Source of the DNA: Flavobacterium branchiophilum NBRC 15030 = ATCC 35035
GTDB lineage: Bacteria; Bacteroidota; Bacteroidia; Flavobacteriales; Flavobacteriaceae
Assembly (NCBI RefSeq): GCF_002217205.1
Contig: NZ_MUGT01000047.1
Location: forward strand, 1 to 64,000
Direction of reading: 5' to 3'
DNA length: 64,000 bases
Made by a program: the position numbers and the translations under genes. Shown here in pieces: positions 1-64,000 of this stretch (within the stretch, counting starts at the first letter, position 1; every line of letters starts with the position of its first letter). Under the pieces are notes generated by a model. It was not told where the DNA came from. It saw only the letters and a list, made by a program, of their open reading frames with translations, and searched no databases.

Positions 1-93
1 TATATTTGGTATTATTAATTCATGAAAATATAACGTAAAATTTATTAATTTATTTAACATTTATTTGAAGTAGTTATCTTGACATTATTCAAT

Positions 94-155
94 CAATTGC
101 TCCAAAAAAGGGGCAATTAAAAGGATATCGCCTCTATCCCTAACGCAGTTTACGG
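94..155 (+). repeat. Flavobacterial hairpin repeat, 3' half (copy 1)
   Basis: A short hairpin (TTGC / GCAA around an A-rich loop) runs into a 37-bp block at 119-155 that recurs with only two mismatches at 1922-1958. The block also resembles the ends of elements at 36.9-37.1 kb and 38.5-38.7 kb (core CTATCCCTAACGC). The 5' half present in the other copies (GGGCGTT, GGGTCGGGCT) is missing. The copy sits just upstream of the hipBA promoter and may mark one edge of an inserted segment. Confidence 0.7.
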
Positions 156-206
156 TAAGTTGGGGATTTCAGTAAAAAAGTTAAAAAAAAACAATTTATT
201 AAAATG

Positions 207-237
207 TTTGTTATTTAAAACAAAATGTTTAATTTTG
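207..237 (+). promoter_or_regulatory. hipBA promoter with probable operator
   Basis: A -33 TTTG (207-210) and a -7 TAATTTTG (230-237) are 19 nt apart, matching the Bacteroidota promoter. The inverted repeat TTTGTT/AACAAA (207-212, 219-224) and the direct repeat AAAATGTTT (201-209, 222-230) lie within it. Such repeats over a toxin-antitoxin promoter suggest autorepression by HipB. Transcription would begin near 243, which excludes the more upstream ATG at 225. Confidence 0.6.
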
Positions 238-260
238 TACAGAATAACAATCATTATGCA

Positions 261-551
261 ATGGATACTAAAAAACAAACCATTTTTCCAAAGTACAATT
301 TACTACTTGTAAAAATGGGAGAAAACATAAAGCTAGCCCGTAAAAGACGTAAGTTAACCATGATCCAAGTTGCGGAGCGTGCTGACATTTCTCGCTCCAC
401 ATTATATTTAATTGAATCTGGGAATTCAGGTGTGGCTATGGGGGCTTACTTTAATGTATTGAGAGTATTAGGGCTTCAAGACGACTTTTTAAAATTAGCC
501 GCCGATGATGTATTAGGTAGAAAACTCCAAGACCTTGAACTTTTAAAATAA
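261..551 (+). CDS. hipB: HipB-type XRE-family antitoxin/repressor
   Basis: This small helix-turn-helix protein (about 96 residues) is expected to bind its own promoter and hold the HipA-type kinase encoded 6 nt downstream in check. The XRE fold runs from MGENIKLARKRRKLT, through the recognition stretch ADISRSTLYLIESG, to the end. An upstream ATG at 225 overlaps the -7 box, so I chose 261; an ATG at 315, just before the helix-turn-helix, is also possible. HipB family membership rests on the fold, the size and the partner gene. Confidence 0.85.
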   Translation: MDTKKQTIFPKYNLLLVKMGENIKLARKRRKLTMIQVAERADISRSTLYLIESGNSGVAMGAYFNVLRVLGLQDDFLKLAADDVLGRKLQDLELLK

Positions 552-557
552 TACAAT

Positions 558-1808
558 ATGGCACTAAATAATACAAACATCTATGTTTATGCTGATTGGG
601 TTGGAATGATAGAACCAAAACTAATTGGAATACTAACCGCTCAACAAGCAAAAGGTAAAAAAGCCTTTAGTTTTGAGTATGATGCTATTTGGCTTAAAAC
701 AGAACAAAAATTTTTATTAGATCCAGACATAAGTTTGTTTACGGGTTCGCAATATCCAAATCAAAAAGAAAATTTTGGTATTTTTTTAGATAGTATGCCC
801 GATACTTGGGGAAGAACACTTATGAAACGAAGAGCAGCACAATGGGCAAAAGAAAATAATACCAAGACACCAACACTTTATGATATTGATTTTCTTTTAG
901 GCGTTTTCGATGAAAGCAGAATGGGTGCGTTACGCTTTAAAACCGACCCAAATGGTGCTTTTTTAGATAATAACAAAACGGCTTCAACACCACCTTGGTC
1001 GTCCATCAGAGAACTTCAAAACGCAGCAGAGAACATTGAAAATGATAAAGATAATGATGAAATAAGAAAATGGCTTTCCATATTAATTGCACCCGGTTCT
1101 TCTTTAGGAGGTGCCAGACCCAAAGCCAATATCTTGGATACTGATAAAAGTTTATGGATAGCTAAATTTCCATCCAAGTCAGATACAATAGATAAAGCAG
1201 CATGGGAATATTTAGCCTATAAATTAGCCATTCAAGCTGGAATTGATATGGCTCCATGCAAAATAGAAAAAATAATGGGTACTTATAATACCTTTTTTAC
1301 AAAACGTTTTGATAGAGAAAATGGAAAAAGAATTCATTTTGCATCTGCAATGACGATGACTGGAAATAATGAAGAAACAATAAAAGAGAATCATCCCAGT
1401 TACTTAGAAATAGCCGAATTTATTAGTAACTACGGGGTTGCTATTGAAGAAAATTTACATCAATTATGGCGAAGAATCGTATTTAATATAGCTATTTCAA
1501 ATACCGATGACCATTTACGCAATCATGGCTTTATTTTAACCAATGAAGGGTGGATTTTGTCACCAGCTTATGATTTAAATCCTTCAATTGATAAAGACGG
1601 TTTATCATTAAATATCGATATGGATAACTATGCATTAGATTTTGAAATAGCAATAAGTGTTGGTGCCTATTTTAGACTTAACAAAAATCAGATGGTTTCT
1701 ATCATTGAAGAGGTAAAAAGCGCTGTAAGTAAATGGGAAGAAGTGGCTAATAAAATTGGAATCTCAAGAAGTGAACAACAAATAATGGGCAACGCTTTTA
1801 ATTATTAA
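558..1808 (+). CDS. hipA: HipA-type serine/threonine kinase toxin
   Basis: This is a 416-residue HipA-family kinase. The founding member phosphorylates glutamyl-tRNA synthetase, but targets vary and none can be read here. The N-terminal domain (about 5-130) precedes the kinase core, which carries the phosphate-binding SSLGGARPKA (181-190), KRFDRE (249-254), the catalytic SNTDDHLRNHGF (314-325, Asp317/318 and Asn322) and AYDLNP (337-342). All key residues are present, so it is probably active. Translation likely couples to hipB, whose stop lies 6 nt upstream. The pair lies between two direct copies of a hairpin repeat, which suggests acquisition as a cassette. Confidence 0.9.
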   Translation: MALNNTNIYVYADWVGMIEPKLIGILTAQQAKGKKAFSFEYDAIWLKTEQKFLLDPDISLFTGSQYPNQKENFGIFLDSMPDTWGRTLMKRRAAQWAKENNTKTPTLYDIDFLLGVFDESRMGALRFKTDPNGAFLDNNKTASTPPWSSIRELQNAAENIENDKDNDEIRKWLSILIAPGSSLGGARPKANILDTDKSLWIAKFPSKSDTIDKAAWEYLAYKLAIQAGIDMAPCKIEKIMGTYNTFFTKRFDRENGKRIHFASAMTMTGNNEETIKENHPSYLEIAEFISNYGVAIEENLHQLWRRIVFNIAISNTDDHLRNHGFILTNEGWILSPAYDLNPSIDKDGLSLNIDMDNYALDFEIAISVGAYFRLNKNQMVSIIEEVKSAVSKWEEVANKIGISRSEQQIMGNAFNY

Positions 1809-1822
1809 TTTCAAACATATTT

Positions 1823-1958
1823 GGGCGTTCCCCCAATTGCCAGAAATCTAGCATGCACATAGCTGGCAATTGGGGTCGGGCTATCGGCTTTATCTTTTAC
1901 TTGCCCCAAAAAAGGGCAAGTAAAAGGATACCGCCTCTATCCCTAACGCGGTTTACGG
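1823..1958 (+). repeat. Flavobacterial hairpin repeat (copy 2)
   Basis: The element begins GGGCGTTCCC and contains the stem CCAATTGCCAG/CTGGCAATTGG. It continues through GGGTCGGGCTATC and a second hairpin (ACTTGCCC/GGGCAAGT with an A-rich loop), and ends in AAAAGGATACCGCC...CTATCCCTAACGC. It shares this layout with the elements at 36.9 and 38.5 kb and its 3' half with 94-155. It may also terminate hipA transcription. Confidence 0.7.
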
Positions 1959-2074
1959 AACAAAAGATATTTTGTTTTTCAATTCAAATTTTGTTAAAAA
2001 TTTATTAGTTAAATTTAATTGTGAAAATATCTCATTATTTTTAATAATTATTATTTTTTTAATATTTATTGTGA

Positions 2075-2500
2075 GCCACTTTTGACCAAGGATTTACTAC
2101 GGTTGAATATTTAGCAGCATCGTTGTTAGACATGGAATACCACACACAAAAACAAGCGATTACAACAGATGCCGCTACTTTTGAAAGTACAGCAATGCAA
2201 AAAATCGGGTTGATTGATGCTATAATTCCACGATACAAATCCACTTATTTCAATCATATATTTGCAGGAGGCTATTCAGCGGGATATTACAGTTACATTT
2301 GGTCAGGTGTATTGGATACCGATGCTTTTGAAGTGTTCAAAACCACGAGTTTATTCAATCCCGAGAAAGCATTATCCTTTAGAAAAAACATATTAGAAAA
2401 AGGAGGCACTGAAGAACCAATGGAATTATACAAACGATTCCGAGGCACCGAGCCAAGCGTTCAACCCCTATTAAAAAAACGAGGATTAAGCAAAAACTAA
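2075..2500 (+). pseudogene. C-terminal remnant of M3-family peptidyl-dipeptidase (Dcp-like)
   Basis: The open frame from 2075 (just after a TGA) encodes about 141 residues matching the C-terminus of M3 metallopeptidases of the Dcp type: FDQGFTTVEYLAASLLDM, FAGGYSAGYYSYIWS and FKTTSLFNPE. Full-length Dcp is near 700 residues with an HEXXH zinc site, which is absent here, so this is the 3' fifth of a gene that lost its front. A reading from ATG 2123 gives 125 residues but no catalytic centre. The break lies about 115 bp after the repeat that follows hipA, suggesting that the hipBA insertion or a linked deletion removed the rest. Confidence 0.85.
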
Positions 2501-2510
2501 CAAAAAAAAG

Positions 2511-2537
2511 CCAGTAACAAAAATTACTGGTTTTTTT
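2511..2537. terminator. Bidirectional terminator hairpin
   Basis: CCAGTAA/TTACTGG (2511-2517, 2524-2530) forms a 7-bp stem with a 6-nt loop. A T-run follows on the plus strand and an A-run precedes it (T-run on the minus strand). It lies between the convergent dcp remnant and fic gene. Confidence 0.8.
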
Positions 2538-2557
2538 ATTAAATTAAAGTGGTTGAA

Positions 2558-3607
2558 TTATTTACTAATAATAGACAAATAGCGTTCCATACATTCTTTT
2601 TCAACTTGAGCAACAAACATAATAAAATCTTCTTTGTTGTGGTTAGTTTGAGCGGTTTCTAATGTTTGATAATATTTCATTCGTGTATCATAATCTCCTT
2701 TTATATTTGCAATTACATAACCGTGTTGCAATAAGATAAAATTCATTATCAACCGAGAAGTTCTACCATTACCATCAATAAAAGGGTGAATGGTTACCAA
2801 TCTTTCGTGCATTTCTGCAGCTAAAACAACAGGATGCAATTTGTTTTTTTGTTGTTCCATCCAAATAAAATAATCTTCCATTTGCTTGGCAACAAGATAC
2901 GGTTGTGGTGGCAAATGGCTGCTCCCCTTAATCATGACTTGAACATTTCTATACCGACCCGCATCTTCTGGCATAATACCTCTCAAGATTAAATTGTGAA
3001 CCGATAACAGCTCTCGTTCATTTATATAAAAATTTCTTTCCACCAATTGCTTTATATACGCTATTGCCTCCACATGATTGATGGCTTCTAAATGTTCACG
3101 CATACTTTTACCCGAAACCGTAAGTCCTTCATTAATAACTAAATCGGTCTCGCGCAGCGTTAAAGTATTGCCTTCAATACGATTACTTTCAAAAATGTAT
3201 TCTAATTCTAGTGCCTGAGAAATTCTATAACTGTCAAATTCTCGATATTTGTTTAGTTTTTCTTTTAACACATCAATTTCATCCAAAATAGCTTGAAGAT
3301 TGTTTGAAATTGTTATTTTTTGTACAGAATAGTAGTTTTCAATTTCTTCACGAACCAAATCCATTGCACGGATTGTTAAATCATCGGAACCTATTTCGTA
3401 TAAAATTTTTTCTTTTAGCCAAGCAACCATTAAAGTATCATAATCTAATTCTAGCAATTGAGCAAGTTTGAATACTTGTTCGCGGGTTGGCTTTCTTGTA
3501 CCGTTTTCAAACTTGCTAATAAGTGCTTGGTCAATTTGCATTAATTGAGCTAACTCTCTGGTTTTGATGCCTTTTTGTTCTCTAGCGGTTTTTAGTAATA
3601 TTTTCAT
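2558..3607 (-). CDS. Fic-domain protein with N-terminal XRE helix-turn-helix
   Basis: This 349-residue Fic protein probably transfers AMP (or a related moiety) from a nucleotide to a target side chain. An XRE-type helix-turn-helix occupies about 1-60, a linker follows, then the inhibitory motif SNRIEGN (141-147) and the complete Fic active site HPFIDGNGRTSR (274-285). The inhibitory helix lies N-terminal within the same chain (class II), so activity should be self-restrained. The DNA-binding domain suggests it regulates itself or other genes. It ends 21 nt from a shared terminator and its promoter would lie in 3608-3678. Confidence 0.9.
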   Translation of the reverse strand: MKILLKTAREQKGIKTRELAQLMQIDQALISKFENGTRKPTREQVFKLAQLLELDYDTLMVAWLKEKILYEIGSDDLTIRAMDLVREEIENYYSVQKITISNNLQAILDEIDVLKEKLNKYREFDSYRISQALELEYIFESNRIEGNTLTLRETDLVINEGLTVSGKSMREHLEAINHVEAIAYIKQLVERNFYINERELLSVHNLILRGIMPEDAGRYRNVQVMIKGSSHLPPQPYLVAKQMEDYFIWMEQQKNKLHPVVLAAEMHERLVTIHPFIDGNGRTSRLIMNFILLQHGYVIANIKGDYDTRMKYYQTLETAQTNHNKEDFIMFVAQVEKECMERYLSIISK

Positions 3608-3678
3608 TCGTAATGATGACTTTTAATTTCTTGACAAATTTAGTCATATTTTTATTCAAAAAAAAGTTTTTCTAATAT

Positions 3679-4134
3679 TTAACTAAATTCTTTTTTAATT
3701 CTAGCCAAGTCTCGTTTGGTATCTTGTTCTTTTAGTGATTCTCGTTTGTCGTAGGTTTTTTTACCACGGCATAAACCAATTTCTAGTTTTGCCAACCCTT
3801 TTTCGTTGGTAAATAATCGAAGAGGCACTATAGTAAGACCTTTGGTTTCTACGCTTCTGGCAAGAGATTTTAGTTCTCTTTTGTTTAATAATAGTTTTCT
3901 TTCACTTCTTGCTTTGTGATTAAATTGGTTACCAAAAGCATATTCCTCTATGTATGTGTTGATTGCAAATAATTCACCATTACTAAATTCGCAAAAACTT
4001 TCGGCAATTTGTGCCTTTCCTAGTCTGATGGATTTTATTTCTGTACCTGTTAAAACTATTCCAGCCGAAAAGGTTTCGATAATTTCAAAATCGAAGCGAG
4101 CTCTTTTATTTAATATGTTGGCGGTTTTTATCAT
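3679..4134 (-). CDS. smpB: SsrA-binding protein SmpB
   Basis: SmpB binds tmRNA and brings it to stalled ribosomes for trans-translation. The 151-residue product has the usual length and family motifs: an N-terminal NKRARFDFEI, TGTEIKSIR, then the basic C-terminal tail KKTYDKRESLKEQDTKRD. A longer reading from 4275 adds 47 hydrophobic low-complexity residues lying over the promoter (TACTTTTG at 4147-4154), so the start is set at 4134. The tmRNA gene itself is not visible in this window. Confidence 0.95.
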   Translation of the reverse strand: MIKTANILNKRARFDFEIIETFSAGIVLTGTEIKSIRLGKAQIAESFCEFSNGELFAINTYIEEYAFGNQFNHKARSERKLLLNKRELKSLARSVETKGLTIVPLRLFTNEKGLAKLEIGLCRGKKTYDKRESLKEQDTKRDLARIKKEFS

Positions 4135-4146
4135 AATATTGGATTG

Positions 4147-4179
4147 CAAAAGTACTACAAAAAGAAAAAAAAGAACAAA
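4147..4179 (-). promoter_or_regulatory. smpB promoter
   Basis: On the minus strand, TTTG (4179-4176) and TACTTTTG (4154-4147) are 21 nt apart, fitting the Bacteroidota -33/-7 form. The predicted transcription start lies just upstream of the ATG at 4134. Confidence 0.6.
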
Positions 4180-4237
4180 GTAAACTTCATTTTTTTTGTA
4201 GAAAGAAAAGAAAAGAAAAAAAGAGTAAATTTGTGCC

Positions 4238-4465
4238 ATGGAAAAAAGAGCAACAAAAGACCCATTGCACGGCATTACACTTAAAAAAATAGTAGAGCAA
4301 TTAGTTGATTTGTATGGATTTGAAAGTTTGGGAGATCAAATAAAAATAAAATGTTTTATAGAAAATCCATCCATAAAATCGAGTTTAACTTTTTTGCGAA
4401 AAACCGATTGGGCTCGCAAAAAAGTAGAAGAGTTGTATGTGAAATCATTGACAAAAAGAAATTAA
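4238..4465 (+). CDS. VF530 (DUF2132) family protein
   Basis: This 75-residue protein matches the VF530 family. KDPLHGITLKKIVEQLV, a CF-(I)ENPS segment and the C-terminal SSLTFLRKTDWARKKVE are its conserved parts. Members are small helical proteins proposed to bind DNA; their role is not well defined. A -7 box TAAATTTG (4226-4233) ends only 4 nt before the ATG, so the message may be leaderless. It is divergent from smpB and convergent with the retron RT. Confidence 0.9.
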   Translation: MEKRATKDPLHGITLKKIVEQLVDLYGFESLGDQIKIKCFIENPSIKSSLTFLRKTDWARKKVEELYVKSLTKRN

Positions 4466-4496
4466 ACTTTGTTTTTTGTCTCAGATTTCAAAAATT

Positions 4497-5639
4497 TTAT
4501 TTGATATTATTTTCGTCTAATTTTTTATTAGATTCTTTGTGAATTTCAATTTCAAAAATTAATTTAAATTCCTCTTTGAATTTTAAAACTAAAGTATCCC
4601 CTTTACCCCTTACTTGTCCAACAAAATTAATATAACCTTCTAAGCGGTTCATGAATTGTGATGAGTATCTTTTGTCAATTTTGTTAAGTTTAAAATGGCG
4701 TTGGGCTGCTTTTTCTATGCCGTTTATAGAAACGTCATGAAGCATGGCTCGTATTTTTTTTAGTAGTTTTTTGTCCACGTTTACCTTTTGGTTCACTGTT
4801 AATCCTGTAACGATTTGCTTTCTATTTTGTGTTTTTAAATGAATTTTTTTTGAGTTTATTTCAAAGAAATTCTTTTTAATCAAGTTTATGATGTCAAGAG
4901 TGATGTCATGTGAAATTTTAAAGTTAGACGAAAAGGTTAAATCGTCTGCATAGCGGGTAAAAGTTAAATCATTTTCGGCACTAAAACGAAGCAAATCATC
5001 ATCAAGTTCGTGGCAAATAAAATTGGATAGTACTGGTGATGTAGGTGCACCGATTGGTAGTTTGCCTTTGTAGGTAGTAAGCAAGGTTAATGCTATTGCA
5101 ATGGGTTCACTGAAGTTAAAGAAGTGTGAAGAGAAAATGTCTTTTACCTGGTTTGCAGTTATGCTATGGAAAAAATCTTTAAGATCAATGTTTAAGACAA
5201 AGTTTTTTGAAACATGAACTTTTGCGTTCTCCACAATATTGCAAGAAGTTCCTAGATAATGTGGGTTTATAACAAAGCCATGCACATGATGTGGTTTTAA
5301 CCATAAATAGTAGGCCTGTAAAAAATAATTCAGCCTTTTTTGAATCCCTTTTAGCGAATTTTCGGGTGCAAAAATCTGTCTTGTGCCACCCCTTTTCTTT
5401 TGGATGGTGAAATGCTTGTATGGTGGATTATTAAGTAGTTCTTCTAAATGATAGATTGGTGTTGTAAGGAATTTGGCTAATTCAAATGGCTCTTCGATGG
5501 AAAGAAGACATAGCGCGTTTAATTCATGCTTCTTAAAATCCTGCAAAGCAAGATTAGTAAGATAAAAATCATCAGAAAAATATTTTTTAAATTCTTTTTT
5601 ATGTCTTTGAACGAGTTGCTGAATTTCAGGTACTGTCAT
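4497..5639 (-). CDS. Retron reverse transcriptase (retron 1)
   Basis: This RT of about 380 residues would make msDNA by copying part of its own RNA (5658-5824). Visible motifs, numbered from the chosen start, are the retron-type NAKVH (138-142), the first catalytic Asp in DLKDFF (152-157), PIGAPTSP (195-202), YADD (230-233) and VTG (277-279) followed by LTVNQKVNV. NAxxH and VTG separate retron RTs from group II intron and DGR enzymes. A longer reading from 5804 adds 55 residues that are really the msr-msd RNA, so I start at ATG 5639, 18 nt after a2. Its only same-strand neighbours are upstream: the DnaB-like and SSB-like genes. It resembles the RT at 16188-17492 but is clearly divergent. Confidence 0.93.
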   Translation of the reverse strand: MTVPEIQQLVQRHKKEFKKYFSDDFYLTNLALQDFKKHELNALCLLSIEEPFELAKFLTTPIYHLEELLNNPPYKHFTIQKKRGGTRQIFAPENSLKGIQKRLNYFLQAYYLWLKPHHVHGFVINPHYLGTSCNIVENAKVHVSKNFVLNIDLKDFFHSITANQVKDIFSSHFFNFSEPIAIALTLLTTYKGKLPIGAPTSPVLSNFICHELDDDLLRFSAENDLTFTRYADDLTFSSNFKISHDITLDIINLIKKNFFEINSKKIHLKTQNRKQIVTGLTVNQKVNVDKKLLKKIRAMLHDVSINGIEKAAQRHFKLNKIDKRYSSQFMNRLEGYINFVGQVRGKGDTLVLKFKEEFKLIFEIEIHKESNKKLDENNIK

Positions 5640-5657
5640 CCTATTTTTATTTAAAAA

Positions 5658-5824
5658 GAGCCGTTGTAAATTATCTTTGGTTTTCTTGCTATTTATGAGA
5701 AGCGGAACGCAGTGAGCATCGCAATAAATAGCAATATTTTCTTGCTTACAGCTCGATTTGGGTTGCAGGAACACAACCGCAATGTTGTAAATGTTTGACA
5801 TCATAATTTTTAAAACAACGGCTC
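5658..5824 (-). ncRNA. Retron 1 msr-msd RNA (candidate)
   Basis: A perfect 10-bp inverted repeat, GAGCCGTTGT (5658-5667) and ACAACGGCTC (5815-5824), bounds a 167-nt stretch that fits between the dnaB-like stop (5838) and the RT start (5639). These would be a1 (5824-5815) and a2 (5667-5658). Inside is a strong hairpin with an 11-bp perfect stem TTGCTATTTAT/ATAAATAGCAA (5686-5696, 5724-5734) and a 27-nt loop, the likely msd. Near a1 are short stems (ACAAC/GUUGU, GGUUG/CAACC), as in an msr. GC content is visibly higher than in the surroundings. The branching G was not identified. Confidence 0.85.
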
Positions 5825-5837
5825 AATATCTTCATTT

Positions 5838-6935
5838 TTAAAAGGGAGTATTATCTGCATCTAAATTAAAGTCATTAACCAAATTTATTAAATTTGGGTT
5901 TTGGTCATATAACTCTTTTAGTCTTTCTTTTGAAAACGTAAATTCATTTTTGTTTGGGTCAAAAGCTTGAAAACTTGTGAAGTTTTCGTCTCTTAGAAGA
6001 TGTACCGTGCCTAAAACGCCATTTTTGTTTTTTGCAAGGATTAATTCCATCCTTCTATCGGTGCTTTCCCCTTCCTCATCTTCATCAATTTTATAATATT
6101 CGGCTCTGTAAACAAAGAGTACTTTATCGGCATCTTGTTCAATGGCTCCACTATCCCGCAAGTCAGAAAGTTGCGGTCGTTTTGAACCACTCCTTGTTTC
6201 TAAAGCTCTACTTAATTGACTTGATATTATAATACAAACATTAAATGTTTTAGCTATATTTTTTAATTCTCTGCTAATATAGCTTATTTCATACTCGCGA
6301 TTGTGTCGGTATTTGTTGGTACCCATCAACTGTAAATAATCAATAACAATTACTTTTATGTGGTTTTCTTTAATTTGATTTTCACAAAGTGCTTTGAATG
6401 CGGAGATAGAGTGGTAACAACTGTCGTTAAAAAACAGTTGGTGGTTTTTAAAATTACTTTCAAAAGAGGCTACTTTTTGTTTTTCATCATCGCTAAGTTT
6501 GTTTTGCATGATTTTTTCAACGGCTATGCCAGAAACACACGAAAGAAAACGGCTACTTAGTGAAAATTCAGATAAGTCAAAACTAAAATAAAGCAAGTGC
6601 ATTTTTTGGGAAATATGCAAAGATAGATTCACTAATAATTGCGTTTTGCCCATGGCAGGTCGCCCACCTATGACCACGATTTCACCCAGCTCAAACCCTC
6701 CAAAATTAGTATCTAATTGTGTAAAGCCCGTTTTGACGGAGGTGTATTTTTTAGTATTATCTTGAATTTGTTTGATGTTTTCCGAAATTAGCGTTGCCAT
6801 ACTTTTTGAATTTCTGGCTGTATTTTGCTGAAAATCGGCTTCATACAAAACTTGTTTAAGCTTGTAAATAATTTCTGAATCATCCATAGTATGAAGAAGA
6901 ATGTTTTCAATTTTATTTTTAATATTTAAGTTCAT
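5838..6935 (-). CDS. DnaB-type helicase core, retron-associated
   Basis: This 365-residue RecA-fold ATPase matches the C-terminal half of replicative DnaB. It has Walker A GGRPAMGKT (90-98), YFSFDLS (117-123, usually FSLEMS), Walker B VIVIDYLQLM (196-205), and the conserved SSQLSRALETR and KRPQLSDLRDSGAIEQDAD (about 239-271). DnaB normally has about 450 residues with a helical N-terminal domain; here only some 60 residues precede the core. It ends ADNTPF, similar to an SSB C-terminal tip. It stops 13 nt before the retron 1 RNA, so helicase, RNA and RT are probably one transcript. A chromosomal dnaB replacement is unlikely in this context; a phage-derived or retron-effector role is inferred. 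Confidence 0.88.
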   Translation of the reverse strand: MNLNIKNKIENILLHTMDDSEIIYKLKQVLYEADFQQNTARNSKSMATLISENIKQIQDNTKKYTSVKTGFTQLDTNFGGFELGEIVVIGGRPAMGKTQLLVNLSLHISQKMHLLYFSFDLSEFSLSSRFLSCVSGIAVEKIMQNKLSDDEKQKVASFESNFKNHQLFFNDSCYHSISAFKALCENQIKENHIKVIVIDYLQLMGTNKYRHNREYEISYISRELKNIAKTFNVCIIISSQLSRALETRSGSKRPQLSDLRDSGAIEQDADKVLFVYRAEYYKIDEDEEGESTDRRMELILAKNKNGVLGTVHLLRDENFTSFQAFDPNKNEFTFSKERLKELYDQNPNLINLVNDFNLDADNTPF

Positions 6936-7149
6936 GCCCTAAAGTTAATTTTTTTTTAGATGTTGTGAATATTATTTATGAAATATTTTAAACCGTAATT
7001 TTTCTTTTTATGAAATTATCGAATTACATTTCTGGGTTATTAAATCGTTCCCAATCCTATTTAAAAGTATTGATTTGCCTATAGTGAACCAACTTTTGTA
7101 TAGCATAACTTCAATTTTAAAATGCAAAGTGCCTACTATTTGCTAGAAA
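6936..7149. other. Intergenic stretch between SSB-like and DnaB-like genes
   Basis: These 214 AT-rich bases show one small imperfect hairpin (TGC-C-TATA/TATAGCA near 7078-7106). On the minus strand a TTGG/TACTTTTA pair about 21 nt apart could be a weak promoter for the DnaB-like gene. I looked for a1/a2-type repeats here as an alternative retron RNA site and found none. Confidence 0.4.
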
Positions 7150-7500
7150 TTAAAAAGGTAAAATATCTTCATTATCAGGTTCCACGTCTATTATTGTATC
7201 ACTATCTGAAGTATTTGAATGGTTAGGTGTTGTGCTATTTATAACCTCAACTTTCCAAGCTTTGAGGTCGGTGTACCATTTGCCATTAAATTCCCTGCTT
7301 TCTATATCAAATTCAAGGTTTAGCACATTACCAATTTGTAACTGGTTGTTGTTTATTTTGTCTCCCCAAACAGAAACACATATCTTTTTTGGATATTGAC
7401 CGTCTGTTTCTACAATGATGTCTTGTTTTTTCCACTCCCCATTTTTTCCGATTCCTGTTTGAAGCGGTAATACTTGAACCAATTTTGCTGTTATAGTCAT
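7150..7500 (-). CDS. DUF3127 / SSB-like OB-fold protein
   Basis: This 116-residue protein fits DUF3127, a Bacteroidota family with an OB-type fold (MTITAKLVQVLPLQTG, KKQDIIVETDGQ, GKWYTDLKAWKVE). The basic and aromatic OB-like core (1-85) is followed by an acidic tail ending NEDILPF, which closely resembles the SSB tip that docks partner proteins. It probably binds single-stranded DNA. It lies 214 nt upstream of the DnaB-like helicase on the same strand. With the RT as third gene, this makes a small ssDNA-handling set. The family assignment is from memory of the motif, so moderately sure. Confidence 0.75.
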   Translation of the reverse strand: MTITAKLVQVLPLQTGIGKNGEWKKQDIIVETDGQYPKKICVSVWGDKINNNQLQIGNVLNLEFDIESREFNGKWYTDLKAWKVEVINSTTPNHSNTSDSDTIIDVEPDNEDILPF

Positions 7501-7514
7501 CTTTATTTTTTTTG

Positions 7515-7522
7515 CAAATTTA
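7515..7522 (-). promoter_or_regulatory. Candidate -7 box of the SSB-like gene
   Basis: TAAATTTG on the minus strand lies 15 nt upstream of the ATG at 7500, matching TAnnTTTG. I see no clear TTG at the -33 distance. Confidence 0.4.
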
Positions 7523-7643
7523 TAGTTTATGTATGCAGTTTTGGTGCGTAGTTAATTGAAAATATTGTTTTATAATCGTATTTGATTTTTAAAATAAGTT
7601 ATTATTATTGGTATGATTTTTTTAAAGTTAAAGAATGAGTTAT

Positions 7644-8918
7644 TTATATTAAGTTATTGATAAATTTGAATAATTCTTTATCTACATTTTTTGTTAATAT
7701 TTTCTTATTTTTCTTATTTAATATTGCCTTTAATTCGCTATAGCTATATTCTTCGTCTCCAAAAAAAGATTTTAACGCATTTTTATTTGTTTTTGATACG
7801 GCTTCACATGATAAATACCATTCTTTTATTTCTCTTATGGTTTTAGTTTTTGATATTTCTTCTTTATCTTCTGGTTCTATTTTTTGTTTCTTTAAACTTG
7901 TAATTGATAATTCTTTTGAATTATAATAAATATCTTTGAATTTTATAGTACCAAAAAACATTCCTACTAGATATAATGCAATTGTAGTCTCTTTTGGTGT
8001 GTTGTTGTGAAACTTCTTGATTATTTTTTTAATTATTTCATCTCTTAAATTAGAAGTATTTCTAAACAAATATCTGAATTTTTGATAATAGGCTATTATC
8101 AAAATATTATTTATTGAATTATCATTATCAACAAAATTTAGATCTTGATTTAATTTTTTTAATTTTTCGTTTTTACAATACTCAGTTAAAAAATTAGACC
8201 AAATTTTGTCGTCTTTTACACTTTGTAGGTATTTTGAAAAAGCTATTATTTCTTCTATATATTCGAATTTAGCAATGTCCTTATCTTTTATTAAATTACG
8301 GGTTCTAATATCCTCTTCCGTAATGTTAAATCTAGACATTGTAATTCCTCCTACATCATAGAGAAAACCAATATCGCTTATGGGATAAGGTTTAGACCTT
8401 TCATAAAAAACTAAACTATCCATTAATGTATCAAGTTCGGAATTTAAATCATCAGAATATTTAGCCAATGATATAAAAAAATCATTTTGATATGTGTCTA
8501 AAATATTAATTTTTGGAATATCAAATGATGCCAACAACCTGTTTGCTCCATTAATTGATAACTCATTATTTCTTTCATCAAATAATAATTTTGAAAATTT
8601 AGTGTCTATTGGATTAGAAATCTTAAATTCAGGTAATTTTTTTGATAAACTATTCTTTCCTTTTTCTGTCAGCGGTATAATATTTAATACTTCAATAAAT
8701 GATAATTTTAAAAAATGGTTATTTTCATCCAATAAATCATTTGAAATTTCTAAAAAGAAAACATCAAAATCCTCTTCAAAAAAACCTGTTTTTTCAAGTA
8801 ATTCTTTTCCATTTAACGTGTTGTTTAACGTGTCAATTACTAATTCTCTATTAATAAATTTATAACCAAACTTATAAAAATCTGTAAAATCAAAAATATT
8901 TGTTGTTATTAATTTCAT
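7644..8918 (-). CDS. Unknown protein of the Hsp70-helicase module
   Basis: I do not recognise this 424-residue protein. It is soluble-looking, rich in Lys, Asn, Ile and Phe, with no signal peptide or membrane segment. Its C-terminal third (about 330-424) is strongly charged and helical. It starts 12 nt after the SF1 helicase gene, which itself follows the Hsp70 gene by 2 nt, so the three are almost certainly one transcription unit. Composition is even more AT-rich than the housekeeping genes, in line with transfer. By position it is an accessory or effector subunit, but no catalytic motif can be named. Confidence 0.7.
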   Translation of the reverse strand: MKLITTNIFDFTDFYKFGYKFINRELVIDTLNNTLNGKELLEKTGFFEEDFDVFFLEISNDLLDENNHFLKLSFIEVLNIIPLTEKGKNSLSKKLPEFKISNPIDTKFSKLLFDERNNELSINGANRLLASFDIPKINILDTYQNDFFISLAKYSDDLNSELDTLMDSLVFYERSKPYPISDIGFLYDVGGITMSRFNITEEDIRTRNLIKDKDIAKFEYIEEIIAFSKYLQSVKDDKIWSNFLTEYCKNEKLKKLNQDLNFVDNDNSINNILIIAYYQKFRYLFRNTSNLRDEIIKKIIKKFHNNTPKETTIALYLVGMFFGTIKFKDIYYNSKELSITSLKKQKIEPEDKEEISKTKTIREIKEWYLSCEAVSKTNKNALKSFFGDEEYSYSELKAILNKKNKKILTKNVDKELFKFINNLI

Positions 8919-8930
8919 TTCATTACTTTT

Positions 8931-10109
8931 TTAGAATACTATTAACGGTTCGTCGTTGTCATTTTCTATACTTATTGGATTAGACAAACGGTTTATTTCA
9001 TCAGTTGCATTTAATTTATGGAAATTTGTTTCGGGAATTAGATTTAAATAATCGTGTTTTGTTTGTCCAGAGTAAGATAAGAATAATTGCTCTCTACTTC
9101 TTGTGAGGGCTACAAAAAATAAAGTTCTTGCTCGTGTTTCAAAATTACGCCAAATTTCTAATGATGGTGTCAAAAATGGGACAAAAACGGCTTTAAAATC
9201 TAATCCTTTAGCACTATGGTAAGTCATAATTGTCGCTAAAGAATATTTTGAAGCATCTTCAAAAGAACCAGCACCATTGCCTAAATATTGAAATTTTAAA
9301 CCATTCGTTTTTAAGTGGTCATTTATTTTGATATAATTCTCTTTGCAATTTACTTTATAATCATCAGGCATTAGAGGTTTGTTCTCTATGCTCAACAATG
9401 TTTGAATAAAATCAAAAATATAAACATGCTTAGGAATTAAAATTGATGGAGCATATCCAGATTTAGCATACTCTTTTGCGTTTAATAATATATACTTACA
9501 TTCTTCTAAATATGAATTTGCTTTTATTAACCTTGGTGGAAGTTCCACCAAACGACCTAATGCCGCTGAATTAAAACCATCTCTGTCAGTACAAAAAAAC
9601 TGTGCAACTTGCCTTATCCTTCTACTAATTCTGTGTATTATCTCTAAAGAAACGGATTTGCTTGATAAAATAGAAGCTATTTCATCGGTGTTACAAACAT
9701 TATCATAAATAGATTGATTTACATCACCAGCTACAATAATTCTATTCCCATTAGACTTAATTTTTCTTATTGTACTTTCTCTCAAGTCTTGAACCTCATC
9801 TACTAAAACTAAATCCCAAATATCATGCATTCCTATAAATTGATGATAGGTAACAACTTTAATATCTTTATATTCATTAGGAATACCTGCTTTAATCATA
9901 TCAACTAAAGCTAAAGTATATAAGACTATAATAATTTTTGCTTTTGGATTTTTTTCTTTTTCCTTTAACAAACAATGTATTAATAATACTGATTTTCCAC
10001 TCCCAGCATAACCTTTTATCCAAAAATTATCTAATTTATTGTTCTCAACATTTTGTAAAAAAGCGAGTTGCTCTTTATCGAGTTGAGTTTTGGTGATGAA
10101 CCATGCCAT
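8931..10109 (-). CDS. UvrD/Rep-like SF1 helicase
   Basis: This compact 392-residue superfamily 1 helicase is likely to translocate on single-stranded nucleic acid. Motifs in order: Walker A GYAGSGKS (33-40), Walker B LVLVDEVQDL (100-109), motif III AGDVNQSIY, motif IV region HRISRRIRQVA, motif V TYHSAKGLDF and motif VI VALTRSREQLF. UvrD and Rep are near 700 residues; here the 1B and 2B insertions are mostly missing, giving a minimal motor. It sits 2 nt from the Hsp70 gene stop and 12 nt from the next gene. Such small SF1 enzymes are common in defence loci. Confidence 0.88.
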   Translation of the reverse strand: MAWFITKTQLDKEQLAFLQNVENNKLDNFWIKGYAGSGKSVLLIHCLLKEKEKNPKAKIIIVLYTLALVDMIKAGIPNEYKDIKVVTYHQFIGMHDIWDLVLVDEVQDLRESTIRKIKSNGNRIIVAGDVNQSIYDNVCNTDEIASILSSKSVSLEIIHRISRRIRQVAQFFCTDRDGFNSAALGRLVELPPRLIKANSYLEECKYILLNAKEYAKSGYAPSILIPKHVYIFDFIQTLLSIENKPLMPDDYKVNCKENYIKINDHLKTNGLKFQYLGNGAGSFEDASKYSLATIMTYHSAKGLDFKAVFVPFLTPSLEIWRNFETRARTLFFVALTRSREQLFLSYSGQTKHDYLNLIPETNFHKLNATDEINRLSNPISIENDNDEPLIVF

Positions 10110-10111
10110 AA

Positions 10112-12544
10112 TTATTCATTTATTTCGGGTAAGTAAATTTTGTTGTCTGAGGCAAGATTATCCTCGTTATACCATTGAACAGAGTTTTCTTGTTTGATTT
10201 TATCAAAATCTAATTTTACTTTTTCTGAAATTTCAAACTTTCCTAGTAAACTAGCAACCTTTACTAATCTCATATAATTGTTTTTATTCAAAATATTAAT
10301 TTTGTATTCATTATACCATTTGTCAAAAGCGTTTTGTAAAAGCAAATTAGCTTTTTCTTTATCTCTATTTAATAGATACTCACCATAACTCAAAAAAGCA
10401 GCATCTAATTTACGATCAACGGCGATTTCCATTAATTCTTCATATTTTTTAAAATCACCATTATTTTCTTTTATAAGTGCAAGATTGTAAGCGTTTGTAC
10501 CGTTTGGATTTTTCTCAAAAGCAATTTTAGCCCATTTATCAGATTGATTTTTCATATTTGCCTTATCATAGTGAAAGCAAATTGAAGTTTCGTATCTATT
10601 AATTGGGTCTAAAGATTGAACTGTTTCAAAAGTTTCAGCAGCCTTTTGGTGTTTATTAACCTTTACATAATAATTTGCTAATTCTTTTAGGAGATTTACT
10701 GGAGGCCTTCCTCCATTATTTTTTGATGCTTCATTCAGGCTTTTTAATATTTTCTTTTCTGCAATTTGTTCCGTAGTTAATGCTGTATTTGAAAAAGGAT
10801 TCAAAGGTTCAACTTTTATTTCTATATCTTTGATATAGGCACGGAAATGGATCAATTTATCATGTGAAATTTCACAATGTATTTGTATTTCATCTTCTTT
10901 GTTAAATCCTTCGGGTGTCTCAATTGTTATTATTGATAAAATTTTTTCTTTACTACTAACACAAATTGGAATTTCTATTTTAGTTTGTTTGTCTTTTCTT
11001 GGGAATAATCCATTAACGCTTATATCTTTATATGGAATTTCAGTACCATCTTTAACTAAGATTCTGGAGGTATTATTTTCTAAAATAATGAGTATTGGTT
11101 CGCTAATAATAGGCTTTATCATATCAACATTTAATCCATTTTGCAAAAATGAATTAACAGCAGCGCCAGTTGAAACATGAGATTGCAAATCTCTAGGAAT
11201 TTCAATCTCAGATTGTGTAAAATATTTGTATAAAGATGTTTGAATATATGGATTATAGGAGCTTCCACCAATCAATAAAACTAAATCAATATCTTCATTT
11301 TCAATATTTCCTTTTTTTAGTGCTGAATTAATAACTGAATAAATGCTTTTTAATTCAGGAGTGTCATTACTATTTAATTCTGAACTAGTATTTGTAAACT
11401 TATCTATTATATCATTAAATTCATTAAATGAAAGCGAAGGATTTTCAAATAAAAGTCTATATTTTGGTAGTAATATTTGAAATGATTGTTCAAGTACAAT
11501 ATTTTTGTTTGAAGATGCGATTGACGGAAGTTCACGCCCCACTAAATTACTTGCAACAGTTTTACAAATTTTAATTTTTAAATTTTCTGCAATAGGTTGC
11601 AATTTTGGAAGAATAATTTTATTGTATTCGGGTGTTTTTATATCATCAGCTTCTAATCCGTTTTGATTAAGAAGTTGTGGAAAAAGAATTTCCTTTACAA
11701 TTTGCTTATCTATGTCGTCACCTCCAAGTTGTTCAAATTTTGAAATTGCAACATTTTTTGAATATAATTTTCCGTTTTTCCTACCGATTTCCAATATAGA
11801 TATGTCGCATGTACCTGCTCCAAAATCAAAAACTAAAATATGTAATGGACTATCAATCGGTATGTTGTAATTTCCTAAATTATTTGAATTCACTTCTATT
11901 AAATAACTTAAAAATGCTGCATTTGGCTCATCAATGAATAAGCTGTCCTGAAAAGGTATATTTGCAAAATCTAAAGCTTCTTTCAAGTCTTTCCTTTGGT
12001 TTGCTTCAAAAGATGCTGGAATACTAATTGAATAATAAGAAGCAAAAGGTAACTCGTTAGTTTTTATAAAATTGTCAATTTCATTTTTTAAATATTTAAA
12101 AAAAACCTTTGTTGCATCAAGAGGATTTTCTATTGAAGCACTATTATGTTCTTTAGTTAATTCAGATGAAAAATAAACAGGGCCGTTGTCCACTCCTAAT
12201 TTCATTTTAAATGAATACCATAAATTACGTCCATAAGTCAATTTGCTTTTTAGCTGTTTTGCTGTTTTACCAATAAATAATTTATTTTCAAACCAAGCAA
12301 TACAAGATGGAACTATATGATTTTCAGTATAACTGCCATCGTGATTTAGCTGTTTAATGGGCATAACATCTGTTATGATTGGTTGTAAATCTTTACCGAA
12401 AACTGTATAACTAACGACTGTAGTTGATGTACCGAAATCAATACCAATAAAAGTACTATTTCTTAATTTATCTTGAACTATTTCTTGGTTTGAAATAGAT
12501 GGTATTAGATTATGTAGGGTTAATTCATTATTCATTTTCCTCAA
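10112..12544 (-). CDS. Hsp70-like ATPase with C-terminal TPR region
   Basis: The first 450 residues of this 810-residue protein are an actin/Hsp70-type ATPase: phosphate-1 FIGIDFGTSTT (32-42), ISIPASFEANQRKDL, IDEPNAAFLSYL, phosphate-2 LVFDFGAGTCDIS and adenosine LLIGGSSYNPYIQ. A shorter beta-rich region follows in place of the normal substrate-binding domain. Residues from about 620 on look like tetratricopeptide repeats (YVKVNKHQKAAETFETV, KANLLLQNAFDKW). This is not the housekeeping DnaK, which lacks TPRs. It leads a tightly packed three-gene set with the SF1 helicase and an unknown protein, suggesting ATP-driven recognition or assembly. Confidence 0.88.
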   Translation of the reverse strand: MRKMNNELTLHNLIPSISNQEIVQDKLRNSTFIGIDFGTSTTVVSYTVFGKDLQPIITDVMPIKQLNHDGSYTENHIVPSCIAWFENKLFIGKTAKQLKSKLTYGRNLWYSFKMKLGVDNGPVYFSSELTKEHNSASIENPLDATKVFFKYLKNEIDNFIKTNELPFASYYSISIPASFEANQRKDLKEALDFANIPFQDSLFIDEPNAAFLSYLIEVNSNNLGNYNIPIDSPLHILVFDFGAGTCDISILEIGRKNGKLYSKNVAISKFEQLGGDDIDKQIVKEILFPQLLNQNGLEADDIKTPEYNKIILPKLQPIAENLKIKICKTVASNLVGRELPSIASSNKNIVLEQSFQILLPKYRLLFENPSLSFNEFNDIIDKFTNTSSELNSNDTPELKSIYSVINSALKKGNIENEDIDLVLLIGGSSYNPYIQTSLYKYFTQSEIEIPRDLQSHVSTGAAVNSFLQNGLNVDMIKPIISEPILIILENNTSRILVKDGTEIPYKDISVNGLFPRKDKQTKIEIPICVSSKEKILSIITIETPEGFNKEDEIQIHCEISHDKLIHFRAYIKDIEIKVEPLNPFSNTALTTEQIAEKKILKSLNEASKNNGGRPPVNLLKELANYYVKVNKHQKAAETFETVQSLDPINRYETSICFHYDKANMKNQSDKWAKIAFEKNPNGTNAYNLALIKENNGDFKKYEELMEIAVDRKLDAAFLSYGEYLLNRDKEKANLLLQNAFDKWYNEYKINILNKNNYMRLVKVASLLGKFEISEKVKLDFDKIKQENSVQWYNEDNLASDNKIYLPEINE

Positions 12545-12729
12545 TTCGTTAAAGTTTTTCTTTTTTAATTAATTTTTATCTACCAATAAAAACATATCGC
12601 ACCCAAATCAACCCCAAAACATTTTGATTGTTTCAATAATTCATTTGATTTCTGAAAAGGGTATATAATATTAGCCATAGTTTCTCAATTTCTTGCAAAA
12701 ATAGTTAAATTTTATATGGGTTGGGTGGG
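12545..12729. other. Gap between receiver gene and Hsp70 gene; possible promoter and 32-codon ORF
   Basis: On the minus strand, TATTTTTG (12703-12696) matches the Bacteroidota -7 box, but no TTG lies at the right distance. An ATG at 12678 opens a 32-codon frame ending at 12580 (starts MANIIYPFQKSNE). It has no recognisable family. The gap may separate two transcription units of the island. Confidence 0.35.
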
Positions 12730-14391
12730 TTAGTTGATTTTTGTTACAAGCAGTTCAATAAAGTTAAAAAGCTCTATAAAACCATCTTTTGTATAAATCT
12801 TACCATCGGGTGTGACGGGTTTCCCGTCTTTATAGGTTGGTTTTGGGTGGATGAAATAATTTCTTCTAGCAATGACGCTATTCACTGTCAAAAGAATTTC
12901 ATTTGTCTGTTCTATTTCTAATTTTTGTATGGCAATTCCAAGAATTTTATTTGCTTCGGATCTATATTTTTCATCTGTATCATCAAAATCAATTGCATGA
13001 TCTATTTTCCTCCATTTCTTTATCTTTTCACCATCAATGCACCAGTTTTTTTCTTCGTCTTCTTTGGCATATTCTTTATTTATAATTTCAATTATCATAT
13101 AAAGGGTAACATAAGCATAAGCAAATTGTTTTTCTGTTTTGGCGTAATCATGCATTTCAATAGCTTGATTTAACAAAACCAAAATTTCTTCTATAAAATC
13201 TCCATTTTGCTCTGTTTTTTTAATAGTCAAGATAGAAATAAGATTGTCTATTCTTGAATAAATGGTTTTCAAATAGGAACGGTTAAAACTAAATGCCACA
13301 TTTTTTTTGAAGGATTGATAATTGTTTTGTGAGATTTCTTTTGAAAATAAATATTCAGGTGATTCTTTTACATAAAACGCATCGGCGCCAAAATCCAATA
13401 ATGGCTTTATGTTCCAAACTTTATTTGATGCTGTAAATACAATGATTTGATTGCCTTTGTTTTGTTTTTTTATTTTTGAAATAACATCATATCCAGAAAA
13501 TTTCTCTATTGGTAAATTATCATCTTCATCAACTCCATTTAACCTTAAATCAATTAGAAATAAATCAATTTCTTCCTCAAAAATCATTTTTTTTGAGGCT
13601 TCAGATAAATCTTCAAAAGACTTTATTTTTTCATTAATAACCTTAAAATCAGCGTTTTTAAATAATTTTCCTAAAACTAAACCCCATCCTTTTTCGGCTT
13701 CGTCGTCTATCAAAACAATTTTTTTGTCATTGGATTCAATTAAATCGGCTTTTTCTACATTAATATACCCTTTGATGTGTGATTTTTTGTTTAATGTTTC
13801 CAAATCAAATTGAAGCGCTTGTATATATTTGAAATACAGTTTGTGAAACATCTGTTTTAAGTTTTCGTTGCTTTTCAAAACTTCGGTATGTGCTGCTTTA
13901 TCGAGAGAAAACGCACCCCATTCATTTGCAATAGAATGTTTGCCAATGCTTTCGTCGGGTCGAATAGCAATTTTATTTAAAAATGAATTTTTATAGGAAC
14001 TTTCGTTTAAAACTTCCACATGTTGCACATCATGCTTTACTAATTTTAGCTCTGTAAAATAAATACTGCCCGTAGCAATAATTTGATACCAAATATCACT
14101 TAATTTGATGATACTCTCTAAACTTTGAGTTGTGAGAAATACAATGGGTATAAGAGTTTTTTCTTTAAGTTCGGCTAACGACAATCGAATATGAAGAGAA
14201 AGTTTCAAACTTTGAATTAGGTTTTTATTCAGATCGAAAACAATTACGTGAATGTCGTTATTTGCAAAAATACTAGTGATGTAGTTGTGATATTCTGTGT
14301 CGTTTTCATGCAAAATTGGTAAATCTAAGTTTTTAAAACCTAAATAATTTACTTGTTCTTGGCTAAAGCCAACCGTATATATTTTTTCCAT
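12730..14391 (-). CDS. Receiver-domain protein with novel C-terminal domain
   Basis: This 553-residue protein has a complete response-regulator receiver in its middle: IVLIDD (Asp229/230), phospho-acceptor LFLIDLRLNG (Asp281), VFTAS (Thr320) and AFYVKE (Lys342). All residues for phosphotransfer are present. Residues 1-120 look like a second, degenerate receiver (VFDLN, VFLTT). Residues 350-553 are helical, match no output domain I know, and hold charged segments such as IEIINKEYAKEDEEKNW and VIARRNYFIHPKP (the R-x3-6-H could be a HEPN-like site, speculative). It overlaps the preceding gene by 29 bp, so the two are translated together. Probable role: the output part of a phospho-signalling defence module. 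Confidence 0.8.
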   Translation of the reverse strand: MEKIYTVGFSQEQVNYLGFKNLDLPILHENDTEYHNYITSIFANNDIHVIVFDLNKNLIQSLKLSLHIRLSLAELKEKTLIPIVFLTTQSLESIIKLSDIWYQIIATGSIYFTELKLVKHDVQHVEVLNESSYKNSFLNKIAIRPDESIGKHSIANEWGAFSLDKAAHTEVLKSNENLKQMFHKLYFKYIQALQFDLETLNKKSHIKGYINVEKADLIESNDKKIVLIDDEAEKGWGLVLGKLFKNADFKVINEKIKSFEDLSEASKKMIFEEEIDLFLIDLRLNGVDEDDNLPIEKFSGYDVISKIKKQNKGNQIIVFTASNKVWNIKPLLDFGADAFYVKESPEYLFSKEISQNNYQSFKKNVAFSFNRSYLKTIYSRIDNLISILTIKKTEQNGDFIEEILVLLNQAIEMHDYAKTEKQFAYAYVTLYMIIEIINKEYAKEDEEKNWCIDGEKIKKWRKIDHAIDFDDTDEKYRSEANKILGIAIQKLEIEQTNEILLTVNSVIARRNYFIHPKPTYKDGKPVTPDGKIYTKDGFIELFNFIELLVTKIN

Positions 14392-15061
14392 ATTTTGTAA
14401 AGCTGTTATTTATAGTGTTTAAATTGTCAATAAATTTCAAAACCGTAATCGGATTGTCTTCTAATTCCTCCAGCAATTCATCAAAGCTAATTGAAATAGA
14501 AGCCATTTCTATAATTTCCTTAAAGGCAGTAAGATTAATGTCTCTTAATTTCAAAATCTCATTTTGGTCTTTGAATTGTAGCATTTCAATTAATAGATTT
14601 GATTTTCTTACTATTTTAATGGATTTATAATGCTTTCCATTCAATAGTATTTCAAATTCAAATTCTTTATTTTCTCTGTAATGAATCAAAAAATCATATA
14701 AATTAGAATAAAACAATGATTTTTTTAAATCAATTCGTTTGTTGCTAATTGGTTCTAAATTTGGTTTGGTGTTTCCTTCACTAAAGGTTACCAAAGGTAT
14801 TTTATCGCCGTTTTCACAAATAGTTTCCATAATTTTTATTACGTTACTTTTGGATCCATCAATAAATTCACCATTAAGCACATCAGCAGTTGTTGCATGA
14901 ATTAATATACAACTTGCTTCATTTAAAAAACTTAAATCTTGGTTTTTTTCTAGCTTATCAATATATATCAGAATATCTGAAAACGTATTGTTTTTGATAT
15001 AATGTATTCCATAATTATTTACGTGTTGGTTGTGTCTGTTATCGTCAATTAAATAAATCAT
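14363..15061 (-). CDS. Degenerate receiver-like protein
   Basis: This 232-residue protein starts MIYLIDDNRHNQ, like a receiver domain with its acidic pair at Asp6/7. The expected phospho-acceptor strand reads CILIHATT with His55 in place of Asp, and PLVTFSEG takes the position of the conserved Thr/Ser strand. The C-terminal half (about 130-232) is helical and acidic. It therefore looks like a receiver that cannot be phosphorylated normally, possibly a decoy or scaffold. It lies 1 nt after the 15063-16163 gene and overlaps the full receiver gene by 29 bp. The assignment is by pattern only. Confidence 0.6.
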   Translation of the reverse strand: MIYLIDDNRHNQHVNNYGIHYIKNNTFSDILIYIDKLEKNQDLSFLNEASCILIHATTADVLNGEFIDGSKSNVIKIMETICENGDKIPLVTFSEGNTKPNLEPISNKRIDLKKSLFYSNLYDFLIHYRENKEFEFEILLNGKHYKSIKIVRKSNLLIEMLQFKDQNEILKLRDINLTAFKEIIEMASISISFDELLEELEDNPITVLKFIDNLNTINNSFTKYGKNIYGWL

Positions 15062-15062
15062 T

Positions 15063-16163
15063 TTAATCTGAAGTTTTATAATAAAAAGTTAAAGTATGTA
15101 TCGTTCCAATACTATTTTCGGTTGCTAGTTTTTCAAATTCGGGTTCATCATTCCCACTTAAAAGATTAATTTTAAAGCAACCATTCTCAAATTTAGTCTC
15201 TATCGACCAATCGCAATATCCAAAAAGTTTTTTTCTTATGCTCCCAATTGTGCCTTTTTCAGTTTTCCATTCTGGAAGTAATTGGTTAAAATCTTTAGAA
15301 GGAAAGGAATTATAGTGGGTTATAATTAGATTTATTTCATAATAGTTACCTACTAATTTCCCTTTAAAAGTCATGTCAAATTTATTAATAGGCAGTATTT
15401 TTCCTTTATCTCGAATGATTTCAAAAATACTCTTTAAGGCTAATTTGAATTCTTTTGTGTTGGTATAAAAATCAGCATTCTCTAATCTTTTCAATGTGTA
15501 TTCAATTTTTGAATCTAAAAATACGTTTTCAATAATTTCTTCCACATCCATTTTCAAATCAGGAGATTGTATTCTTGTTAAGTTTCTAAATTCATCAATC
15601 ACTTTAATGAATTCAGGATTTCTAAATGGTGATAATTTATATTCTTTTGACCAATTTTTCCATTTATTACATGAAAACCCTTCGTTCATACCGTTTCCCC
15701 AATTTGGATTTTCATTAAATGAAAATTCATTTACAATGCTATACAAATAAGATGGTATTTTTAGTTTTTTAGTTTCTCTCTCAAAAACTTTCTTTGTGTT
15801 TTCTAAAAATAGTTCTATATCGAAATCCTTTTGTTGGTCAAAATCATGTGTAAGATATTTTAGTCCATTTGGATTGTTAAATAAATACATGAAATTGGCA
15901 ACATCTTTTGGTTTGTGTTTTTTCACAACTATTTTTTTTTCAACTTTCTTCGCTCCCCCCAATACTTCACCCAAACCGCTCTTCTTCTCCAACCCCTCCA
16001 CTTTTTCATTGATGTTTTTCAACTGCTTGTCTAAGGTTTTTATTAATTCCGAATCGGTTTTCATAAAGTTGCTTGAAAGCTGAAAAACCCGCTCTTTTTG
16101 GGCGATTGTTAATTTTTTATCGGCTAATAAATGATGGACTAAATCAAATGAATCTTGTATCAT
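15063..16163 (-). CDS. Coiled-coil protein with possible degenerate GHKL ATPase fold
   Basis: I do not firmly recognise this 366-residue protein. The N-terminus (1-70) contains a coiled coil (TDSELIKTLDKQLKNINEKV) followed by a lysine-rich linker. The last 110 residues follow the order of a histidine-kinase ATPase domain: strands around GNYYEINLIITH, then KGTIGSIRKKLFG, a strand pair, and the closing GTIHTLTFYYKT. The canonical N, G1 and G2 boxes are missing. If correct, it would be a sensor or kinase-like partner of the two receiver proteins behind it. It starts 24 nt after the retron 2 RT, so it belongs to the retron 2 transcript. Confidence 0.55.
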   Translation of the reverse strand: MIQDSFDLVHHLLADKKLTIAQKERVFQLSSNFMKTDSELIKTLDKQLKNINEKVEGLEKKSGLGEVLGGAKKVEKKIVVKKHKPKDVANFMYLFNNPNGLKYLTHDFDQQKDFDIELFLENTKKVFERETKKLKIPSYLYSIVNEFSFNENPNWGNGMNEGFSCNKWKNWSKEYKLSPFRNPEFIKVIDEFRNLTRIQSPDLKMDVEEIIENVFLDSKIEYTLKRLENADFYTNTKEFKLALKSIFEIIRDKGKILPINKFDMTFKGKLVGNYYEINLIITHYNSFPSKDFNQLLPEWKTEKGTIGSIRKKLFGYCDWSIETKFENGCFKINLLSGNDEPEFEKLATENSIGTIHTLTFYYKTSD

Positions 16164-16187
16164 TTTATAAGATTTTATTATTTATAT

Positions 16188-17492
16188 TCATTTCTCATTG
16201 AAAACAGCATCTAATTCTTCATTAGGGGCTATCTTTTTTGATTTTTTTCCAAAATTATAAAATGAAATCGCTGCCTCAACTCCTTCTTTTTCCCAAACGT
16301 CTAGCAACTGATCAATTTTGTTTACTCTTCCTGATAATTTTTCAAATCTGGTTTTTAACCCTATATAAGTACTGTCCTCTGCACCTTTTACCATCTTTAA
16401 ATATAACAATTTCCCTTCTAAAACATGGGTCATATTGGGTTTTTTTGAAACTAAATGCCCTTTTTCTGCCATATAATTTTGTGTGAAAAAAGTACTTGCT
16501 TTGTCAAATCCATAGGATTCCCAATAATATAACCATTTTCTTAACTGCTTGATATAATCTCTAGAAACATTCAACTTTTCGTTTACCGTTATACCTGTAA
16601 CTTCTTGTTTTACATTTTTTACCTGCAATCGAACTTTACTTTCGTTTATACGAAAATTTTGATCTGTAATTATTCTTCTAACTTCTGTATCAAAAATACT
16701 ATTTTTTTTATATATTTTTTCAAATTTTCCTTTTGCATACTCACAAGCATTGTGGTTGCTACTAAAGGTAATATCGTCTGCATATCTAGAATATTGCAAA
16801 CCAAATCGTTTGGCTACACCTGCTAGTCGAATGTCCATTTTTTCGCAAATAGCATTTGTTAATGTCGGAGATGTTGGTGCACCTTGTGGCAAAACCGATG
16901 TCAAAATAGTATGACTAACACCATCTTTAATTCGTTCTACTTCAAGTTTTGTACAACAAATAGAGGCAATCATGTTGGCTATTTTAATACCTTTGGGACT
17001 GTTTTTTAAATTAAACGGAGCTATTAAAAGTCTTCCCCAAACTCTTGATTTATCAATACTCGGAAAAAAATCTTTCAAATCAAGATTGTAAACATATTTT
17101 TGGTTGACATGTTTCTTGGCATTATCTACAATTGATTTGCCCACCACAAATCCAGTTGCATTGGGATGAGGTAGATATACACATTGAAAAATATAATTCA
17201 AGGCTTCTTGAACTTCTTTTAATTTTGGATGTGGTGCATGTATAGTCCTAATACCCCCAGATTTCTTTTTTATTTCAAATTGATGATAAAAAACAGAAGT
17301 TGAGTTTTCTAAATTGAACTCTTTCGCATCTTTTAAAATGAGGTGTTGTAATAATTTAGGTTTAAAGTTTGAGGCTTTTGATCCATGAATATGTTTTTTG
17401 GCTACATTGATTAAATGCCATAAATCAGCTTCTTTTTTCATATTCTGAAATAATTCTTTAATCTCAGTTTGTTGATCTACATTTGTTTTCAT
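16188..17492 (-). CDS. Retron reverse transcriptase (retron 2)
   Basis: This 434-residue RT carries NAKKH (124-128), catalytic DLKDFF (138-143), PQGAPTSP (202-209), YADD (237-240) and VTG (298-300), the last followed by ITVNEKLNV. The NAxxH/VTG pair is the hallmark of retron RTs. About 65 residues at the C-terminus (LYLKMVKGAEDSTYIGLKT onward) extend past the thumb. The gene begins 29 nt after the a2 repeat of the msr-msd RNA at 17522-17773. The next gene follows at 24 nt, so RNA, RT and the signalling genes form one operon. It differs from retron 1 RT in many positions, so this is not a recent duplication. Confidence 0.94.
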   Translation of the reverse strand: MKTNVDQQTEIKELFQNMKKEADLWHLINVAKKHIHGSKASNFKPKLLQHLILKDAKEFNLENSTSVFYHQFEIKKKSGGIRTIHAPHPKLKEVQEALNYIFQCVYLPHPNATGFVVGKSIVDNAKKHVNQKYVYNLDLKDFFPSIDKSRVWGRLLIAPFNLKNSPKGIKIANMIASICCTKLEVERIKDGVSHTILTSVLPQGAPTSPTLTNAICEKMDIRLAGVAKRFGLQYSRYADDITFSSNHNACEYAKGKFEKIYKKNSIFDTEVRRIITDQNFRINESKVRLQVKNVKQEVTGITVNEKLNVSRDYIKQLRKWLYYWESYGFDKASTFFTQNYMAEKGHLVSKKPNMTHVLEGKLLYLKMVKGAEDSTYIGLKTRFEKLSGRVNKIDQLLDVWEKEGVEAAISFYNFGKKSKKIAPNEELDAVFNEK

Positions 17493-17521
17493 GGTAACTT
17501 ACATTGTTTTATATGTTTTGA

Positions 17522-17773
17522 AAAACCGTAGTGTATATTCTTTTTCTTCATCAACAAATTTTTCATCAATAAATACTAGAAGTTAGGGTCTTGATTAGTA
17601 TCCAACATAAAATAATAAATATATTATAATTAGTTGATTACTAAACATTCCATTATAACTTGCGTTATAGAACTTGCCGATTTGATATTTTGTTTACAAC
17701 ATATTGGAAACAAAAAATCCAGCAAGCAAGCCCGTTATAAAAACGAGCGATTCAATATTTTAACTACGGTTTT
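17522..17773 (-). ncRNA. Retron 2 msr-msd RNA (candidate)
   Basis: A perfect 11-bp inverted repeat, AAAACCGTAGT (17522-17532) and ACTACGGTTTT (17763-17773), bounds 252 nt ending 29 nt before the RT start; read on the minus strand these are a2 and a1. Near a1 is a hairpin CUCGUU/AACGGG (17747-17731). A TATAAC-GCAA-GTTATA stem with a GNRA loop follows (17669-17654). A 50-nt hairpin (17644-17595) has a 12-position stem TTAGTAATCAAC/GTTGGATACTAA with one mismatch and one wobble, enclosing an AT-rich inner stem; this is the likely msd. A -7 box lies about 23 nt upstream of a1. The branching G was not assigned. Confidence 0.83.
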
Positions 17774-17795
17774 CAAAGAACTTATTTTGATGCTG

Positions 17796-17803
17796 CAAAT
17801 TTA
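17796..17803 (-). promoter_or_regulatory. -7 box of the retron 2 operon
   Basis: TAAATTTG on the minus strand (within TATAAATTTGC) matches TAnnTTTG. Transcription would start near 17790, about 17 nt before a1, the spacing expected for a retron RNA. The -33 element is not clear. Confidence 0.55.
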
Positions 17804-17819
17804 TATTCCATCTCTGCAT

Positions 17820-17837
17820 TTTTGCTGCATAGCAAAA
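17820..17837. promoter_or_regulatory. Probable WYL-regulator operator
   Basis: The perfect inverted repeat TTTTGCT-GCAT-AGCAAAA lies between the divergent retron 2 and WYL promoters. It overlaps the -33 element of the WYL gene and sits just upstream of the retron -7 box. A second TGCTGCA half lies at 17791. Repressors of the WYL type that guard defence loci bind such inverted repeats (family knowledge); binding here is inferred. Confidence 0.55.
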
Positions 17838-17852
17838 TATTTTTTATATTGC
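17821..17852 (+). promoter_or_regulatory. Promoter of the WYL regulator gene
   Basis: TTTG (17821-17824) and TATATTGC (17845-17852) are 20 nt apart, close to the Bacteroidota -33/-7 consensus. The start would lie about 30 nt upstream of the ATG at 17889. Confidence 0.5.
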
Positions 17853-17888
17853 ACCAAAATTCAAGCAAAATTAAACCATTTTTTTAAT

Positions 17889-18908
17889 ATGGCAATTACA
17901 AAAAATCCTTTTATAAGATATAAAATTTTAGACTCTTTTTTTCGTCATCCGTTTAAGATTTATACTATTGATGTTTTACTTCAAGAGTTAAACGATAAAT
18001 TATTTGAAATTTTTGACAATCACAAGAACGCCATAAAGTTAAGACAACTACAAGAAGATATTGCCTTTATGAAATCTACTGAAGGTTGGGGTATAGAATT
18101 TGCAGATTTAAGTGATGGTAAAAAAAAAAATTACCGCTACGAAAACATTAATTTTTCTATCAACAACTTAGCTTTAAATGATATAGAAACCAACGAATTT
18201 CAAGCTGCATTATTAACTTTAAGCCATTTTGAGGGAATGCCTCAATTTGAAGGGATTTCTGAAATTATTGCAAAACTAGATATGAAATTTAAAAATAATA
18301 TTATAGAAAAACCATTTATTGGGTTTGAACAAAATGCAGATTTGAAGGGTATAGACAATTTTGGTATGTTGTTTCAGGCAGTGAAAGATAAACTAACATT
18401 AGAAATTGAATATAAAGATTTTTCGTTTCCAGAGTCTTATAAATTTGAATTCCACCCATATTATTTAAAACAATATAACAACAGATGGTTTATTTTGGGT
18501 TTAAATCCTTCCAAAAATAAGTATGATTGGAATATTGCGTTGGATAGAATTGTAAGTTACAAATGTATTGATAAGGGTTTTATAGAAAATGAAAAAATTG
18601 ATTTTAAGGAATATTTTTCAGACATGATTGGTGTTTCTAAACCCGAAAATTCAATTATTGAAACTGTAATCCTGCATTTTGAACCCTTAACGGCTAAATA
18701 TATGATGAATAAGCCAATTCATGAAACTCAAAAAAATAAATGGATTGATGAAAATACTTTAGAAATTAAGCTAAATATAATAATTAATTACGAATTAGTA
18801 AGGTTTATTTTGAGTTATGCCGATAGTGTAAAAGTAATTGCACCGCTTCATTTGGTGGATTTAATTATAAATAAAATAAATGGTGCCCAAAATTTATACA
18901 AATTATAA
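17889..18908 (+). CDS. WYL-domain transcriptional regulator
   Basis: This 339-residue protein has an N-terminal winged-helix-like region (KNPFIRYKILDSFFRH, TIDVLLQELN, about 1-85), a middle linker domain and a C-terminal WYL domain (from about 165: LTLEIEYKDF, FHPYYLKQYNNRWFILG, WNIALDRIVSY). WYL regulators control phage-defence loci and may sense nucleic acid ligands. The gene is divergent from the retron 2 operon and shares its promoter region, so it probably represses the island and itself. A longer frame from 17634 would cross the retron RNA and the promoter; I start at MAITKNPF. Confidence 0.88.
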   Translation: MAITKNPFIRYKILDSFFRHPFKIYTIDVLLQELNDKLFEIFDNHKNAIKLRQLQEDIAFMKSTEGWGIEFADLSDGKKKNYRYENINFSINNLALNDIETNEFQAALLTLSHFEGMPQFEGISEIIAKLDMKFKNNIIEKPFIGFEQNADLKGIDNFGMLFQAVKDKLTLEIEYKDFSFPESYKFEFHPYYLKQYNNRWFILGLNPSKNKYDWNIALDRIVSYKCIDKGFIENEKIDFKEYFSDMIGVSKPENSIIETVILHFEPLTAKYMMNKPIHETQKNKWIDENTLEIKLNIIINYELVRFILSYADSVKVIAPLHLVDLIINKINGAQNLYKL

Positions 18909-18985
18909 TTCAGTAGTTATGATATCATTATCAAAAAAACAGTACATTTGTCTGCTAAAATCAACACTTATTTAAACAATTTTAT

Positions 18986-19423
18986 ATGCAGGTTAATTTA
19001 AAAAATGGAATCGATTCCTTAATTTTTGGCATGAAAGAAGCTGATGTAATGGCAAAATATGGAAAGCCAGATTTGTCGTTTTTGGATGATGATCAAAACA
19101 GAATTTATTTATATAATCAATACAAAATAAGGTTAACTTTTTATGAAGAGGAAGACTATAAGTTAGGTTATTTGGTGGCATCTAGCCAAGATTTAACTCT
19201 TTTTGGCGAAAAAATAATGGGAAGAAAAATAAGTGACGTAAAAAAAATTTTAGCTTCAAAAAAAATCAATCATTTTGCTGAAGAACAAGTGGACTCTTTC
19301 CACAATTTTTTTAATGAAGACAATTGGTTGTTGTTTCAGGTAGAGTTTGACGAAGTAGTCAAGTTGGAATTGGGTGCTATGATTAAAAATGAAAACGAAT
19401 TTGATTGGAAGTTTAAGGGGTAG
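18986..19423 (+). CDS. Hypothetical protein (145 aa)
   Basis: This small acidic protein is not recognised. It has no signal peptide or membrane segment and alternates short strands and helices (LIFGMKEADVMAKYGKPD; IRLTFYEEEDYKLGYLVAS; GRKISDVKKILASK). The shape resembles small immunity-like proteins of Bacteroidota, but no family motif is firm. It stands alone between the WYL gene and fabG, 77 nt after the former, and may be the last cargo gene of the island. Confidence 0.65.
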   Translation: MQVNLKNGIDSLIFGMKEADVMAKYGKPDLSFLDDDQNRIYLYNQYKIRLTFYEEEDYKLGYLVASSQDLTLFGEKIMGRKISDVKKILASKKINHFAEEQVDSFHNFFNEDNWLLFQVEFDEVVKLELGAMIKNENEFDWKFKG

Positions 19424-19520
19424 TGTACAATATATTTAAGATTTTAGTTAAAATTTGAATCATAACTTATTATTTTTACTATATTTTTAAAAATTTGATT
19501 TTATTGATTTAGGTTTTGTA

Positions 19521-19548
19521 TTGGTTTTAAATTATTTGTTTATATTTG
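19521..19548 (+). promoter_or_regulatory. fabG promoter
   Basis: TTG (19521-19523) and TATATTTG (19541-19548) are 17 nt apart, a full match to TTG-N17-TAnnTTTG. The ATG at 19586 lies about 30 nt after the predicted start. Confidence 0.65.
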
Positions 19549-19585
19549 ACACTTCAATTATTGAATCAATTATAATTATTTAAAA

Positions 19586-20332
19586 ATGAAATTACTAGAA
19601 GGGAAAACGGCCATTATTACAGGTGCCAGCAGAGGAATTGGAAAAGGAATTGCGGAAATATTTGCAAAAAATGGAGCAAATATAGCTTTTACTTATAGTT
19701 CATCGGCAGCATCTGCTCAAGAATTAGAAAATGAATTGAACCAATTGGGCATAAAAGCAAAAGGGTATCAATCTAATGCCGCTGATTTTAATGAGGCTCA
19801 AACTTTTGTAGAAGCCGTTTTGGCAGAGTTTGGAAACATAGATATTTTGATTAATAATGCAGGAATTACAAAGGATAATTTGTTGATGCGAATGACCGAA
19901 AATGATTTTGATCAAGTTATAGATGTCAATTTGAAATCTGTTTTTAATATGACCAAAGCCGTTCAAAAAACATTCTTAAAAAACCGTAAAGGCTCTATTA
20001 TCAATATGAGTAGTGTAGTGGGAGTCAAAGGCAATGCTGGACAAACCAATTATGCAGCTTCAAAAGCGGGAGTTATTGGTTTTACAAAATCGATTGCCTT
20101 AGAATTGGGGTCAAGAAACATTCGCTGTAATGCCATTGCACCAGGTTTTATTGAAACAGAAATGACTGCAAAATTAAACGAAGATGTGGTTCAGGGATGG
20201 CGAGATGGCATTCCATTGAAACGTGGCGGCACTACAGAAGATGTAGCCAATGCTTGCTTGTTTTTTGCTTCGGATATGAGCAGTTTTGTTACTGGTCAGG
20301 TGTTGAATGTTTGCGGAGGTATGCTTACTTAA
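19586..20332 (+). CDS. fabG: 3-oxoacyl-[acyl-carrier-protein] reductase
   Basis: FabG reduces 3-oxoacyl-ACP with NADPH in fatty acid elongation in the cytoplasm. The 248-residue chain has the short-chain dehydrogenase fold: cofactor motif TGASRGIG (12-19), NNAG (90-93), the catalytic Ser near 143, Tyr156 and Lys160 (NYAASK). It ends with the family's GQVLNVCGGM. Length is typical. A consensus promoter precedes it and the 675-residue membrane protein follows 46 nt later. Confidence 0.95.
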   Translation: MKLLEGKTAIITGASRGIGKGIAEIFAKNGANIAFTYSSSAASAQELENELNQLGIKAKGYQSNAADFNEAQTFVEAVLAEFGNIDILINNAGITKDNLLMRMTENDFDQVIDVNLKSVFNMTKAVQKTFLKNRKGSIINMSSVVGVKGNAGQTNYAASKAGVIGFTKSIALELGSRNIRCNAIAPGFIETEMTAKLNEDVVQGWRDGIPLKRGGTTEDVANACLFFASDMSSFVTGQVLNVCGGMLT

Positions 20333-20378
20333 TTTGAAGTTATAAGTTGTAATTTAAGGTAAAAACCCCAATATATTA

Positions 20379-22406
20379 ATGAATACTACTACAATATTGC
20401 TCATTTTTTTAGCTGTACTTATAGCAATTGGGATTGCTTTTTACCAATACATATATAAAAATACAAACAAGTCAAAAACCATTTTGTTTTTGGCTTGTTT
20501 GCGTTTTTTTAGTGTTTTTATCCTCCTTTTATTGTTAATAAATCCAGTAATTTCAAGAAATACTTTTGAAATTGTCAAAACTCCTTTGGCAATTGTTATG
20601 GATAATTCTAGCTCTATTAAAAATTTATTTGCACAAAAAACAGCTACAGACGTTTACCAACAATTAGCTCAAAACGCTGATTTGAAAACCAAATTTGATG
20701 TGCAATTTTTGAAATTTGATGACAAAACCGAAATGTCGCAACAAATTGATTTCAAAGGTACTAAAACTAATATTGATGGAGTTGGTATATATTTAAAAAA
20801 TATTTTAAAAAATAATTATTTTCCTACGGTTATTATTACAGATGGAAATCAAACATCTGGCAATGATTATACATTTAGTTTTCCAAAACACGCTCAAATT
20901 TTGCCCATAGTTATTGGCGATACGACTACTTTTTTAGATTTGAAAATCAATCAACTGAATGTCAATAAGTATGCTTTTTATAAAAATAAATTTCCTGTTG
21001 AGGTATTTTTACAATACTCTGGGAATAAGTCAGTTCATGCTAATTTTAGTATTACAAATGGCAACAATACATTAGTCAAACAAGCCATTTCATTTTCAAA
21101 AAACAAAAAATCGGCAGTTCTACAAGTACTTTTGCCAGCAGATAAAATGGGCCTTCAAATATATAAAGCTCAAATAATTTCTTCAGAAAAAGAACATAAT
21201 ATACATAATAACATTAAGAATTTTGCTATTGATATTATTGATCAAAAAACCAATATTGCCTTGGTTTCTGCAATCAGCCATCCTGATTTAGGAGCTATAA
21301 AAAGGGCCATTGAAACCAATAATCAAAGAAAAGTTACCATCCTAAAACCCACAGCCATCCAATCGTTGCAGGATTTTAATGTGCTACTTTTATATCAACC
21401 AAACGAAAGTTTTAAAAATATTTTTGATTTAAAGGCAAAAATAAAATTAAATGCCTTGATTATTACGGGTTTACATACCGATTTTAATTTTTTGAATCAA
21501 AACCAAACTGATTTTGTGTTTCAAATGACTACTCAAAAAGAGGATTATCTCGCTGCTTTTGAAGATCAATTTAATTTATTTGCCATAGAGCCCCACGTTT
21601 TTAACGAGTTACCACCATTACAAAATCCTTTTGGAAAAATTATTTCAAAAGCACCAAATCAAGTACTTTTGAATGCTAAAATAAGGAATATTAATACGCA
21701 GCAACCTTTGCTCACCTTTGTATCCTATACAGCCCAGCGAAATGCCTACCTCTTTGGAGAAAATATTTGGAAATGGCGTTTGCAAGAACATCTAAATCAA
21801 AAAAGTTTTGAAAAATTTGATCAATTTTTAGACAAAACCATCCAATTTTTAGCTTCAAACGACCGAAAAAAATCGTTAATTGTTCATCATGAACATTTTT
21901 ATAATGCCTCTGATTTGATTGAGATTACGGCAGAATTTTTTAATAAAAATTATGAGTTTGACGAAAAAGCAAAGTTGACTATTTCGATAATAAATAAAGA
22001 CAATAAAAAACAAATTAAATATGATTTCTTAAAAAACAACAATAGTTTTAAAGTAAATTTAGAAGGTTTGGAAGCAGGCCATTATCAGTTTATTGTCAAA
22101 GAAATTAATACAAATGCTGTATATAATAGTTTTTTTGAAATTGCTCCTTTTGATATTGAAAAGCAATTTGTAAATCCAGAGGTGCTCAAGTTGCAACAAC
22201 TCGCTAAAAATTATGGAGGAAAATGCTTTTATCCAACGCAAACACCTGCATTAATCAAACAATTATTGGATAACCCCAATTATAAACCTACCGAAAAAGC
22301 AATTGTCAAAAAAACACCGTTAATTGATTGGGAGTGGCTTTTGGCATTATTAGCGTTTGTATTGTCTGTAGAATGGTTTGTTCGTAAGTATAATGGTTTA
22401 TTATAG
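20379..22406 (+). CDS. Membrane-anchored von Willebrand-like surface protein
   Basis: This 675-residue protein has two N-terminal membrane helices (about 4-26 and 35-57) and one at the C-terminus (about 650-668), with a large extracytoplasmic part between. The part after the second helix begins TPLAIVMDNSSSIK, a vWA-like metal-binding DxSxS pattern (here DNSSS). This resembles Bacteroidota membrane proteins of the BatA kind, with a Rossmann-type domain followed by beta-rich domains. Function is unknown; an envelope role is inferred. Overlap-free with the following DUF4846 gene (5 nt apart), likely the same operon. Confidence 0.75.
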   Translation: MNTTTILLIFLAVLIAIGIAFYQYIYKNTNKSKTILFLACLRFFSVFILLLLLINPVISRNTFEIVKTPLAIVMDNSSSIKNLFAQKTATDVYQQLAQNADLKTKFDVQFLKFDDKTEMSQQIDFKGTKTNIDGVGIYLKNILKNNYFPTVIITDGNQTSGNDYTFSFPKHAQILPIVIGDTTTFLDLKINQLNVNKYAFYKNKFPVEVFLQYSGNKSVHANFSITNGNNTLVKQAISFSKNKKSAVLQVLLPADKMGLQIYKAQIISSEKEHNIHNNIKNFAIDIIDQKTNIALVSAISHPDLGAIKRAIETNNQRKVTILKPTAIQSLQDFNVLLLYQPNESFKNIFDLKAKIKLNALIITGLHTDFNFLNQNQTDFVFQMTTQKEDYLAAFEDQFNLFAIEPHVFNELPPLQNPFGKIISKAPNQVLLNAKIRNINTQQPLLTFVSYTAQRNAYLFGENIWKWRLQEHLNQKSFEKFDQFLDKTIQFLASNDRKKSLIVHHEHFYNASDLIEITAEFFNKNYEFDEKAKLTISIINKDNKKQIKYDFLKNNNSFKVNLEGLEAGHYQFIVKEINTNAVYNSFFEIAPFDIEKQFVNPEVLKLQQLAKNYGGKCFYPTQTPALIKQLLDNPNYKPTEKAIVKKTPLIDWEWLLALLAFVLSVEWFVRKYNGLL

Positions 22407-22411
22407 ATTTT

Positions 22412-23230
22412 ATGAAAAATAAAACATTTATTTTTTTAATACTAGTAGTTATTTTTTTAGCTTCTGTTAATTTTGTACCGTTTTTAAATCAAAATTATAA
22501 TACCATTGCACATCGTTTTCCTGTGCCTCAGGGTTTTGTTAGAACTCAAGAAAGCCCCAATTCTTTTGCAAATTATTTGAGAAATTTAAAATTAAAACCT
22601 CAAAATAGTCTTGTTAAATATTATAATGGGACTTATAAAAATAAAGCCAATGTGTATGTAGCCGTTATAGATTTGCCAATTGGCAATAAAGATTTACACC
22701 AATGTGCTGATGCTGTTATGCGATTGAGGGCTGATTATTTGTACCAAAAAAAGGACTTTAATGCCATTCATTTTAACTTTACAAATGGTTTTAGAGTTGA
22801 TTTTTCGGAATGGATTAAAGGAAAAAGAATTGTTTTGCAAGGCAACAAAACTTATTGGAAAAAAGCCACTGTTCCAGCAGCAGATCAAAATGTATATTGG
22901 CAATATTTGGAACAAATTTTTCAATATGCGGGCACAGCCTCATTAGAAAAAGAATTGAAAACCATTGCTGTTAAAGATATTCAAATTGGCGATGTTTTTA
23001 TAAAGGGCGGTTTTCCAGGACATGCAGTAATAGTTGTAGATAAAGCAGTAAATATTCAAAATAATCATACGATATTTATGTTAGCACAAAGCTATATGCC
23101 CGCTCAAGAATTACAAGTTTTACAAAATCCCAATCGGACCAACGAAAGTCCTTGGTACGATTTGGATTTTGGAACCACATTGGAAACTCCAGAATGGCGT
23201 TTTGATTCATCGCAACTCAAAAGGTTTTAA
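22412..23230 (+). CDS. DUF4846 domain-containing exported protein
   Basis: This 272-residue protein has an N-terminal signal or anchor (about 5-22, FIFLILVVIFLASV). Its core matches DUF4846: CADAVMRLRADYLY, GFRVDFSEW, and DVFIKGGFPGHAVIVVD (Cys and His conserved, similar to cysteine-peptidase-like folds). Role unknown; probably periplasmic. The gene is followed 2 nt later by a peptidoglycan peptidase gene, so the two may act on the cell wall together. Confidence 0.8.
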   Translation: MKNKTFIFLILVVIFLASVNFVPFLNQNYNTIAHRFPVPQGFVRTQESPNSFANYLRNLKLKPQNSLVKYYNGTYKNKANVYVAVIDLPIGNKDLHQCADAVMRLRADYLYQKKDFNAIHFNFTNGFRVDFSEWIKGKRIVLQGNKTYWKKATVPAADQNVYWQYLEQIFQYAGTASLEKELKTIAVKDIQIGDVFIKGGFPGHAVIVVDKAVNIQNNHTIFMLAQSYMPAQELQVLQNPNRTNESPWYDLDFGTTLETPEWRFDSSQLKRF

Positions 23231-23232
23231 AT

Positions 23233-23973
23233 ATGAAATTAATCATTATATCAATACTAATTACGATGTCAAATATATTGATGGGCCAACAACCACCCCC
23301 TCAAGTATTGAAGTTGATGCAAGCCTATCCTGATCAAATTATTGAATTTCGAGATAATAAACTTTTTTTTGCAGACAAATCATTTTTGATTTATGATGAT
23401 TTTAAAACTAAAAACAGTCAAGAATTATTGGACAATCCAGATGTCGAAGATCAATTTGCTTATCGATATGATACCTCCAAAACAGATCATAACGATGCAG
23501 GAAGGGTTAGAAATGAACTTTTTTTTAAAAAAATGTATGGAGACTCTGAAAATAAGGTTCGTAAGAATTTAGTTAGCATCACATGGTGTCCTAAATTGGT
23601 TGGTCAAAAATTGTTGGTTAGTCGTATAAATGGTGTTGCCGAAAAAATGCAAAATATTTCAAAAGCATTAGATGAACACCCAGAATGGAAAACGTATCTG
23701 ACCAATATTGCGGGCACCTTTGTATGGCGAAAAATAGCGGGTACAAACCGTTTAAGCAATCATAGTTTTGGAATAACAATAGATATTAATATAAAAAATG
23801 CCCATTATTGGCAATGGGATTGTAAGTGTAAAAATGAATTTACAAAACTAAAATACCGAAATGCCATACCAATGGGGTTGGTTCAAATTTTTGAAAAAAA
23901 TGGTTTTATTTGGGGCGGAAGGTGGAAACATTATGATACAATGCACTTTGAATACCGCCCCGAATTGTTTTAA
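23233..23973 (+). CDS. M15-family D-Ala-D-Ala carboxypeptidase-like peptidase
   Basis: This exported zinc peptidase of 246 residues has a signal peptide (1-18, ending near MGQQ). The zinc and catalytic motifs of M15 enzymes are SNHSFGITIDI (SxHxxGxxxD) and the closing WGGRWKHYDTMHFEYRP (catalytic Glu/Asp region and last His ligand). It probably trims peptidoglycan stem peptides in the periplasm. Its stop overlaps the end of the convergent recQ gene by 4 bp. Confidence 0.88.
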   Translation: MKLIIISILITMSNILMGQQPPPQVLKLMQAYPDQIIEFRDNKLFFADKSFLIYDDFKTKNSQELLDNPDVEDQFAYRYDTSKTDHNDAGRVRNELFFKKMYGDSENKVRKNLVSITWCPKLVGQKLLVSRINGVAEKMQNISKALDEHPEWKTYLTNIAGTFVWRKIAGTNRLSNHSFGITIDINIKNAHYWQWDCKCKNEFTKLKYRNAIPMGLVQIFEKNGFIWGGRWKHYDTMHFEYRPELF

Positions 23974-26078
23974 AGTGCTTCTTTTTCTAAAATACTCAAA
24001 CCGATTCTGATTTTTTCATAAGGAATTTTTTCTTCAAAATAGTCAAAATAGGTTTTAAGTTGTGCTGGATTTTCCAAAATTTCTTTGGCATTTTTTATCA
24101 ATTCTATTTCGGATTTATCAATAAATTGATGGATATTGATTGCATTTCCGTCTAAATATAGCTTGGCCAAATGCGACATAATAGTTGCAGGATTGAGTTC
24201 TCTTTTGGCTGCAATGGACGCAACACTTTCGCCTGCTTGAAACATTTCTAATGTAATTTTGTATGTATTTTCTTTTTTAGGTTTTTCAATTTTATCACTT
24301 TGAAATTGTCTAATGGCTTCAATAAACATAGTGCCATATTTTTCGAGTTTGGCTCTACCAACACCGTCAATGGCCAAAAATGATTCATCGCTCATGGGTC
24401 TTTCAGCTTCAATCTGTCTCAAAGTAGCATCGTTAAATACAGCATAAGCTGGAATTGATTCTTCCTGAGCTAAATCGGTTCTTAATTTTCTTAAAATGTC
24501 AAATAAAGATTGAGTATTTGTAATTTTTTTAACTGCTTTTTCTTTACTTTTTGGCGTTTCAAATTTTACTTTTTGAACATTGGTTAGCAATACTTTTTCA
24601 TTTTCAAAAAGCACATTTTTTGCATTAGATGTTAGTTTTAGTTGGTTATTTTGATGAAATGCTATTTCGCAATAACCTAAATTTACCAATTGAATAAGGT
24701 ATTGGCTCCAATCAAACCAAGCGATATCGGTACCCACTCCATAAGTTTTTAAGTTTTGGTATGATTTGTCATAGATGTTTGCATTTTTTGACCCTTTCAA
24801 AAAATCGACAACTACTCCAATGGGTTCTGATTCTTTTAAACGGTAAATAGCAGATAATGCTTTTTGGGCAATTATGGTGCCATCAATAAAAGCAGGAGGG
24901 TTTTTGCACACATCGCAATTGCCACAATTTTCAGAAACGAGCTCACCAAAATAGGATAATAATATTTTGCGACGACAACTTTGAGCATCGGCAAATTGTT
25001 TCATTCTATCTAGTTTAGCTATTTGAATTTCAGCATTTTGGGCTTCAAGTGCAAATTTTTGAAGCTGAATGACATCGCCATAACTTTGAAATAAGATTGT
25101 TTCTGCGGGTTGTCCATCTCGGCCGGCACGGCCAATTTCTTGGTAATACCCTTCGATATTTTTGGGCAAATTATAATGTATCACCCATCTTACATTGGAC
25201 TTATCAATGCCCATACCAAAGGCAACTGTGGCACAAACTACCTGGCAAGTATCATTAATAAACGCATCTTGCACTTTTGTTCGGTTGTGGTTGTCTAAAC
25301 CAGCATGATAGGCCATAGCCGAAATACCTTTTGATTGTAATTTTTCTGATAATTCTTCGGTAGTTTTACGACTTAAACAATAAATAATACCAGCTTCATC
25401 GGCTTTTTTATCAATAAATTGTACAATTTGTTTCACCCTATCGAGGGCTGGTCTTACTTCGAGACTTAGGTTTTTTCTGTCGAATGAGGCTACAAAAACT
25501 TGAGGGTTTTGCAAATTCAGTTGATCGCAAATGTCTTGTCTGGTAGCTTTATCGGCAGTGGCTGTTAAAGCCAAAATGGGTGTTTTTGCAAACTTATTTT
25601 TTAAGTACCCTAAATTGCAATATGCGGGTCTAAAGTCATGTCCCCAGGCCGAAATGCAATGGGCTTCGTCTATGGCTATAAGGCTCACTTGGATGCTGGC
25701 AAATAGGGGTTCTAAATAGTTCAAACTTTCGGGCGCTACATATACCAATTTGATGTTGCCGTTGTGAATTTGTTCTAAATAATAATGTTGCTCCATGGCC
25801 TGTTGCGAACTATTAATAAAGCAAGCGTTGATGCCGTTGGCTTTAAGGCTATCTACCTGGTCTTTCATCAAGGCAATTAAGGGCGAAACTACAATGGTTA
25901 GCCCCTGAAAAATGAGGGCTGGAAGCTGAAAACAAATCGATTTTCCACCTCCTGTAGGCATTATCGCTACGGTGTCTTGTCCGTTGAGTACAGATTGGAT
26001 AATGGCTTCTTGGTTGGGGCGAAAATTTTCAAATCCAAAATGATCTTTTAGTTTTTGTTTTAGTGTTATTGTTTGCAT
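23970..26078 (-). CDS. recQ: ATP-dependent DNA helicase RecQ
   Basis: RecQ unwinds DNA 3'-5' in recombination and repair. The 702-residue chain shows Walker A TGGGKS (42-47), DEAH (137-140) with CISAWGHDFRP, the second helicase lobe ending IGRAGRDGQP, the zinc-binding cysteine set (QSCRRKILLSYFG then CGNCDVC), a winged-helix region and an HRDC domain (about 515-590, ESIPAYAVFNDATL). About 100 further residues form a helix-turn-helix-like tail (SVASIAAKRELNPATI), usual in Bacteroidota RecQ. coaD lies 17 nt upstream in the same direction. Confidence 0.95.
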   Translation of the reverse strand: MQTITLKQKLKDHFGFENFRPNQEAIIQSVLNGQDTVAIMPTGGGKSICFQLPALIFQGLTIVVSPLIALMKDQVDSLKANGINACFINSSQQAMEQHYYLEQIHNGNIKLVYVAPESLNYLEPLFASIQVSLIAIDEAHCISAWGHDFRPAYCNLGYLKNKFAKTPILALTATADKATRQDICDQLNLQNPQVFVASFDRKNLSLEVRPALDRVKQIVQFIDKKADEAGIIYCLSRKTTEELSEKLQSKGISAMAYHAGLDNHNRTKVQDAFINDTCQVVCATVAFGMGIDKSNVRWVIHYNLPKNIEGYYQEIGRAGRDGQPAETILFQSYGDVIQLQKFALEAQNAEIQIAKLDRMKQFADAQSCRRKILLSYFGELVSENCGNCDVCKNPPAFIDGTIIAQKALSAIYRLKESEPIGVVVDFLKGSKNANIYDKSYQNLKTYGVGTDIAWFDWSQYLIQLVNLGYCEIAFHQNNQLKLTSNAKNVLFENEKVLLTNVQKVKFETPKSKEKAVKKITNTQSLFDILRKLRTDLAQEESIPAYAVFNDATLRQIEAERPMSDESFLAIDGVGRAKLEKYGTMFIEAIRQFQSDKIEKPKKENTYKITLEMFQAGESVASIAAKRELNPATIMSHLAKLYLDGNAINIHQFIDKSEIELIKNAKEILENPAQLKTYFDYFEEKIPYEKIRIGLSILEKEAL

Positions 26079-26095
26079 GGCTTTATTATATAGGG

Positions 26096-26551
26096 TTATT
26101 TTCTAACGGCTTCAGGTACAAGAAGTTCATAGTGGCCTCCATTCCGTAAAACATCTCTTACGATACTGGAACTGATGAACGACGTTTTGGCAGCTGTAAG
26201 TAAAAATACAGTTTCAATTTTAGCCAACTTCCTGTTGGTGTGTGCAATAGCTTTTTCAAATTCAAAATCGGCGGGGTTTCGTAAGCCCCTCAAAATAAAT
26301 GAGGCATGTAGTTTTTTGCACAAATCTATGGTGAGTCCTTCGTATGTAATTACTGAAATTTTTGGTTCTTTTTCAAATGTTTTTTTGATAAAACTCAAAC
26401 GTTCTTCTAAGCTGAACATGTATTTTTTATCGGCATTTACACCAATGGCAATAACAATTTCGTCAAATAACGGCAGACTTCTGTTGATGATGTCTTCGTG
26501 TCCCAGCGTAATTGGGTCGAATGATCCTGGAAATATGGCTTTTCTGGTCAT
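26096..26551 (-). CDS. coaD: Phosphopantetheine adenylyltransferase
   Basis: CoaD transfers AMP from ATP to 4'-phosphopantetheine in coenzyme A synthesis. The 151-residue product has FPGSFDPITLGH (HxGH-type motif, here TLGH at 15-18), LRGLRNPADFEFE and the ISSSIVRDVL segment. Length is normal. A TACATTTG -7 box at 26575-26568 (minus) precedes the start. It is the first gene of a short coaD-recQ unit. Confidence 0.95.
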   Translation of the reverse strand: MTRKAIFPGSFDPITLGHEDIINRSLPLFDEIVIAIGVNADKKYMFSLEERLSFIKKTFEKEPKISVITYEGLTIDLCKKLHASFILRGLRNPADFEFEKAIAHTNRKLAKIETVFLLTAAKTSFISSSIVRDVLRNGGHYELLVPEAVRK

Positions 26552-26702
26552 AGATGTTGTATTTATGCAAATGTAAATTTTATTTTTTGATTTTAATATA
26601 AATTTATAATAACAAATTATATTTTTTTGTAAATAATAGTTAAAAATTAATGATTTGACAAATTTACAATAAGTTTGGTTGATTATGGTGTAATTATTTC
26701 AA

Positions 26703-27671
26703 TTATAATGCCAATTCGATAGCGTTTGTAAATAAATCTTGTAATGAAATTCCTGCTTCACGGGCTTGTTGTGGCAATAAACTTTCGGTGGTAAGTCCAG
26801 GAATGGTGTTCATTTCGAGCATATAAGGTTCGTTGTTTACAATAATAAATTCGCTTCTAGAAAAGCCTTTCATTTTTAGAATGTCATACGCTTTTTTGGC
26901 TGTTTCGGCAATTTTTTGCGTAAGCTCTTCAGAAATTCTGGCTGGAGTAATTTCTTTTGATTTGCCTTGGTATTTGGCTTCGTAATCAAAAAAGTCGTTT
27001 TCTGAAATAATTTCTGTGATGGGCAATACGGTTGTAACTCCTTGATAATTAATTACTCCAACAGAAACCTCGGTACCATCTAAAAAACTTTCGATGATAA
27101 TTTCGTTGTCTTCTCTATAAGCCATTTCGATGGCTATTGGGAGTTCGGCAGCGGTTTTTACTTTAGAAATGCCAAAACTAGATCCAGATTTATTGGGTTT
27201 TACAAAACAGGGTAAACCTACTTTTTCGACAATTTTTTGGGTTTCAATCAGGTCGCCTTTATTTAGATAATAGGAAGTGGCTGTTTTGATTCCATAAGGT
27301 TTTAAGACAGAGAGCAAATCTCTTTTATTAAAAGTAAGTGCAGCTTGATAATAATCGCAAGAAGTTTGAGGGAGTCCGATGAGTTGAAAATAAGCTTGCA
27401 TCAAACCGTCTTCGCCAGGAGTGCCATGTATGGCATTAAAAACGCAATCAAAAGTAATTTTGTTGTTATCGACAGTTGTAGAAAAGTCGTTTTTATCTAT
27501 GGGAAATTCTTGGTCTTGAGGATCTACATATACCCATTTGTCTTTAAAAATATGGATTCTGTAGGCGTTAAATTTTGATTTATCTATATAATTATATACA
27601 ACGTTTCCGCTTATTAAAGAAATTTTGTATTCGGAGGAATAACCTCCCATGATGATGGCAATGTTTTTCAT
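26703..27671 (-). CDS. ddl: D-alanine--D-alanine ligase
   Basis: Ddl joins two D-Ala for peptidoglycan. The 322-residue ATP-grasp protein shows MGGYSSEYKISL at the N-terminus, NAIHGTPGEDGLMQAY, CFVKPNKSGSSFGISK and the end segment YMLEMNTIPGLTTESLLP with metal-binding Glu/Asn. Length is typical. It is divergent from the PASTA-protein gene, with a hairpin repeat between them, and coaD follows downstream. Confidence 0.95.
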   Translation of the reverse strand: MKNIAIIMGGYSSEYKISLISGNVVYNYIDKSKFNAYRIHIFKDKWVYVDPQDQEFPIDKNDFSTTVDNNKITFDCVFNAIHGTPGEDGLMQAYFQLIGLPQTSCDYYQAALTFNKRDLLSVLKPYGIKTATSYYLNKGDLIETQKIVEKVGLPCFVKPNKSGSSFGISKVKTAAELPIAIEMAYREDNEIIIESFLDGTEVSVGVINYQGVTTVLPITEIISENDFFDYEAKYQGKSKEITPARISEELTQKIAETAKKAYDILKMKGFSRSEFIIVNNEPYMLEMNTIPGLTTESLLPQQAREAGISLQDLFTNAIELAL

Positions 27672-27727
27672 GGTTGTTTTGCTGTTATGAATTTTATTTT
27701 ATAAAAAATGTTGCTTTTGAAAAGGAT

Positions 27728-27810
27728 TGCCCTAGCCCAGATAGTAGTGGAAATCCTTTTGTGCCAGGGTTTGGCACAAAAGATTGCAACGGATAGCTGG
27801 AAATGGCTCC
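27728..27810. repeat. Hairpin repeat between ddl and PASTA gene
   Basis: CTTTTGTGCC (27756-27765) and GGCACAAAAG (27773-27782) form a 10-bp stem with a 7-nt loop. Flanks read TAGCCCAGATAGTAGTGG and GATAGCTGGAAATGGCTCC. The shape (conserved flanks around a variable stem) is like the larger repeats elsewhere in this window, and I recall similar sequences being frequent between genes in Flavobacterium. Confidence 0.65.
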
Positions 27811-27869
27811 TAATAAAAATTTAAACAAAATTATCATTTTTTTTGAAAAGAAATGCACATAGTATTTTA

Positions 27870-27877
27870 TATATTTG
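27870..27877 (+). promoter_or_regulatory. -7 box of the PASTA-protein operon
   Basis: TATATTTG matches TAnnTTTG; TTTG at 27842-27845 lies 24 nt upstream, slightly longer than usual. The ATG at 27899 is about 15 nt after the predicted start. Confidence 0.5.
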
Positions 27878-27898
27878 CGATAAAATTAATATTGAGTT

Positions 27899-28516
27899 AT
27901 GAGTTTAAGAAAATATTTAACAAGTAAGGTTTTTTTTGTCCAAATATGGAGTGCTATTGGCATTTTTGCGGTGATTGGATTTTTGTTTATGTATTGGTTG
28001 GAATATGCTACAAAACATGGAGAAGTGGTTGTTGTACCTAATTTGTCGAAATTGAGTGAGGAGCAGGTAGAAGAAAAATTGGATCGATTGAATTTGGAAT
28101 ATGTCCTATTGGATACGATGGATTATAATCCTGATTATCCAAAATTGAGTGTTTTGGAGCAGGATCCTGTTGCGGGTATGCAGGTAAAAGAGGGCAGAAA
28201 AGTGTATATTCGGATAAATGATAATGGCTATACGATGGTTAGGATTCCGAATTTGATTCAGCAAACGTATCGACAAGCCGTTCCTACGTTGCGAGCTATG
28301 GGATTGAGCGAGGGAACCAAAACGTATGTGCCAGATATTGGAAAAGACATGGTTTTGGAAATGCGATTGAATGGCAAAGTGTTGCGACCAGGCGACAAGG
28401 TATTGAAATCGTCAAAAATTGATTTGTTTGTTGGGGACGGGAAATCCCTTTTTGACGAAAGTGAACTGGATAGTACAAAAGTAGAAACTACAGAAAAACC
28501 TGCAGATGAACAATAA
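27899..28516 (+). CDS. PASTA-domain membrane protein
   Basis: This 205-residue protein has a short cytoplasmic N-terminus, one membrane helix (about 15-33, WSAIGIFAVIGFLFMYWL) and two to three extracytoplasmic PASTA repeats (VVPNLSKLSEEQVEEKLDRL; IPNLIQQTYRQAVPTLRAMG). PASTA domains bind peptidoglycan fragments. Unlike Firmicute PASTA kinases, no kinase domain is present. It overlaps the pseudouridine synthase gene by 11 bp, so translation is coupled. Confidence 0.88.
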   Translation: MSLRKYLTSKVFFVQIWSAIGIFAVIGFLFMYWLEYATKHGEVVVVPNLSKLSEEQVEEKLDRLNLEYVLLDTMDYNPDYPKLSVLEQDPVAGMQVKEGRKVYIRINDNGYTMVRIPNLIQQTYRQAVPTLRAMGLSEGTKTYVPDIGKDMVLEMRLNGKVLRPGDKVLKSSKIDLFVGDGKSLFDESELDSTKVETTEKPADEQ

Positions 28517-29546
28517 TATGGCCGTTTTTGAGCCTGAGGATGAGTTATTTGAGCATTTTAAATTTGAAGTGCCAAAGGGGCAATTGCTGTTGCGGATAGA
28601 TAAATTTTTGATGAATTTGATTCCAAATGCCACCCGAAATAAGATACAAACAGCAGCAACTTCGGGTAATATTTATGTAAATGGAAAAATTGTAAAATCG
28701 AATTACAAGGTAAAGCCATTGGATTTGGTTCAAATCATGTTGTCGCATCCACCATTTGAAAACAGGGTAGATCCAGAGGATATTCCGCTAGATATTGTAT
28801 ATGAAGATGAAGCGTTGTTGCTTATCAATAAGCCTGCTGGCTTGGTGGTACACCCAGGACATGGCAATTATACGGGTACGTTGGTGAATGCCTTGGCTTT
28901 TCATTTTCAGAATTTACCTTTGAATAGTAGTGAACGGCCAGGATTGGTCCATCGGATAGACAAAGATACTTCGGGCTTGTTAGTGATTGCAAAAACCGAG
29001 GCAGCCATGACCCATTTGGCCAAACAATTTGAACAAAAAACATCTGAAAGGGAATATATAGCTATGGTTTGGGGAAATTTGAAAGAAGATTTTGGGACTA
29101 TAGAAGGAAATATAGCCCGTCATTTGAAAGATAGAATGCAAATGGCCGTTTTTGACGATCCAGATGTTGGTAAGCCAGCAATTACACATTATAAAGTTTT
29201 GGAAAGATTTGGTTATGTTACTTTAATATCTTGTAAGTTGGAAACAGGAAGAACCCATCAAATTAGGGTTCATTTAAAACATATAGGACATCCGTTGTTT
29301 AATGACGCAAGATATGGCGGCGATTTGATATTGAAAGGGACTACTTTTACAAAATACAAGCAATTTATAGACAATTGTTTTAAAATATTGCCAAGACAGG
29401 CTTTGCATGCCAAAACATTAGGTTTTGTTCATCCGACTACCAATGAAATGATGCGGTTTGACACTGCATTGCCCATTGATATGAAAAATTGTATTGAAAA
29501 ATGGCGACAATATTCTAATAACCACATAGTTGAAGACGAAATATAA
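28506..29546 (+). CDS. RluD-family 23S rRNA pseudouridine synthase
   Basis: This 346-residue protein has an N-terminal S4 RNA-binding domain (about 28-85, LLRIDKFLMNLIPNATRNKI) and an RluA/RluD catalytic domain with VHRIDKDTSGLLVIAKT (catalytic Asp in the RIDKDTSG motif) and LETGRTHQIRVHLKHIGHP. It isomerises uridines in 23S rRNA. The start may be ATG 28506 or the in-frame ATG 28518. It overlaps the PASTA gene; an M17 peptidase follows after 12 nt. Confidence 0.92.
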   Translation: MNNNMAVFEPEDELFEHFKFEVPKGQLLLRIDKFLMNLIPNATRNKIQTAATSGNIYVNGKIVKSNYKVKPLDLVQIMLSHPPFENRVDPEDIPLDIVYEDEALLLINKPAGLVVHPGHGNYTGTLVNALAFHFQNLPLNSSERPGLVHRIDKDTSGLLVIAKTEAAMTHLAKQFEQKTSEREYIAMVWGNLKEDFGTIEGNIARHLKDRMQMAVFDDPDVGKPAITHYKVLERFGYVTLISCKLETGRTHQIRVHLKHIGHPLFNDARYGGDLILKGTTFTKYKQFIDNCFKILPRQALHAKTLGFVHPTTNEMMRFDTALPIDMKNCIEKWRQYSNNHIVEDEI

Positions 29547-29558
29547 CACAAAAAAAAT

Positions 29559-31004
29559 ATGAAGACCTCCATTATAAACCCAATAGATCAAAATTTTGAA
29601 GGAACCATTATTATGCCCTTTTTTGAAGTATCTGAAGAGCAACATATTGTTTATCAGGATATTAAAGTTAATAAAAAATTATTTTCAGGAAAAAAAGATA
29701 CTCAATATTGTATAGAAACCCCTCAAAATATTGTATTATTAGTTGGAGTAGGAGTGGGGCAAGAATATGACAGTTTACGCAAAATTTTTCGTAATGTTTC
29801 TCGAAAAAATAAAACCTTATTTGAGGAAAAAACCCTTTTGGTTTTGCCAGATTCTATGAATGACAATCAAATAGAAGCTATTTTAATTGGATTGTATTGG
29901 GGTACTTATGATTTGGGATTTTATAAAAATAATCCATTACATCCATTTTTGGAACCCAGCTTTGTACTGAACATTAATGCTAAAAATGCTAATACAAGTG
30001 TTATTGAAAAGAGTATAAAAATAGCAAAAGCCCAAATAGACACCATGAAATTGGTTGATTTACCGCCCAATGTAGTAACACCAAAATATTTAACACAACA
30101 TGTTCAGGAACTGTCAGACAAAGTTGGTTTTACAACAACAGTTTTAGGATTTGATGCCTGTAAAACAGCGGGTTTAGAGGCTTTTTTATCTGTTGGAAAA
30201 GGAAGTCAGCACGAGCCTCAATTTATCATCATGGAATATGTTCCAAAAACTTTTAGTAAAAAAACAAAACACATTGGACTTGTAGGTAAAGGGATTACAT
30301 TTGATACGGGCGGCTTGAATATCAAAACAGCTGCAATGGTACAAATGAAAACAGATATGGCAGGAGGTGCTGCCGTTATTGGAGCTATGCAATTGATTGC
30401 TGATTTGGGATTGGATGTTTGTGTAACTGCCATTGTGCCTGCGTGTGAAAATGCGGTAGATGCAAAATCATTTTTGCCAAGCGATATTATCAATAGTTAC
30501 AGCGGTCATACTATCGAAATAGTAGATACCGATGCGGAAGGCAGGTTGATTTTGGCAGATGGTTTATCCTATTTGATTCAAAATTATAAACCCGAAATTA
30601 TTATAGATTTGGCCACCTTAACAGGCAGTTGCATTGGTACTTTTGGGTTTGAAACAGCAGCATTATTTTCAAACAATAAAGAAATACTAGCAAATTTGCA
30701 AGAAATAGGACAGTCTATTAATGAAAAATTATGGCCATTGCCACTATGGGATTGTTATCAATCTGATATAGAAAGCGAATTTGCAGATGTAAAAAATTAT
30801 TCAGGAAAACCATTTGCTGGAGCAATTTCGGCAGCAAAATTTCTGGAATTTTTTACAGAAAAGCACCCAGCATGGGCTCATATCGATATTGCTGGTGTAA
30901 GTTTTGTGGATGATGAATTTGCGAAAACAAAACACGCTACGGCATTTGGAGTACAATTATTGTTAAATTTTATTGAAAAAACAATAGAAAATGCCAATTC
31001 ATAA
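29559..31004 (+). CDS. M17 leucyl aminopeptidase
   Basis: This 481-residue cytoplasmic metallopeptidase removes N-terminal residues from peptides. Family motifs are GKGITFDTGGLNIK (metal Lys/Asp), the glycine-rich MAGGAAVIGAM and the signature VDTDAEGRLILADGL. Two metal ions are expected to be bound by Lys, Asp and Glu in these motifs. The N-terminal 160 residues form the divergent regulatory domain. The downstream TPR/LuxR-type gene starts inside its last codons (14-bp overlap). Confidence 0.93.
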   Translation: MKTSIINPIDQNFEGTIIMPFFEVSEEQHIVYQDIKVNKKLFSGKKDTQYCIETPQNIVLLVGVGVGQEYDSLRKIFRNVSRKNKTLFEEKTLLVLPDSMNDNQIEAILIGLYWGTYDLGFYKNNPLHPFLEPSFVLNINAKNANTSVIEKSIKIAKAQIDTMKLVDLPPNVVTPKYLTQHVQELSDKVGFTTTVLGFDACKTAGLEAFLSVGKGSQHEPQFIIMEYVPKTFSKKTKHIGLVGKGITFDTGGLNIKTAAMVQMKTDMAGGAAVIGAMQLIADLGLDVCVTAIVPACENAVDAKSFLPSDIINSYSGHTIEIVDTDAEGRLILADGLSYLIQNYKPEIIIDLATLTGSCIGTFGFETAALFSNNKEILANLQEIGQSINEKLWPLPLWDCYQSDIESEFADVKNYSGKPFAGAISAAKFLEFFTEKHPAWAHIDIAGVSFVDDEFAKTKHATAFGVQLLLNFIEKTIENANS

Positions 31005-32676
31005 AAAATATTTTTACTTTTTTTTTATTTTTATAGGTTTGACGTTGAGCGCTTTTGCACAACAAAATCAAATTATTGAAGCCTATAATTTAAGATTTAT
31101 AGATAGTTCTAAATCTATACAATTACAACAAAAAATTTATAAAGAAGCAGTTTCAACATCAAATACAGAAACTGAATTGATGTCAAATTGCTTTTTGTCA
31201 TTAACATATTTGAGGTTTAAAAAACTTCCTTTGTCTCAAAAACATATAGAAAATGCAAGTTTAATATTGCCAAAAGTTACTAATATCACCGTTTTAGGAT
31301 ATTATTATTACGCATTGTATAGATATAAACTGTATATAGATGTACTAGGTTATGAAAATGATTTGTTGAAAGCCTTAGATTTATTTGAAAAATCTAAAAA
31401 TTATGATTTTGCTGCATTAGCGGCTTTGGGTATTGCCAATTCTGGTGCTACAATTGATGTGCATTTTTTGGAGAAAGCCACCCAGTTTTCAAAATTAACT
31501 ACAAATAATGATATTCAATTAGAAACCCAAATTTGTCATGCTACTTATTTGAAAGAAAAATACCAAGCTCCTAATTCAAAATTACAAATCAATCAGGTTT
31601 TTGAGGCTTATCAAAAAGCTATAGTACTTGCTCAAAAACCAACATATAATAAAATGAATGTAGCGGTTTCCTATTTGAACTACGCAAATTTTTTGGCATC
31701 TACTCATCAAAAAACGAACGAAATTTTACCATTAATACAAAAAGCCTTATATTATGCTGAAAAATTTGGCATAGTAAGTGTTGTATGAAATTGTTATGGC
31801 ATTAGGGGGCTATATTTATTAGAACAAAAAAAATATGACCAAGCAGCACTTTCGTTTAAAGAAGGAATTCAATATTTAAAAAAACTCCCATTTAAAGACT
31901 ATCCAACAGAAAAAAAGTTTTATCAGGATTTGAAATTAATAGCTATGTATAATAATAATTACAAACAATATTATGAATATGATCTATTATTTCAAGAAGC
32001 TACTACATTAGCAAATGAAAGTGAAAGAGAAAGCTTGATTCAAAATGCAACTGCCAAGTATGATTTAAAATCAAAAGAAGAGAAAATCACATTATTATCT
32101 AAAGAAAATCAACTAAAAGATGCCTTGATAATAGCCTCACTATTGGCTATTTTGCTAGGTGCAGGTATGTTTTTTTATTATTATAAAAACATAAAAATGA
32201 GTCAAAAATATTTTGAACAAAATAGGATAAAGTTAGAAAAAGAAAAACAACAAACCCAAAAAGAGTTGATGAACAGTGTATTGCATTTAGAAAAGAAAAA
32301 TGAAATTTTAAATGAACTCAAGGATAAATTATTAATTCAAAATAAAGAGCAAAATGCTACTATAAATAATGTTATCTTTAAAACAATAGATGAAGGATTG
32401 GTGATTGATGATGATTTTCAGAAATTTAAAAATAATTTTAACACTATTTACCCAGAATTTTTTGATAAATTACAACAAAAAGCTTCAAATAATCTTACTC
32501 AATTGGATTTAAAATATTGTGGTTTTATTTTAATGAAAGTTACAAACAAAGAAATGGCTTCGCAAATGAATGTAGAACCCAAAAGTATAAGAATGGCAAG
32601 ATACAGAATTAAACAAAAATTAAATTTATCGAAAGAGGAAGATTTAGATGAATTTATTCAAAATACGATTGAATAA
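30991..32676 (+). pseudogene. TPR / membrane / LuxR-like regulator broken by in-frame TGA
   Basis: A signal peptide (to SAFAQ), helical TPR-like repeats, a membrane helix (about 385-405, LIIASLLAILLGAGMFFYYY), a coiled coil and a C-terminal helix-turn-helix (YCGFILMKVTNKEMASQMN, SIRMARYRIKQKL) lie in one frame of 561 codons. A TGA at 31786-31788 splits it; the frame continues NCYGIRGLYLLEQKKYDQ without shift, so this is a point nonsense change, a sequencing error, or a stop codon that is read through. Intact homologues are common Bacteroidota membrane-bound transcription regulators. The 5' part ends at 31788, and the 3' part can be read from ATG 31945 or nearby. Confidence 0.85.
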
Positions 32677-32907
32677 AGTTTTTTTATGTTGGAGCCTAAA
32701 AACAATTTCATTTTTTTTTTAATATTATAATTCTTGTTAATTAATTACTATCAAAATTGGGTTTTAAATCATTATATTTATTTTTTTGTTACTACAAAAT
32801 GGAATCAATTATTTTATTAATTTTTTCCATATTTTTTTAAATCAAAAAAACAATTGCTACTTTTTGTTGTTTTTTTAAATAACTGTTAATCAGCAACTTA
32901 ATTTTTT

Positions 32908-32925
32908 GTAGTCGCCTAATAGACA
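32908..32925 (+). repeat. Direct repeat GTAGTCGCCtAATAGACA, copy A
   Basis: This 18-bp word recurs at 33577-33594 with one difference (T to A). It is GC-richer than its surroundings, so the match is unlikely to reflect composition. The two copies face the same way 651 bp apart. Confidence 0.7.
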
Positions 32926-33042
32926 CTCAAAAGTTATAATTGAATTTTAGTTTTATTATTGAAACCGAAAACTAACCTACATTTGCAATATACAAACAAC
33001 ATTGAAAGCAATAAAACTTTGCCCCAAAATTTGCTTTGAATT

Positions 33043-33132
33043 TCTCATTTATTAATTTTTAATATTAAAATTATTAAAATTGTTTTGTAGAATTTTCAAT
33101 TGTATAATTGATTTATAAATTAATAAATGAGA
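33043..33132. repeat. 90-nt hairpin with 16-bp perfect stem
   Basis: TCTCATTTATTAATTT (33043-33058) and its exact complement AAATTAATAAATGAGA (33117-33132) enclose 58 nt that can pair further. It may be a MITE-like remnant or a structured RNA element. It is not next to a T-run typical of a terminator. Confidence 0.7.
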
Positions 33133-33576
33133 CGACCTACGGAATAACCCCTCTTAATATCCTGTTTTGTATAATATGAATTATTAAATTTTATCTTATA
33201 AATATTTTTATATTATAATATTATTTAATTTATTCAAACAAATGGTATTAACAATATGATTTGTTGAAAATACTAATTCTTTCAATTTACTCCTCAAATG
33301 AAATTCATTGTCAACTATAATGAACAATGTTTAAAATTCAGAAATACTTCATTTATATATTTTTTTATTTTCAAATACTATTATTAACTTACTAATTTTA
33401 ATGAAATTAAAGTATGTATTTCATAAGTTTATATGAAGAAATCATTTATCATTAAATAAATTTTTTTTAATGTTTTAATTGATTATTAATAAAGCTGTTT
33501 GAATTTATTAATATTATATAAATTTCATTTGGTATTACAAAATGTAACTTTCTGATTTTCAAATACAAATTAGTAT

Positions 33577-33594
33577 GTAGTCGCCAAATAGACA
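33577..33594 (+). repeat. Direct repeat GTAGTCGCCaAATAGACA, copy B
   Basis: Second copy of the word at 32908-32925 with one mismatch, in the same orientation, about 155 nt before the SPFH gene. Confidence 0.7.
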
Positions 33595-33748
33595 ATGGTT
33601 CTATTAGCATAGACACACAATAGACTAAAGAAAAACAGTAAAATTCTAAAGTATTCATAGTTTTGGCAAAACATTTTTGATGATGTTCAAAAATGTAATT
33701 GTGAATTAATTTAAAGTTAATTCTAATTTTAATTAAAATCAAAACTTT

Positions 33749-34696
33749 ATGAAAGCTCCTTTTATCGAAATTATCGAAGCCACCACTCCCGACCCGAATC
33801 TTTTGATGTGGAAATATGAAGACGAAGACAAAGAAATTAAAAATGGCGCAAAACTAACCGTTAGAGAAACCCAACACGCTATGTTCCTCAATGAAGGGCA
33901 ATTGGCAGATGTTTTTGGACCAGGTTTACACACCCTTTCTACCGAAAATATTCCGCTTTTAAGTCAATTAAAAGGCTGGAAATATGGTTTTGAAAGTCCG
34001 TTTAAAGCCGATATTTATTTCTTCAATACCCATCAATTCATCAATAACAAATGGGGTACACCCGCCCCAATCTTGATGAAAGACCCCGAGTTTGGACAAG
34101 TGCGCATTCGTGCTTTTGGAAGTTTTGACTTCAAAATAGCCGATGTTGCTACTTTTTTCCGTCAATATTGTGGCACTTATTTTCAGTTGACTTTATTTGA
34201 ATTGCAATCGCAATTGCGTGATTTTGTTGCACCAAAATTTGGCGAAGTTTTGGCCAATCAAAACCTAGCAGTCACGGATGTTGCAGGCAATATTTCAGAT
34301 TTGAGCAAAAGAGTAGAACCGGAGCTAAAAACCTATTTTTCACAATTGGGAATTGAACTGACACAATTCATCATCACCAGTGTAACGCTACCCGAAGAAG
34401 TTACAGCTCATTATGACAAAATGACCAATATTAATATGGTGAAAGACATGGATAAGTTTACCCAATTTAACACCGCTACCGCTATTGGCGACGGTAAAAG
34501 TGGGCTTAATGACGCCGTACAACAAGGAGCCATGCTCAATATGATGATGCAACAAATGCAACAAAATCAACCAGTTACTACTCAAACCGAAGATATTCCG
34601 GCAAAATTAAAACAACTGAAAGATTTGTTTGATGCAGGAATTATTGAGGAAGATGATTTTAAAGCAAAAAAAGCCGATTTATTAAGCAAACTTTAA
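33749..34696 (+). CDS. SPFH-domain protein with C-terminal SHOCT motif
   Basis: This 315-residue protein belongs to the cytoplasmic SPFH/band-7 'virion core-like' group (YdjI-like). The N-terminus IEIIEATTPDPNLLMWKYED leads into the SPFH core (about 20-250). A Met/Gln-rich linker follows, then a C-terminal SHOCT-type helix pair (AKLKQLKDLFDAGIIEEDDF). There is no signal peptide. Such proteins form ring-like scaffolds; the substrate is unknown. A zinc-ribbon protein follows after 6 nt and two more genes in the same direction, indicating an operon of four. Confidence 0.88.
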   Translation: MKAPFIEIIEATTPDPNLLMWKYEDEDKEIKNGAKLTVRETQHAMFLNEGQLADVFGPGLHTLSTENIPLLSQLKGWKYGFESPFKADIYFFNTHQFINNKWGTPAPILMKDPEFGQVRIRAFGSFDFKIADVATFFRQYCGTYFQLTLFELQSQLRDFVAPKFGEVLANQNLAVTDVAGNISDLSKRVEPELKTYFSQLGIELTQFIITSVTLPEEVTAHYDKMTNINMVKDMDKFTQFNTATAIGDGKSGLNDAVQQGAMLNMMMQQMQQNQPVTTQTEDIPAKLKQLKDLFDAGIIEEDDFKAKKADLLSKL

Positions 34697-34702
34697 TCAG
34701 TC

Positions 34703-34954
34703 ATGGAGGATAAAAAACCACTTTCATTTGTAGAAAAAATGAAATTAAAAGCCCAAAATCAAAAAACCTACGGCATTGACGAAAATAATGCGTTTAAAGA
34801 AGCAAAAATGGATGCCGCCGATTGCCCAAATTGTGGCGCAGGTAGAGCAAAACAAGATGGATTGACGCACTGTGCTTACTGCGGTCACGAGTTTTTAGCT
34901 GTCAAACTTAACGATGGAATTTTTATCAAAAAAGAAGACAATTCCAATTCTTAA
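34703..34954 (+). CDS. Small zinc-ribbon protein
   Basis: These 83 residues contain one zinc ribbon, CPNCGAGRAKQDG followed by CAYCGHEF (four Cys). The N-terminus is basic and helical. It probably binds a partner or RNA. It starts 6 nt after the SPFH gene and is likely translated with it. The specific function cannot be told from the sequence. Confidence 0.85.
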   Translation: MEDKKPLSFVEKMKLKAQNQKTYGIDENNAFKEAKMDAADCPNCGAGRAKQDGLTHCAYCGHEFLAVKLNDGIFIKKEDNSNS

Positions 34955-34975
34955 ATTCATAAAAAATTAAAAATT

Positions 34976-35920
34976 ATGATTGGATTATTCAACAAAAAAG
35001 ACAATTCAGCTTCCCATTCGCAATCGAGTGAATGGCTGCCCCAAATTCAAGAAAACCAACAACGTTTTTTTGATTTTTTGGACAAAATGGAAGTTCGGAT
35101 GCAAGAACTTACCGATGCGGCCATTCCCGAATTGACTGAAATGAGAAACAGCACTGAAGAAAGCTTCAAAATGGATTTTCATCGGATGAAATCAGGTATA
35201 GACGGGCAATTAGAGAATATTCGTAAGAAAGTTTATGACGTTCACGACGAAAAAATATTGGATTTGTACCAAGAAATCAAGCACGATTATTCGCCAAAAG
35301 ACAAAGATAGAGAGGTACTTGACGCTTTTAGAAATGAATGTAGAAGTCGATACAATCTCTTTGAAGAGAAATTCCAAAAAGCAAGCAATGCCGTGAATGC
35401 CACCGATTATGAAGATTATGAAATTGCATATCAAAAAGTGCTTGCCGAATATGCTGCCATAAAAGATAAATTTCATTGCAAACAATGCGGAAGCCCTATT
35501 TCTATTGAGAAAATATTTTTTATCAACGTGCATTTGGCTTGTTCCGCCTGTCAAACTCAAAATACCTTTGAGCCGAGTACTCAAGCCAGAATGGTACAAC
35601 ATTTTGCACAAGATTTAGCCCACCAACGGGCGGTTGATTTATATGAAAAATACAAAATCGAATCCGAAAAAGAACGTTTGTTTTATTACGAAATGCACCC
35701 CCTGAAATTGAGTTTAAATTTTGAAAAAGATGCAAAAATAAAGTCCGAAACCGAAGTAAAAATTGCCGATTTGGAAGCTAAAAGACAAGAATCTATTCAA
35801 AATACCCCCATTTTTCACAAAGACTATTTGCATAAAAAATATGCCGAATGGAAAAAAATAACCCCCGATATGGAAGCCCATCTCGAAACCAGATTACAAA
35901 ACGATTTATCAAATATTTAA
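34976..35920 (+). CDS. Coiled-coil protein with central zinc ribbon
   Basis: This 314-residue protein is largely helical and charged. Residues about 165-200 hold a zinc ribbon (CKQCGSPISIEK and CSACQTQNTFEP). The rest looks like coiled coil, e.g. ENIRKKVYDVHDEKILDLYQ. No catalytic motif is seen. It follows the small zinc-ribbon gene by 21 nt and is the third member of the SPFH cassette, which suggests a partner or adaptor of the SPFH scaffold. Confidence 0.75.
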   Translation: MIGLFNKKDNSASHSQSSEWLPQIQENQQRFFDFLDKMEVRMQELTDAAIPELTEMRNSTEESFKMDFHRMKSGIDGQLENIRKKVYDVHDEKILDLYQEIKHDYSPKDKDREVLDAFRNECRSRYNLFEEKFQKASNAVNATDYEDYEIAYQKVLAEYAAIKDKFHCKQCGSPISIEKIFFINVHLACSACQTQNTFEPSTQARMVQHFAQDLAHQRAVDLYEKYKIESEKERLFYYEMHPLKLSLNFEKDAKIKSETEVKIADLEAKRQESIQNTPIFHKDYLHKKYAEWKKITPDMEAHLETRLQNDLSNI

Positions 35921-35947
35921 TTCATTAACCCCTAAAATTTTATTATT

Positions 35948-36895
35948 ATGTTCAAAAAACTATTTAGCTCTATTACAGGCAACGAAGAAAAAGAAGTGCA
36001 AAACACTCAAAATCAAGAATTTGAAAACACCCAAAATGAATCTTATGAGGACGAAGATTATGAAGAATATGACCCAGAAACCCTCCACGGAACGCATTAT
36101 GAGGTAGAAGATTTTGATGCAGAAGTAGAACGTTTATCCCAAGCTTGGATTGAACAAGAAGGCATTACCAGCCAATCTGAAATCAACAATGTGTATCATA
36201 ACTATCGAAGAGACGTTTATATGGCTTGGAATGAATGTGACTCCGACCAATATATCCGTTTTGACAACCGAAATTCATTGGCACACCACGGCGTTGCACA
36301 AATGGGCAACAACATGCAAGAGGACGAAAACAACCCACTTTTAGCGCCTGTTCACGGCATTTCACTTAGAGATTATTCGGCTATTTGTGCCAAATTAGGA
36401 TCGGGTGTAGCTGAAGAAGACATCTACAAAGCTTTCGGAATTGATGCCACAATTTGGGGCGAGTTAAATACGATTTGGCCAGCTCGTATGGCGGAAGATA
36501 CCACTTTTAGCGTTTCGGTTTTGTTTGGACAATATTATGCTGAAGCCGACCAACATCCTAAACTTCAAGGAGTTAAAACCAATTTGTCTGAAGAAGGAGA
36601 GGCCAATTTGGAACGTTTGAAAAATGACATCTATTTTTATTACGAACTAACTGGTGCTCGCCAAGCCGCTTATGAATATGGCATGGACGGTGCACAATGG
36701 ATTTTGGATAATTATGGCATTGGATTGGGCGATTTTCAAGGCGTAGCTATGAAATATATGGAACAACAAAACCAAAATTTCAACTCAAACGACATCCATC
36801 ATTATCTAGATTATCAAAACCAAAAACAAGCCGAATATGCCAAAATTTTCGCAGCAGAACAAGGCGGAAATGTGGCCGATGACGTAGAGTTTTAA
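35948..36895 (+). CDS. Hypothetical protein of the SPFH cassette (DUF6620-like)
   Basis: This 315-residue acidic protein has an N-terminal Glu/Asp/Asn-rich disordered stretch (about 1-45) and a helical rest with YRRDVYMAWNECDSDQY and GVAQMGNNMQEDENNP. From memory it resembles the Bacteroidota family DUF6620; I am not certain. There is no signal or membrane segment. It is the fourth gene of the cassette, 27 nt after the third, and is followed by a hairpin repeat that may end the transcript. Confidence 0.65.
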   Translation: MFKKLFSSITGNEEKEVQNTQNQEFENTQNESYEDEDYEEYDPETLHGTHYEVEDFDAEVERLSQAWIEQEGITSQSEINNVYHNYRRDVYMAWNECDSDQYIRFDNRNSLAHHGVAQMGNNMQEDENNPLLAPVHGISLRDYSAICAKLGSGVAEEDIYKAFGIDATIWGELNTIWPARMAEDTTFSVSVLFGQYYAEADQHPKLQGVKTNLSEEGEANLERLKNDIYFYYELTGARQAAYEYGMDGAQWILDNYGIGLGDFQGVAMKYMEQQNQNFNSNDIHHYLDYQNQKQAEYAKIFAAEQGGNVADDVEF

Positions 36896-36903
36896 TTGTT
36901 TTT

Positions 36904-37064
36904 GGGCGTTACCACAAGGGTCGGGCTGTCCGTTTCAATCTTTTTTTTATGGTTGTAGTTTTCAGTTGAATGATTTCGATAAAAACAAAAATCATTTTTT
37001 CAAAACAAATTCAAACAACCATAAAAAAAAGGATTTCCACTTCCATCCCTAACGCAGCTTACGG
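36904..37064 (+). repeat. Flavobacterial hairpin repeat (copy 3)
   Basis: It begins GGGCGTTACC and continues GGGTCGGGCTGTCCG. A 16-bp perfect stem TTTTTTTTATGGTTGT (36941-36956) / ACAACCATAAAAAAAA (37015-37030) encloses a loop, and the end reads GGATTTCCACTTCCATCCC with TAACGCAGCTTACGG. Layout is the same as 1823-1958 and inverted relative to 38533-38683. It separates the SPFH cassette from the SWIM gene. Confidence 0.75.
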
Positions 37065-37164
37065 TAAAAGGATATATTTTGCCAAAAGAAAAAAACAACT
37101 TATCTTTAAACCATTTTCTATTTCAACTTTTATTTTTAGATACAAACCTAATAAACCTATATAA

Positions 37165-38505
37165 ATGAACGACTTAGCATTTGATTTTAAAACCAATTCC
37201 ACCCTTAACAAACAAAAAGGGGTGCATAATTTGGTTCTTGCTCACCAATCGGAGTTGCAAGAGGTGAACAATATTCCTTGTTTTTTCTGGGGAAATTTGG
37301 TGCAACCCTATTTAACTGCCAAATGCTGGAGCACGATTGCCAAAGTAGTACGATCGAGTTTTGGTCCCATACCTGCGAGTTTGCGTGACCCTATTGTTAC
37401 GGCAGGCGAAAAACAAATTCGATTTGAAGGATTTTCATCATGCAATGGCGTGTATGTACGCTTAGACATGAAACCCGAAGCCATTGATGGGGAATTTATT
37501 GCGAGTGGCACTACAAATGTTGATTTCAATGAACCTATGCTTAATGCGTTGAATGCCATCCAAAAGTCGGAGAAAGTTACCCTTGCAGTGGGTCAAAACG
37601 ACATGCAAGTCATCACGAGCAAAGCCAAAGTTACCGAACGAAAAGTTACGCTACCCATCCGATGGATTAAGGGTTTGACTAGTGTGCAATTGTATTTAGC
37701 AGACATGGAACAAAAATATGAATTGAACAAATTGCAAACCATTCAATTGTTCAATTCCTTGCCAAAAGGAAATGTAAAAGGCGATTTTTACATATCCAAA
37801 CGAGCAGGAAAAATGATGTTTTCTACTTTGTTGAGTGCCGATTGTGTTCGTATAGGTGGGGTGCAACGTTTGCGCTTATTGGAAGGCGTTTTGCCGCTAT
37901 TGGATAAAGTATTCATCTATGAATCATCGGATAAAGAGACCTGTGCTTTGGTGTGTGAGTTTGGGAGTATGCAATTACTAATGGCGTTTTCACCGGATAA
38001 TTATAGAGGGTTTTCAGGAGAAGGAAAGGCATTGGAACAGATGACCGAAAACTTGCCTTTGGAATGGGTGTATGGTTTAAATTCCTTGTTGAAAGCCAAC
38101 GAAACCTTCAACCCTACTTTGTTATCCATTGAAAATGATATTGATTTCGGGACAATGGACAATCTTAGCGCTAGTTTGTCATCAATGGGGCTTTTGGGTT
38201 TTGATGTACTAGATAATTCTCATTTTTACAGGCGATTGCCATTCAAAACAGAACGCATCTTGAGCTTGAATCCACGTTTAAAAAATGCTAAAAAACTTAT
38301 TGAAAATAATGATATTCAATTTATTACAAAAAACAGCTTTTTAATTGAAGCTTTTGTGAAAGGGACAGGTGTGCAACACAAAGTGGTAATTCAAAATGGA
38401 GAAGCAAGATGCACCTGTGATTGGTTTTCTTCTTATCAAGGAAAAAGAGGGATTTGCAAACACATTTTAGCAGTTAATCTTATGGACAAGGGAACTATAA
38501 ATTAA
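37165..38505 (+). CDS. SWIM zinc-finger protein
   Basis: This 446-residue protein ends in a SWIM zinc finger: CTCDWFSSYQGKRGICKH (CxC...CxH). The preceding 400 residues are mixed alpha/beta with no enzyme motif that I know. SWIM fingers bind DNA or proteins. In many bacteria a SWIM protein sits beside a WGR/MolR-like protein, as here (the next gene). Another repeat lies between the two. The product is probably cytoplasmic. Confidence 0.85.
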   Translation: MNDLAFDFKTNSTLNKQKGVHNLVLAHQSELQEVNNIPCFFWGNLVQPYLTAKCWSTIAKVVRSSFGPIPASLRDPIVTAGEKQIRFEGFSSCNGVYVRLDMKPEAIDGEFIASGTTNVDFNEPMLNALNAIQKSEKVTLAVGQNDMQVITSKAKVTERKVTLPIRWIKGLTSVQLYLADMEQKYELNKLQTIQLFNSLPKGNVKGDFYISKRAGKMMFSTLLSADCVRIGGVQRLRLLEGVLPLLDKVFIYESSDKETCALVCEFGSMQLLMAFSPDNYRGFSGEGKALEQMTENLPLEWVYGLNSLLKANETFNPTLLSIENDIDFGTMDNLSASLSSMGLLGFDVLDNSHFYRRLPFKTERILSLNPRLKNAKKLIENNDIQFITKNSFLIEAFVKGTGVQHKVVIQNGEARCTCDWFSSYQGKRGICKHILAVNLMDKGTIN

Positions 38506-38532
38506 AAAATAAGGTACAACTATAGCAAGATT

Positions 38533-38683
38533 GCATTAGGGATTGCAGCGGCATCCTCTTTTTTTTAGGGTTTAAAGTGGTTCAATTCGCTTTTGGTTTT
38601 AGTAACTAAATACTTGAACTGAAACACACAACCCTAAAAAAAGAGATATAGCGGAAAGCCCGACCTGAAAGGGAATGCCCAAA
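38533..38683 (-). repeat. Flavobacterial hairpin repeat (copy 4, inverted)
   Basis: Read on the minus strand it starts GGGCATTCCC and continues GGTCGGGCTTTCCGCTATAT. The stem CTTTTTTTAGGG/CCCTAAAAAAAG follows, and it ends GGATGCCGCTGCAATCCC. It is the opposite orientation of 36904-37064, so the SWIM gene is bracketed by inverted copies. Confidence 0.75.
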
Positions 38684-38700
38684 TATAAAACACACCCATT

Positions 38701-41700
38701 ATGAAAAAACATTTAAAATATATTGACGGAACATCGGATAAATTTTGGCAAATTGAAGCACAAGGGATTCAATTTACGGTAACTTATGGCAAAAATGGCA
38801 CTTCTGGCACTTCGCAAACCAAAAGTTTTTCCACCGAAGCCGAATGCTTGAAAATGGCAGAGAAATTAGTCGCTGAAAAAGTGAAAAAAGGCTATTCCGA
38901 ATCGGGAGAAGTTATTGTGGACAGTAGTAGTAAAGCAGGAAAAGCCAAAACGGCACTTCAAGAAATCACAGCGGAATATGACCAGCTCATCAAAGATAAA
39001 AGAATTGAAGCGTTGTTGCCTTTTTTGCAAGAAAAAGTAAAAGGAAATGTAGCCGAGTTTAAAAAACATTTAAAAAAATGTAAAAAATATTGGTGTGATT
39101 ATGCCGATTTGACCAATGAACCGCAATTTAGAAAGGGCAATCAATATAATTGGGGGCGACGAGGCGATGAAATCCAATCCAAAATCATCAATTTGACAGC
39201 AATGGCAGTAGTGGACAAAACCGAAATCAATGCTTTTGATGGGATTGTTTCGTATTTGGAAGCCATGACAACCGATGTTATAATTAAAGAGCTAATTTTT
39301 TGGGCTAAACCCAACTGGATTGCCGAGTATGTGTTGAATTTGGTAAAAAGAAACGAATGGGCTTCCATTTCCTATTACACCTTGCGCTATTTGGAACAAG
39401 AAAAATTAATAGCATTTCATGCGGAATTGTATGCGATTAGTTTGGCACAATACAACGAATATCAAGTTAAGGATTCAGCACAAAATTTCATCAAAAAATT
39501 GGCACAAGATGCGCTTGCATTGGAACGCGATGTGCCTTTGTTGTTTGAATATGAGACCGCAATAAACAATGTCTATTTCCGAACCAATAATGACCAACCC
39601 TATAATCAATACAAGCTGTGGCACGTTGCTTTATTGCAATTTGTGAATGACGGCAACTTGAAAAGAGCAACCGTTATTGAAAATGGTTTGTTGATACAGA
39701 CCAAAGAATGGAATAATGGAATCAAATCCTTCTTTAAAAAAATAGTTGAAGAAATTAAACCTACGACAGAAGAATTGATTGCTAACCAAAATGTTATCTT
39801 TACTTTTTTGCAAAATGCCTATTCTCCCATAATTACGTTTGGAGTGGATTTATGCAAACTAATATTTGAAGAAAAAAAGTTCAAAACTAACGATTTTTTG
39901 GAATGGTTGGAACCTTTGTTTTATAGAGAAGACGCCAAAGGAAGCATCAAAAAACTATTGCCAATCTTGGAGAAGATTGCAAAAACCAATACCAAAACCA
40001 GCACAAAAATTGCCTATCTAGTGAGCAACGTTTTTGTGATTCCCGATTTGACTTTGCAAGAAAGAGCGGTAAAAACCCTACTGAAAACTGCCAATAAAAA
40101 AGATAAAACGATAAAAGAAAAACTATTGGAATATGTGGGTCAAATGCAAGGTTCCGTAAAATTGCAATTGGGCGAATTTTTAGGCAATGAAACGGATGAA
40201 AATGCCGTTTTTGAAGTTGATAATTACGAATACAAACCTTTAAAAGTAAACAAATTAGTAACTGAAGTGCATTTACCAAAAGATTGGAACGAAATTTTGT
40301 TTCAATTTGGAAAATTCATCAATAATGAGGGCATTTTGGATACTGAAATTTTGTTGCATTCGTTTGTGTTGCAGCGGCATTTGTTTCCAGCGGATTATCA
40401 AAAACAATTAGAGCCTTATGAAAAACAACTGCATAAAACCTATTTTAGTTGTGTAGCAAAAGATTTTGTAAAAGGCTATTTGTTACAAAAAATAATGCAT
40501 TTGGATAAAAAAGCCGATACTAAATTTAAAAGTTATAATACGGTGAAAACGATGTATTTCTATATATCCATTTTAGAATGCATCGATGAAAAAATCCAAA
40601 CGAAACGTGCGTTGCCCTTATTGAGTTTTCCAACCCACGAACCCCATTGGGTAGCACCAAAAACGCTTTTGGAACGCCTAATTGCTTATCAAAACGCAAA
40701 TGAAACTATCGATTTTAATGATTTATCCTTGGCAATTTGTAGAATGCCTTTGGAACAGGTTGAAGATGCGATACCGCTACTTTCCCAATTGGAAACCGAG
40801 ATGAAAAATTTGTTTGAATTTTGTTTTGGGATGCACAAAGAGATAAAAATTCCGAAAGAAGGCATTTTGAATACTTTATTTCAAAAAGCGGGAGGCGAAA
40901 CATTGCAATCAAAATATACTGCACTTTGGGCAGTGGCGGCACAAACATTTTATCCGCATGAAGCCTTTGAAGCCTTTGAGAAAACGACTATTGCAGGAGT
41001 TGCATTTGCGGGGAAACCCTTTCAAAATCCGATCAATTTTGTTGAAAAACACAATGAATGGGTGGATTATCGCACCAAAGAAAAAATGCGTCATTCTTGG
41101 ATGGAATTGGCTGTGGAACTGCCAGGTTATAAAAAAATTCCAAATCATTTGTTATATAGTTTGGATTGCTATTATGTTGGGAAAAACAGTTGGTATCACC
41201 ATTTGTATGGGGGCGATTCGGTTTACTATTGGAACGATTTGATGCCACAAAACAAAGAGCCACTAGCACTGAAGTTATTGCTTGCTGGCTGTGTGAATAC
41301 CAGTTCTGGTTCCGATATACTTACTGCCTTTTTGCATTTGGCAAACCGAACCGATTTTGTGTTTTCAAATTATTGTAGTACTGTTTTTGCCTGTTGTTTT
41401 TTTATGGATAAAAAAGACGTTCGGCTTTTGGCATCGGAAGTGATGTATCAAAAAATTGAAAATCAAACCCTTCCAATGGAACAGTTGCGTTTGGTATTTG
41501 CCTATTTAATTTCAAATAATTATGGGGTGTTTGGACGGTTTTCCGATGCGGTTTTGAGCATTAAAGACAGTTCGCCTTTGCACAATCAGGCGTTGTTTTT
41601 ACTAATGGATGCCGTGCTTGGAGCATTTGGAACTTTAGAAAAATTGCCAACCAATTTTAAAAAATTCATCGAGAATTATTATGATTTGGCAACAAAATTA

Positions 41701-41793
41701 AACCAAAAACCTTCCGAAAAAACGTTGCTTTTCTTGAAAACATTAGAAAATAACGCCAGTTTGAAGAAGCTAATCAAGTTACTAACAAATTAA
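38701..41793 (+). CDS. WGR-domain protein (MolR/DUF6493-like)
   Basis: This 1030-residue protein has an N-terminal WGR domain (about 1-75: YIDGTSDKFWQIEAQG, FTVTYGKNGTSGTSQTKSF), a DNA/NAD-related module, and a very long helical repeat-like body. The motif LLSFPTHEPHWVAPKTL (about 642-658) is typical, as far as I recall, of DUF6493. No ATPase motif is visible. Its partner is probably the SWIM protein encoded just upstream. The function of such SWIM/WGR pairs is not settled; nucleic acid binding is likely. The next gene follows after 18 nt. Confidence 0.78.
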   Translation: MKKHLKYIDGTSDKFWQIEAQGIQFTVTYGKNGTSGTSQTKSFSTEAECLKMAEKLVAEKVKKGYSESGEVIVDSSSKAGKAKTALQEITAEYDQLIKDKRIEALLPFLQEKVKGNVAEFKKHLKKCKKYWCDYADLTNEPQFRKGNQYNWGRRGDEIQSKIINLTAMAVVDKTEINAFDGIVSYLEAMTTDVIIKELIFWAKPNWIAEYVLNLVKRNEWASISYYTLRYLEQEKLIAFHAELYAISLAQYNEYQVKDSAQNFIKKLAQDALALERDVPLLFEYETAINNVYFRTNNDQPYNQYKLWHVALLQFVNDGNLKRATVIENGLLIQTKEWNNGIKSFFKKIVEEIKPTTEELIANQNVIFTFLQNAYSPIITFGVDLCKLIFEEKKFKTNDFLEWLEPLFYREDAKGSIKKLLPILEKIAKTNTKTSTKIAYLVSNVFVIPDLTLQERAVKTLLKTANKKDKTIKEKLLEYVGQMQGSVKLQLGEFLGNETDENAVFEVDNYEYKPLKVNKLVTEVHLPKDWNEILFQFGKFINNEGILDTEILLHSFVLQRHLFPADYQKQLEPYEKQLHKTYFSCVAKDFVKGYLLQKIMHLDKKADTKFKSYNTVKTMYFYISILECIDEKIQTKRALPLLSFPTHEPHWVAPKTLLERLIAYQNANETIDFNDLSLAICRMPLEQVEDAIPLLSQLETEMKNLFEFCFGMHKEIKIPKEGILNTLFQKAGGETLQSKYTALWAVAAQTFYPHEAFEAFEKTTIAGVAFAGKPFQNPINFVEKHNEWVDYRTKEKMRHSWMELAVELPGYKKIPNHLLYSLDCYYVGKNSWYHHLYGGDSVYYWNDLMPQNKEPLALKLLLAGCVNTSSGSDILTAFLHLANRTDFVFSNYCSTVFACCFFMDKKDVRLLASEVMYQKIENQTLPMEQLRLVFAYLISNNYGVFGRFSDAVLSIKDSSPLHNQALFLLMDAVLGAFGTLEKLPTNFKKFIENYYDLATKLNQKPSEKTLLFLKTLENNASLKKLIKLLTN

Positions 41794-41811
41794 ATTCAAA
41801 TAATTTAAACC

Positions 41812-44163
41812 ATGTCGCAAGCCGCAGGACTAGTTTCCAAAATAAAAATAAGTGAAAATGCGTATAAAAAGTTCATAAAACAAGAAGCAGCCACTTTTGC
41901 TGAAGAATTATTTATTTCTTTTTGGCATAAAAGTGCCACGATTTATAAATTGAACTATAATAAAAAGCTAGCCACGCTTTATGTTTATGCCTATTATCAC
42001 TATGGCTCAAGCGAAACCTTGCAAGAAAGCCTTTTTTATAAAGCAATTACCAAAATTATACCCTTTTTGGATGCGGATAGCGAGGGATATTGCCTCACTA
42101 CATTAGATTGTTTGAGTTTTTCAAATTTTGATGTGCAACTACAAATAGAAAAAGGCATTTGGAAAGAACAACCTTTCTCAACGGCAGAGCGACAAGCCAT
42201 TTATAAAGAAACACAAAAGCAATTTTTCAATAAAATTGAAAATGTTTCGGATTATACTGCTTTTTTTAATGCCAATAGGACGTTTTTAGATGCCACAGTG
42301 CTCAAACAATTTGAAATTTTGAGAGAAGAAGCAAGAATTAAAACCATAAAAGAAGGCTTGCACCTGGCAACTGCTTTGCAACCTTTAGAATTGTTTAAAG
42401 GTTATTTCTATAATGGAACAAAATTTTACCATTGCAATGGAAGGGATGCTATTACTTATTTTGAAAATTGCAACCTGCAAGATTTAGTGGAAACCAGTTA
42501 TGGTTTAACTGATGGAAATTCTATTATTATTGGGAACAAACAATTAATTGCCGACCCTAAATCCTTCAAAAAGCTGCATAAATTTTACACAACCTTCTAT
42601 GTAACCGCAACAAATGTGTATGATGAACAGCTAAATGAGATGGAAGGTGCCGATGCCAAGACTTTTAAATTAGCAACTTACAAAAGAGAAATTTCAAATG
42701 TGTATTATGGCGAAGATGCGAACCACATTTATTTTCTAGGAAAGACAATTTCTAAAGAAGCATTGGGAACTTTTTCGTTTTCCAACTCTCTTTTTTACGA
42801 TGAAATCTTATTAATAGGAACAAAGAAAATCTATTTGGGAGCAACGCTATTAGATGAAATTGATGCTCCCACTTATGAAAAATTAAGATTAGAAAACACC
42901 GCTATTTATGACATTGGGAAAAATACTGTTGCCGAATCAACCACTTATGCAGGTAGTATGAAAGCATTTATTTCGTATGGAAAAGACAAAAATGGGGAAT
43001 TTTTCCTCTTCAAACCTTATGTTAATGCGGCAGAATGGTGTTTTGTTGCCACTTCTTTTGGATTTAAGAACAATGAAGTTGTAGTGTTGCGAAAAAATGA
43101 AGCTGAATTTTTGGAATTTTATGAAAAATATAAAAAAGAAGTCGCAGCGAATGCACTCCCTTTTTTGAATAGCATTTTACCTGAAAATAATTTGGATAGT
43201 GCGGCCTATTTTACTCAATTTCAAGCCTTTTTTGAATCCAAGCATTTTGATAAATTGGTTGAAGAAAATAAATATGTGCCTGATTTTTTGACAAAATTCA
43301 ATAATTATTTGCACCATTGTTGGCAATTGTATATCCATTCCAATAAAAAAGAACTTCATTATTTAGAAACGGGTTTGAGGGCTTATAAAAAATTAGCGCA
43401 TCATTATATAGCAGAACTCAATCCATATATTTTTCATCATTTGACGTGTTTTTCGGTGGTTTTGAAGCAACATGATTATGCCGTTTCTTATTTTTTGAAG
43501 GCTTTTTATTATGGCTACTCGCAATTTCATTTAATGTTAAAAGATGCTGATTTGCAAGCTTTATTCCATGATCCTAAAATTGTGGATATCAAAAATTGGT
43601 TTGAAGAAAATGAAATTGCTCCTTACAAGGAAACTAACGATTGGCGTTGGTATCCCAATTTATATGGCTATCCACAAATCAGTGCCTTGGTTTTTGATTT
43701 GTTAGAACAATTGCCAGATACTATAAAGCAAGGAGCAAAGCACAATTATCATCAAATTGATTATGTAAGTTATATTATGAATACCTATTTGTTCTTTGAA
43801 TATAATGATGGAACTGAAGAAGGTGCTTTTTTGGATGAAATGCTCATAAAATTTGCACCTTATTTTAATAAGTATTTACAAAACACGATGGATTTGAGTT
43901 GGCAAGAACATTGTGCCTATTTTTTCTATCAAGACTATGCCATCACGAATGCAAAAACCCATTTGGTTCGGTTGGAATATTTGTTTTTCAAAGCCCACAA
44001 TGAATATGGTTTTAATGAAATGAATGAAGAAAATCTTAGCGATTTAGTGAATCGGATACAGTTAAAATATCAAGAAGCAAGTGAGGCGGACAAAGGATAT
44101 ATTGACCAATCAAAAGTAATGGAGTTGCTTTCTAATACGGATTTTGTTCAAAAAAACAACTAA
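41812..44163 (+). CDS. DKNYY-domain protein
   Basis: This 783-residue protein contains DKNYY-type beta repeats in its middle (about 275-400; e.g. VYYGEDANHIYFLGKTI and a following IYLGATLLDEIDAP), flanked by helical parts. The C-terminal region (about 500-783) is helical and TPR-like. There is no signal peptide. DKNYY proteins accompany immunity and surveillance gene arrays in Bacteroidota; the activity is unknown. It lies between the WGR gene (18 nt) and a SUKH gene (33 nt) in the same direction. Confidence 0.72.
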   Translation: MSQAAGLVSKIKISENAYKKFIKQEAATFAEELFISFWHKSATIYKLNYNKKLATLYVYAYYHYGSSETLQESLFYKAITKIIPFLDADSEGYCLTTLDCLSFSNFDVQLQIEKGIWKEQPFSTAERQAIYKETQKQFFNKIENVSDYTAFFNANRTFLDATVLKQFEILREEARIKTIKEGLHLATALQPLELFKGYFYNGTKFYHCNGRDAITYFENCNLQDLVETSYGLTDGNSIIIGNKQLIADPKSFKKLHKFYTTFYVTATNVYDEQLNEMEGADAKTFKLATYKREISNVYYGEDANHIYFLGKTISKEALGTFSFSNSLFYDEILLIGTKKIYLGATLLDEIDAPTYEKLRLENTAIYDIGKNTVAESTTYAGSMKAFISYGKDKNGEFFLFKPYVNAAEWCFVATSFGFKNNEVVVLRKNEAEFLEFYEKYKKEVAANALPFLNSILPENNLDSAAYFTQFQAFFESKHFDKLVEENKYVPDFLTKFNNYLHHCWQLYIHSNKKELHYLETGLRAYKKLAHHYIAELNPYIFHHLTCFSVVLKQHDYAVSYFLKAFYYGYSQFHLMLKDADLQALFHDPKIVDIKNWFEENEIAPYKETNDWRWYPNLYGYPQISALVFDLLEQLPDTIKQGAKHNYHQIDYVSYIMNTYLFFEYNDGTEEGAFLDEMLIKFAPYFNKYLQNTMDLSWQEHCAYFFYQDYAITNAKTHLVRLEYLFFKAHNEYGFNEMNEENLSDLVNRIQLKYQEASEADKGYIDQSKVMELLSNTDFVQKNN

Positions 44164-44196
44164 AACCAAACCTTTATAATAAATTACTAATATACA

Positions 44197-44796
44197 ATGG
44201 AAAATTTATCAAAAAAATACATCGAGGGCTTAAAAAAAGCCTATTATGAAAGAGAAGGGCAAGAGATTTGGGATCATTTGGAGTCCATCAAACACGGAAT
44301 TCATAAAGAAGATGAAGAACGATTGAAGCAGGCTTTTCCACAAATTCCAGATAGTTTGATAGAATTGTTACAATTTGTTGATGGTACGTATTGGAGCGAA
44401 TTTCAAAATGAGAAAATTGCCTTCTTTTTTTTAGGTTCGGATATGTTTGAATATCCGTATTATTTAATGAGTGTGCAACAAATTTTGGAAAGCAATTCAT
44501 CTAGTTATTTAGCAGATTATATCGACAGAGTTTATGATGAAGTGGAGGTAGATAATGGCATTATTTCGGATTCCAAAGCACTCAATTGGCTTCATTTTTC
44601 GGATTGTATGAACAATGGAGGTACATCTCAATTGTATATAGATTTTTCTCCTTCTGCAAATGGAAAAGTGGGACAAATTGTTCGCTACACCCACGATCCC
44701 GATGAATTGGTCGTTATTGCGGATAGTTTTGATGCTTATTTGCAACTGCTTATTGAGGCTGATTTTCAGTTTATTGTGGATTATATGATGGAGTAA
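44197..44796 (+). CDS. SMI1/KNR4 (SUKH) family protein
   Basis: This 199-residue protein matches the SUKH superfamily: an early helix followed by FPQIPDSLIELLQFVDGTYW, IAFFFLGSDMFEY and the closing FIVDYMMEE-like end. SUKH proteins are typically immunity proteins against polymorphic toxins or act as protein-binding modules. No toxin gene is adjacent. It stands in the same transcription direction as the DKNYY and later genes. Confidence 0.82.
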   Translation: MENLSKKYIEGLKKAYYEREGQEIWDHLESIKHGIHKEDEERLKQAFPQIPDSLIELLQFVDGTYWSEFQNEKIAFFFLGSDMFEYPYYLMSVQQILESNSSSYLADYIDRVYDEVEVDNGIISDSKALNWLHFSDCMNNGGTSQLYIDFSPSANGKVGQIVRYTHDPDELVVIADSFDAYLQLLIEADFQFIVDYMME

Positions 44797-44825
44797 TTAT
44801 AAAAAACAACTATTCGAAAATTTAA

Positions 44826-44883
44826 ACCATTAAGAAATTAAGGTAATTAAGACTTAATGAAACTTAATATCTTAATGGTTCAA
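44826..44883. repeat. CCATTAAG/CTTAATGG repeat unit (isolated)
   Basis: The stretch begins CCATTAAGAAATTAAGG and ends CTTAATATCTTAATGG, an imperfect palindrome of the same type as the array at 50081-50420. The rest of 44797-45025 (229 bp) shows only low-complexity sequence and no clear promoter. Confidence 0.6.
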
Positions 44884-45025
44884 AAACAAAATTTAATAAA
44901 TTTAAATTGGATCCCCACGTAAAAGGTGGTTGAGCCAAAAATGGAATAAATAGGAATACAATTCGAATAGATACACTTAAAAATCAGGTTGTTTTTTGAT
45001 TCATTTTAAAAAATAAAACAAAATT

Positions 45026-45697
45026 ATGCTAGAAGAAAAATATCTTAAAACATACCAAAACAAAATGGGGCCAATCCTTTATAAAGCATTTAAAAATGTA
45101 ACGCTGGACGACGGTATTGGTTTTTTGGAAGCCAATGCAATGGACGATTATTTTTCTCCAGAAAGTCAAGAATATCAGGAAGAAAGAGCCAAAGATGAAA
45201 GAACAGATTGGCGAAAAGTAGCAGCAATGATTAGTGCCTTGGATGAAAATTATAATAGTGTTGCCTATTGTTTTATGGATGTAAAGGGATTACGATTCTT
45301 CTTGCCCGTTTTGCTCTCTTTGGGGCATTTTGGAGCAATAGAAATCTGGATGGAATATATTGTAGAAGAACCGAAAACTACAACAAATGAAAAGTATAAA
45401 GAAATGTGGAATGGGCTTTCTTTTGAGCAAAAAATTTGCTTTTTAGAATGTATGGAACAAAATTTTCTATTAGAAGCTGATTTTATTTTTGAATATAAAA
45501 ATTCGATTTGTGCTAGTTGTGGTAAATTTAGAAATAAAAATTTTACCAAAGAAGATGCAAAACAATATGTATATGATGGAAATGCTGAATTTTATCAATT
45601 AGTATTAAAATTAAAAGAAATAACCATAAAAAATGAAAAAGCAGGAAGCAAAGCATTCTCGTTTTTTTATTCTTTATTGGAAAAAATTATAAAGTAG
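45026..45697 (+). CDS. Hypothetical protein, DUF6714-like
   Basis: This 223-residue protein has a conserved-looking front, FKNVTLDDGIGFLEANAMDD, then WRKVAAMISALDENYNSVAY and FMDVKGLRFFLPVLLSLG. From memory these fit DUF6714, a family found among Bacteroidota immunity-type genes; I am not sure. The last third has two cysteines (CASCGKF). No catalytic motif. It is in tandem with a DKNYY protein 12 nt downstream. Confidence 0.65.
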   Translation: MLEEKYLKTYQNKMGPILYKAFKNVTLDDGIGFLEANAMDDYFSPESQEYQEERAKDERTDWRKVAAMISALDENYNSVAYCFMDVKGLRFFLPVLLSLGHFGAIEIWMEYIVEEPKTTTNEKYKEMWNGLSFEQKICFLECMEQNFLLEADFIFEYKNSICASCGKFRNKNFTKEDAKQYVYDGNAEFYQLVLKLKEITIKNEKAGSKAFSFFYSLLEKIIK

Positions 45698-45709
45698 AAA
45701 AAACTAAAC

Positions 45710-46519
45710 ATGAACATCACAGGAATATATAACATTGACAACCAAGTCATTCTGAAACGATTTTACAAAAAAGGATTTCATGAATTGGGTTCACATCTTT
45801 TTTATTTACCCGAAATGCCTTCTGACGATGAAGTGGAAAAATTAAAAAATGAAATTTTTCTAAAAGAGGATCAATTAGATATTTCAGGAGTTGGGTTGGA
45901 GGTGATTCATCAGTATTTTGTGGAGGACAATTTGAATTCGTATTGTGCTTGGGTAAAAAACAAAAATTATCTTTATTACATTTCAATTTCATACAAGACT
46001 AAAAGCTTTGGTGAAGTGGTCATAAAAAAAACAAGTTTGAAACCCAAATTTTTCGATGAAATTGAAGTGATTGACAAAGATTTCATTAAAACAAAAAGCG
46101 AAGTATTTTATCTCGGAAAAAAAATAGTTGGTGCTGATGGAGTAAGTTTTAAGAATACAATTAGTGAATTTTTTTATGAAGATAAAAACCGAATCTATTC
46201 TTTTTTGAATTTCAGAATCCATATTCTTGAAAAACAACAGGACACAAACTATTTCTTCATTCCTTACTGCGATTGCTTTGCAAGTGAACAGGCTATTTAT
46301 AGACTAGATAACTGGACAGATAAAATGGAGCAGGTATCAGGGGATTTTACGGGAACTCTATTTTACAATAATTTAGAAATCATCTTTTCCATTTTATATC
46401 CCGAACTTTCAGAAAGGGAATGTATTGATTTGCGTGAAAAAGTGGGCTATATGAAAAATTATGAGACCATTTTTCAAACTATTTTCCCTGATGTAAAAGC
46501 AGTGTGGAATAAACAATAA
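45710..46519 (+). CDS. DKNYY-like protein (269 aa)
   Basis: This protein has DKNYY-type repeats in the middle (FFYEDKNRIYSFLNFRIHIL and FYLGKKIVGADGVSF). The N-terminus (MNITGIYNIDNQVILKRFY) and the C-terminus are mixed alpha/beta with no known enzyme motif. Probably cytoplasmic. It is close to the 223-residue gene upstream (12 nt) and to the next gene (11 nt), so the genes 45026-49262 form one unit. Confidence 0.65.
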   Translation: MNITGIYNIDNQVILKRFYKKGFHELGSHLFYLPEMPSDDEVEKLKNEIFLKEDQLDISGVGLEVIHQYFVEDNLNSYCAWVKNKNYLYYISISYKTKSFGEVVIKKTSLKPKFFDEIEVIDKDFIKTKSEVFYLGKKIVGADGVSFKNTISEFFYEDKNRIYSFLNFRIHILEKQQDTNYFFIPYCDCFASEQAIYRLDNWTDKMEQVSGDFTGTLFYNNLEIIFSILYPELSERECIDLREKVGYMKNYETIFQTIFPDVKAVWNKQ

Positions 46520-46530
46520 AACCAATAAAT

Positions 46531-47226
46531 ATGTCACACACCCTTTCTTGTATTATTTGCCAAAAAACATTAAATAAAAGTACTATTGAACAAGTACTCA
46601 ATTGCCAATTGCGCAGTATTGAAAACGCATTTGCTAGCTGGGTTGCAGAAACAGGAACGCTACTGCATATTAAGACGAGAAAAGGCACGTTCCTTATCAA
46701 ACCTTTTGAACACACTCTGGTGAAAAATCCAATAAAGGATGAAATTATTGAATTTTCTTGCTGTGAGGCATCAGACGAATTTTATTTATATCAATACAAA
46801 AATTATAAAACGGTATTAGAATATGAATCATTTCAAGGAGAAGAAAATATACGAGGAAGTATTTTTTGGGATGATTATATCCTAGATGCTATCTGGGATT
46901 TGTTGGACACTTTTTGTGGAGAGGACTTGTCTGACTCTATTGATGAATGGGAATTTGAGGCTTATGAAATACTTGACGAAAAAGAAGGAGTCAGAAAAAA
47001 TGATGTTTCGGAGGAAGTACTTTCTCAAACAGACGAAAATTGCAGTCCCGAGGAATTTATAGAAGCCATGAAAATTACCATCAAGCTTTTTCGAGAAAAT
47101 AAGCTTCCAGATGCTTTTATCAAACAGAAACTAGAAGAAATGATACGCAATTATTACGGCTGTTTAGACAACGAAGCCATCAATATAATGCAAATGATAC
47201 TAAACAATTCAGAATTAAAATCTTAA
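46531..47226 (+). CDS. Hypothetical protein (231 aa)
   Basis: I do not recognise this protein. It opens with a CIICQK cysteine pair but lacks a full zinc ribbon. The middle is acidic (YEILDEKEGVRKND) and the C-terminus helical (LFRENKLPDAFIKQKLEE). No signal peptide. It starts 11 nt after the DKNYY gene and a TPR protein follows 11 nt later, so it is part of the same operon. Confidence 0.6.
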   Translation: MSHTLSCIICQKTLNKSTIEQVLNCQLRSIENAFASWVAETGTLLHIKTRKGTFLIKPFEHTLVKNPIKDEIIEFSCCEASDEFYLYQYKNYKTVLEYESFQGEENIRGSIFWDDYILDAIWDLLDTFCGEDLSDSIDEWEFEAYEILDEKEGVRKNDVSEEVLSQTDENCSPEEFIEAMKITIKLFRENKLPDAFIKQKLEEMIRNYYGCLDNEAINIMQMILNNSELKS

Positions 47227-47237
47227 ATCTTAAAAAT

Positions 47238-49262
47238 ATGACCCAATTAAACGAACTTCTTGAACAAGGTAAATTTGCGGAAGCGGTTGCTTTTTGCGAA
47301 AACGAATTGACTACCAATCCATCATCTGATAACCAATATAATTTGGCATTGTCTAATTATAATCTTGGCTTTCAACAGCAAGGGGAAGAACGAAAGAAGG
47401 CCCTTGAAGCTTCAAAATCTATTTTTGAAAACCTAATTCCTACGTATCAAAAGGAAGAAAATACCATTGCTAATAAACATAAAAATGTTTTTGATGTGTG
47501 TATGTATTTGGTTGAAATTCATTTTGATTTGGAGCAAAAACCAGAAGCTTTGGATTATATTCAACTGGCTTTTGATAGTTATCCTTACAATCACAATGCC
47601 AATTATCGTTTGGCTAGTATTGCTATCGAATTGGGGAATCTCACTCTTGGTGGTAAAATTGCTTCTCAATATTTTAGTTTCTGTTCCCTTGAGGGGGACT
47701 TGGATCAGGGCGAATTAATGGAAACAATGTACCAATTGTATGAAAATAAACAACATACCGAAGAGCTACTTTATGCTTTGTCTTTGACGTTTAACAACAG
47801 TCAATTCAGTCGTGTGCATTCCCATCAAGAAAAAGTGGATGAAATGATTGTTTTTTTGGCAAAATATCCACAGAGTATTTTGTTGCAAGGTGCAATAGGA
47901 AATTTGTTTTTTTATGAAGGAGATTATGCTACTGCTATGACTTATTTTGAGAAAACACTCGGACATCCAAAAGCTGTAACCAACTGGTATGCCCGTTATA
48001 TTGTGGCACATATTATGCAAGTTGGCACAGCACCAAATAATTTACCAGCAATAACTCAAACCGATGCCGTAGATGTGTATAGTGGTGCTTCTACTTTACT
48101 TAATAATGCGGGAAATTTTGAAAATACGCCTGTTTATGACGCTATTATTGATTACAGAGAACAAATGCTTTCTCAAAGTTACCAGCTTTTTGAAGATTAT
48201 TTCACCCAAGGAAAAGGAAGTTCTTTTTGTTTAAACGAACATTGGTTTTCAATGTGTTGCAATGATTACGGTATTGTTTTAAGAGAAAAAGAGGAAACAC
48301 AACTAGCATTGAATATTCATAAAATTGGCTTCCATTATTCGGTTTTTCCAGCGCAATTAATGAGTTCACTCCGCTGTGCCAATGACTTAAAAAATGCCGA
48401 TGAAATTTCTGAAATTTACCAATGGTACGATGAAAATTATGGTATTTCAACAGACTCTATTGGAGTGCTTTTTTACTTTGAAGCCAAGGTTTATCTCATT
48501 GACGCTCTGAAATATAGCGAAAGTGATTTAGCTTTTAGAAAACAAGTCATAGAAGATTTTTTAGGAGAAATAGAAGCCAACCAATATACTTTTTATGAAG
48601 CACATAGCACTACGAATAAACAGTTTTTTGATGAATCTATTGACGATTTGAAAGCACAATTAGTTGCCATAGATGCCAATATGCAGGTGTCGCCAGAGGA
48701 CAGTTTTGCGATGCAAGAAGCCCTGAAAATAGCCGAACAAAGTCCGAATAATTATTCCAATTGGTATGTGCTTTTTCAGATGCAACACAAAATCGGGAAC
48801 TATCACGAATGCATTCATTCGGCAAATGAGTACGAACGCAGTGCTTATGAAATGAGTGTGAATGTATGGGAAAATGAAAAATTCACCTTGAAATATCGCA
48901 AAGGATCTGCCTTGGTTCGCACAGGAAAAGCGGCTGAGGGAATACCATTATTGAAAGATGCAGAGCAAATAGATGCCAATGACTATTGGGTAAAACACGA
49001 TTTGGCATTAGGCTATTTTGATCTCGACCAAACTGAGAACGGTCTGAAATATATGGATTTTTGTATCCAATATTACAAAAAAGAAAATCTACATTGGGAC
49101 GATGAAATTGATGTATTAAGCCGAAAAGCCATAGCCCTAATGAATGAAAAAGGCAATAAAAAATGGATAGTGAAATTAGCAAACTTTATTTTAGAAAATG
49201 TTCCAAATGATATAGAAATCAAGGAATTAAAAAAGAAAAATACTAATTTGTTTGGGTTTTAA
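47238..49262 (+). CDS. Large TPR-repeat protein
   Basis: This 674-residue protein consists mostly of tetratricopeptide-like helical repeats. Clear examples are FAEAVAFCENELTTNPSSDN, AYDYIQLA-like segments and NDYWVKHDLALGYFDLDQ near the C-terminus. No enzymatic motif, signal or membrane segment is seen. TPR proteins act as scaffolds. It ends the 45026-49262 tandem set; the next gene (a small membrane protein) starts 17 nt later. Confidence 0.78.
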   Translation: MTQLNELLEQGKFAEAVAFCENELTTNPSSDNQYNLALSNYNLGFQQQGEERKKALEASKSIFENLIPTYQKEENTIANKHKNVFDVCMYLVEIHFDLEQKPEALDYIQLAFDSYPYNHNANYRLASIAIELGNLTLGGKIASQYFSFCSLEGDLDQGELMETMYQLYENKQHTEELLYALSLTFNNSQFSRVHSHQEKVDEMIVFLAKYPQSILLQGAIGNLFFYEGDYATAMTYFEKTLGHPKAVTNWYARYIVAHIMQVGTAPNNLPAITQTDAVDVYSGASTLLNNAGNFENTPVYDAIIDYREQMLSQSYQLFEDYFTQGKGSSFCLNEHWFSMCCNDYGIVLREKEETQLALNIHKIGFHYSVFPAQLMSSLRCANDLKNADEISEIYQWYDENYGISTDSIGVLFYFEAKVYLIDALKYSESDLAFRKQVIEDFLGEIEANQYTFYEAHSTTNKQFFDESIDDLKAQLVAIDANMQVSPEDSFAMQEALKIAEQSPNNYSNWYVLFQMQHKIGNYHECIHSANEYERSAYEMSVNVWENEKFTLKYRKGSALVRTGKAAEGIPLLKDAEQIDANDYWVKHDLALGYFDLDQTENGLKYMDFCIQYYKKENLHWDDEIDVLSRKAIALMNEKGNKKWIVKLANFILENVPNDIEIKELKKKNTNLFGF

Positions 49263-49279
49263 TAATTAAAAAAGATGCA

Positions 49280-49600
49280 ATGAATTTTGAAAAAATAGAT
49301 TTTATAATTCGAATGACCAGTGTTGGCATCATTTGCCTTTTTGGTTCAATAGCTTTTATTTTCTGGCTTATTGGGTTAGAACATAATTTGGTTTGGAATC
49401 CAAAGTCATGCAGTTATTGGGCTTTGGGGTTGGGTATAATATTGATTTCATTAGGAATTGGTTTACTTGCATTGTATCCCACAAAAACAGAAACCTTTTT
49501 TCCTTATTTTTATACAAAAATTCTTATTCGGATTCCTGTTTATGGTATTGCAGGAGCAGGGATATTTCTCTTTTTTAGAAAATTAGTTCATTTGAAATAA
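49280..49600 (+). CDS. Small membrane protein (106 aa)
   Basis: Three hydrophobic helices (about 12-31, 43-63 and 77-98: IICLFGSIAFIFWLIG, ALGLGIILISLGIGLLAL, IPVYGIAGAGIFLFF) make this an integral inner-membrane protein. No family motif is seen. It lies between the TPR gene and the GxxExxY gene in the same direction. Confidence 0.7.
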   Translation: MNFEKIDFIIRMTSVGIICLFGSIAFIFWLIGLEHNLVWNPKSCSYWALGLGIILISLGIGLLALYPTKTETFFPYFYTKILIRIPVYGIAGAGIFLFFRKLVHLK

Positions 49601-49642
49601 AACAATAATTTTAATTTTGTGTAAGCTAAAACTATAAAAATC

Positions 49643-50053
49643 ATGTGTACAAAAAAACAAATAACTCAATTATCGTATCAAATAGTAGGATATGCAATCA
49701 AAGTTCACCAAGAATTAGGGCCAGGGCTTTTAGAAAGTGTGTATGAAAAATGTTTGAAATACGAATTAGAAAAAAATGGATATGAAGTAAAACAACAACT
49801 TTCTGTAGCTATTCAATATGATGAATTAGAAATTGAGGCTGATTTGAAAGTAGATTTGTTAGTTAATGATTTGGTTATAATTGAATTAAAAGCAGTTGAA
49901 AATATGAATCCTGTTTACGAAGCCCAACTTTTAACCTATATGAAATTATTGCAAGTGCCACAAGGTTTATTGATTATTTTTTTTACAAACAATATCACAA
50001 AGACAACGAAACCATTTGTAAATGAATATTTTAGCGAATTACCCGATTATTAA
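49643..50053 (+). CDS. GxxExxY-family protein (PD-(D/E)XK-like)
   Basis: This 136-residue protein has the signature ELGPGLLESVYEKCL (GxxExxY) and the nuclease-like core EADLKVDLLVNDLVIIELKAVE (spacing of D ... E-x-K like PD-(D/E)XK). It ends with a conserved-looking LLTYMKLLQVPQGLLIIF. The family is widespread in Bacteroidota and of unknown function; a nuclease-related fold is inferred. It stands alone before a long repeat-filled gap. Confidence 0.88.
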   Translation: MCTKKQITQLSYQIVGYAIKVHQELGPGLLESVYEKCLKYELEKNGYEVKQQLSVAIQYDELEIEADLKVDLLVNDLVIIELKAVENMNPVYEAQLLTYMKLLQVPQGLLIIFFTNNITKTTKPFVNEYFSELPDY

Positions 50054-50080
50054 AAACTTTAAAAAATGAAAAATAACTTT

Positions 50081-50420
50081 GACTTAATGAACCTTAATAC
50101 CTTACTATTTAAATTGAATTTTCACCATTAAGAAATTAAGGGATTAAGAAAATTAAGCGTTACTGACTTAATGAACCTTAATGCCTTAATGTTTGAAAAG
50201 GATAAACCATTAAGAAATTAAGGAATTTAGAACTTTAAGAAACTTAATGAATCTTAATGCCTTAATGTTTAAAAAAAAATTACCATTAAGGAATTAAGAA
50301 AATTAAGTGTTACTAACTTAATGAACCTTAATGTCTTAATGTTTAAAAAGGAAACCATTAAGAAATTATGAGATTAAAAATGTTAAGCAACTTAATGAAC
50401 CTTAATGCCTTAATGTTTAA
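50081..50420. repeat. Array of CCATTAAG...CTTAATG palindromic units
   Basis: Four full units start with CCATTAAG (about 50123, 50207, 50282, 50354) and end CTTAATGCCTTAATGTTT or similar; a fifth partial unit lies at 50081-50110. Units are about 62-85 bp with differing inner spacers. Each is an imperfect palindrome (CATTAAG/CTTAATG) and could fold. A single related unit is at 44826-44883. This array fills the 416-bp gap 50054-50469; apart from it I see nothing there. Variable unit lengths and lack of conserved spacers argue against CRISPR. Confidence 0.8.
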
Positions 50421-50469
50421 AAATAAAAAAATGTTTAAAGAAAAATAAATGTTCAAATTATAATAAAAT

Positions 50470-53400
50470 ATGCAAAACCTATCCCAACTCTTCACCAATT
50501 GGATTGATTTAATCCATAAAATCGTTCCAGAACACAATCCGTATTTCAACTTGACTTCTGGTATTTCGGAAATGGAAATTGAAGCACATAAAACCCTTGA
50601 AAATGGACTTGAAATTCCTGTTGAATTAATCCATTTATACAAAATTTATAATGTTAAATACCATCCTGTTACGGCTGCTTTTCAATTTTTTATCAATGAT
50701 TTTGAATATGATTTAATTCCATTTGAAAACATTAAAACAGAATGGGAAGGCATTCAGAATTTGTATTTTGGAGACAGCCTCGAGGAGGGTAATTTAGAAA
50801 ATTTTGACCCAAAAGTCAATGCCGACGACTATGCCAATCCACGTTGGATTCCTTTTGCAGATGGGAAAAATGGTGATTACCTTCTTTTTGATACCGACCC
50901 AAGTGAATTAGGCACTTACGGGCAAATTATCGAACTCCAAAATGAATCTTGGGAACGCAATGTAGTAGCCAACTCACTTGAAGAATTGTTTCAAAATCAA
51001 ATCGATATACTGCAATCGGGCAATCCTAATTTGTTTGAATTTATCTTAAAAAATGAAACCACAACAAATATCCAATTTCCTCCTGCTTCCGAACTCAAAA
51101 ACCTGCTAAAAACTGTTCCATTTGACGAAGTAAAGCATCTTGTACCTGAGGATTCTTGGTTATACAAAGAATGTTCAAAAGCTACTGAAAACGAGATGAT
51201 GGTTCATTTTTTTGAGGGCGATTTAGAAATAGACTATATCGATTTGGCACAACCGCTTATCGAATATGAACGTCGAAATGAAGATTATGAAACCTACTTG
51301 AGAGAACAAACGGGAATGTTTCTATTAATAACGGGCGATTTAAAAGCCAAAAATCTCTTTTCGAGCAATGATGATGGCGCTTTTGGTTTGGTCGTTTTGG
51401 GAGATGTCGAAGTACAAAATATGGTCATTGGCGGAAGCGAAATTCATATTTTGCAAGACCTCAAGGTGTCCGATTTACTTTGGGGAAATTACAATCATGG
51501 CAGTTTATACGTTGATTTAGAAATTTCTGCTAGGGTCATTATTTTCAGTGAAGAATACCATTTTGATGAAGAGCAATCGTCATACACTTCGGAATTTTAT
51601 TTCAACGAAGACAGTGAAGATTATGAAGACGACACCGAATATTATATCGAAGTTGCCGAAAGTTTGTTTGAACCCGAACATTTATATTATTCCATCACAA
51701 CTATAACCGATGAAGACATGGAAGAAATTGTGTTTTGGGGCAATATCGTAAATCGAGATTCCATTATTGAAAGCTTGAAACAAGATAAAAATGTACTGAA
51801 AACGGTTTTTGATGGACATAAATCTCATGCTGAAAAAACGCCTTTAGATATGCTCAAAGCTACTTTGAAAGAAATGGTTCCCATTTGCATCAAGAATAGT
51901 GAAATGAAAACCAGTCTATATCAAAGGATTCAAAACTTTGAAATCGAAGAAGCTATTTTGGATAATCCGCAGGAAGTTTTGGATGCTATTTGTGAGTATT
52001 TAGATGATGAATGTTCCAATCTTTTCCTCGTAATAGACCACAAATTGTCTGTTGATGATGTTTCATATAACATTGAAAAAGCTTTAAAAGAGAACTTTGG
52101 CCTTCATGGTTTTACACTGCCAAAAGAGTCCGATTACAAAGGTATTCCTTATTTATTGAAGGATATTTGGGCTGATTTTGAATTGGCTTTAAAAGGGATT
52201 GATTCCCGCCTACAATTGACTTTTTTAGAAACCAATACCGATTCGTATTTTATAGTTTTGCATCATGAATTAGATAAATGGTCGGTGGTAAGCATCCTGA
52301 AAACCCTTGGATTTGATAGTTATTTTCACGATTCGGACTTTTTGGAAGCGCACAACCATAAAAATATTCCGATTCTATTTGAAAACAAAGAACTTACTCT
52401 TGAAAATTACAATCGCTTTTTTGAAAATTATCAGGAAGAATATCATAATGAAGTGGCTATCATTTTACCACTTTCAAGAGCCAATGTGTTTGTAAACAAG
52501 CCGCATCAAAGAGCATCGGATGGTGCCGATGTACCACAAAGTATCTTTTTTTTATTGGATAATGGGTCAGAAATTTATATTTGGATTTCACCAAAAAAAT
52601 TGTTGCAAAAACTCTTTTCAAAAACAGATCATTTTGATATTTTATACAAAAATACAGATGAAAATATCTATGAATTTAAACCGATTCAAGAGGTGCCAAA
52701 TGCTTTAGAATGTTTTACACCAATTTGGTTTGAATTTTTAATTCAAGTGGAAAGAAGTCATTATTATTTCACTCAATTACAGCAAATTGCAACTCCTGAA
52801 CGCATTAGAAATATCCTAAATTTGGAAGTGGTTCAGGACAAATACAACGATTACGAAGATGCCGACAAAATGCCTTGGCTGAGCGATTACAATTTGGCTT
52901 TCAATTGGTCGGAATCGGATTATGTAACCTTCAGGATTTCTGAAGAAATAGAAAGCACCACTGATTTTGATGCCAAACATTTTTACTTTGATACCTTTGC
53001 GAATGATGTTTCTCGCTTTCGGTATTGGTCAAGCCAAAACCAAGCAACCGATGATTTTTATACGAATGACAACAAAGCCATTCAATTTTTGGATTATGAT
53101 TTAATAAAAAAAGCGACCAAAAATTTTATAGAGTGCGAGCAATTAATTCAAAAAGATAATGAAAAATATCTACTCAAAAATATAGAAGGAAAATACCATA
53201 GCTACTATCAAGAAAAGCCTTTTTCAGATGAAAAACAAGCCCAATTGACTTATGAAAACGTTCAAATTGTAGATGATTTTTGTCAACTTCAAAACCGAAA
53301 AAATACATACGATTTTTTCACAATAATTAGGAAATATCATTGGATTTCCGTTAAATCCAAAAAAGCAGATAACAATAATGCTATTCGATTGGCTATTTTG

Positions 53401-54813
53401 GACGAACCTTTTGGAAACGATACCAATGAAGAAAACTATGCTGCGTTGAAATATGCTATCGAAATTGACGAAACCAATTATGTAACCTTATGGCATAATT
53501 CCAAACAGGATTTTGATCCTAATAAAACCTTATCTTTTTTGCTTTTCAAACTGATAAATTTTGTACAAAAAGAGAAAAAAAGATTGGAAAAAGAAGCCAA
53601 AAAACAACAAAAATCTTTAGAAAAAGAAAAGCAACGAAAAGCCAATCAAATTGCTAATTATGTGGTTCAAAAACCTGTTGAAACCGTTACCATTCAAGGG
53701 CAAGTTTTACAGGTGATTGACCGTAAAGAAGCCGAAGTTTATCTGAATCAATGCACTGATTTTGAAGGAAATGAATTGTATGATGCTTTTTACATGTTTT
53801 CTACTGATGGCGATGCGGAAAGCATGAAAAATGGATTCTTCCTATTGGCTGATAACGAGATGGAACTCGAAAGTTTGTATCTCGACACCGTAATCGATCC
53901 AATTGATATGGATGAATTATATATTTTGGGCTATATTTTCAAAGAGAAACTAACCATCAAAAAACACCTAAGTGCCTATGATCTAGACTTTTCGCCACCG
54001 ATTATTTGCCTTGCCGATGCTGATATTTTCAGTATGTATCTAAGTGGAAATACCCATTATTTCGATAAAAATTTAGATGCTGAATTCCTGCATGGGCATT
54101 ACAATCACGGCGATTTGTATGTAAAAGGCACCGCCAGCATCAATCTGATTTATGCAGATGATTTCCGAATGAATTTCTTTAAAATAGTCTGTTGGGCACT
54201 GGTTTGTGATCAATATGATGTAACGTCTTCAGACACGATTATTAACGAAAAAAATGAAACTATAGAAGTAAGAAATCGCTACTTGGCGACCCATAATTTA
54301 GAAGATGTGCTTCTCGACCGCTTTTTATTTGAAGATGAATATGGTTTCAAAATAAAGGATCATGGCTACCTTCGAGAAAATCAATATGGCGAAGACGAAG
54401 AAACTTTTGTAGAGTTTATTGAGAAAGGCGGAAGCCCCATGGATTATGACAAACTCAATGCGGTAAACGATGAACTTGTGGATAATTTTGAGTCCCGAAT
54501 CCAATCCATTTTGGACCAAACCGAAATAAAAAACTTAAATGTAAATGATATATTGTACAAAGGTTTAGAAGGAGAAGATTATTATTACTTCAAAGCAGAT
54601 AATTATTTCCAAATAGGCAAATGGTTTCTGAATCAGCACATTGCAGTTTACATTTCACATTATTATGAAGAAGAAACCTTGCTCAATGTCAATTATTATC
54701 AAGACGACAACAGCACTTTGAAATATTCCTTTGAAACCAAATTAGAAGACGATTACATCACGACATTGGTTGCCAAACGCATTTTTCGGGAGGCTGAGAA
54801 GTGGGTTTTGTAA
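50470..54813 (+). CDS. Giant SUKH / duplicated beta-repeat protein (1447 aa)
   Basis: The N-terminus (about 1-190) is a SUKH/SMI1-type domain (GLEIPVELIHLYKIYN, WIPFADGKNGDYLLFD). A beta-strand repeat follows at about 275-365 (LLITGDLKAKNL, VVLGDVEVQNMVIGG, LLWGNYNHGSLYVD), reminiscent of polymer-forming (bactofilin-like) domains. A similar segment recurs near the C-terminus at about 1168-1240 (PIICLADADIFSMYLSGN, FLHGHYNHGDLYVKGTASIN). The region between is long, mixed, with a lysine-rich coiled segment near 1040-1055. No enzyme motif is seen. Its last 85 bp are duplicated after the next gene. Confidence 0.78.
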   Translation: MQNLSQLFTNWIDLIHKIVPEHNPYFNLTSGISEMEIEAHKTLENGLEIPVELIHLYKIYNVKYHPVTAAFQFFINDFEYDLIPFENIKTEWEGIQNLYFGDSLEEGNLENFDPKVNADDYANPRWIPFADGKNGDYLLFDTDPSELGTYGQIIELQNESWERNVVANSLEELFQNQIDILQSGNPNLFEFILKNETTTNIQFPPASELKNLLKTVPFDEVKHLVPEDSWLYKECSKATENEMMVHFFEGDLEIDYIDLAQPLIEYERRNEDYETYLREQTGMFLLITGDLKAKNLFSSNDDGAFGLVVLGDVEVQNMVIGGSEIHILQDLKVSDLLWGNYNHGSLYVDLEISARVIIFSEEYHFDEEQSSYTSEFYFNEDSEDYEDDTEYYIEVAESLFEPEHLYYSITTITDEDMEEIVFWGNIVNRDSIIESLKQDKNVLKTVFDGHKSHAEKTPLDMLKATLKEMVPICIKNSEMKTSLYQRIQNFEIEEAILDNPQEVLDAICEYLDDECSNLFLVIDHKLSVDDVSYNIEKALKENFGLHGFTLPKESDYKGIPYLLKDIWADFELALKGIDSRLQLTFLETNTDSYFIVLHHELDKWSVVSILKTLGFDSYFHDSDFLEAHNHKNIPILFENKELTLENYNRFFENYQEEYHNEVAIILPLSRANVFVNKPHQRASDGADVPQSIFFLLDNGSEIYIWISPKKLLQKLFSKTDHFDILYKNTDENIYEFKPIQEVPNALECFTPIWFEFLIQVERSHYYFTQLQQIATPERIRNILNLEVVQDKYNDYEDADKMPWLSDYNLAFNWSESDYVTFRISEEIESTTDFDAKHFYFDTFANDVSRFRYWSSQNQATDDFYTNDNKAIQFLDYDLIKKATKNFIECEQLIQKDNEKYLLKNIEGKYHSYYQEKPFSDEKQAQLTYENVQIVDDFCQLQNRKNTYDFFTIIRKYHWISVKSKKADNNNAIRLAILDEPFGNDTNEENYAALKYAIEIDETNYVTLWHNSKQDFDPNKTLSFLLFKLINFVQKEKKRLEKEAKKQQKSLEKEKQRKANQIANYVVQKPVETVTIQGQVLQVIDRKEAEVYLNQCTDFEGNELYDAFYMFSTDGDAESMKNGFFLLADNEMELESLYLDTVIDPIDMDELYILGYIFKEKLTIKKHLSAYDLDFSPPIICLADADIFSMYLSGNTHYFDKNLDAEFLHGHYNHGDLYVKGTASINLIYADDFRMNFFKIVCWALVCDQYDVTSSDTIINEKNETIEVRNRYLATHNLEDVLLDRFLFEDEYGFKIKDHGYLRENQYGEDEETFVEFIEKGGSPMDYDKLNAVNDELVDNFESRIQSILDQTEIKNLNVNDILYKGLEGEDYYYFKADNYFQIGKWFLNQHIAVYISHYYEEETLLNVNYYQDDNSTLKYSFETKLEDDYITTLVAKRIFREAEKWVL

Positions 54814-54816
54814 TTA
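54729..54816 (+). repeat. 88-bp direct repeat, left copy (3' end of the giant gene)
   Basis: These bases, covering the last 28 codons and the stop of the 1447-residue gene, recur at 55723-55810 with four differences (84 of 88 identical). The copies bracket the gene at 54848-55717 (906 bp between them). Confidence 0.92.
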
Positions 54817-54847
54817 ATAAAAATAAATGTAAATTTGAAAAAAAAAT

Positions 54848-55717
54848 ATGCGATTAAAATTATCTAAAAACAAGGCAGAAGAAGTATTAATTAATCTTTT
54901 AATGGAGGGTTATTCAATAAGACAAAAAGTAGATACAAATTATTCAATAAATTTTAAAAATAGGGAATTTGAAAACAACAGAATTTCTATAAATAACGAA
55001 ATTAATACATGGAATAAAAAAGTATATAAAGATTTACAAAATATATTTCCAACTCTTTTACAATGCTATTACTTTAACAGTCCTCCGGAAGAGGGTTCAG
55101 TAATTGGAAAATTAAATGGAGATGCAGGATGGGATAATATGGTTAGCTTTATGTTAAAAAAAATCAACGCCTTGCACCGATTTTTAGAAATTGATATTAA
55201 ACAATATACTGATTTACCAATTGGTAAAAGATTATATATAGAAGACATTGATAGCTTTAAAAATGTAAGAGATATAAATCCTAGTTTGGTAGATTGTGTA
55301 TTGGAAAATGGTTATTTTGACAAGAGTGAAGACGAAGTTCAAATGGTATTTGAACAAATTATTAATGAATCTTTTCATAAAAAAGATTGGGGTGGTGAGG
55401 AAAATGATTTATATACATCAAATATATTAATAAATGGCAGAAGAACTAGCTCTGCATTTTTGCTAAAAGGGAATGGATTACGAAATAAAACTATGGAAAT
55501 AAAAAATTGTGGAAAAAATGGAGATCAAATAATTAGACTATTACAAGCTCCTGCAGAACTCTTTATTATACAATTCGTGGGTAATATTAGTGAAAATGTA
55601 ATTAAAGATATTGAAGGAAAAATAAACGAAAAGAATCTAAAAGGACAAAATGCCTATTATTGCATAATTAATGGTCAAGATACTGCACGAATATTTAAAG
55701 CATATAATAAATTATAA
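54848..55717 (+). CDS. Unknown protein in an inserted segment (289 aa)
   Basis: I do not recognise this protein. Its C-terminal half has LLKGNGLRNKTMEIKNCGKN and FIIQFVGNISENVIKDIEGK followed by YCIINGQDTARIF, a strand/helix pattern like small restriction-like or DNA-binding folds, but no catalytic set is clear. It uses AT-rich codons more strongly than the flanking gene. It sits between two copies of the neighbouring gene's 3' end, so it was probably inserted as a cargo gene. Confidence 0.68.
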   Translation: MRLKLSKNKAEEVLINLLMEGYSIRQKVDTNYSINFKNREFENNRISINNEINTWNKKVYKDLQNIFPTLLQCYYFNSPPEEGSVIGKLNGDAGWDNMVSFMLKKINALHRFLEIDIKQYTDLPIGKRLYIEDIDSFKNVRDINPSLVDCVLENGYFDKSEDEVQMVFEQIINESFHKKDWGGEENDLYTSNILINGRRTSSAFLLKGNGLRNKTMEIKNCGKNGDQIIRLLQAPAELFIIQFVGNISENVIKDIEGKINEKNLKGQNAYYCIINGQDTARIFKAYNKL

Positions 55718-55722
55718 TTTTT

Positions 55723-55810
55723 CTTTGAAACCAAATTAGAAGACGATTACATCACGACTTTGATTGCCAAACGCATTTTTCGGGAGGCGGAGAAGTTGGT
55801 TTTGTAATTA
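55723..55810 (+). repeat. 88-bp direct repeat, right copy
   Basis: Second copy of 54729-54816. It is not attached to a complete gene; it is the original 3' end left orphaned, or a copy carried by the insert. It ends in the same TAATTA context. Confidence 0.92.
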
Positions 55811-55859
55811 CTTTTGAATGATTTTTTTCTTTTTAATATAAATTTTTCAACTGAAAACG

Positions 55860-56010
55860 GGTTTTCTAGCCCCGATTGAAGTGTAAAGCCCGGAACAAAA
55901 AAAGGGAGTGGTTCTTGGCAAAAAAAAGCGACCAAAGAAGCTCTTTTTTTGCCTTAGAACCACCCCTTTTTTTGTGAGGACTTGAAACGAAAAGCGGGAA
56001 TAGCTTCAAA
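55860..56010. repeat. Long hairpin element after the insertion
   Basis: The stem GTGGTTCT (55908-55915) / AGAACCAC (55956-55963) continues inward through GGCAAAAAAA/TTTTTTTGCC. Flanks read TAGCCCCGATTGAAGTG and GGACTTGAAACGAAAAGCGGG. It is similar in plan to the elements at 27.7 kb and elsewhere. It fills most of the gap 55811-56098 and may end transcription of both convergent neighbours. Confidence 0.7.
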
Positions 56011-56098
56011 TAAAAATACTTTGATACTGTACTACAAAAGTGTGTAAATTTTTTTATATCAATTTATGATATTGAGGCATAAAACTTACTGGACGCTT

Positions 56099-57352
56099 TT
56101 AGTACCATCTTTTTTTATTCTGTTTAGAGCCAGCAGATTTTCTTGATTTGTGAGCACCGCCGCTTCGATTGCTGTTTTTTGGTGCAGTTTCGGGCACACT
56201 TTTTGGGCTACCACTATGCCAAGGGTAAGGATGATCGGTTACGATGGCAACATCAACTTTGATTAATTTTTGGATGTCTTTCCAGTATGGTTCTTCATCT
56301 TTGCTGCAAAAAGAGATGGCTATTCCACCATTTCCGGCCCGGCCAGTTCTACCAATTCTATGTACATACGTTTCGGGAATATTAGGCAAATCAAAATTGA
56401 TAACAAACGGCAATTGGTCGATATCTATACCTCTTGCAGCAATATCGGTGGCAACCAAAACACCAATTTCTTTATTTTTAAATGCTTCTAAAACCCTTTG
56501 ACGGGCATTTTGCGATTTGTCTCCATGAATAGCTTCTGCAGGAATATTGTTTTTTCTGAGCGCTTTGACAACATTGTCTGCCCCGTGTTTGGTTCTTGAA
56601 AAAATTAACACGTCAGAAATGTTTTCATTTTTTATTAAATGATATAATAAATTTCTTTTTTCTGTTTTATCTACAAAATATATTTTTTGCGATACTTTTT
56701 CTGCGGTAGAAGATACAGGCGACACCGTTACAGATTCGGGATTGTTTAAAAACATTTCGGCTAATTCCCGAATTGCAATAGGCATAGTGGCTGAAAAAAG
56801 TAAGGTTTGTCGGTTTTTTGGTGTTAATTTAACAATTTTTTTTACATCGTTTACAAATCCCATATCCAGCATTTGGTCTGCTTCGTCCAATACAAGGGTG
56901 TGCAAATCATGCAAATGTATAAAGCCTTGTTTGTGCAAATCTAATAATCGCCCAGGCGTTGCTATCAAAACATCTACTCCTTTTTTTAAGGTTTCAACTT
57001 GTGGCAACTGCGACACCCCGCCAAAAATGGTGAGTTGCGTTAGGTTGGTGTATTGAGCATAGCTATCAAAATTTTGACCAATTTGTACTGCCAATTCACG
57101 TGTTGGAGTTACAACTAGTGCTCTTATCACTTTTGGTTTTTTTGACGAACCCACAATTCGATGTAGTTGATGGATGATAGGAATGGCAAAAGCTGCAGTT
57201 TTTCCTGTACCTGTTTGAGCACATCCAACCAAATCGTTTCCTGCTAATATAATGGGTATCGATTGTTCTTGAATGGGAGTTGCAGTGGTATAGCCTTGCT
57301 CGACAATGGCTTTTTGAATACTTTTTGATAGTGAAAATGCTTCGAATAACAT
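56099..57352 (-). CDS. DEAD-box RNA helicase (RhlE-like)
   Basis: This 417-residue enzyme unwinds RNA in ribosome assembly or RNA decay. Motifs: the Q-motif (TTATPIQEQSIP), Walker A AQTGTGKTAA, VTPTRELAVQ, DEAD as VLDEADQMLDMGF, SAT, and the second-lobe ARGIDIDQLP and HRIGRTGRAG. A basic Ser/Lys-rich tail (about 375-417) is typical of RhlE. TATATTTG at 57403-57396 (minus) is a probable -7 box. Confidence 0.94.
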   Translation of the reverse strand: MLFEAFSLSKSIQKAIVEQGYTTATPIQEQSIPIILAGNDLVGCAQTGTGKTAAFAIPIIHQLHRIVGSSKKPKVIRALVVTPTRELAVQIGQNFDSYAQYTNLTQLTIFGGVSQLPQVETLKKGVDVLIATPGRLLDLHKQGFIHLHDLHTLVLDEADQMLDMGFVNDVKKIVKLTPKNRQTLLFSATMPIAIRELAEMFLNNPESVTVSPVSSTAEKVSQKIYFVDKTEKRNLLYHLIKNENISDVLIFSRTKHGADNVVKALRKNNIPAEAIHGDKSQNARQRVLEAFKNKEIGVLVATDIAARGIDIDQLPFVINFDLPNIPETYVHRIGRTGRAGNGGIAISFCSKDEEPYWKDIQKLIKVDVAIVTDHPYPWHSGSPKSVPETAPKNSNRSGGAHKSRKSAGSKQNKKRWY

Positions 57353-57475
57353 GGTGTCTGATTAAGATTTTTAAGTATATTACTTAAATTATGGGCAAAT
57401 ATAGTGATTTTTAAACAAAAGAAGGTGTTGATTTTAAGGACACTTATTGATTTGAATGGTTTTATGGAATTTTAA

Positions 57476-57506
57476 TTGTTTATTTCAAGCAAAAAAACTA
57501 ATTTTG
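57476..57506 (+). promoter_or_regulatory. Promoter of the Sco1-type gene
   Basis: TTG (57476-57478) and TAATTTTG (57499-57506) are 20 nt apart, a full Bacteroidota match. The ATG at 57526 lies about 13 nt after the predicted start. Confidence 0.65.
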
Positions 57507-57525
57507 CCTTAAATTTATTAAGATT

Positions 57526-58200
57526 ATGGTTTTATTATTTATAAAAAAATACAGATGGTTTTTTATTATATTGTTTGTTTTTTCTACACTTACCATAGGG
57601 GCTTTTTATATGGCTTTGAAACCCAAAAAACACTTAACAGTTTATAACCCAGATATGGTAAATCCTGAATTGGTAGATTCTACCGTTCAATATGTAAGTA
57701 AATATCATACAATTTCGGATTTTTCATTTACCAATCAAAATGGTAAAACCATAACTCAAAAAGATTACGAGGGTAAAATATATGTTGCCGATTTTTTCTT
57801 TACGACTTGTGGTTCTATTTGTCCAAAAATGACTACAAATATGGTTGAAATCCAAAAAGCATTCGCAAATAATCCTCAAGTAATGTTACTATCTCATTCT
57901 GTTTTGCCCGATACAGACGATGTAAAAGCATTAAAAAAATATGCTTTGAAAAATGGCGTAAACGATTTAAAATGGCATTTAGTAACGGGCAACAAGAAAG
58001 ATATTTATACGATGGCTCGTAAATCCTATTTGGCAGTCAAGTTGGGCAAACCCAATGAATTGTATGACATGGTACATACAGAAAATTTTGTTTTAGTGGA
58101 TACCAAACGTCGGGTAAGGGGGTTTTATGACGGAACAAAACCAGAGGAAATTCAAAAACTTATTGAAGACATCCATTGGCTTTTGGAAAATAACGAATAA
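57526..58200 (+). CDS. SCO1/SenC-family copper chaperone
   Basis: This 224-residue membrane-anchored thioredoxin-fold protein helps load copper into cytochrome oxidase. An N-terminal helix (about 11-32, WFFIILFVFSTLTIGAFYM) anchors it to the inner membrane. FFFTTCGSICPKMTTNM carries the two copper-binding cysteines (CxxxC), and a conserved His is present in the segment YDMVHTENFVLVD. The Fnr-type regulator and CcoI-type pump encoded nearby fit a role in respiration. Confidence 0.92.
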   Translation: MVLLFIKKYRWFFIILFVFSTLTIGAFYMALKPKKHLTVYNPDMVNPELVDSTVQYVSKYHTISDFSFTNQNGKTITQKDYEGKIYVADFFFTTCGSICPKMTTNMVEIQKAFANNPQVMLLSHSVLPDTDDVKALKKYALKNGVNDLKWHLVTGNKKDIYTMARKSYLAVKLGKPNELYDMVHTENFVLVDTKRRVRGFYDGTKPEEIQKLIEDIHWLLENNE

Positions 58201-58244
58201 TTATTACAATTAAATAAACGTTATGTTTTGAAAGTAGGATTTTA

Positions 58245-59945
58245 TTAAAATCCTACTGCTTTATCATCTCCTCTAAAATCTGCACCACCTTCTAATTGCT
58301 GGTTTGGCAAAACCAAAATGGCATCTACTTTTCCTATTACAGGGGCTGTTTTTTCGTTTATGAGATAGCCTTTTTTGACTAACTCATTTAATATTTGAGG
58401 GTCAAAACGATGAGGTTCAACTAAAATTTCATCGGGTAACCATTGATGATGAAATCGTGGAGCATCTACAGCATCTTGCATACTCATATTGTATTCATAA
58501 ACATTTAAAAGCGTTTGCAATACCGAAGTGATAATCGTAGAACCTCCAGGTGAACCAAGAACCATATACAACCGGCCATTTTTTTCAACTATAGTTGGTG
58601 TCATGGAACTGAGCATCCGCTTTTGAGGAGCAATACTGTTGGCTTTTGCACCAATTAGCCCATATATATTGGCTACACCTGGTTTTATACTAAAATCGTC
58701 CATTTGGTTATTCAAAAAAAAACCCAAATCTTCTGAGTATAATTTGGAGCCAAATGCCCCATTTAAAGTGGTAGTAGCGGCAACTGCATTTCCAAAAGGA
58801 TCTATTATAGAATAATGTGTAGTTTCATTACTTTCTGAAAATGAGATAGTTCCATGGTTCAATTCAGAAGATTTGGTTGCTTTATCAAAACTAAAATCTT
58901 TCATTCTCAATTTTAAATAATTTTCGTTGAGCAAGGTTTTTTGAGGAATTTTTACAAAATCAGGATCTCCTAAAAAATAATTTCTATCTGCATAAGCCCT
59001 ACGTTCGGCCTCTGTAAGTAATTGCATACTTTGTGTAGAATGGTACCCTAATGTTTGTATATCGAAGGGTTCTATTTGTTTTAAGATTTGGGCTAAAGTG
59101 ATACCGCCGCTAGATGGTGGTGCCATAGCAATAATATTCAAATTTTTATAAGGAAAAACAATGGGTTGCCGCCATTTGACACGGTATTTTTTTAAGTCTT
59201 TTAAAGTAATAATACCCTTATTTTTTTGGATAAAGGCAACCAATTGTTGGGCTGTTTTGCCTCGATAATATTCTTTTTGACCATTTTGTAAAATTCGTAA
59301 GAGCGTTGCTGCCAATTCAGGTTGTTTTAAGGTATCTCCTTTTTGAAAATCTCTGGCCATTTTTACATTAATGCCACTAATAGTTGCAATATCTTTTTGA
59401 TGTTTTTGAAATTGAGCCGCTTGTTTTTCGGTTATTACAATTCCTTTTTGTGCCAATTGAATTGCGGGTTGAAAAATATCTGACAAGGGTAACGAACCCA
59501 ACTTTTTGTGTACTGCAAAAATGCCAGCAATAGTGCCTGGAACTCCAATGGCAAGTCCACCATGTACGCTTAAATTTGGAATAACATTGCCGTTTGCATC
59601 TAAATACATGTCCCGATGAGCGGCTAAAGGTGCTTGTTCTCGATAATCTAACGTGCCTACACTCCCATTTGCTTTTCTATAAACCATAAAACCGCCTCCG
59701 CCAATGTTGCCAGCATACGGATATGCTACAGCCAAAGCCAATTCAGTTGCACACATAGCATCAAAAGCATTGCCCCCTTTTTGTAAGATAGCTGTTCCTA
59801 TTTGTGCCGCTTCTTCCCGAGCAGCAACCACCATGGCTTTGGAGGCAATCAATCCTTTTGGTGTTTGGTCTTGTGCCAAAATGAAATTGCTAATTAATAA
59901 AAAAATAGATATAAAAAATGTATTTTTAGTAGGTATAGTCATCAA
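58245..59945 (-). CDS. ggt: Gamma-glutamyltransferase
   Basis: This 566-residue secreted enzyme transfers or hydrolyses the gamma-glutamyl group of glutathione. It has a signal peptide (to about residue 24). The proenzyme self-cleaves at the nucleophilic Thr375 (ETTHYS at 374-379), giving large and small subunits. The glycine-rich AYPYAGNIGGGGFMVYR and the PGGSTIITSVLQTL segment are typical. The downstream neighbour is the Sco1 gene (convergent). Start at 59945 or the next Met codon. Confidence 0.94.
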   Translation of the reverse strand: MMTIPTKNTFFISIFLLISNFILAQDQTPKGLIASKAMVVAAREEAAQIGTAILQKGGNAFDAMCATELALAVAYPYAGNIGGGGFMVYRKANGSVGTLDYREQAPLAAHRDMYLDANGNVIPNLSVHGGLAIGVPGTIAGIFAVHKKLGSLPLSDIFQPAIQLAQKGIVITEKQAAQFQKHQKDIATISGINVKMARDFQKGDTLKQPELAATLLRILQNGQKEYYRGKTAQQLVAFIQKNKGIITLKDLKKYRVKWRQPIVFPYKNLNIIAMAPPSSGGITLAQILKQIEPFDIQTLGYHSTQSMQLLTEAERRAYADRNYFLGDPDFVKIPQKTLLNENYLKLRMKDFSFDKATKSSELNHGTISFSESNETTHYSIIDPFGNAVAATTTLNGAFGSKLYSEDLGFFLNNQMDDFSIKPGVANIYGLIGAKANSIAPQKRMLSSMTPTIVEKNGRLYMVLGSPGGSTIITSVLQTLLNVYEYNMSMQDAVDAPRFHHQWLPDEILVEPHRFDPQILNELVKKGYLINEKTAPVIGKVDAILVLPNQQLEGGADFRGDDKAVGF

Positions 59946-59983
59946 AAATAAAGGTTAGATTTATGAAAATAGTAGTCAGGATT

Positions 59984-60667
59984 TTAACCTAATGCCAACA
60001 TTTTTAATTTGTTTGCGTTCAAAATGATTATTTTTTTTCCAATAATATCAATATCATTATTTTTATTAAATTCCGACAATAACCTGATGCAACTTTCTGT
60101 TGCCGTACCAATCATGCCAGCCATTTCCTCTCTCGACAATTGAATTTTGAGACTGCCATCTGGATTTTCGCCAAAATTTTCATACAAATAAATCAATGTT
60201 TCTGCCAACCGTTGCTTGACTGTTTTTTGAGCTAATGAAATGGTGTGGTCGTCGGCTTCTTTCAAATCGTTGCATATTGTTTTGAGTACCGCCATCGAAA
60301 ATTTTTGATTTTCCTGAAAAAAGGGCATCATCTCACTTTTGGGTATAAAACATACTTTCATTTCTTCCAAAGCTACTGCACTTAAATTGGCATTTTCGTC
60401 GCTAATCATCGAGCGTTGCCCCAGTAGCTCGCCCGATTTGACAATTTTTATAATATGGTCTTTGCCATTTGTGCCAAGTTTGGTCATTTTACAAGCTCCT
60501 TCTTTAACACAAAACACCCCATTTGTTGCATCGCCTTCATTAAATATGGCATCCCCTTTTTTTAGATTGTATGTCGTTTTACAAATGGCAACTTTCGCCA
60601 ATTCAGCTTCAGTTAGAGCGTTTAAAGAACTGTATTTTCTTACATCGCATTGTTCGCAGATTGTCAT
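59984..60667 (-). CDS. Crp/Fnr-family regulator (Fnr-like)
   Basis: This 227-residue regulator has a cyclic-nucleotide-type sensor domain (about 35-140, FNEGDATNGVFCVKEGACK) and a C-terminal winged helix (LSREEMAGMIGTATESCIRLL). An N-terminal CEQCD pair plus later cysteines suggest an Fnr-like iron-sulphur cluster, but the pattern is not the classical one. The divergent ccoI-type gene carries a palindrome TGATAATTATCA upstream, fitting a regulator-target pair that responds to oxygen. Confidence 0.85.
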   Translation of the reverse strand: MTICEQCDVRKYSSLNALTEAELAKVAICKTTYNLKKGDAIFNEGDATNGVFCVKEGACKMTKLGTNGKDHIIKIVKSGELLGQRSMISDENANLSAVALEEMKVCFIPKSEMMPFFQENQKFSMAVLKTICNDLKEADDHTISLAQKTVKQRLAETLIYLYENFGENPDGSLKIQLSREEMAGMIGTATESCIRLLSEFNKNNDIDIIGKKIIILNANKLKMLALG

Positions 60668-60754
60668 ATTTGATGTATTAAGTGTTGAAATATTTGTAAG
60701 TAATATATTTAAAAAATAATTATTCTAAATTTTATAACAAAAATATAACTTTTA

Positions 60755-60768
60755 ATGATAATTATCAT
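60755..60768. promoter_or_regulatory. Fnr-like binding palindrome
   Basis: ATGATAATTATCAT is a perfect 14-bp palindrome close to the Fnr consensus TTGAT-N4-ATCAA. It lies 53 nt upstream of the CcoI-type start and 88 nt upstream of the divergent regulator gene. Confidence 0.65.
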
Positions 60769-60820
60769 CATTTTTTAGAATGTTTTTTTGAATATTTGCA
60801 TTATACTAAAAATGCTTTTT

Positions 60821-63208
60821 ATGGTTGTCGAAAAATGTTTTCATTGTGGCTTGGATACGGATGCAAATAATGAAATTGAATTTGATAAAAAAAAATTTTG
60901 TTGCAATGGTTGCAAAACAGTGTACGAAATATTTTCCATCAACGACATGAGCTGTTATTATGATTTTGAAAAAACACCTGGCAGTACACCCAACGACATT
61001 CAGGGCAAATATGATTTCTTAAAAAATGAAGATATTATTATAAAAATATTAGATTTTAAAGAAAATACAAACTGTATTATCTCTTTAACTATTCCTCACA
61101 TTCATTGCAGCTCGTGTATTTGGGTTTTAGAAAACTTACAACGATTAAATCAAGGCATTTCAAAATCTGAAGTCAATTTTAATCAAAAAAAAGTAAGAAT
61201 TCATTTTGATAATGATCTTGTTTCGCTTCATGAAATTGTAATTGTTTTGTGTTCAATTGGCTATGAACCCTACATCAGTCTCGAAAATTATGAAACAGGA
61301 ACTCCGTCTATCGATCGATCATTGACCTACAAACTTGGAGTAGCCTTTTTTTGTTTTGGCAACATCATGTTATTGTCATTTCCCGAATATTTTGAGGTTG
61401 ATGAATTTTGGCTCAACCAATACCGTAATTTTTTCAGATGGCTTATTTTTGCTTTGTCCATTCCTAGTTTTGTATATGCGGCCAGTAGTTATTATGTTTC
61501 AGCATTCAAAAGCCTTAAAAGCGGTATGCTCAATATGGATATCCCAATTGCGTTGGGCATCATTGTCATGTTTGTTCGTAGTACTTTTGACATTATAATG
61601 GATTATGGATCGGGTTTTTTTGATAGTTTAACAGGGTTGATATTTTTTATGCTATTGGGCAAAATGTTTCAAATTAAAACTTACAATTTTTTAAGTTTTG
61701 AACGAGATTACAAATCCTATTTTCCTATTGCAGTTACCAAAGTAAACCCTACCCATACACTAGAGGAAAGTATAGCGGTATATGATATTCAAAAAGGCGA
61801 TATGTTGCTCATTCGCAATCAAGAACTGATACCTGTTGATGGTATTTTATTGTCTGAAGAAGCGGCTATTGATTATAGTTTTGTAACGGGCGAATCGCAA
61901 CCCGTTTTTAAGAAATCTGGCGACACCCTGTATGCAGGAGGCAAGCAAATAGGAAAACCAATAGAAATGACGGTTTTACATACGATTTCGCAAAGTTATC
62001 TGACACAATTGTGGAGCAACGATGTTTTTCAAAAAACGGTCAATCAAAAGTATAAAACAATTACAGATACTGTTAGCAAATATTTTACTCCTATATTATT
62101 AATCACGGCATTTGCAGGATTTGGATTTTGGATTTTTCAAAATACCAATACCGCTTTCAACGTTTTTACGGCCGTTTTGATAGTTGCTTGCCCGTGTGCA
62201 TTGGCACTTACCGCACCGTTTACTTTTGGCAATGTATTACGAATATTAGGAAAAAATGAATTTTATCTTAAAAATGCTTTAGTAATAGAGCAAATAGCAC
62301 AAATAGACACTATTGTTTTTGACAAAACAGGCACCATAACGAGCAATTTAAAATCAGAAATTTCATATATTGGTAGCACTATATTGGATGCCGATATGGC
62401 AATTGTAAAAAGTACTTTGAGAAGTTCAAACCATCCATTAAGTAGGTTGTTATATGATTTTTTACCTGCATTTCCATCTATTAAATTAACTGATTATGAA
62501 GAAGTTACTGGCAAAGGATTGAAAGCTACTTTCCAAAATAAAACCATCACACTAGGTTCTAAAACATTTGTTGGAGCAGCCTCAATTATTGAAAACGAAA
62601 ACCACCTGCAAACAGCCGTTCATATAGCCATTTCTGGAGTTTATCATGGTAAATTTGTTTTCAAAAATAATTACCGCAAGGGTTTAACCAAGCTTTTTCA
62701 ACAATTGAGTACACAATTTGAGTTGAAAATAGTTTCTGGCGACAATGAAGGCGAAAAAGAGCGTTTAGAAAAATGGTTGCCTCCACATGTTGAAATGGTT
62801 TTTAACCAAAAACCCGAGCAAAAACTTGATTTTATCAAACAGCTTCAAATCGAAGGAAAGCGAGTCATGATGATTGGCGATGGGCTAAATGATGCAGGAG
62901 CACTGGCTCAAAGCCACGTTGGTATTTCAATTTCCGAAGATGTCAATGTTTTTTCTCCTGCTTGCGATGCTATTTTAGCGGCTTCAAAGTTTGAAAAAAT
63001 TCCTGCATTTTTAGCATATTCACAGCAAGCCATGACTACTATCAAATGGAGTTTTACACTCTCAATACTGTATAATATTGTGGGGCTAGGTTTTGCTCTC
63101 ACGGGACAATTACAACCTCTAGTTGCAGCCATTATTATGCCTCTAAGCACCATTACCATTGTAAGTTTTGTAACGATAATGAGTACTTATTTTGCAAAAA
63201 AATTATAA
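60821..63208 (+). CDS. CcoI/FixI-type copper-transporting P1B ATPase
   Basis: This heavy-metal P-type ATPase exports copper needed for cbb3 oxidase assembly. Motifs in order: an N-terminal cysteine cluster (CFHCGLDTD, CCNGCKTVYE), a metal-binding domain (IHCSSCIW), six or more membrane helices, VTGESQP, the metal site CPCALALTAPF, phosphorylation DKTGTITS and GDGLNDAGAL. The double-cysteine N-terminus separates it from ordinary copper exporters. The start is set at MVVEKCFHC; a more upstream ATG at 60788 adds 11 residues. ccoS or ccoN is not visible after it. Confidence 0.92.
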   Translation: MVVEKCFHCGLDTDANNEIEFDKKKFCCNGCKTVYEIFSINDMSCYYDFEKTPGSTPNDIQGKYDFLKNEDIIIKILDFKENTNCIISLTIPHIHCSSCIWVLENLQRLNQGISKSEVNFNQKKVRIHFDNDLVSLHEIVIVLCSIGYEPYISLENYETGTPSIDRSLTYKLGVAFFCFGNIMLLSFPEYFEVDEFWLNQYRNFFRWLIFALSIPSFVYAASSYYVSAFKSLKSGMLNMDIPIALGIIVMFVRSTFDIIMDYGSGFFDSLTGLIFFMLLGKMFQIKTYNFLSFERDYKSYFPIAVTKVNPTHTLEESIAVYDIQKGDMLLIRNQELIPVDGILLSEEAAIDYSFVTGESQPVFKKSGDTLYAGGKQIGKPIEMTVLHTISQSYLTQLWSNDVFQKTVNQKYKTITDTVSKYFTPILLITAFAGFGFWIFQNTNTAFNVFTAVLIVACPCALALTAPFTFGNVLRILGKNEFYLKNALVIEQIAQIDTIVFDKTGTITSNLKSEISYIGSTILDADMAIVKSTLRSSNHPLSRLLYDFLPAFPSIKLTDYEEVTGKGLKATFQNKTITLGSKTFVGAASIIENENHLQTAVHIAISGVYHGKFVFKNNYRKGLTKLFQQLSTQFELKIVSGDNEGEKERLEKWLPPHVEMVFNQKPEQKLDFIKQLQIEGKRVMMIGDGLNDAGALAQSHVGISISEDVNVFSPACDAILAASKFEKIPAFLAYSQQAMTTIKWSFTLSILYNIVGLGFALTGQLQPLVAAIIMPLSTITIVSFVTIMSTYFAKKL

Positions 63209-63254
63209 AAAAACGATTTTTTTATTTTTTTTATCAATAAAACCTAAATTTTGC

Positions 63255-63262
63255 TATATTTG
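63255..63262 (+). promoter_or_regulatory. -7 box of the M1 peptidase gene
   Basis: TATATTTG is an exact match to TAnnTTTG. Transcription would start near 63268, favouring ATG 63286 over ATG 63268 as translation start, unless the message is leaderless. Confidence 0.55.
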
Positions 63263-63285
63263 TTTTGATGAAAAAAAGTAGCAAT

Positions 63286-64000
63286 ATGAAGTATTTTCTT
63301 TGGTTATTTATCGCAATTGGAACACAGGCACAACAATTCAAAAATGTTGATTTTCAATCTGTTAAAGCAAACTTAGACTTAGATGTAGCAACTAAAAAAG
63401 TTATAGGGCAAGTTGCTTTTCAATTTGAGGTAATGAATGAAATAGATACTATAAAAATTGATGCCGTCAATATGAAAGTTGATGATGTTCGGTTAAACAA
63501 CAAAAAAGTTAAATATTTAGTTACCAACAAACAAATTCTCTTGTTTGACAACATCAAACGGGCTACCAATTACCTTACATTTAATTATGAAGTACAGCCC
63601 AAACAAACCATGTATTTTGTAGGCAATAATGACGATTTGCAAATTTGGACACAAGGGCAAGGCAAAAATAGCAGCGCTTGGTTTCCAAGTTTTGATGATT
63701 TGAACGAAAAATTGATTTTTAATCTCACGATTGGATTTGACAAAAAATTTGAAGTCATTTCAAATGGCCTATTAAAAAAGACTTTTTTCAAAAAAAATAA
63801 AAAATATTGGACTTATGAAATGCAAAAACCCATGAGTTCCTACTTGTTGATGTTGGCAATTGGTCAATTTGAACATCAAAAAATAAAAACTTCATCGGGC
63901 ATTCCTTTATCATTGTATTATCAGCCCAAAGACCGTTCAAAATATGAAGCCACTTACCGGTATTCTAAAGAAATATTTGACTTTTTTGAAAAAGAAATAG
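63286..64000 (+). CDS. M1-family metallopeptidase, N-terminal part (runs off the window)
   Basis: This open frame reads to the window end without a stop (238 codons). A signal peptide (FLWLFIAIGTQAQ) precedes a beta-rich domain like the N-terminal saddle of M1 aminopeptidases (LDLDVATKKVIGQVAF, WFPSFDDLNEKLIF, MSSYLLMLAIGQF). The zinc motif HEXXH and GxMEN lie beyond the window, so catalytic state cannot be judged. An in-frame ATG at 63268 is the alternative start. Confidence 0.85.
   Translation, partial: MKYFLWLFIAIGTQAQQFKNVDFQSVKANLDLDVATKKVIGQVAFQFEVMNEIDTIKIDAVNMKVDDVRLNNKKVKYLVTNKQILLFDNIKRATNYLTFNYEVQPKQTMYFVGNNDDLQIWTQGQGKNSSAWFPSFDDLNEKLIFNLTIGFDKKFEVISNGLLKKTFFKKNKKYWTYEMQKPMSSYLLMLAIGQFEHQKIKTSSGIPLSLYYQPKDRSKYEATYRYSKEIFDFFEKEI

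Follow-up and report, generated by a model that had tools for sequence, protein, structure and literature searches.

Retrons in the papers compared here hold their toxic partner inside a complex of reverse transcriptase (RT) and msDNA. Their standard classification is said to be that of Mestre et al. from 2020, and HisKin-conflict/iREC systems were reportedly described by Burroughs and Aravind in the same year. In the type IX system retron-Kva2, as presented in excerpts of the original report, a HEPN dimer resides in the RT-msDNA particle and becomes active upon the binding of a phage protein to the msDNA (PMC13405049). Regulators with WYL domains are described beside other types of defence system: the portions available of two reports present BrxR as a WYL regulator that lies beside a defence operon and binds inverted repeats (PMC9122601) and CapW as the WYL regulator of a defence system (PMC9122588). 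HATPase and REC domains appear among predicted defence systems in a figure legend that draws no link to retrons (PMC13092281). Among the matches listed from the open-licence PMC literature, none joins a retron to a kinase/receiver effector, and nothing relevant to a retron with a boxA was found in that literature.

A retron locus in Flavobacterium branchiophilum

The locus considered here lies in Flavobacterium branchiophilum NBRC 15030 = ATCC 35035 (GCF_002217205.1), in a stretch of 64,000 nt (positions 1-64,000 of NZ_MUGT01000047.1) that is referred to below, as a whole, as the window. The retron RNA, the RT gene, and the effector genes are all encoded on the minus strand. Comparison with related loci shows an RNA closed by complementary a1 and a2 arms, with msr hairpins and an invariant UUGA, beside a retron-family RT. 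We hold with moderate confidence that this element is the msr-msd RNA of a retron whose effector would be a HEPN ribonuclease (RNase), gated in the window by HisKin and REC domains. The a1/a2 arms, RT motifs, and promoter-like box proposed in an initial annotation of this DNA were all located as claimed, to within 2 nt.

The reverse transcriptase and its relatives

The RT (434 aa; 16188..17492, minus strand) is assigned to the retron family by profiles, PDB relatives, and a phylogenetic tree. Its NAKKH (aa 124-128), YADD (237-240), and VTG (298-300) motifs are those of the initial annotation, and an alignment of 16 RTs shows no variation at N124, A125, H128, YADD, T299, or G300. The first 14 sequences retrieved in a PDB search are retron RTs (best E 8.9e-60), with the Ec67 and Ec86 enzymes leading, and group II RTs appear at 2.9e-14 or weaker; classification as a DRT or group II RT was rejected because the scores are far lower. 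Among PADLOC profiles, RT-Protease_XI scores highest (348 bits), followed by RT-TIR_XII (314) and RT-Toprim_I-C (287), and RT_IX, at 140 bits, is 25th among the profile matches listed. NCBIfam retron models match the RT below their cut-offs. A Pfam scan of the RT returns RVT_1 only, with no fused effector. Types XI, XII, and I-C were rejected because the protein is without a fused protease, TIR, or Toprim domain and the profiles match in the RT part only, and type IX was rejected for the RT on its low profile score.

Relatives of the RT were sought at E <= 1e-60 or 1e-70 in overlapping draws of genomes, with matches in 5 of 299 genomes of the genus (its own included), 5 of 397 of the family, 5 of 395 of the order, 8 of 395 of the class, and 3 of 395 of the phylum. 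The RT was thereby found in 20 different genomes besides its own, roughly 1 in 100. Genome contigs contributed six further loci and plasmids two close Chryseobacterium records among 291; viral contigs held 57 RT loci, of which L057 is close and L058 partly so, and phage records gave distant matches only. The comparison set consists of the 27 loci with a readable upstream region, 26 from Bacteroidota (the window included) and one from a viral contig (L057). It leaves out L044, in which the upstream region ends at the contig edge, and L058, in which the RT frame is broken (its neighbour gene is still counted among the 15 stand-alone effectors discussed below), together with the duplicates L007 (= L034) and L008, L010, L017, and L021, whose contigs, judged by their length, equal those of L038 and L042. 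In a tree of 35 RTs, 26 of these 27 loci group together with moderate support (91/84), and L045 falls outside; long branches make the placement of L045, of the Ec67-like RTs, and of a second RT in the window unsure. On this tree, L031 is the sister of the window RT (97/94) and L035 is the next to join them (99/97).

Loci L027-L030, from cyanobacteria and Chloroflexi, serve as outgroups for the RNA, with L027 and L028 retained among the 15 stand-alone effectors. On the cyanobacterial plasmids of L027 (7918-9966) and L028 (7826-9889), a protein whose C-terminus resembles WYL comes after the RT and a HEPN-motif gene and carries, in L028, an AAA_33 N-terminal domain; by this arrangement, WYL and HEPN recur around outgroup RTs as well. 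The cyanobacterial retron-family RT of L029 (5989-8247) has an AAA_5 ATPase domain in the same protein.

Architecture and covariation of the retron RNA

The RNA enclosed by the arms is approximately 255 nt long and directly precedes the RT gene. Inverted repetition and cross-locus pairing identify a1 (GAAAACCGTAGT, 17763..17774) and a2 (ACTACGGTTTTTC, 17520..17532), both on the minus strand, which share a perfect 11-bp core; between the end of a2 and the RT start codon at 17492 lie 27 nt, so the initial annotation was right to place a2 just before the RT and slightly off in giving the spacing as 29 nt. From a1 onward on that strand, the RNA contains ATATTGAATC with the invariant UUGA (17749..17758), in which G17753 is the candidate branching guanosine; SL0, an additional msr hairpin (17730..17748) that folds and is carried by the window, L031, and L035; SL1, an msr hairpin with a CTGG/ATCGG motif and a covarying outer helix (17673..17726); SL2, a further msr hairpin recognised from the fold (17654..17669) and followed by GGAATGT; and a probable msd part, also from the fold and putative in extent, with long hairpins and a AAAAAGAATA motif before a2 (17533..17644). 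The order of UUGA, SL1, SL2, and a GAATGT-like motif after a1 is shared among the loci. TTGA after a1 is invariant in alignments of 20 and 15 loci, and an A-rich ACAAAGAATA-like motif precedes a2 in the loci compared. L045 has a shorter RNA, with 156 nt between the arm ends. The minimum free energy of the window RNA is -66.9 kcal/mol (z -6.3), a value that none of 200 shuffles equals, and the fold bears out the internal hairpins that had been noted before, although their number exceeds the three then counted (SL0, SL1, SL2, and the msd hairpins).

An inverted repeat at a single locus is by itself weak evidence, with a chance rate of about 2%: repeats of at least 11 bp in the same geometry arise in 22 of 1000 Markov-simulated sequences and in 22 of 1272 actual 400-nt segments taken from the 64 kb. 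Comparison across the 27 loci, in which the arms are complementary and differ in sequence, raises the repeat above chance. Repeats were found beside the orthologous RTs at all 27: the inverted repeat that scores best within 480 nt ahead of the RT has the a1/a2 arrangement (a1 170-331 nt and the end of a2 6-29 nt before the RT start) in 26, and in the remaining locus, L037, the arms are present, as judged by eye, about 0.6 kb further upstream, with an inserted ORF. This ORF, between the retron RNA and the RT, encodes 187 aa (2610-3173 of the reverse-complemented locus). Arm sequences mostly differ among loci with pairing kept, as in AAGCCTGTTTT/AAAACAGGCTT, TGACAAACTGAAGT/ACTTCAGTTTGTCA, and GAAAACCTAAAC/GTTTAGGTTTTC, and the core sequence of the window is common only to its nearest relative, L031.

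Pairing specificity was assessed in segments delimited, without regard to pairing, by the positions of the boxA-like motif and the RT start, for 18 loci reduced to 12 dissimilar representatives. Pairing of a1 is much stronger with the a2 of the same locus than with those of other loci (mean score 24.3 for own arms and 13.7 for crossed arms), and none of 100,000 permutations reaches the observed sum; the own a2 is the top partner of its row in only 7 of the 12 because related a1 arms cross-pair. The outer helix of SL1, the one msr hairpin for which covariation was counted, also covaries: 17 loci give 12 distinct rows, in which 59 of 60 cells are paired (0 of 20,000 shuffles) and pairing is maintained through up to five pair types. 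This count draws on 17 of 23 segments, leaving out L035 and L054, which have no anchor, and L026, L033, L038, and L042, whose arms equal counted rows. The upstream regions of RT homologues thus yield the covariation for which the initial annotation had recommended a search, and the two covarying elements, together with a retron-family RT, support its reading of the element as a retron.

Pairs were counted on anchored arms because a whole-ncRNA MAFFT alignment misplaces a2 in several rows. RNAalifold retains only 8 SL1 pairs in the model. A covariance model built from 15 other loci has its top match in the 64 kb at 17646-17730 on the minus strand, a weak one (22.7 bits, rough E 0.1). In a 785-kb pool from 51 sources, the same held-out model gives only three matches at E <= 1, which are the left-out relatives, each at its predicted place; the window itself is not recovered from this pool at that limit. 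No Rfam ncRNA family matches at gathering scores, and a lax limit produces only weak, unrelated matches.

Probable promoter region and boxA-like leader

The RNA is preceded on the same strand by three short elements. The most distal is a conserved TGCA-N7-TGCA palindrome (TGCAGCAAAAATGCA, 17815..17829), near the expected -33 region, with a putative operator role. The box TAAATTTG, at 17796..17803, is present as initially described, and its match to what we take to be the Bacteroidota-type -7 consensus makes an RNA start near 17790 plausible. Directly 5' of a1 lies the boxA-like element GTTCTTTGA (17773..17781). Of 19 loci, 12 have a TAnnTTTG box at a distance of 12-40 nt ahead of the boxA-like element, and 19 of the 27 loci have a palindrome of the form TGCA..TGCA or GTGC..GCAC within 95 nt ahead of a1, versus 14 of 1080 random windows from the same loci. 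The gene divergent from the retron (17889..18908, plus strand) encodes a WYL/WCX-domain regulator, as identified by Pfam, and a WYL homolog is present in the retrieved region of 21 of the 27 loci, not always adjacent to the RT. The palindrome is probably the operator of this divergent regulator, an idea that must explain its presence in three loci with no WYL match (L025, L026, and L036).

The boxA-like 9-mer is exact just 5' of a1 in 16 of the 27 loci, lies inside a1 in one, has one mismatch in three, and is absent in seven; within the window, it occurs at two places, 17773 and 43791. As GTTCTTTGACATATTG, the 9-mer is found in 16 of 90 genomes of the class, with no occurrence of a reversed control, and 9 of the 12 loci viewed have it in the 16S-23S spacer. 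The retron element and the one in the rRNA spacers of the phylum are identical in sequence. In E. coli, boxA is expected in this spacer, and it is from that precedent and from its place that we take the spacer 9-mer to be a boxA. GTTCTTTGACATATTG is a possible marker for rRNA boxA in Bacteroidota (loci L122-L133); in L122, its place is instead within a tRNA cluster, after the gene for tRNA-Tyr. A 16S gene was not found in the genome of the window itself and was found in two of five other genomes asked, G123 and G010, both of the same genus. The exact 9-mer is absent from the 16S leaders of these two genomes, which carry after 16S GTTCATTGACATATTG, one letter off the 9-mer of the window and the same as in the retron of L054. 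The probable role of the boxA-like leader is to keep RNA polymerase from terminating early as it transcribes the untranslated RNA. If true, this would account for the escape from termination of a template RNA that is long and untranslated, and it could matter for retron tools in Bacteroidota.

Probable effector genes downstream of the RT

The RT is followed by genes for a HisKin-conflict protein, a protein termed X, and an iREC-REC protein, in that order. The HisKin-conflict protein (366 aa; 15063..16163, minus strand) matches PF22561 with a Pfam E of 9.8e-75 and contains a histidine, His106, that is kept in 16 of 16 aligned homologs; its ATP-binding boxes look divergent by eye, so that a phosphate relay is a proposal only. 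Protein X (232 aa; 14363..15061, minus strand) matches no Pfam family and is REC-like by eye, with a LIDD start and an FS motif. Its His55, invariant in an alignment of 12, belongs to an ILIHxx motif (window 14891-14908) and, if X adopts a receiver fold, may stand at the place of the phospho-acceptor Asp. The third protein (553 aa; 12730..14391, minus strand) was divided into domains from Pfam, alignments, and a predicted structure. Its first receiver, iREC (aa 1-112; PF22563), is called inactive by Pfam; the active site of the REC domain is complete (D229, D230, D281, T320, K342) and kept in aligned homologs; and residues 385-553 form a predicted HEPN domain with the motif RNYFIH (aa 510-515, 12847-12864, minus strand).

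The HEPN motif R[ND]..H recurs in 14 of 14 iREC homologs, in which its R and H are the only invariant columns, separated by four residues in nine proteins, five in three, and six in two. The slot after the RT is occupied in 15 other relatives by a single stand-alone gene of 235-335 aa, and all 15 products contain R[ND]..H, as R-x4-H in 11 and R-x3-H in 4. Pfam assigns no family at its cut-off to the 11 stand-alone effectors scanned (L012, L013, L057, and L058 were left out), and no Pfam HEPN family reached its cut-off, the nearest approach being a weak HEPN_RiboL-PSP match in L045 (E 0.041). Structures predicted for one effector of each kind have mean pLDDT values of 79.5 (iREC kind) and 79.0 (stand-alone), and fold comparison ranks HEPN first for both, at Z scores (8.3 and 9.8, respectively) that lie below the bar the tool sets for helical proteins. 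The first 20 matches of the iREC-kind model (Z 8.3-5.8) include 14 titled HEPN, toxin-antitoxin (MntA, HEPN-MNT), AbiV, or Csm6, the other 6 having uninformative titles, and designed proteins come next at 5.5; for the stand-alone model, rows not named HEPN are close behind, at Z 7.4 and 7.0. Foldseek is not significant for either model (best E 2.4 for the iREC kind and 0.71 for the stand-alone) and hhalign finds no link between the two effector families (probability 0.7%), so that motif, conservation, and fold ranking jointly carry the assignment to HEPN. A PDB sequence search with the two effectors yields one unconvincing match for one of them (E 0.00031, RPB_PLP3_R6, 41 profile positions) and none for the other. 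Taken from these alignments and models, the effector of the clade is probably a HEPN RNase, either bare or gated by HisKin/REC.

Two forms of one effector slot

The two nearest relatives of the window RT, L031 and L035, both carry a single stand-alone HEPN-motif gene in the slot, and the starred branches of the RT tree force at least five changes between the stand-alone and HisKin-module forms. In five relatives, RT and HisKin are one polypeptide, a fusion recognised by Pfam in L011 and L032, by tblastn inside the RT ORF in L045 and L055, and by length and alignment in L056. Where the two are separate, the next gene begins 1-39 nt after the RT. Among plasmids, HisKin and iREC queries matched only the two records that also hold this RT, and among 21 genomes a HisKin-conflict protein was found only in the one to which the window belongs. 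The exchange in one slot along the RT tree and the RT-HisKin fusions argue that HisKin-X-iREC-REC-HEPN is an effector module, with HEPN as the common toxic part. The initial annotation, which stands as regards the retron element, had left that element unconnected with the effector genes, the palindrome near the WYL gene, and the leader that resembles boxA.

Further downstream, L033 has a TOTE-type pair (PADLOC PDC-M16A, M16B) after the retron genes, and L025 and L035 have at least the M16A helicase. Many other relatives appear similar to L033 in this respect, as far as the lengths of their genes and the overlaps between them indicate.

Proposed mechanism and alternatives

By analogy with known retrons, the RT would prime on the 2'-OH of a guanosine, probably G17753, and copy the msd part of the RNA into msDNA, forming an RT-msDNA particle that would guard a toxic effector. 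This effector is most likely a HEPN RNase, which in the simple form of the system would be the product of the one gene after the RT and in the window the C-terminus of the iREC-REC protein, preceded by the HisKin-conflict protein and REC-like X. In the window form, the RT-msDNA particle would bind the HisKin protein, which is joined to the RT in some relatives, and keep it off. A phage product that disturbs the msDNA would release HisKin, which would then signal to the intact REC domain through phosphoryl transfer or its ATP state; the HEPN domain, turned active, would cut RNA and arrest the cell. The divergent WYL regulator, acting at the TGCA-N7-TGCA palindrome, would probably govern transcription. 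In this scheme, we infer the activity of the HEPN domain, the gating by phosphorelay, and the function of the boxA. A wider picture, which we advance tentatively and think somewhat less likely than not to hold as a whole, is of a retron clade in which an RT-msDNA sensor feeds a relay from HisKin through REC to HEPN, the relay is swappable with a bare HEPN RNase, and the template RNA carries an rRNA boxA and is transcribed like ribosomal RNA.

Several other accounts of the locus can be weighed against this one. That the repeat and hairpins arose by chance, or belong to a conventional attenuator that acts on the RT gene without any reverse transcription, appears very improbable: a repeat alone is expected in about 2% of cases and no Rfam family matches, but the RNA covaries across 27 loci and the adjoining RT is of the retron family, and the multi-locus arrangement and a1/a2 permutation test led us to reject a chance repeat. 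It is also improbable, if less so, that an ordinary retron merely adjoins an independent HisKin-X-iREC-REC-HEPN conflict system in a defence island. Pfam names HisKin from conflict contexts generally, and the island has other genes of such a nature (a second RT, an Hsp70 gene, and a helicase); this account is at odds with the joining of RT and HisKin in one protein in five relatives, with the 1-39 nt that separate the RT from the next gene elsewhere, and with the exchange of the stand-alone gene and the HisKin module in one slot on the RT tree.

A stronger competitor, still on the unlikely side, concerns the gating step, in which HisKin and REC would act as nucleotide- or ligand-gated scaffolds with no phosphate relay and HEPN would be freed by disassembly. 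The divergent look of the HisKin ATP boxes and the inactive call for the first receiver (PF22563) agree with such a scheme, as does retron-Kva2, for which the sections consulted describe HEPN activation with partial disassembly (PMC13405049); retention of the REC active-site residues and the HisKin His in aligned homologs, on the other hand, is hard to explain without phosphotransfer. For the leader alone, we regard as possible, though doubtful, that GTTCTTTGA does no more than form the outer end of the a1/a2 stem and is no antitermination signal. Several loci allow TTTGA to pair with sequence that follows a2, the 9-mer lies inside a1 in L013 and is missing in 7 of 27 loci, and the cyanobacterial leaders of L027 and L028 are without it. 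The 9-mer nevertheless stays constant while the adjoining a1 arm varies, and the distribution of GTTCTTTGACATATTG (16 of 90 class genomes against 0 for the reversed control, 9 of 12 in the 16S-23S spacer) speaks for a boxA.

Genomic neighbourhood

The window holds a second retron-family RT (4497-5804, minus strand), for which the best PADLOC profile is RT-Protease_XI (319 bits). It starts 33 nt after a DnaB_C helicase gene (5838-6935), which is itself preceded by a DUF3127 gene (7150-7500), and has no GTTCTTTGA leader, the 9-mer being restricted in the window to 17773 and 43791. On the same strand after the iREC gene (7644-12544, minus) lie an Hsp70 gene (10112-12544), an SF1/UvrD-like helicase gene (8931-10109), and a gene for a 424-aa protein. 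A HipA-like gene (558-1808) and a Fic/HTH gene (2558-3607) near the window start resemble toxin-antitoxin neighbours of an island. The window also contains four Flavo-1 RNAs (Rfam RF01705), at 27730-27807, 36915-37063, 1870-1957, and 38531-38669.

Comparison with known systems

The retron of the window bears some resemblance to retron-Kva2, as far as the excerpts of that report extend, in having a toxic HEPN ribonuclease as its effector, which is a prediction in the present case (PMC13405049). The same excerpts give the operon as HEPN, winged-helix protein, ncRNA, and RT, whereas the order in the window is ncRNA, RT, and effector, and they cite the authors as finding no canonical motif in the HEPN of retron-Kva2, whereas the R-N-x3-H of the window is canonical (PMC13405049). 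The two also differ in the RT, which in the window scores only 140 bits with the RT_IX profile versus 348 with RT-Protease_XI. As for the winged-helix partner of type IX, Pfam recognises none in the RT unit of the window, a result that leaves aside X, which matches no Pfam family. The closest RT profiles are those of PADLOC types XI (RT-protease), XII (RT-TIR), and I-C (RT-Toprim), at 348, 314, and 287 bits, and the type XI score lies below that of the cyanobacterial RTs of L027 and L028 (about 460 bits).

With respect to regulation, the window resembles the defence loci of BrxR and CapW, as portrayed in the parts of those reports at hand, in its use of a WYL protein and is distinguished by a WYL gene that adjoins the promoter of a retron ncRNA and by a short TGCA-N7-TGCA palindrome. 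HisKin-conflict/iREC systems (PF22561, PF22563) have two domains in common with the window. Unlike these domains as named in Pfam, the module described here is tied to a retron RT and its ncRNA and ends in a predicted HEPN RNase; part of the association between HisKin and retrons may already be in print. HEPN effectors are already known in type IX retrons, which have a different RT and operon; their combination with a two-component-style module was not found in the open-licence literature searched. An alarm that passes through a kinase-receiver module would, if true, represent a new way for a sensor built on msDNA to control a killer enzyme. Because bare and gated HEPN forms exchange naturally on one RT tree, they offer paired systems in which this coupling can be tested.
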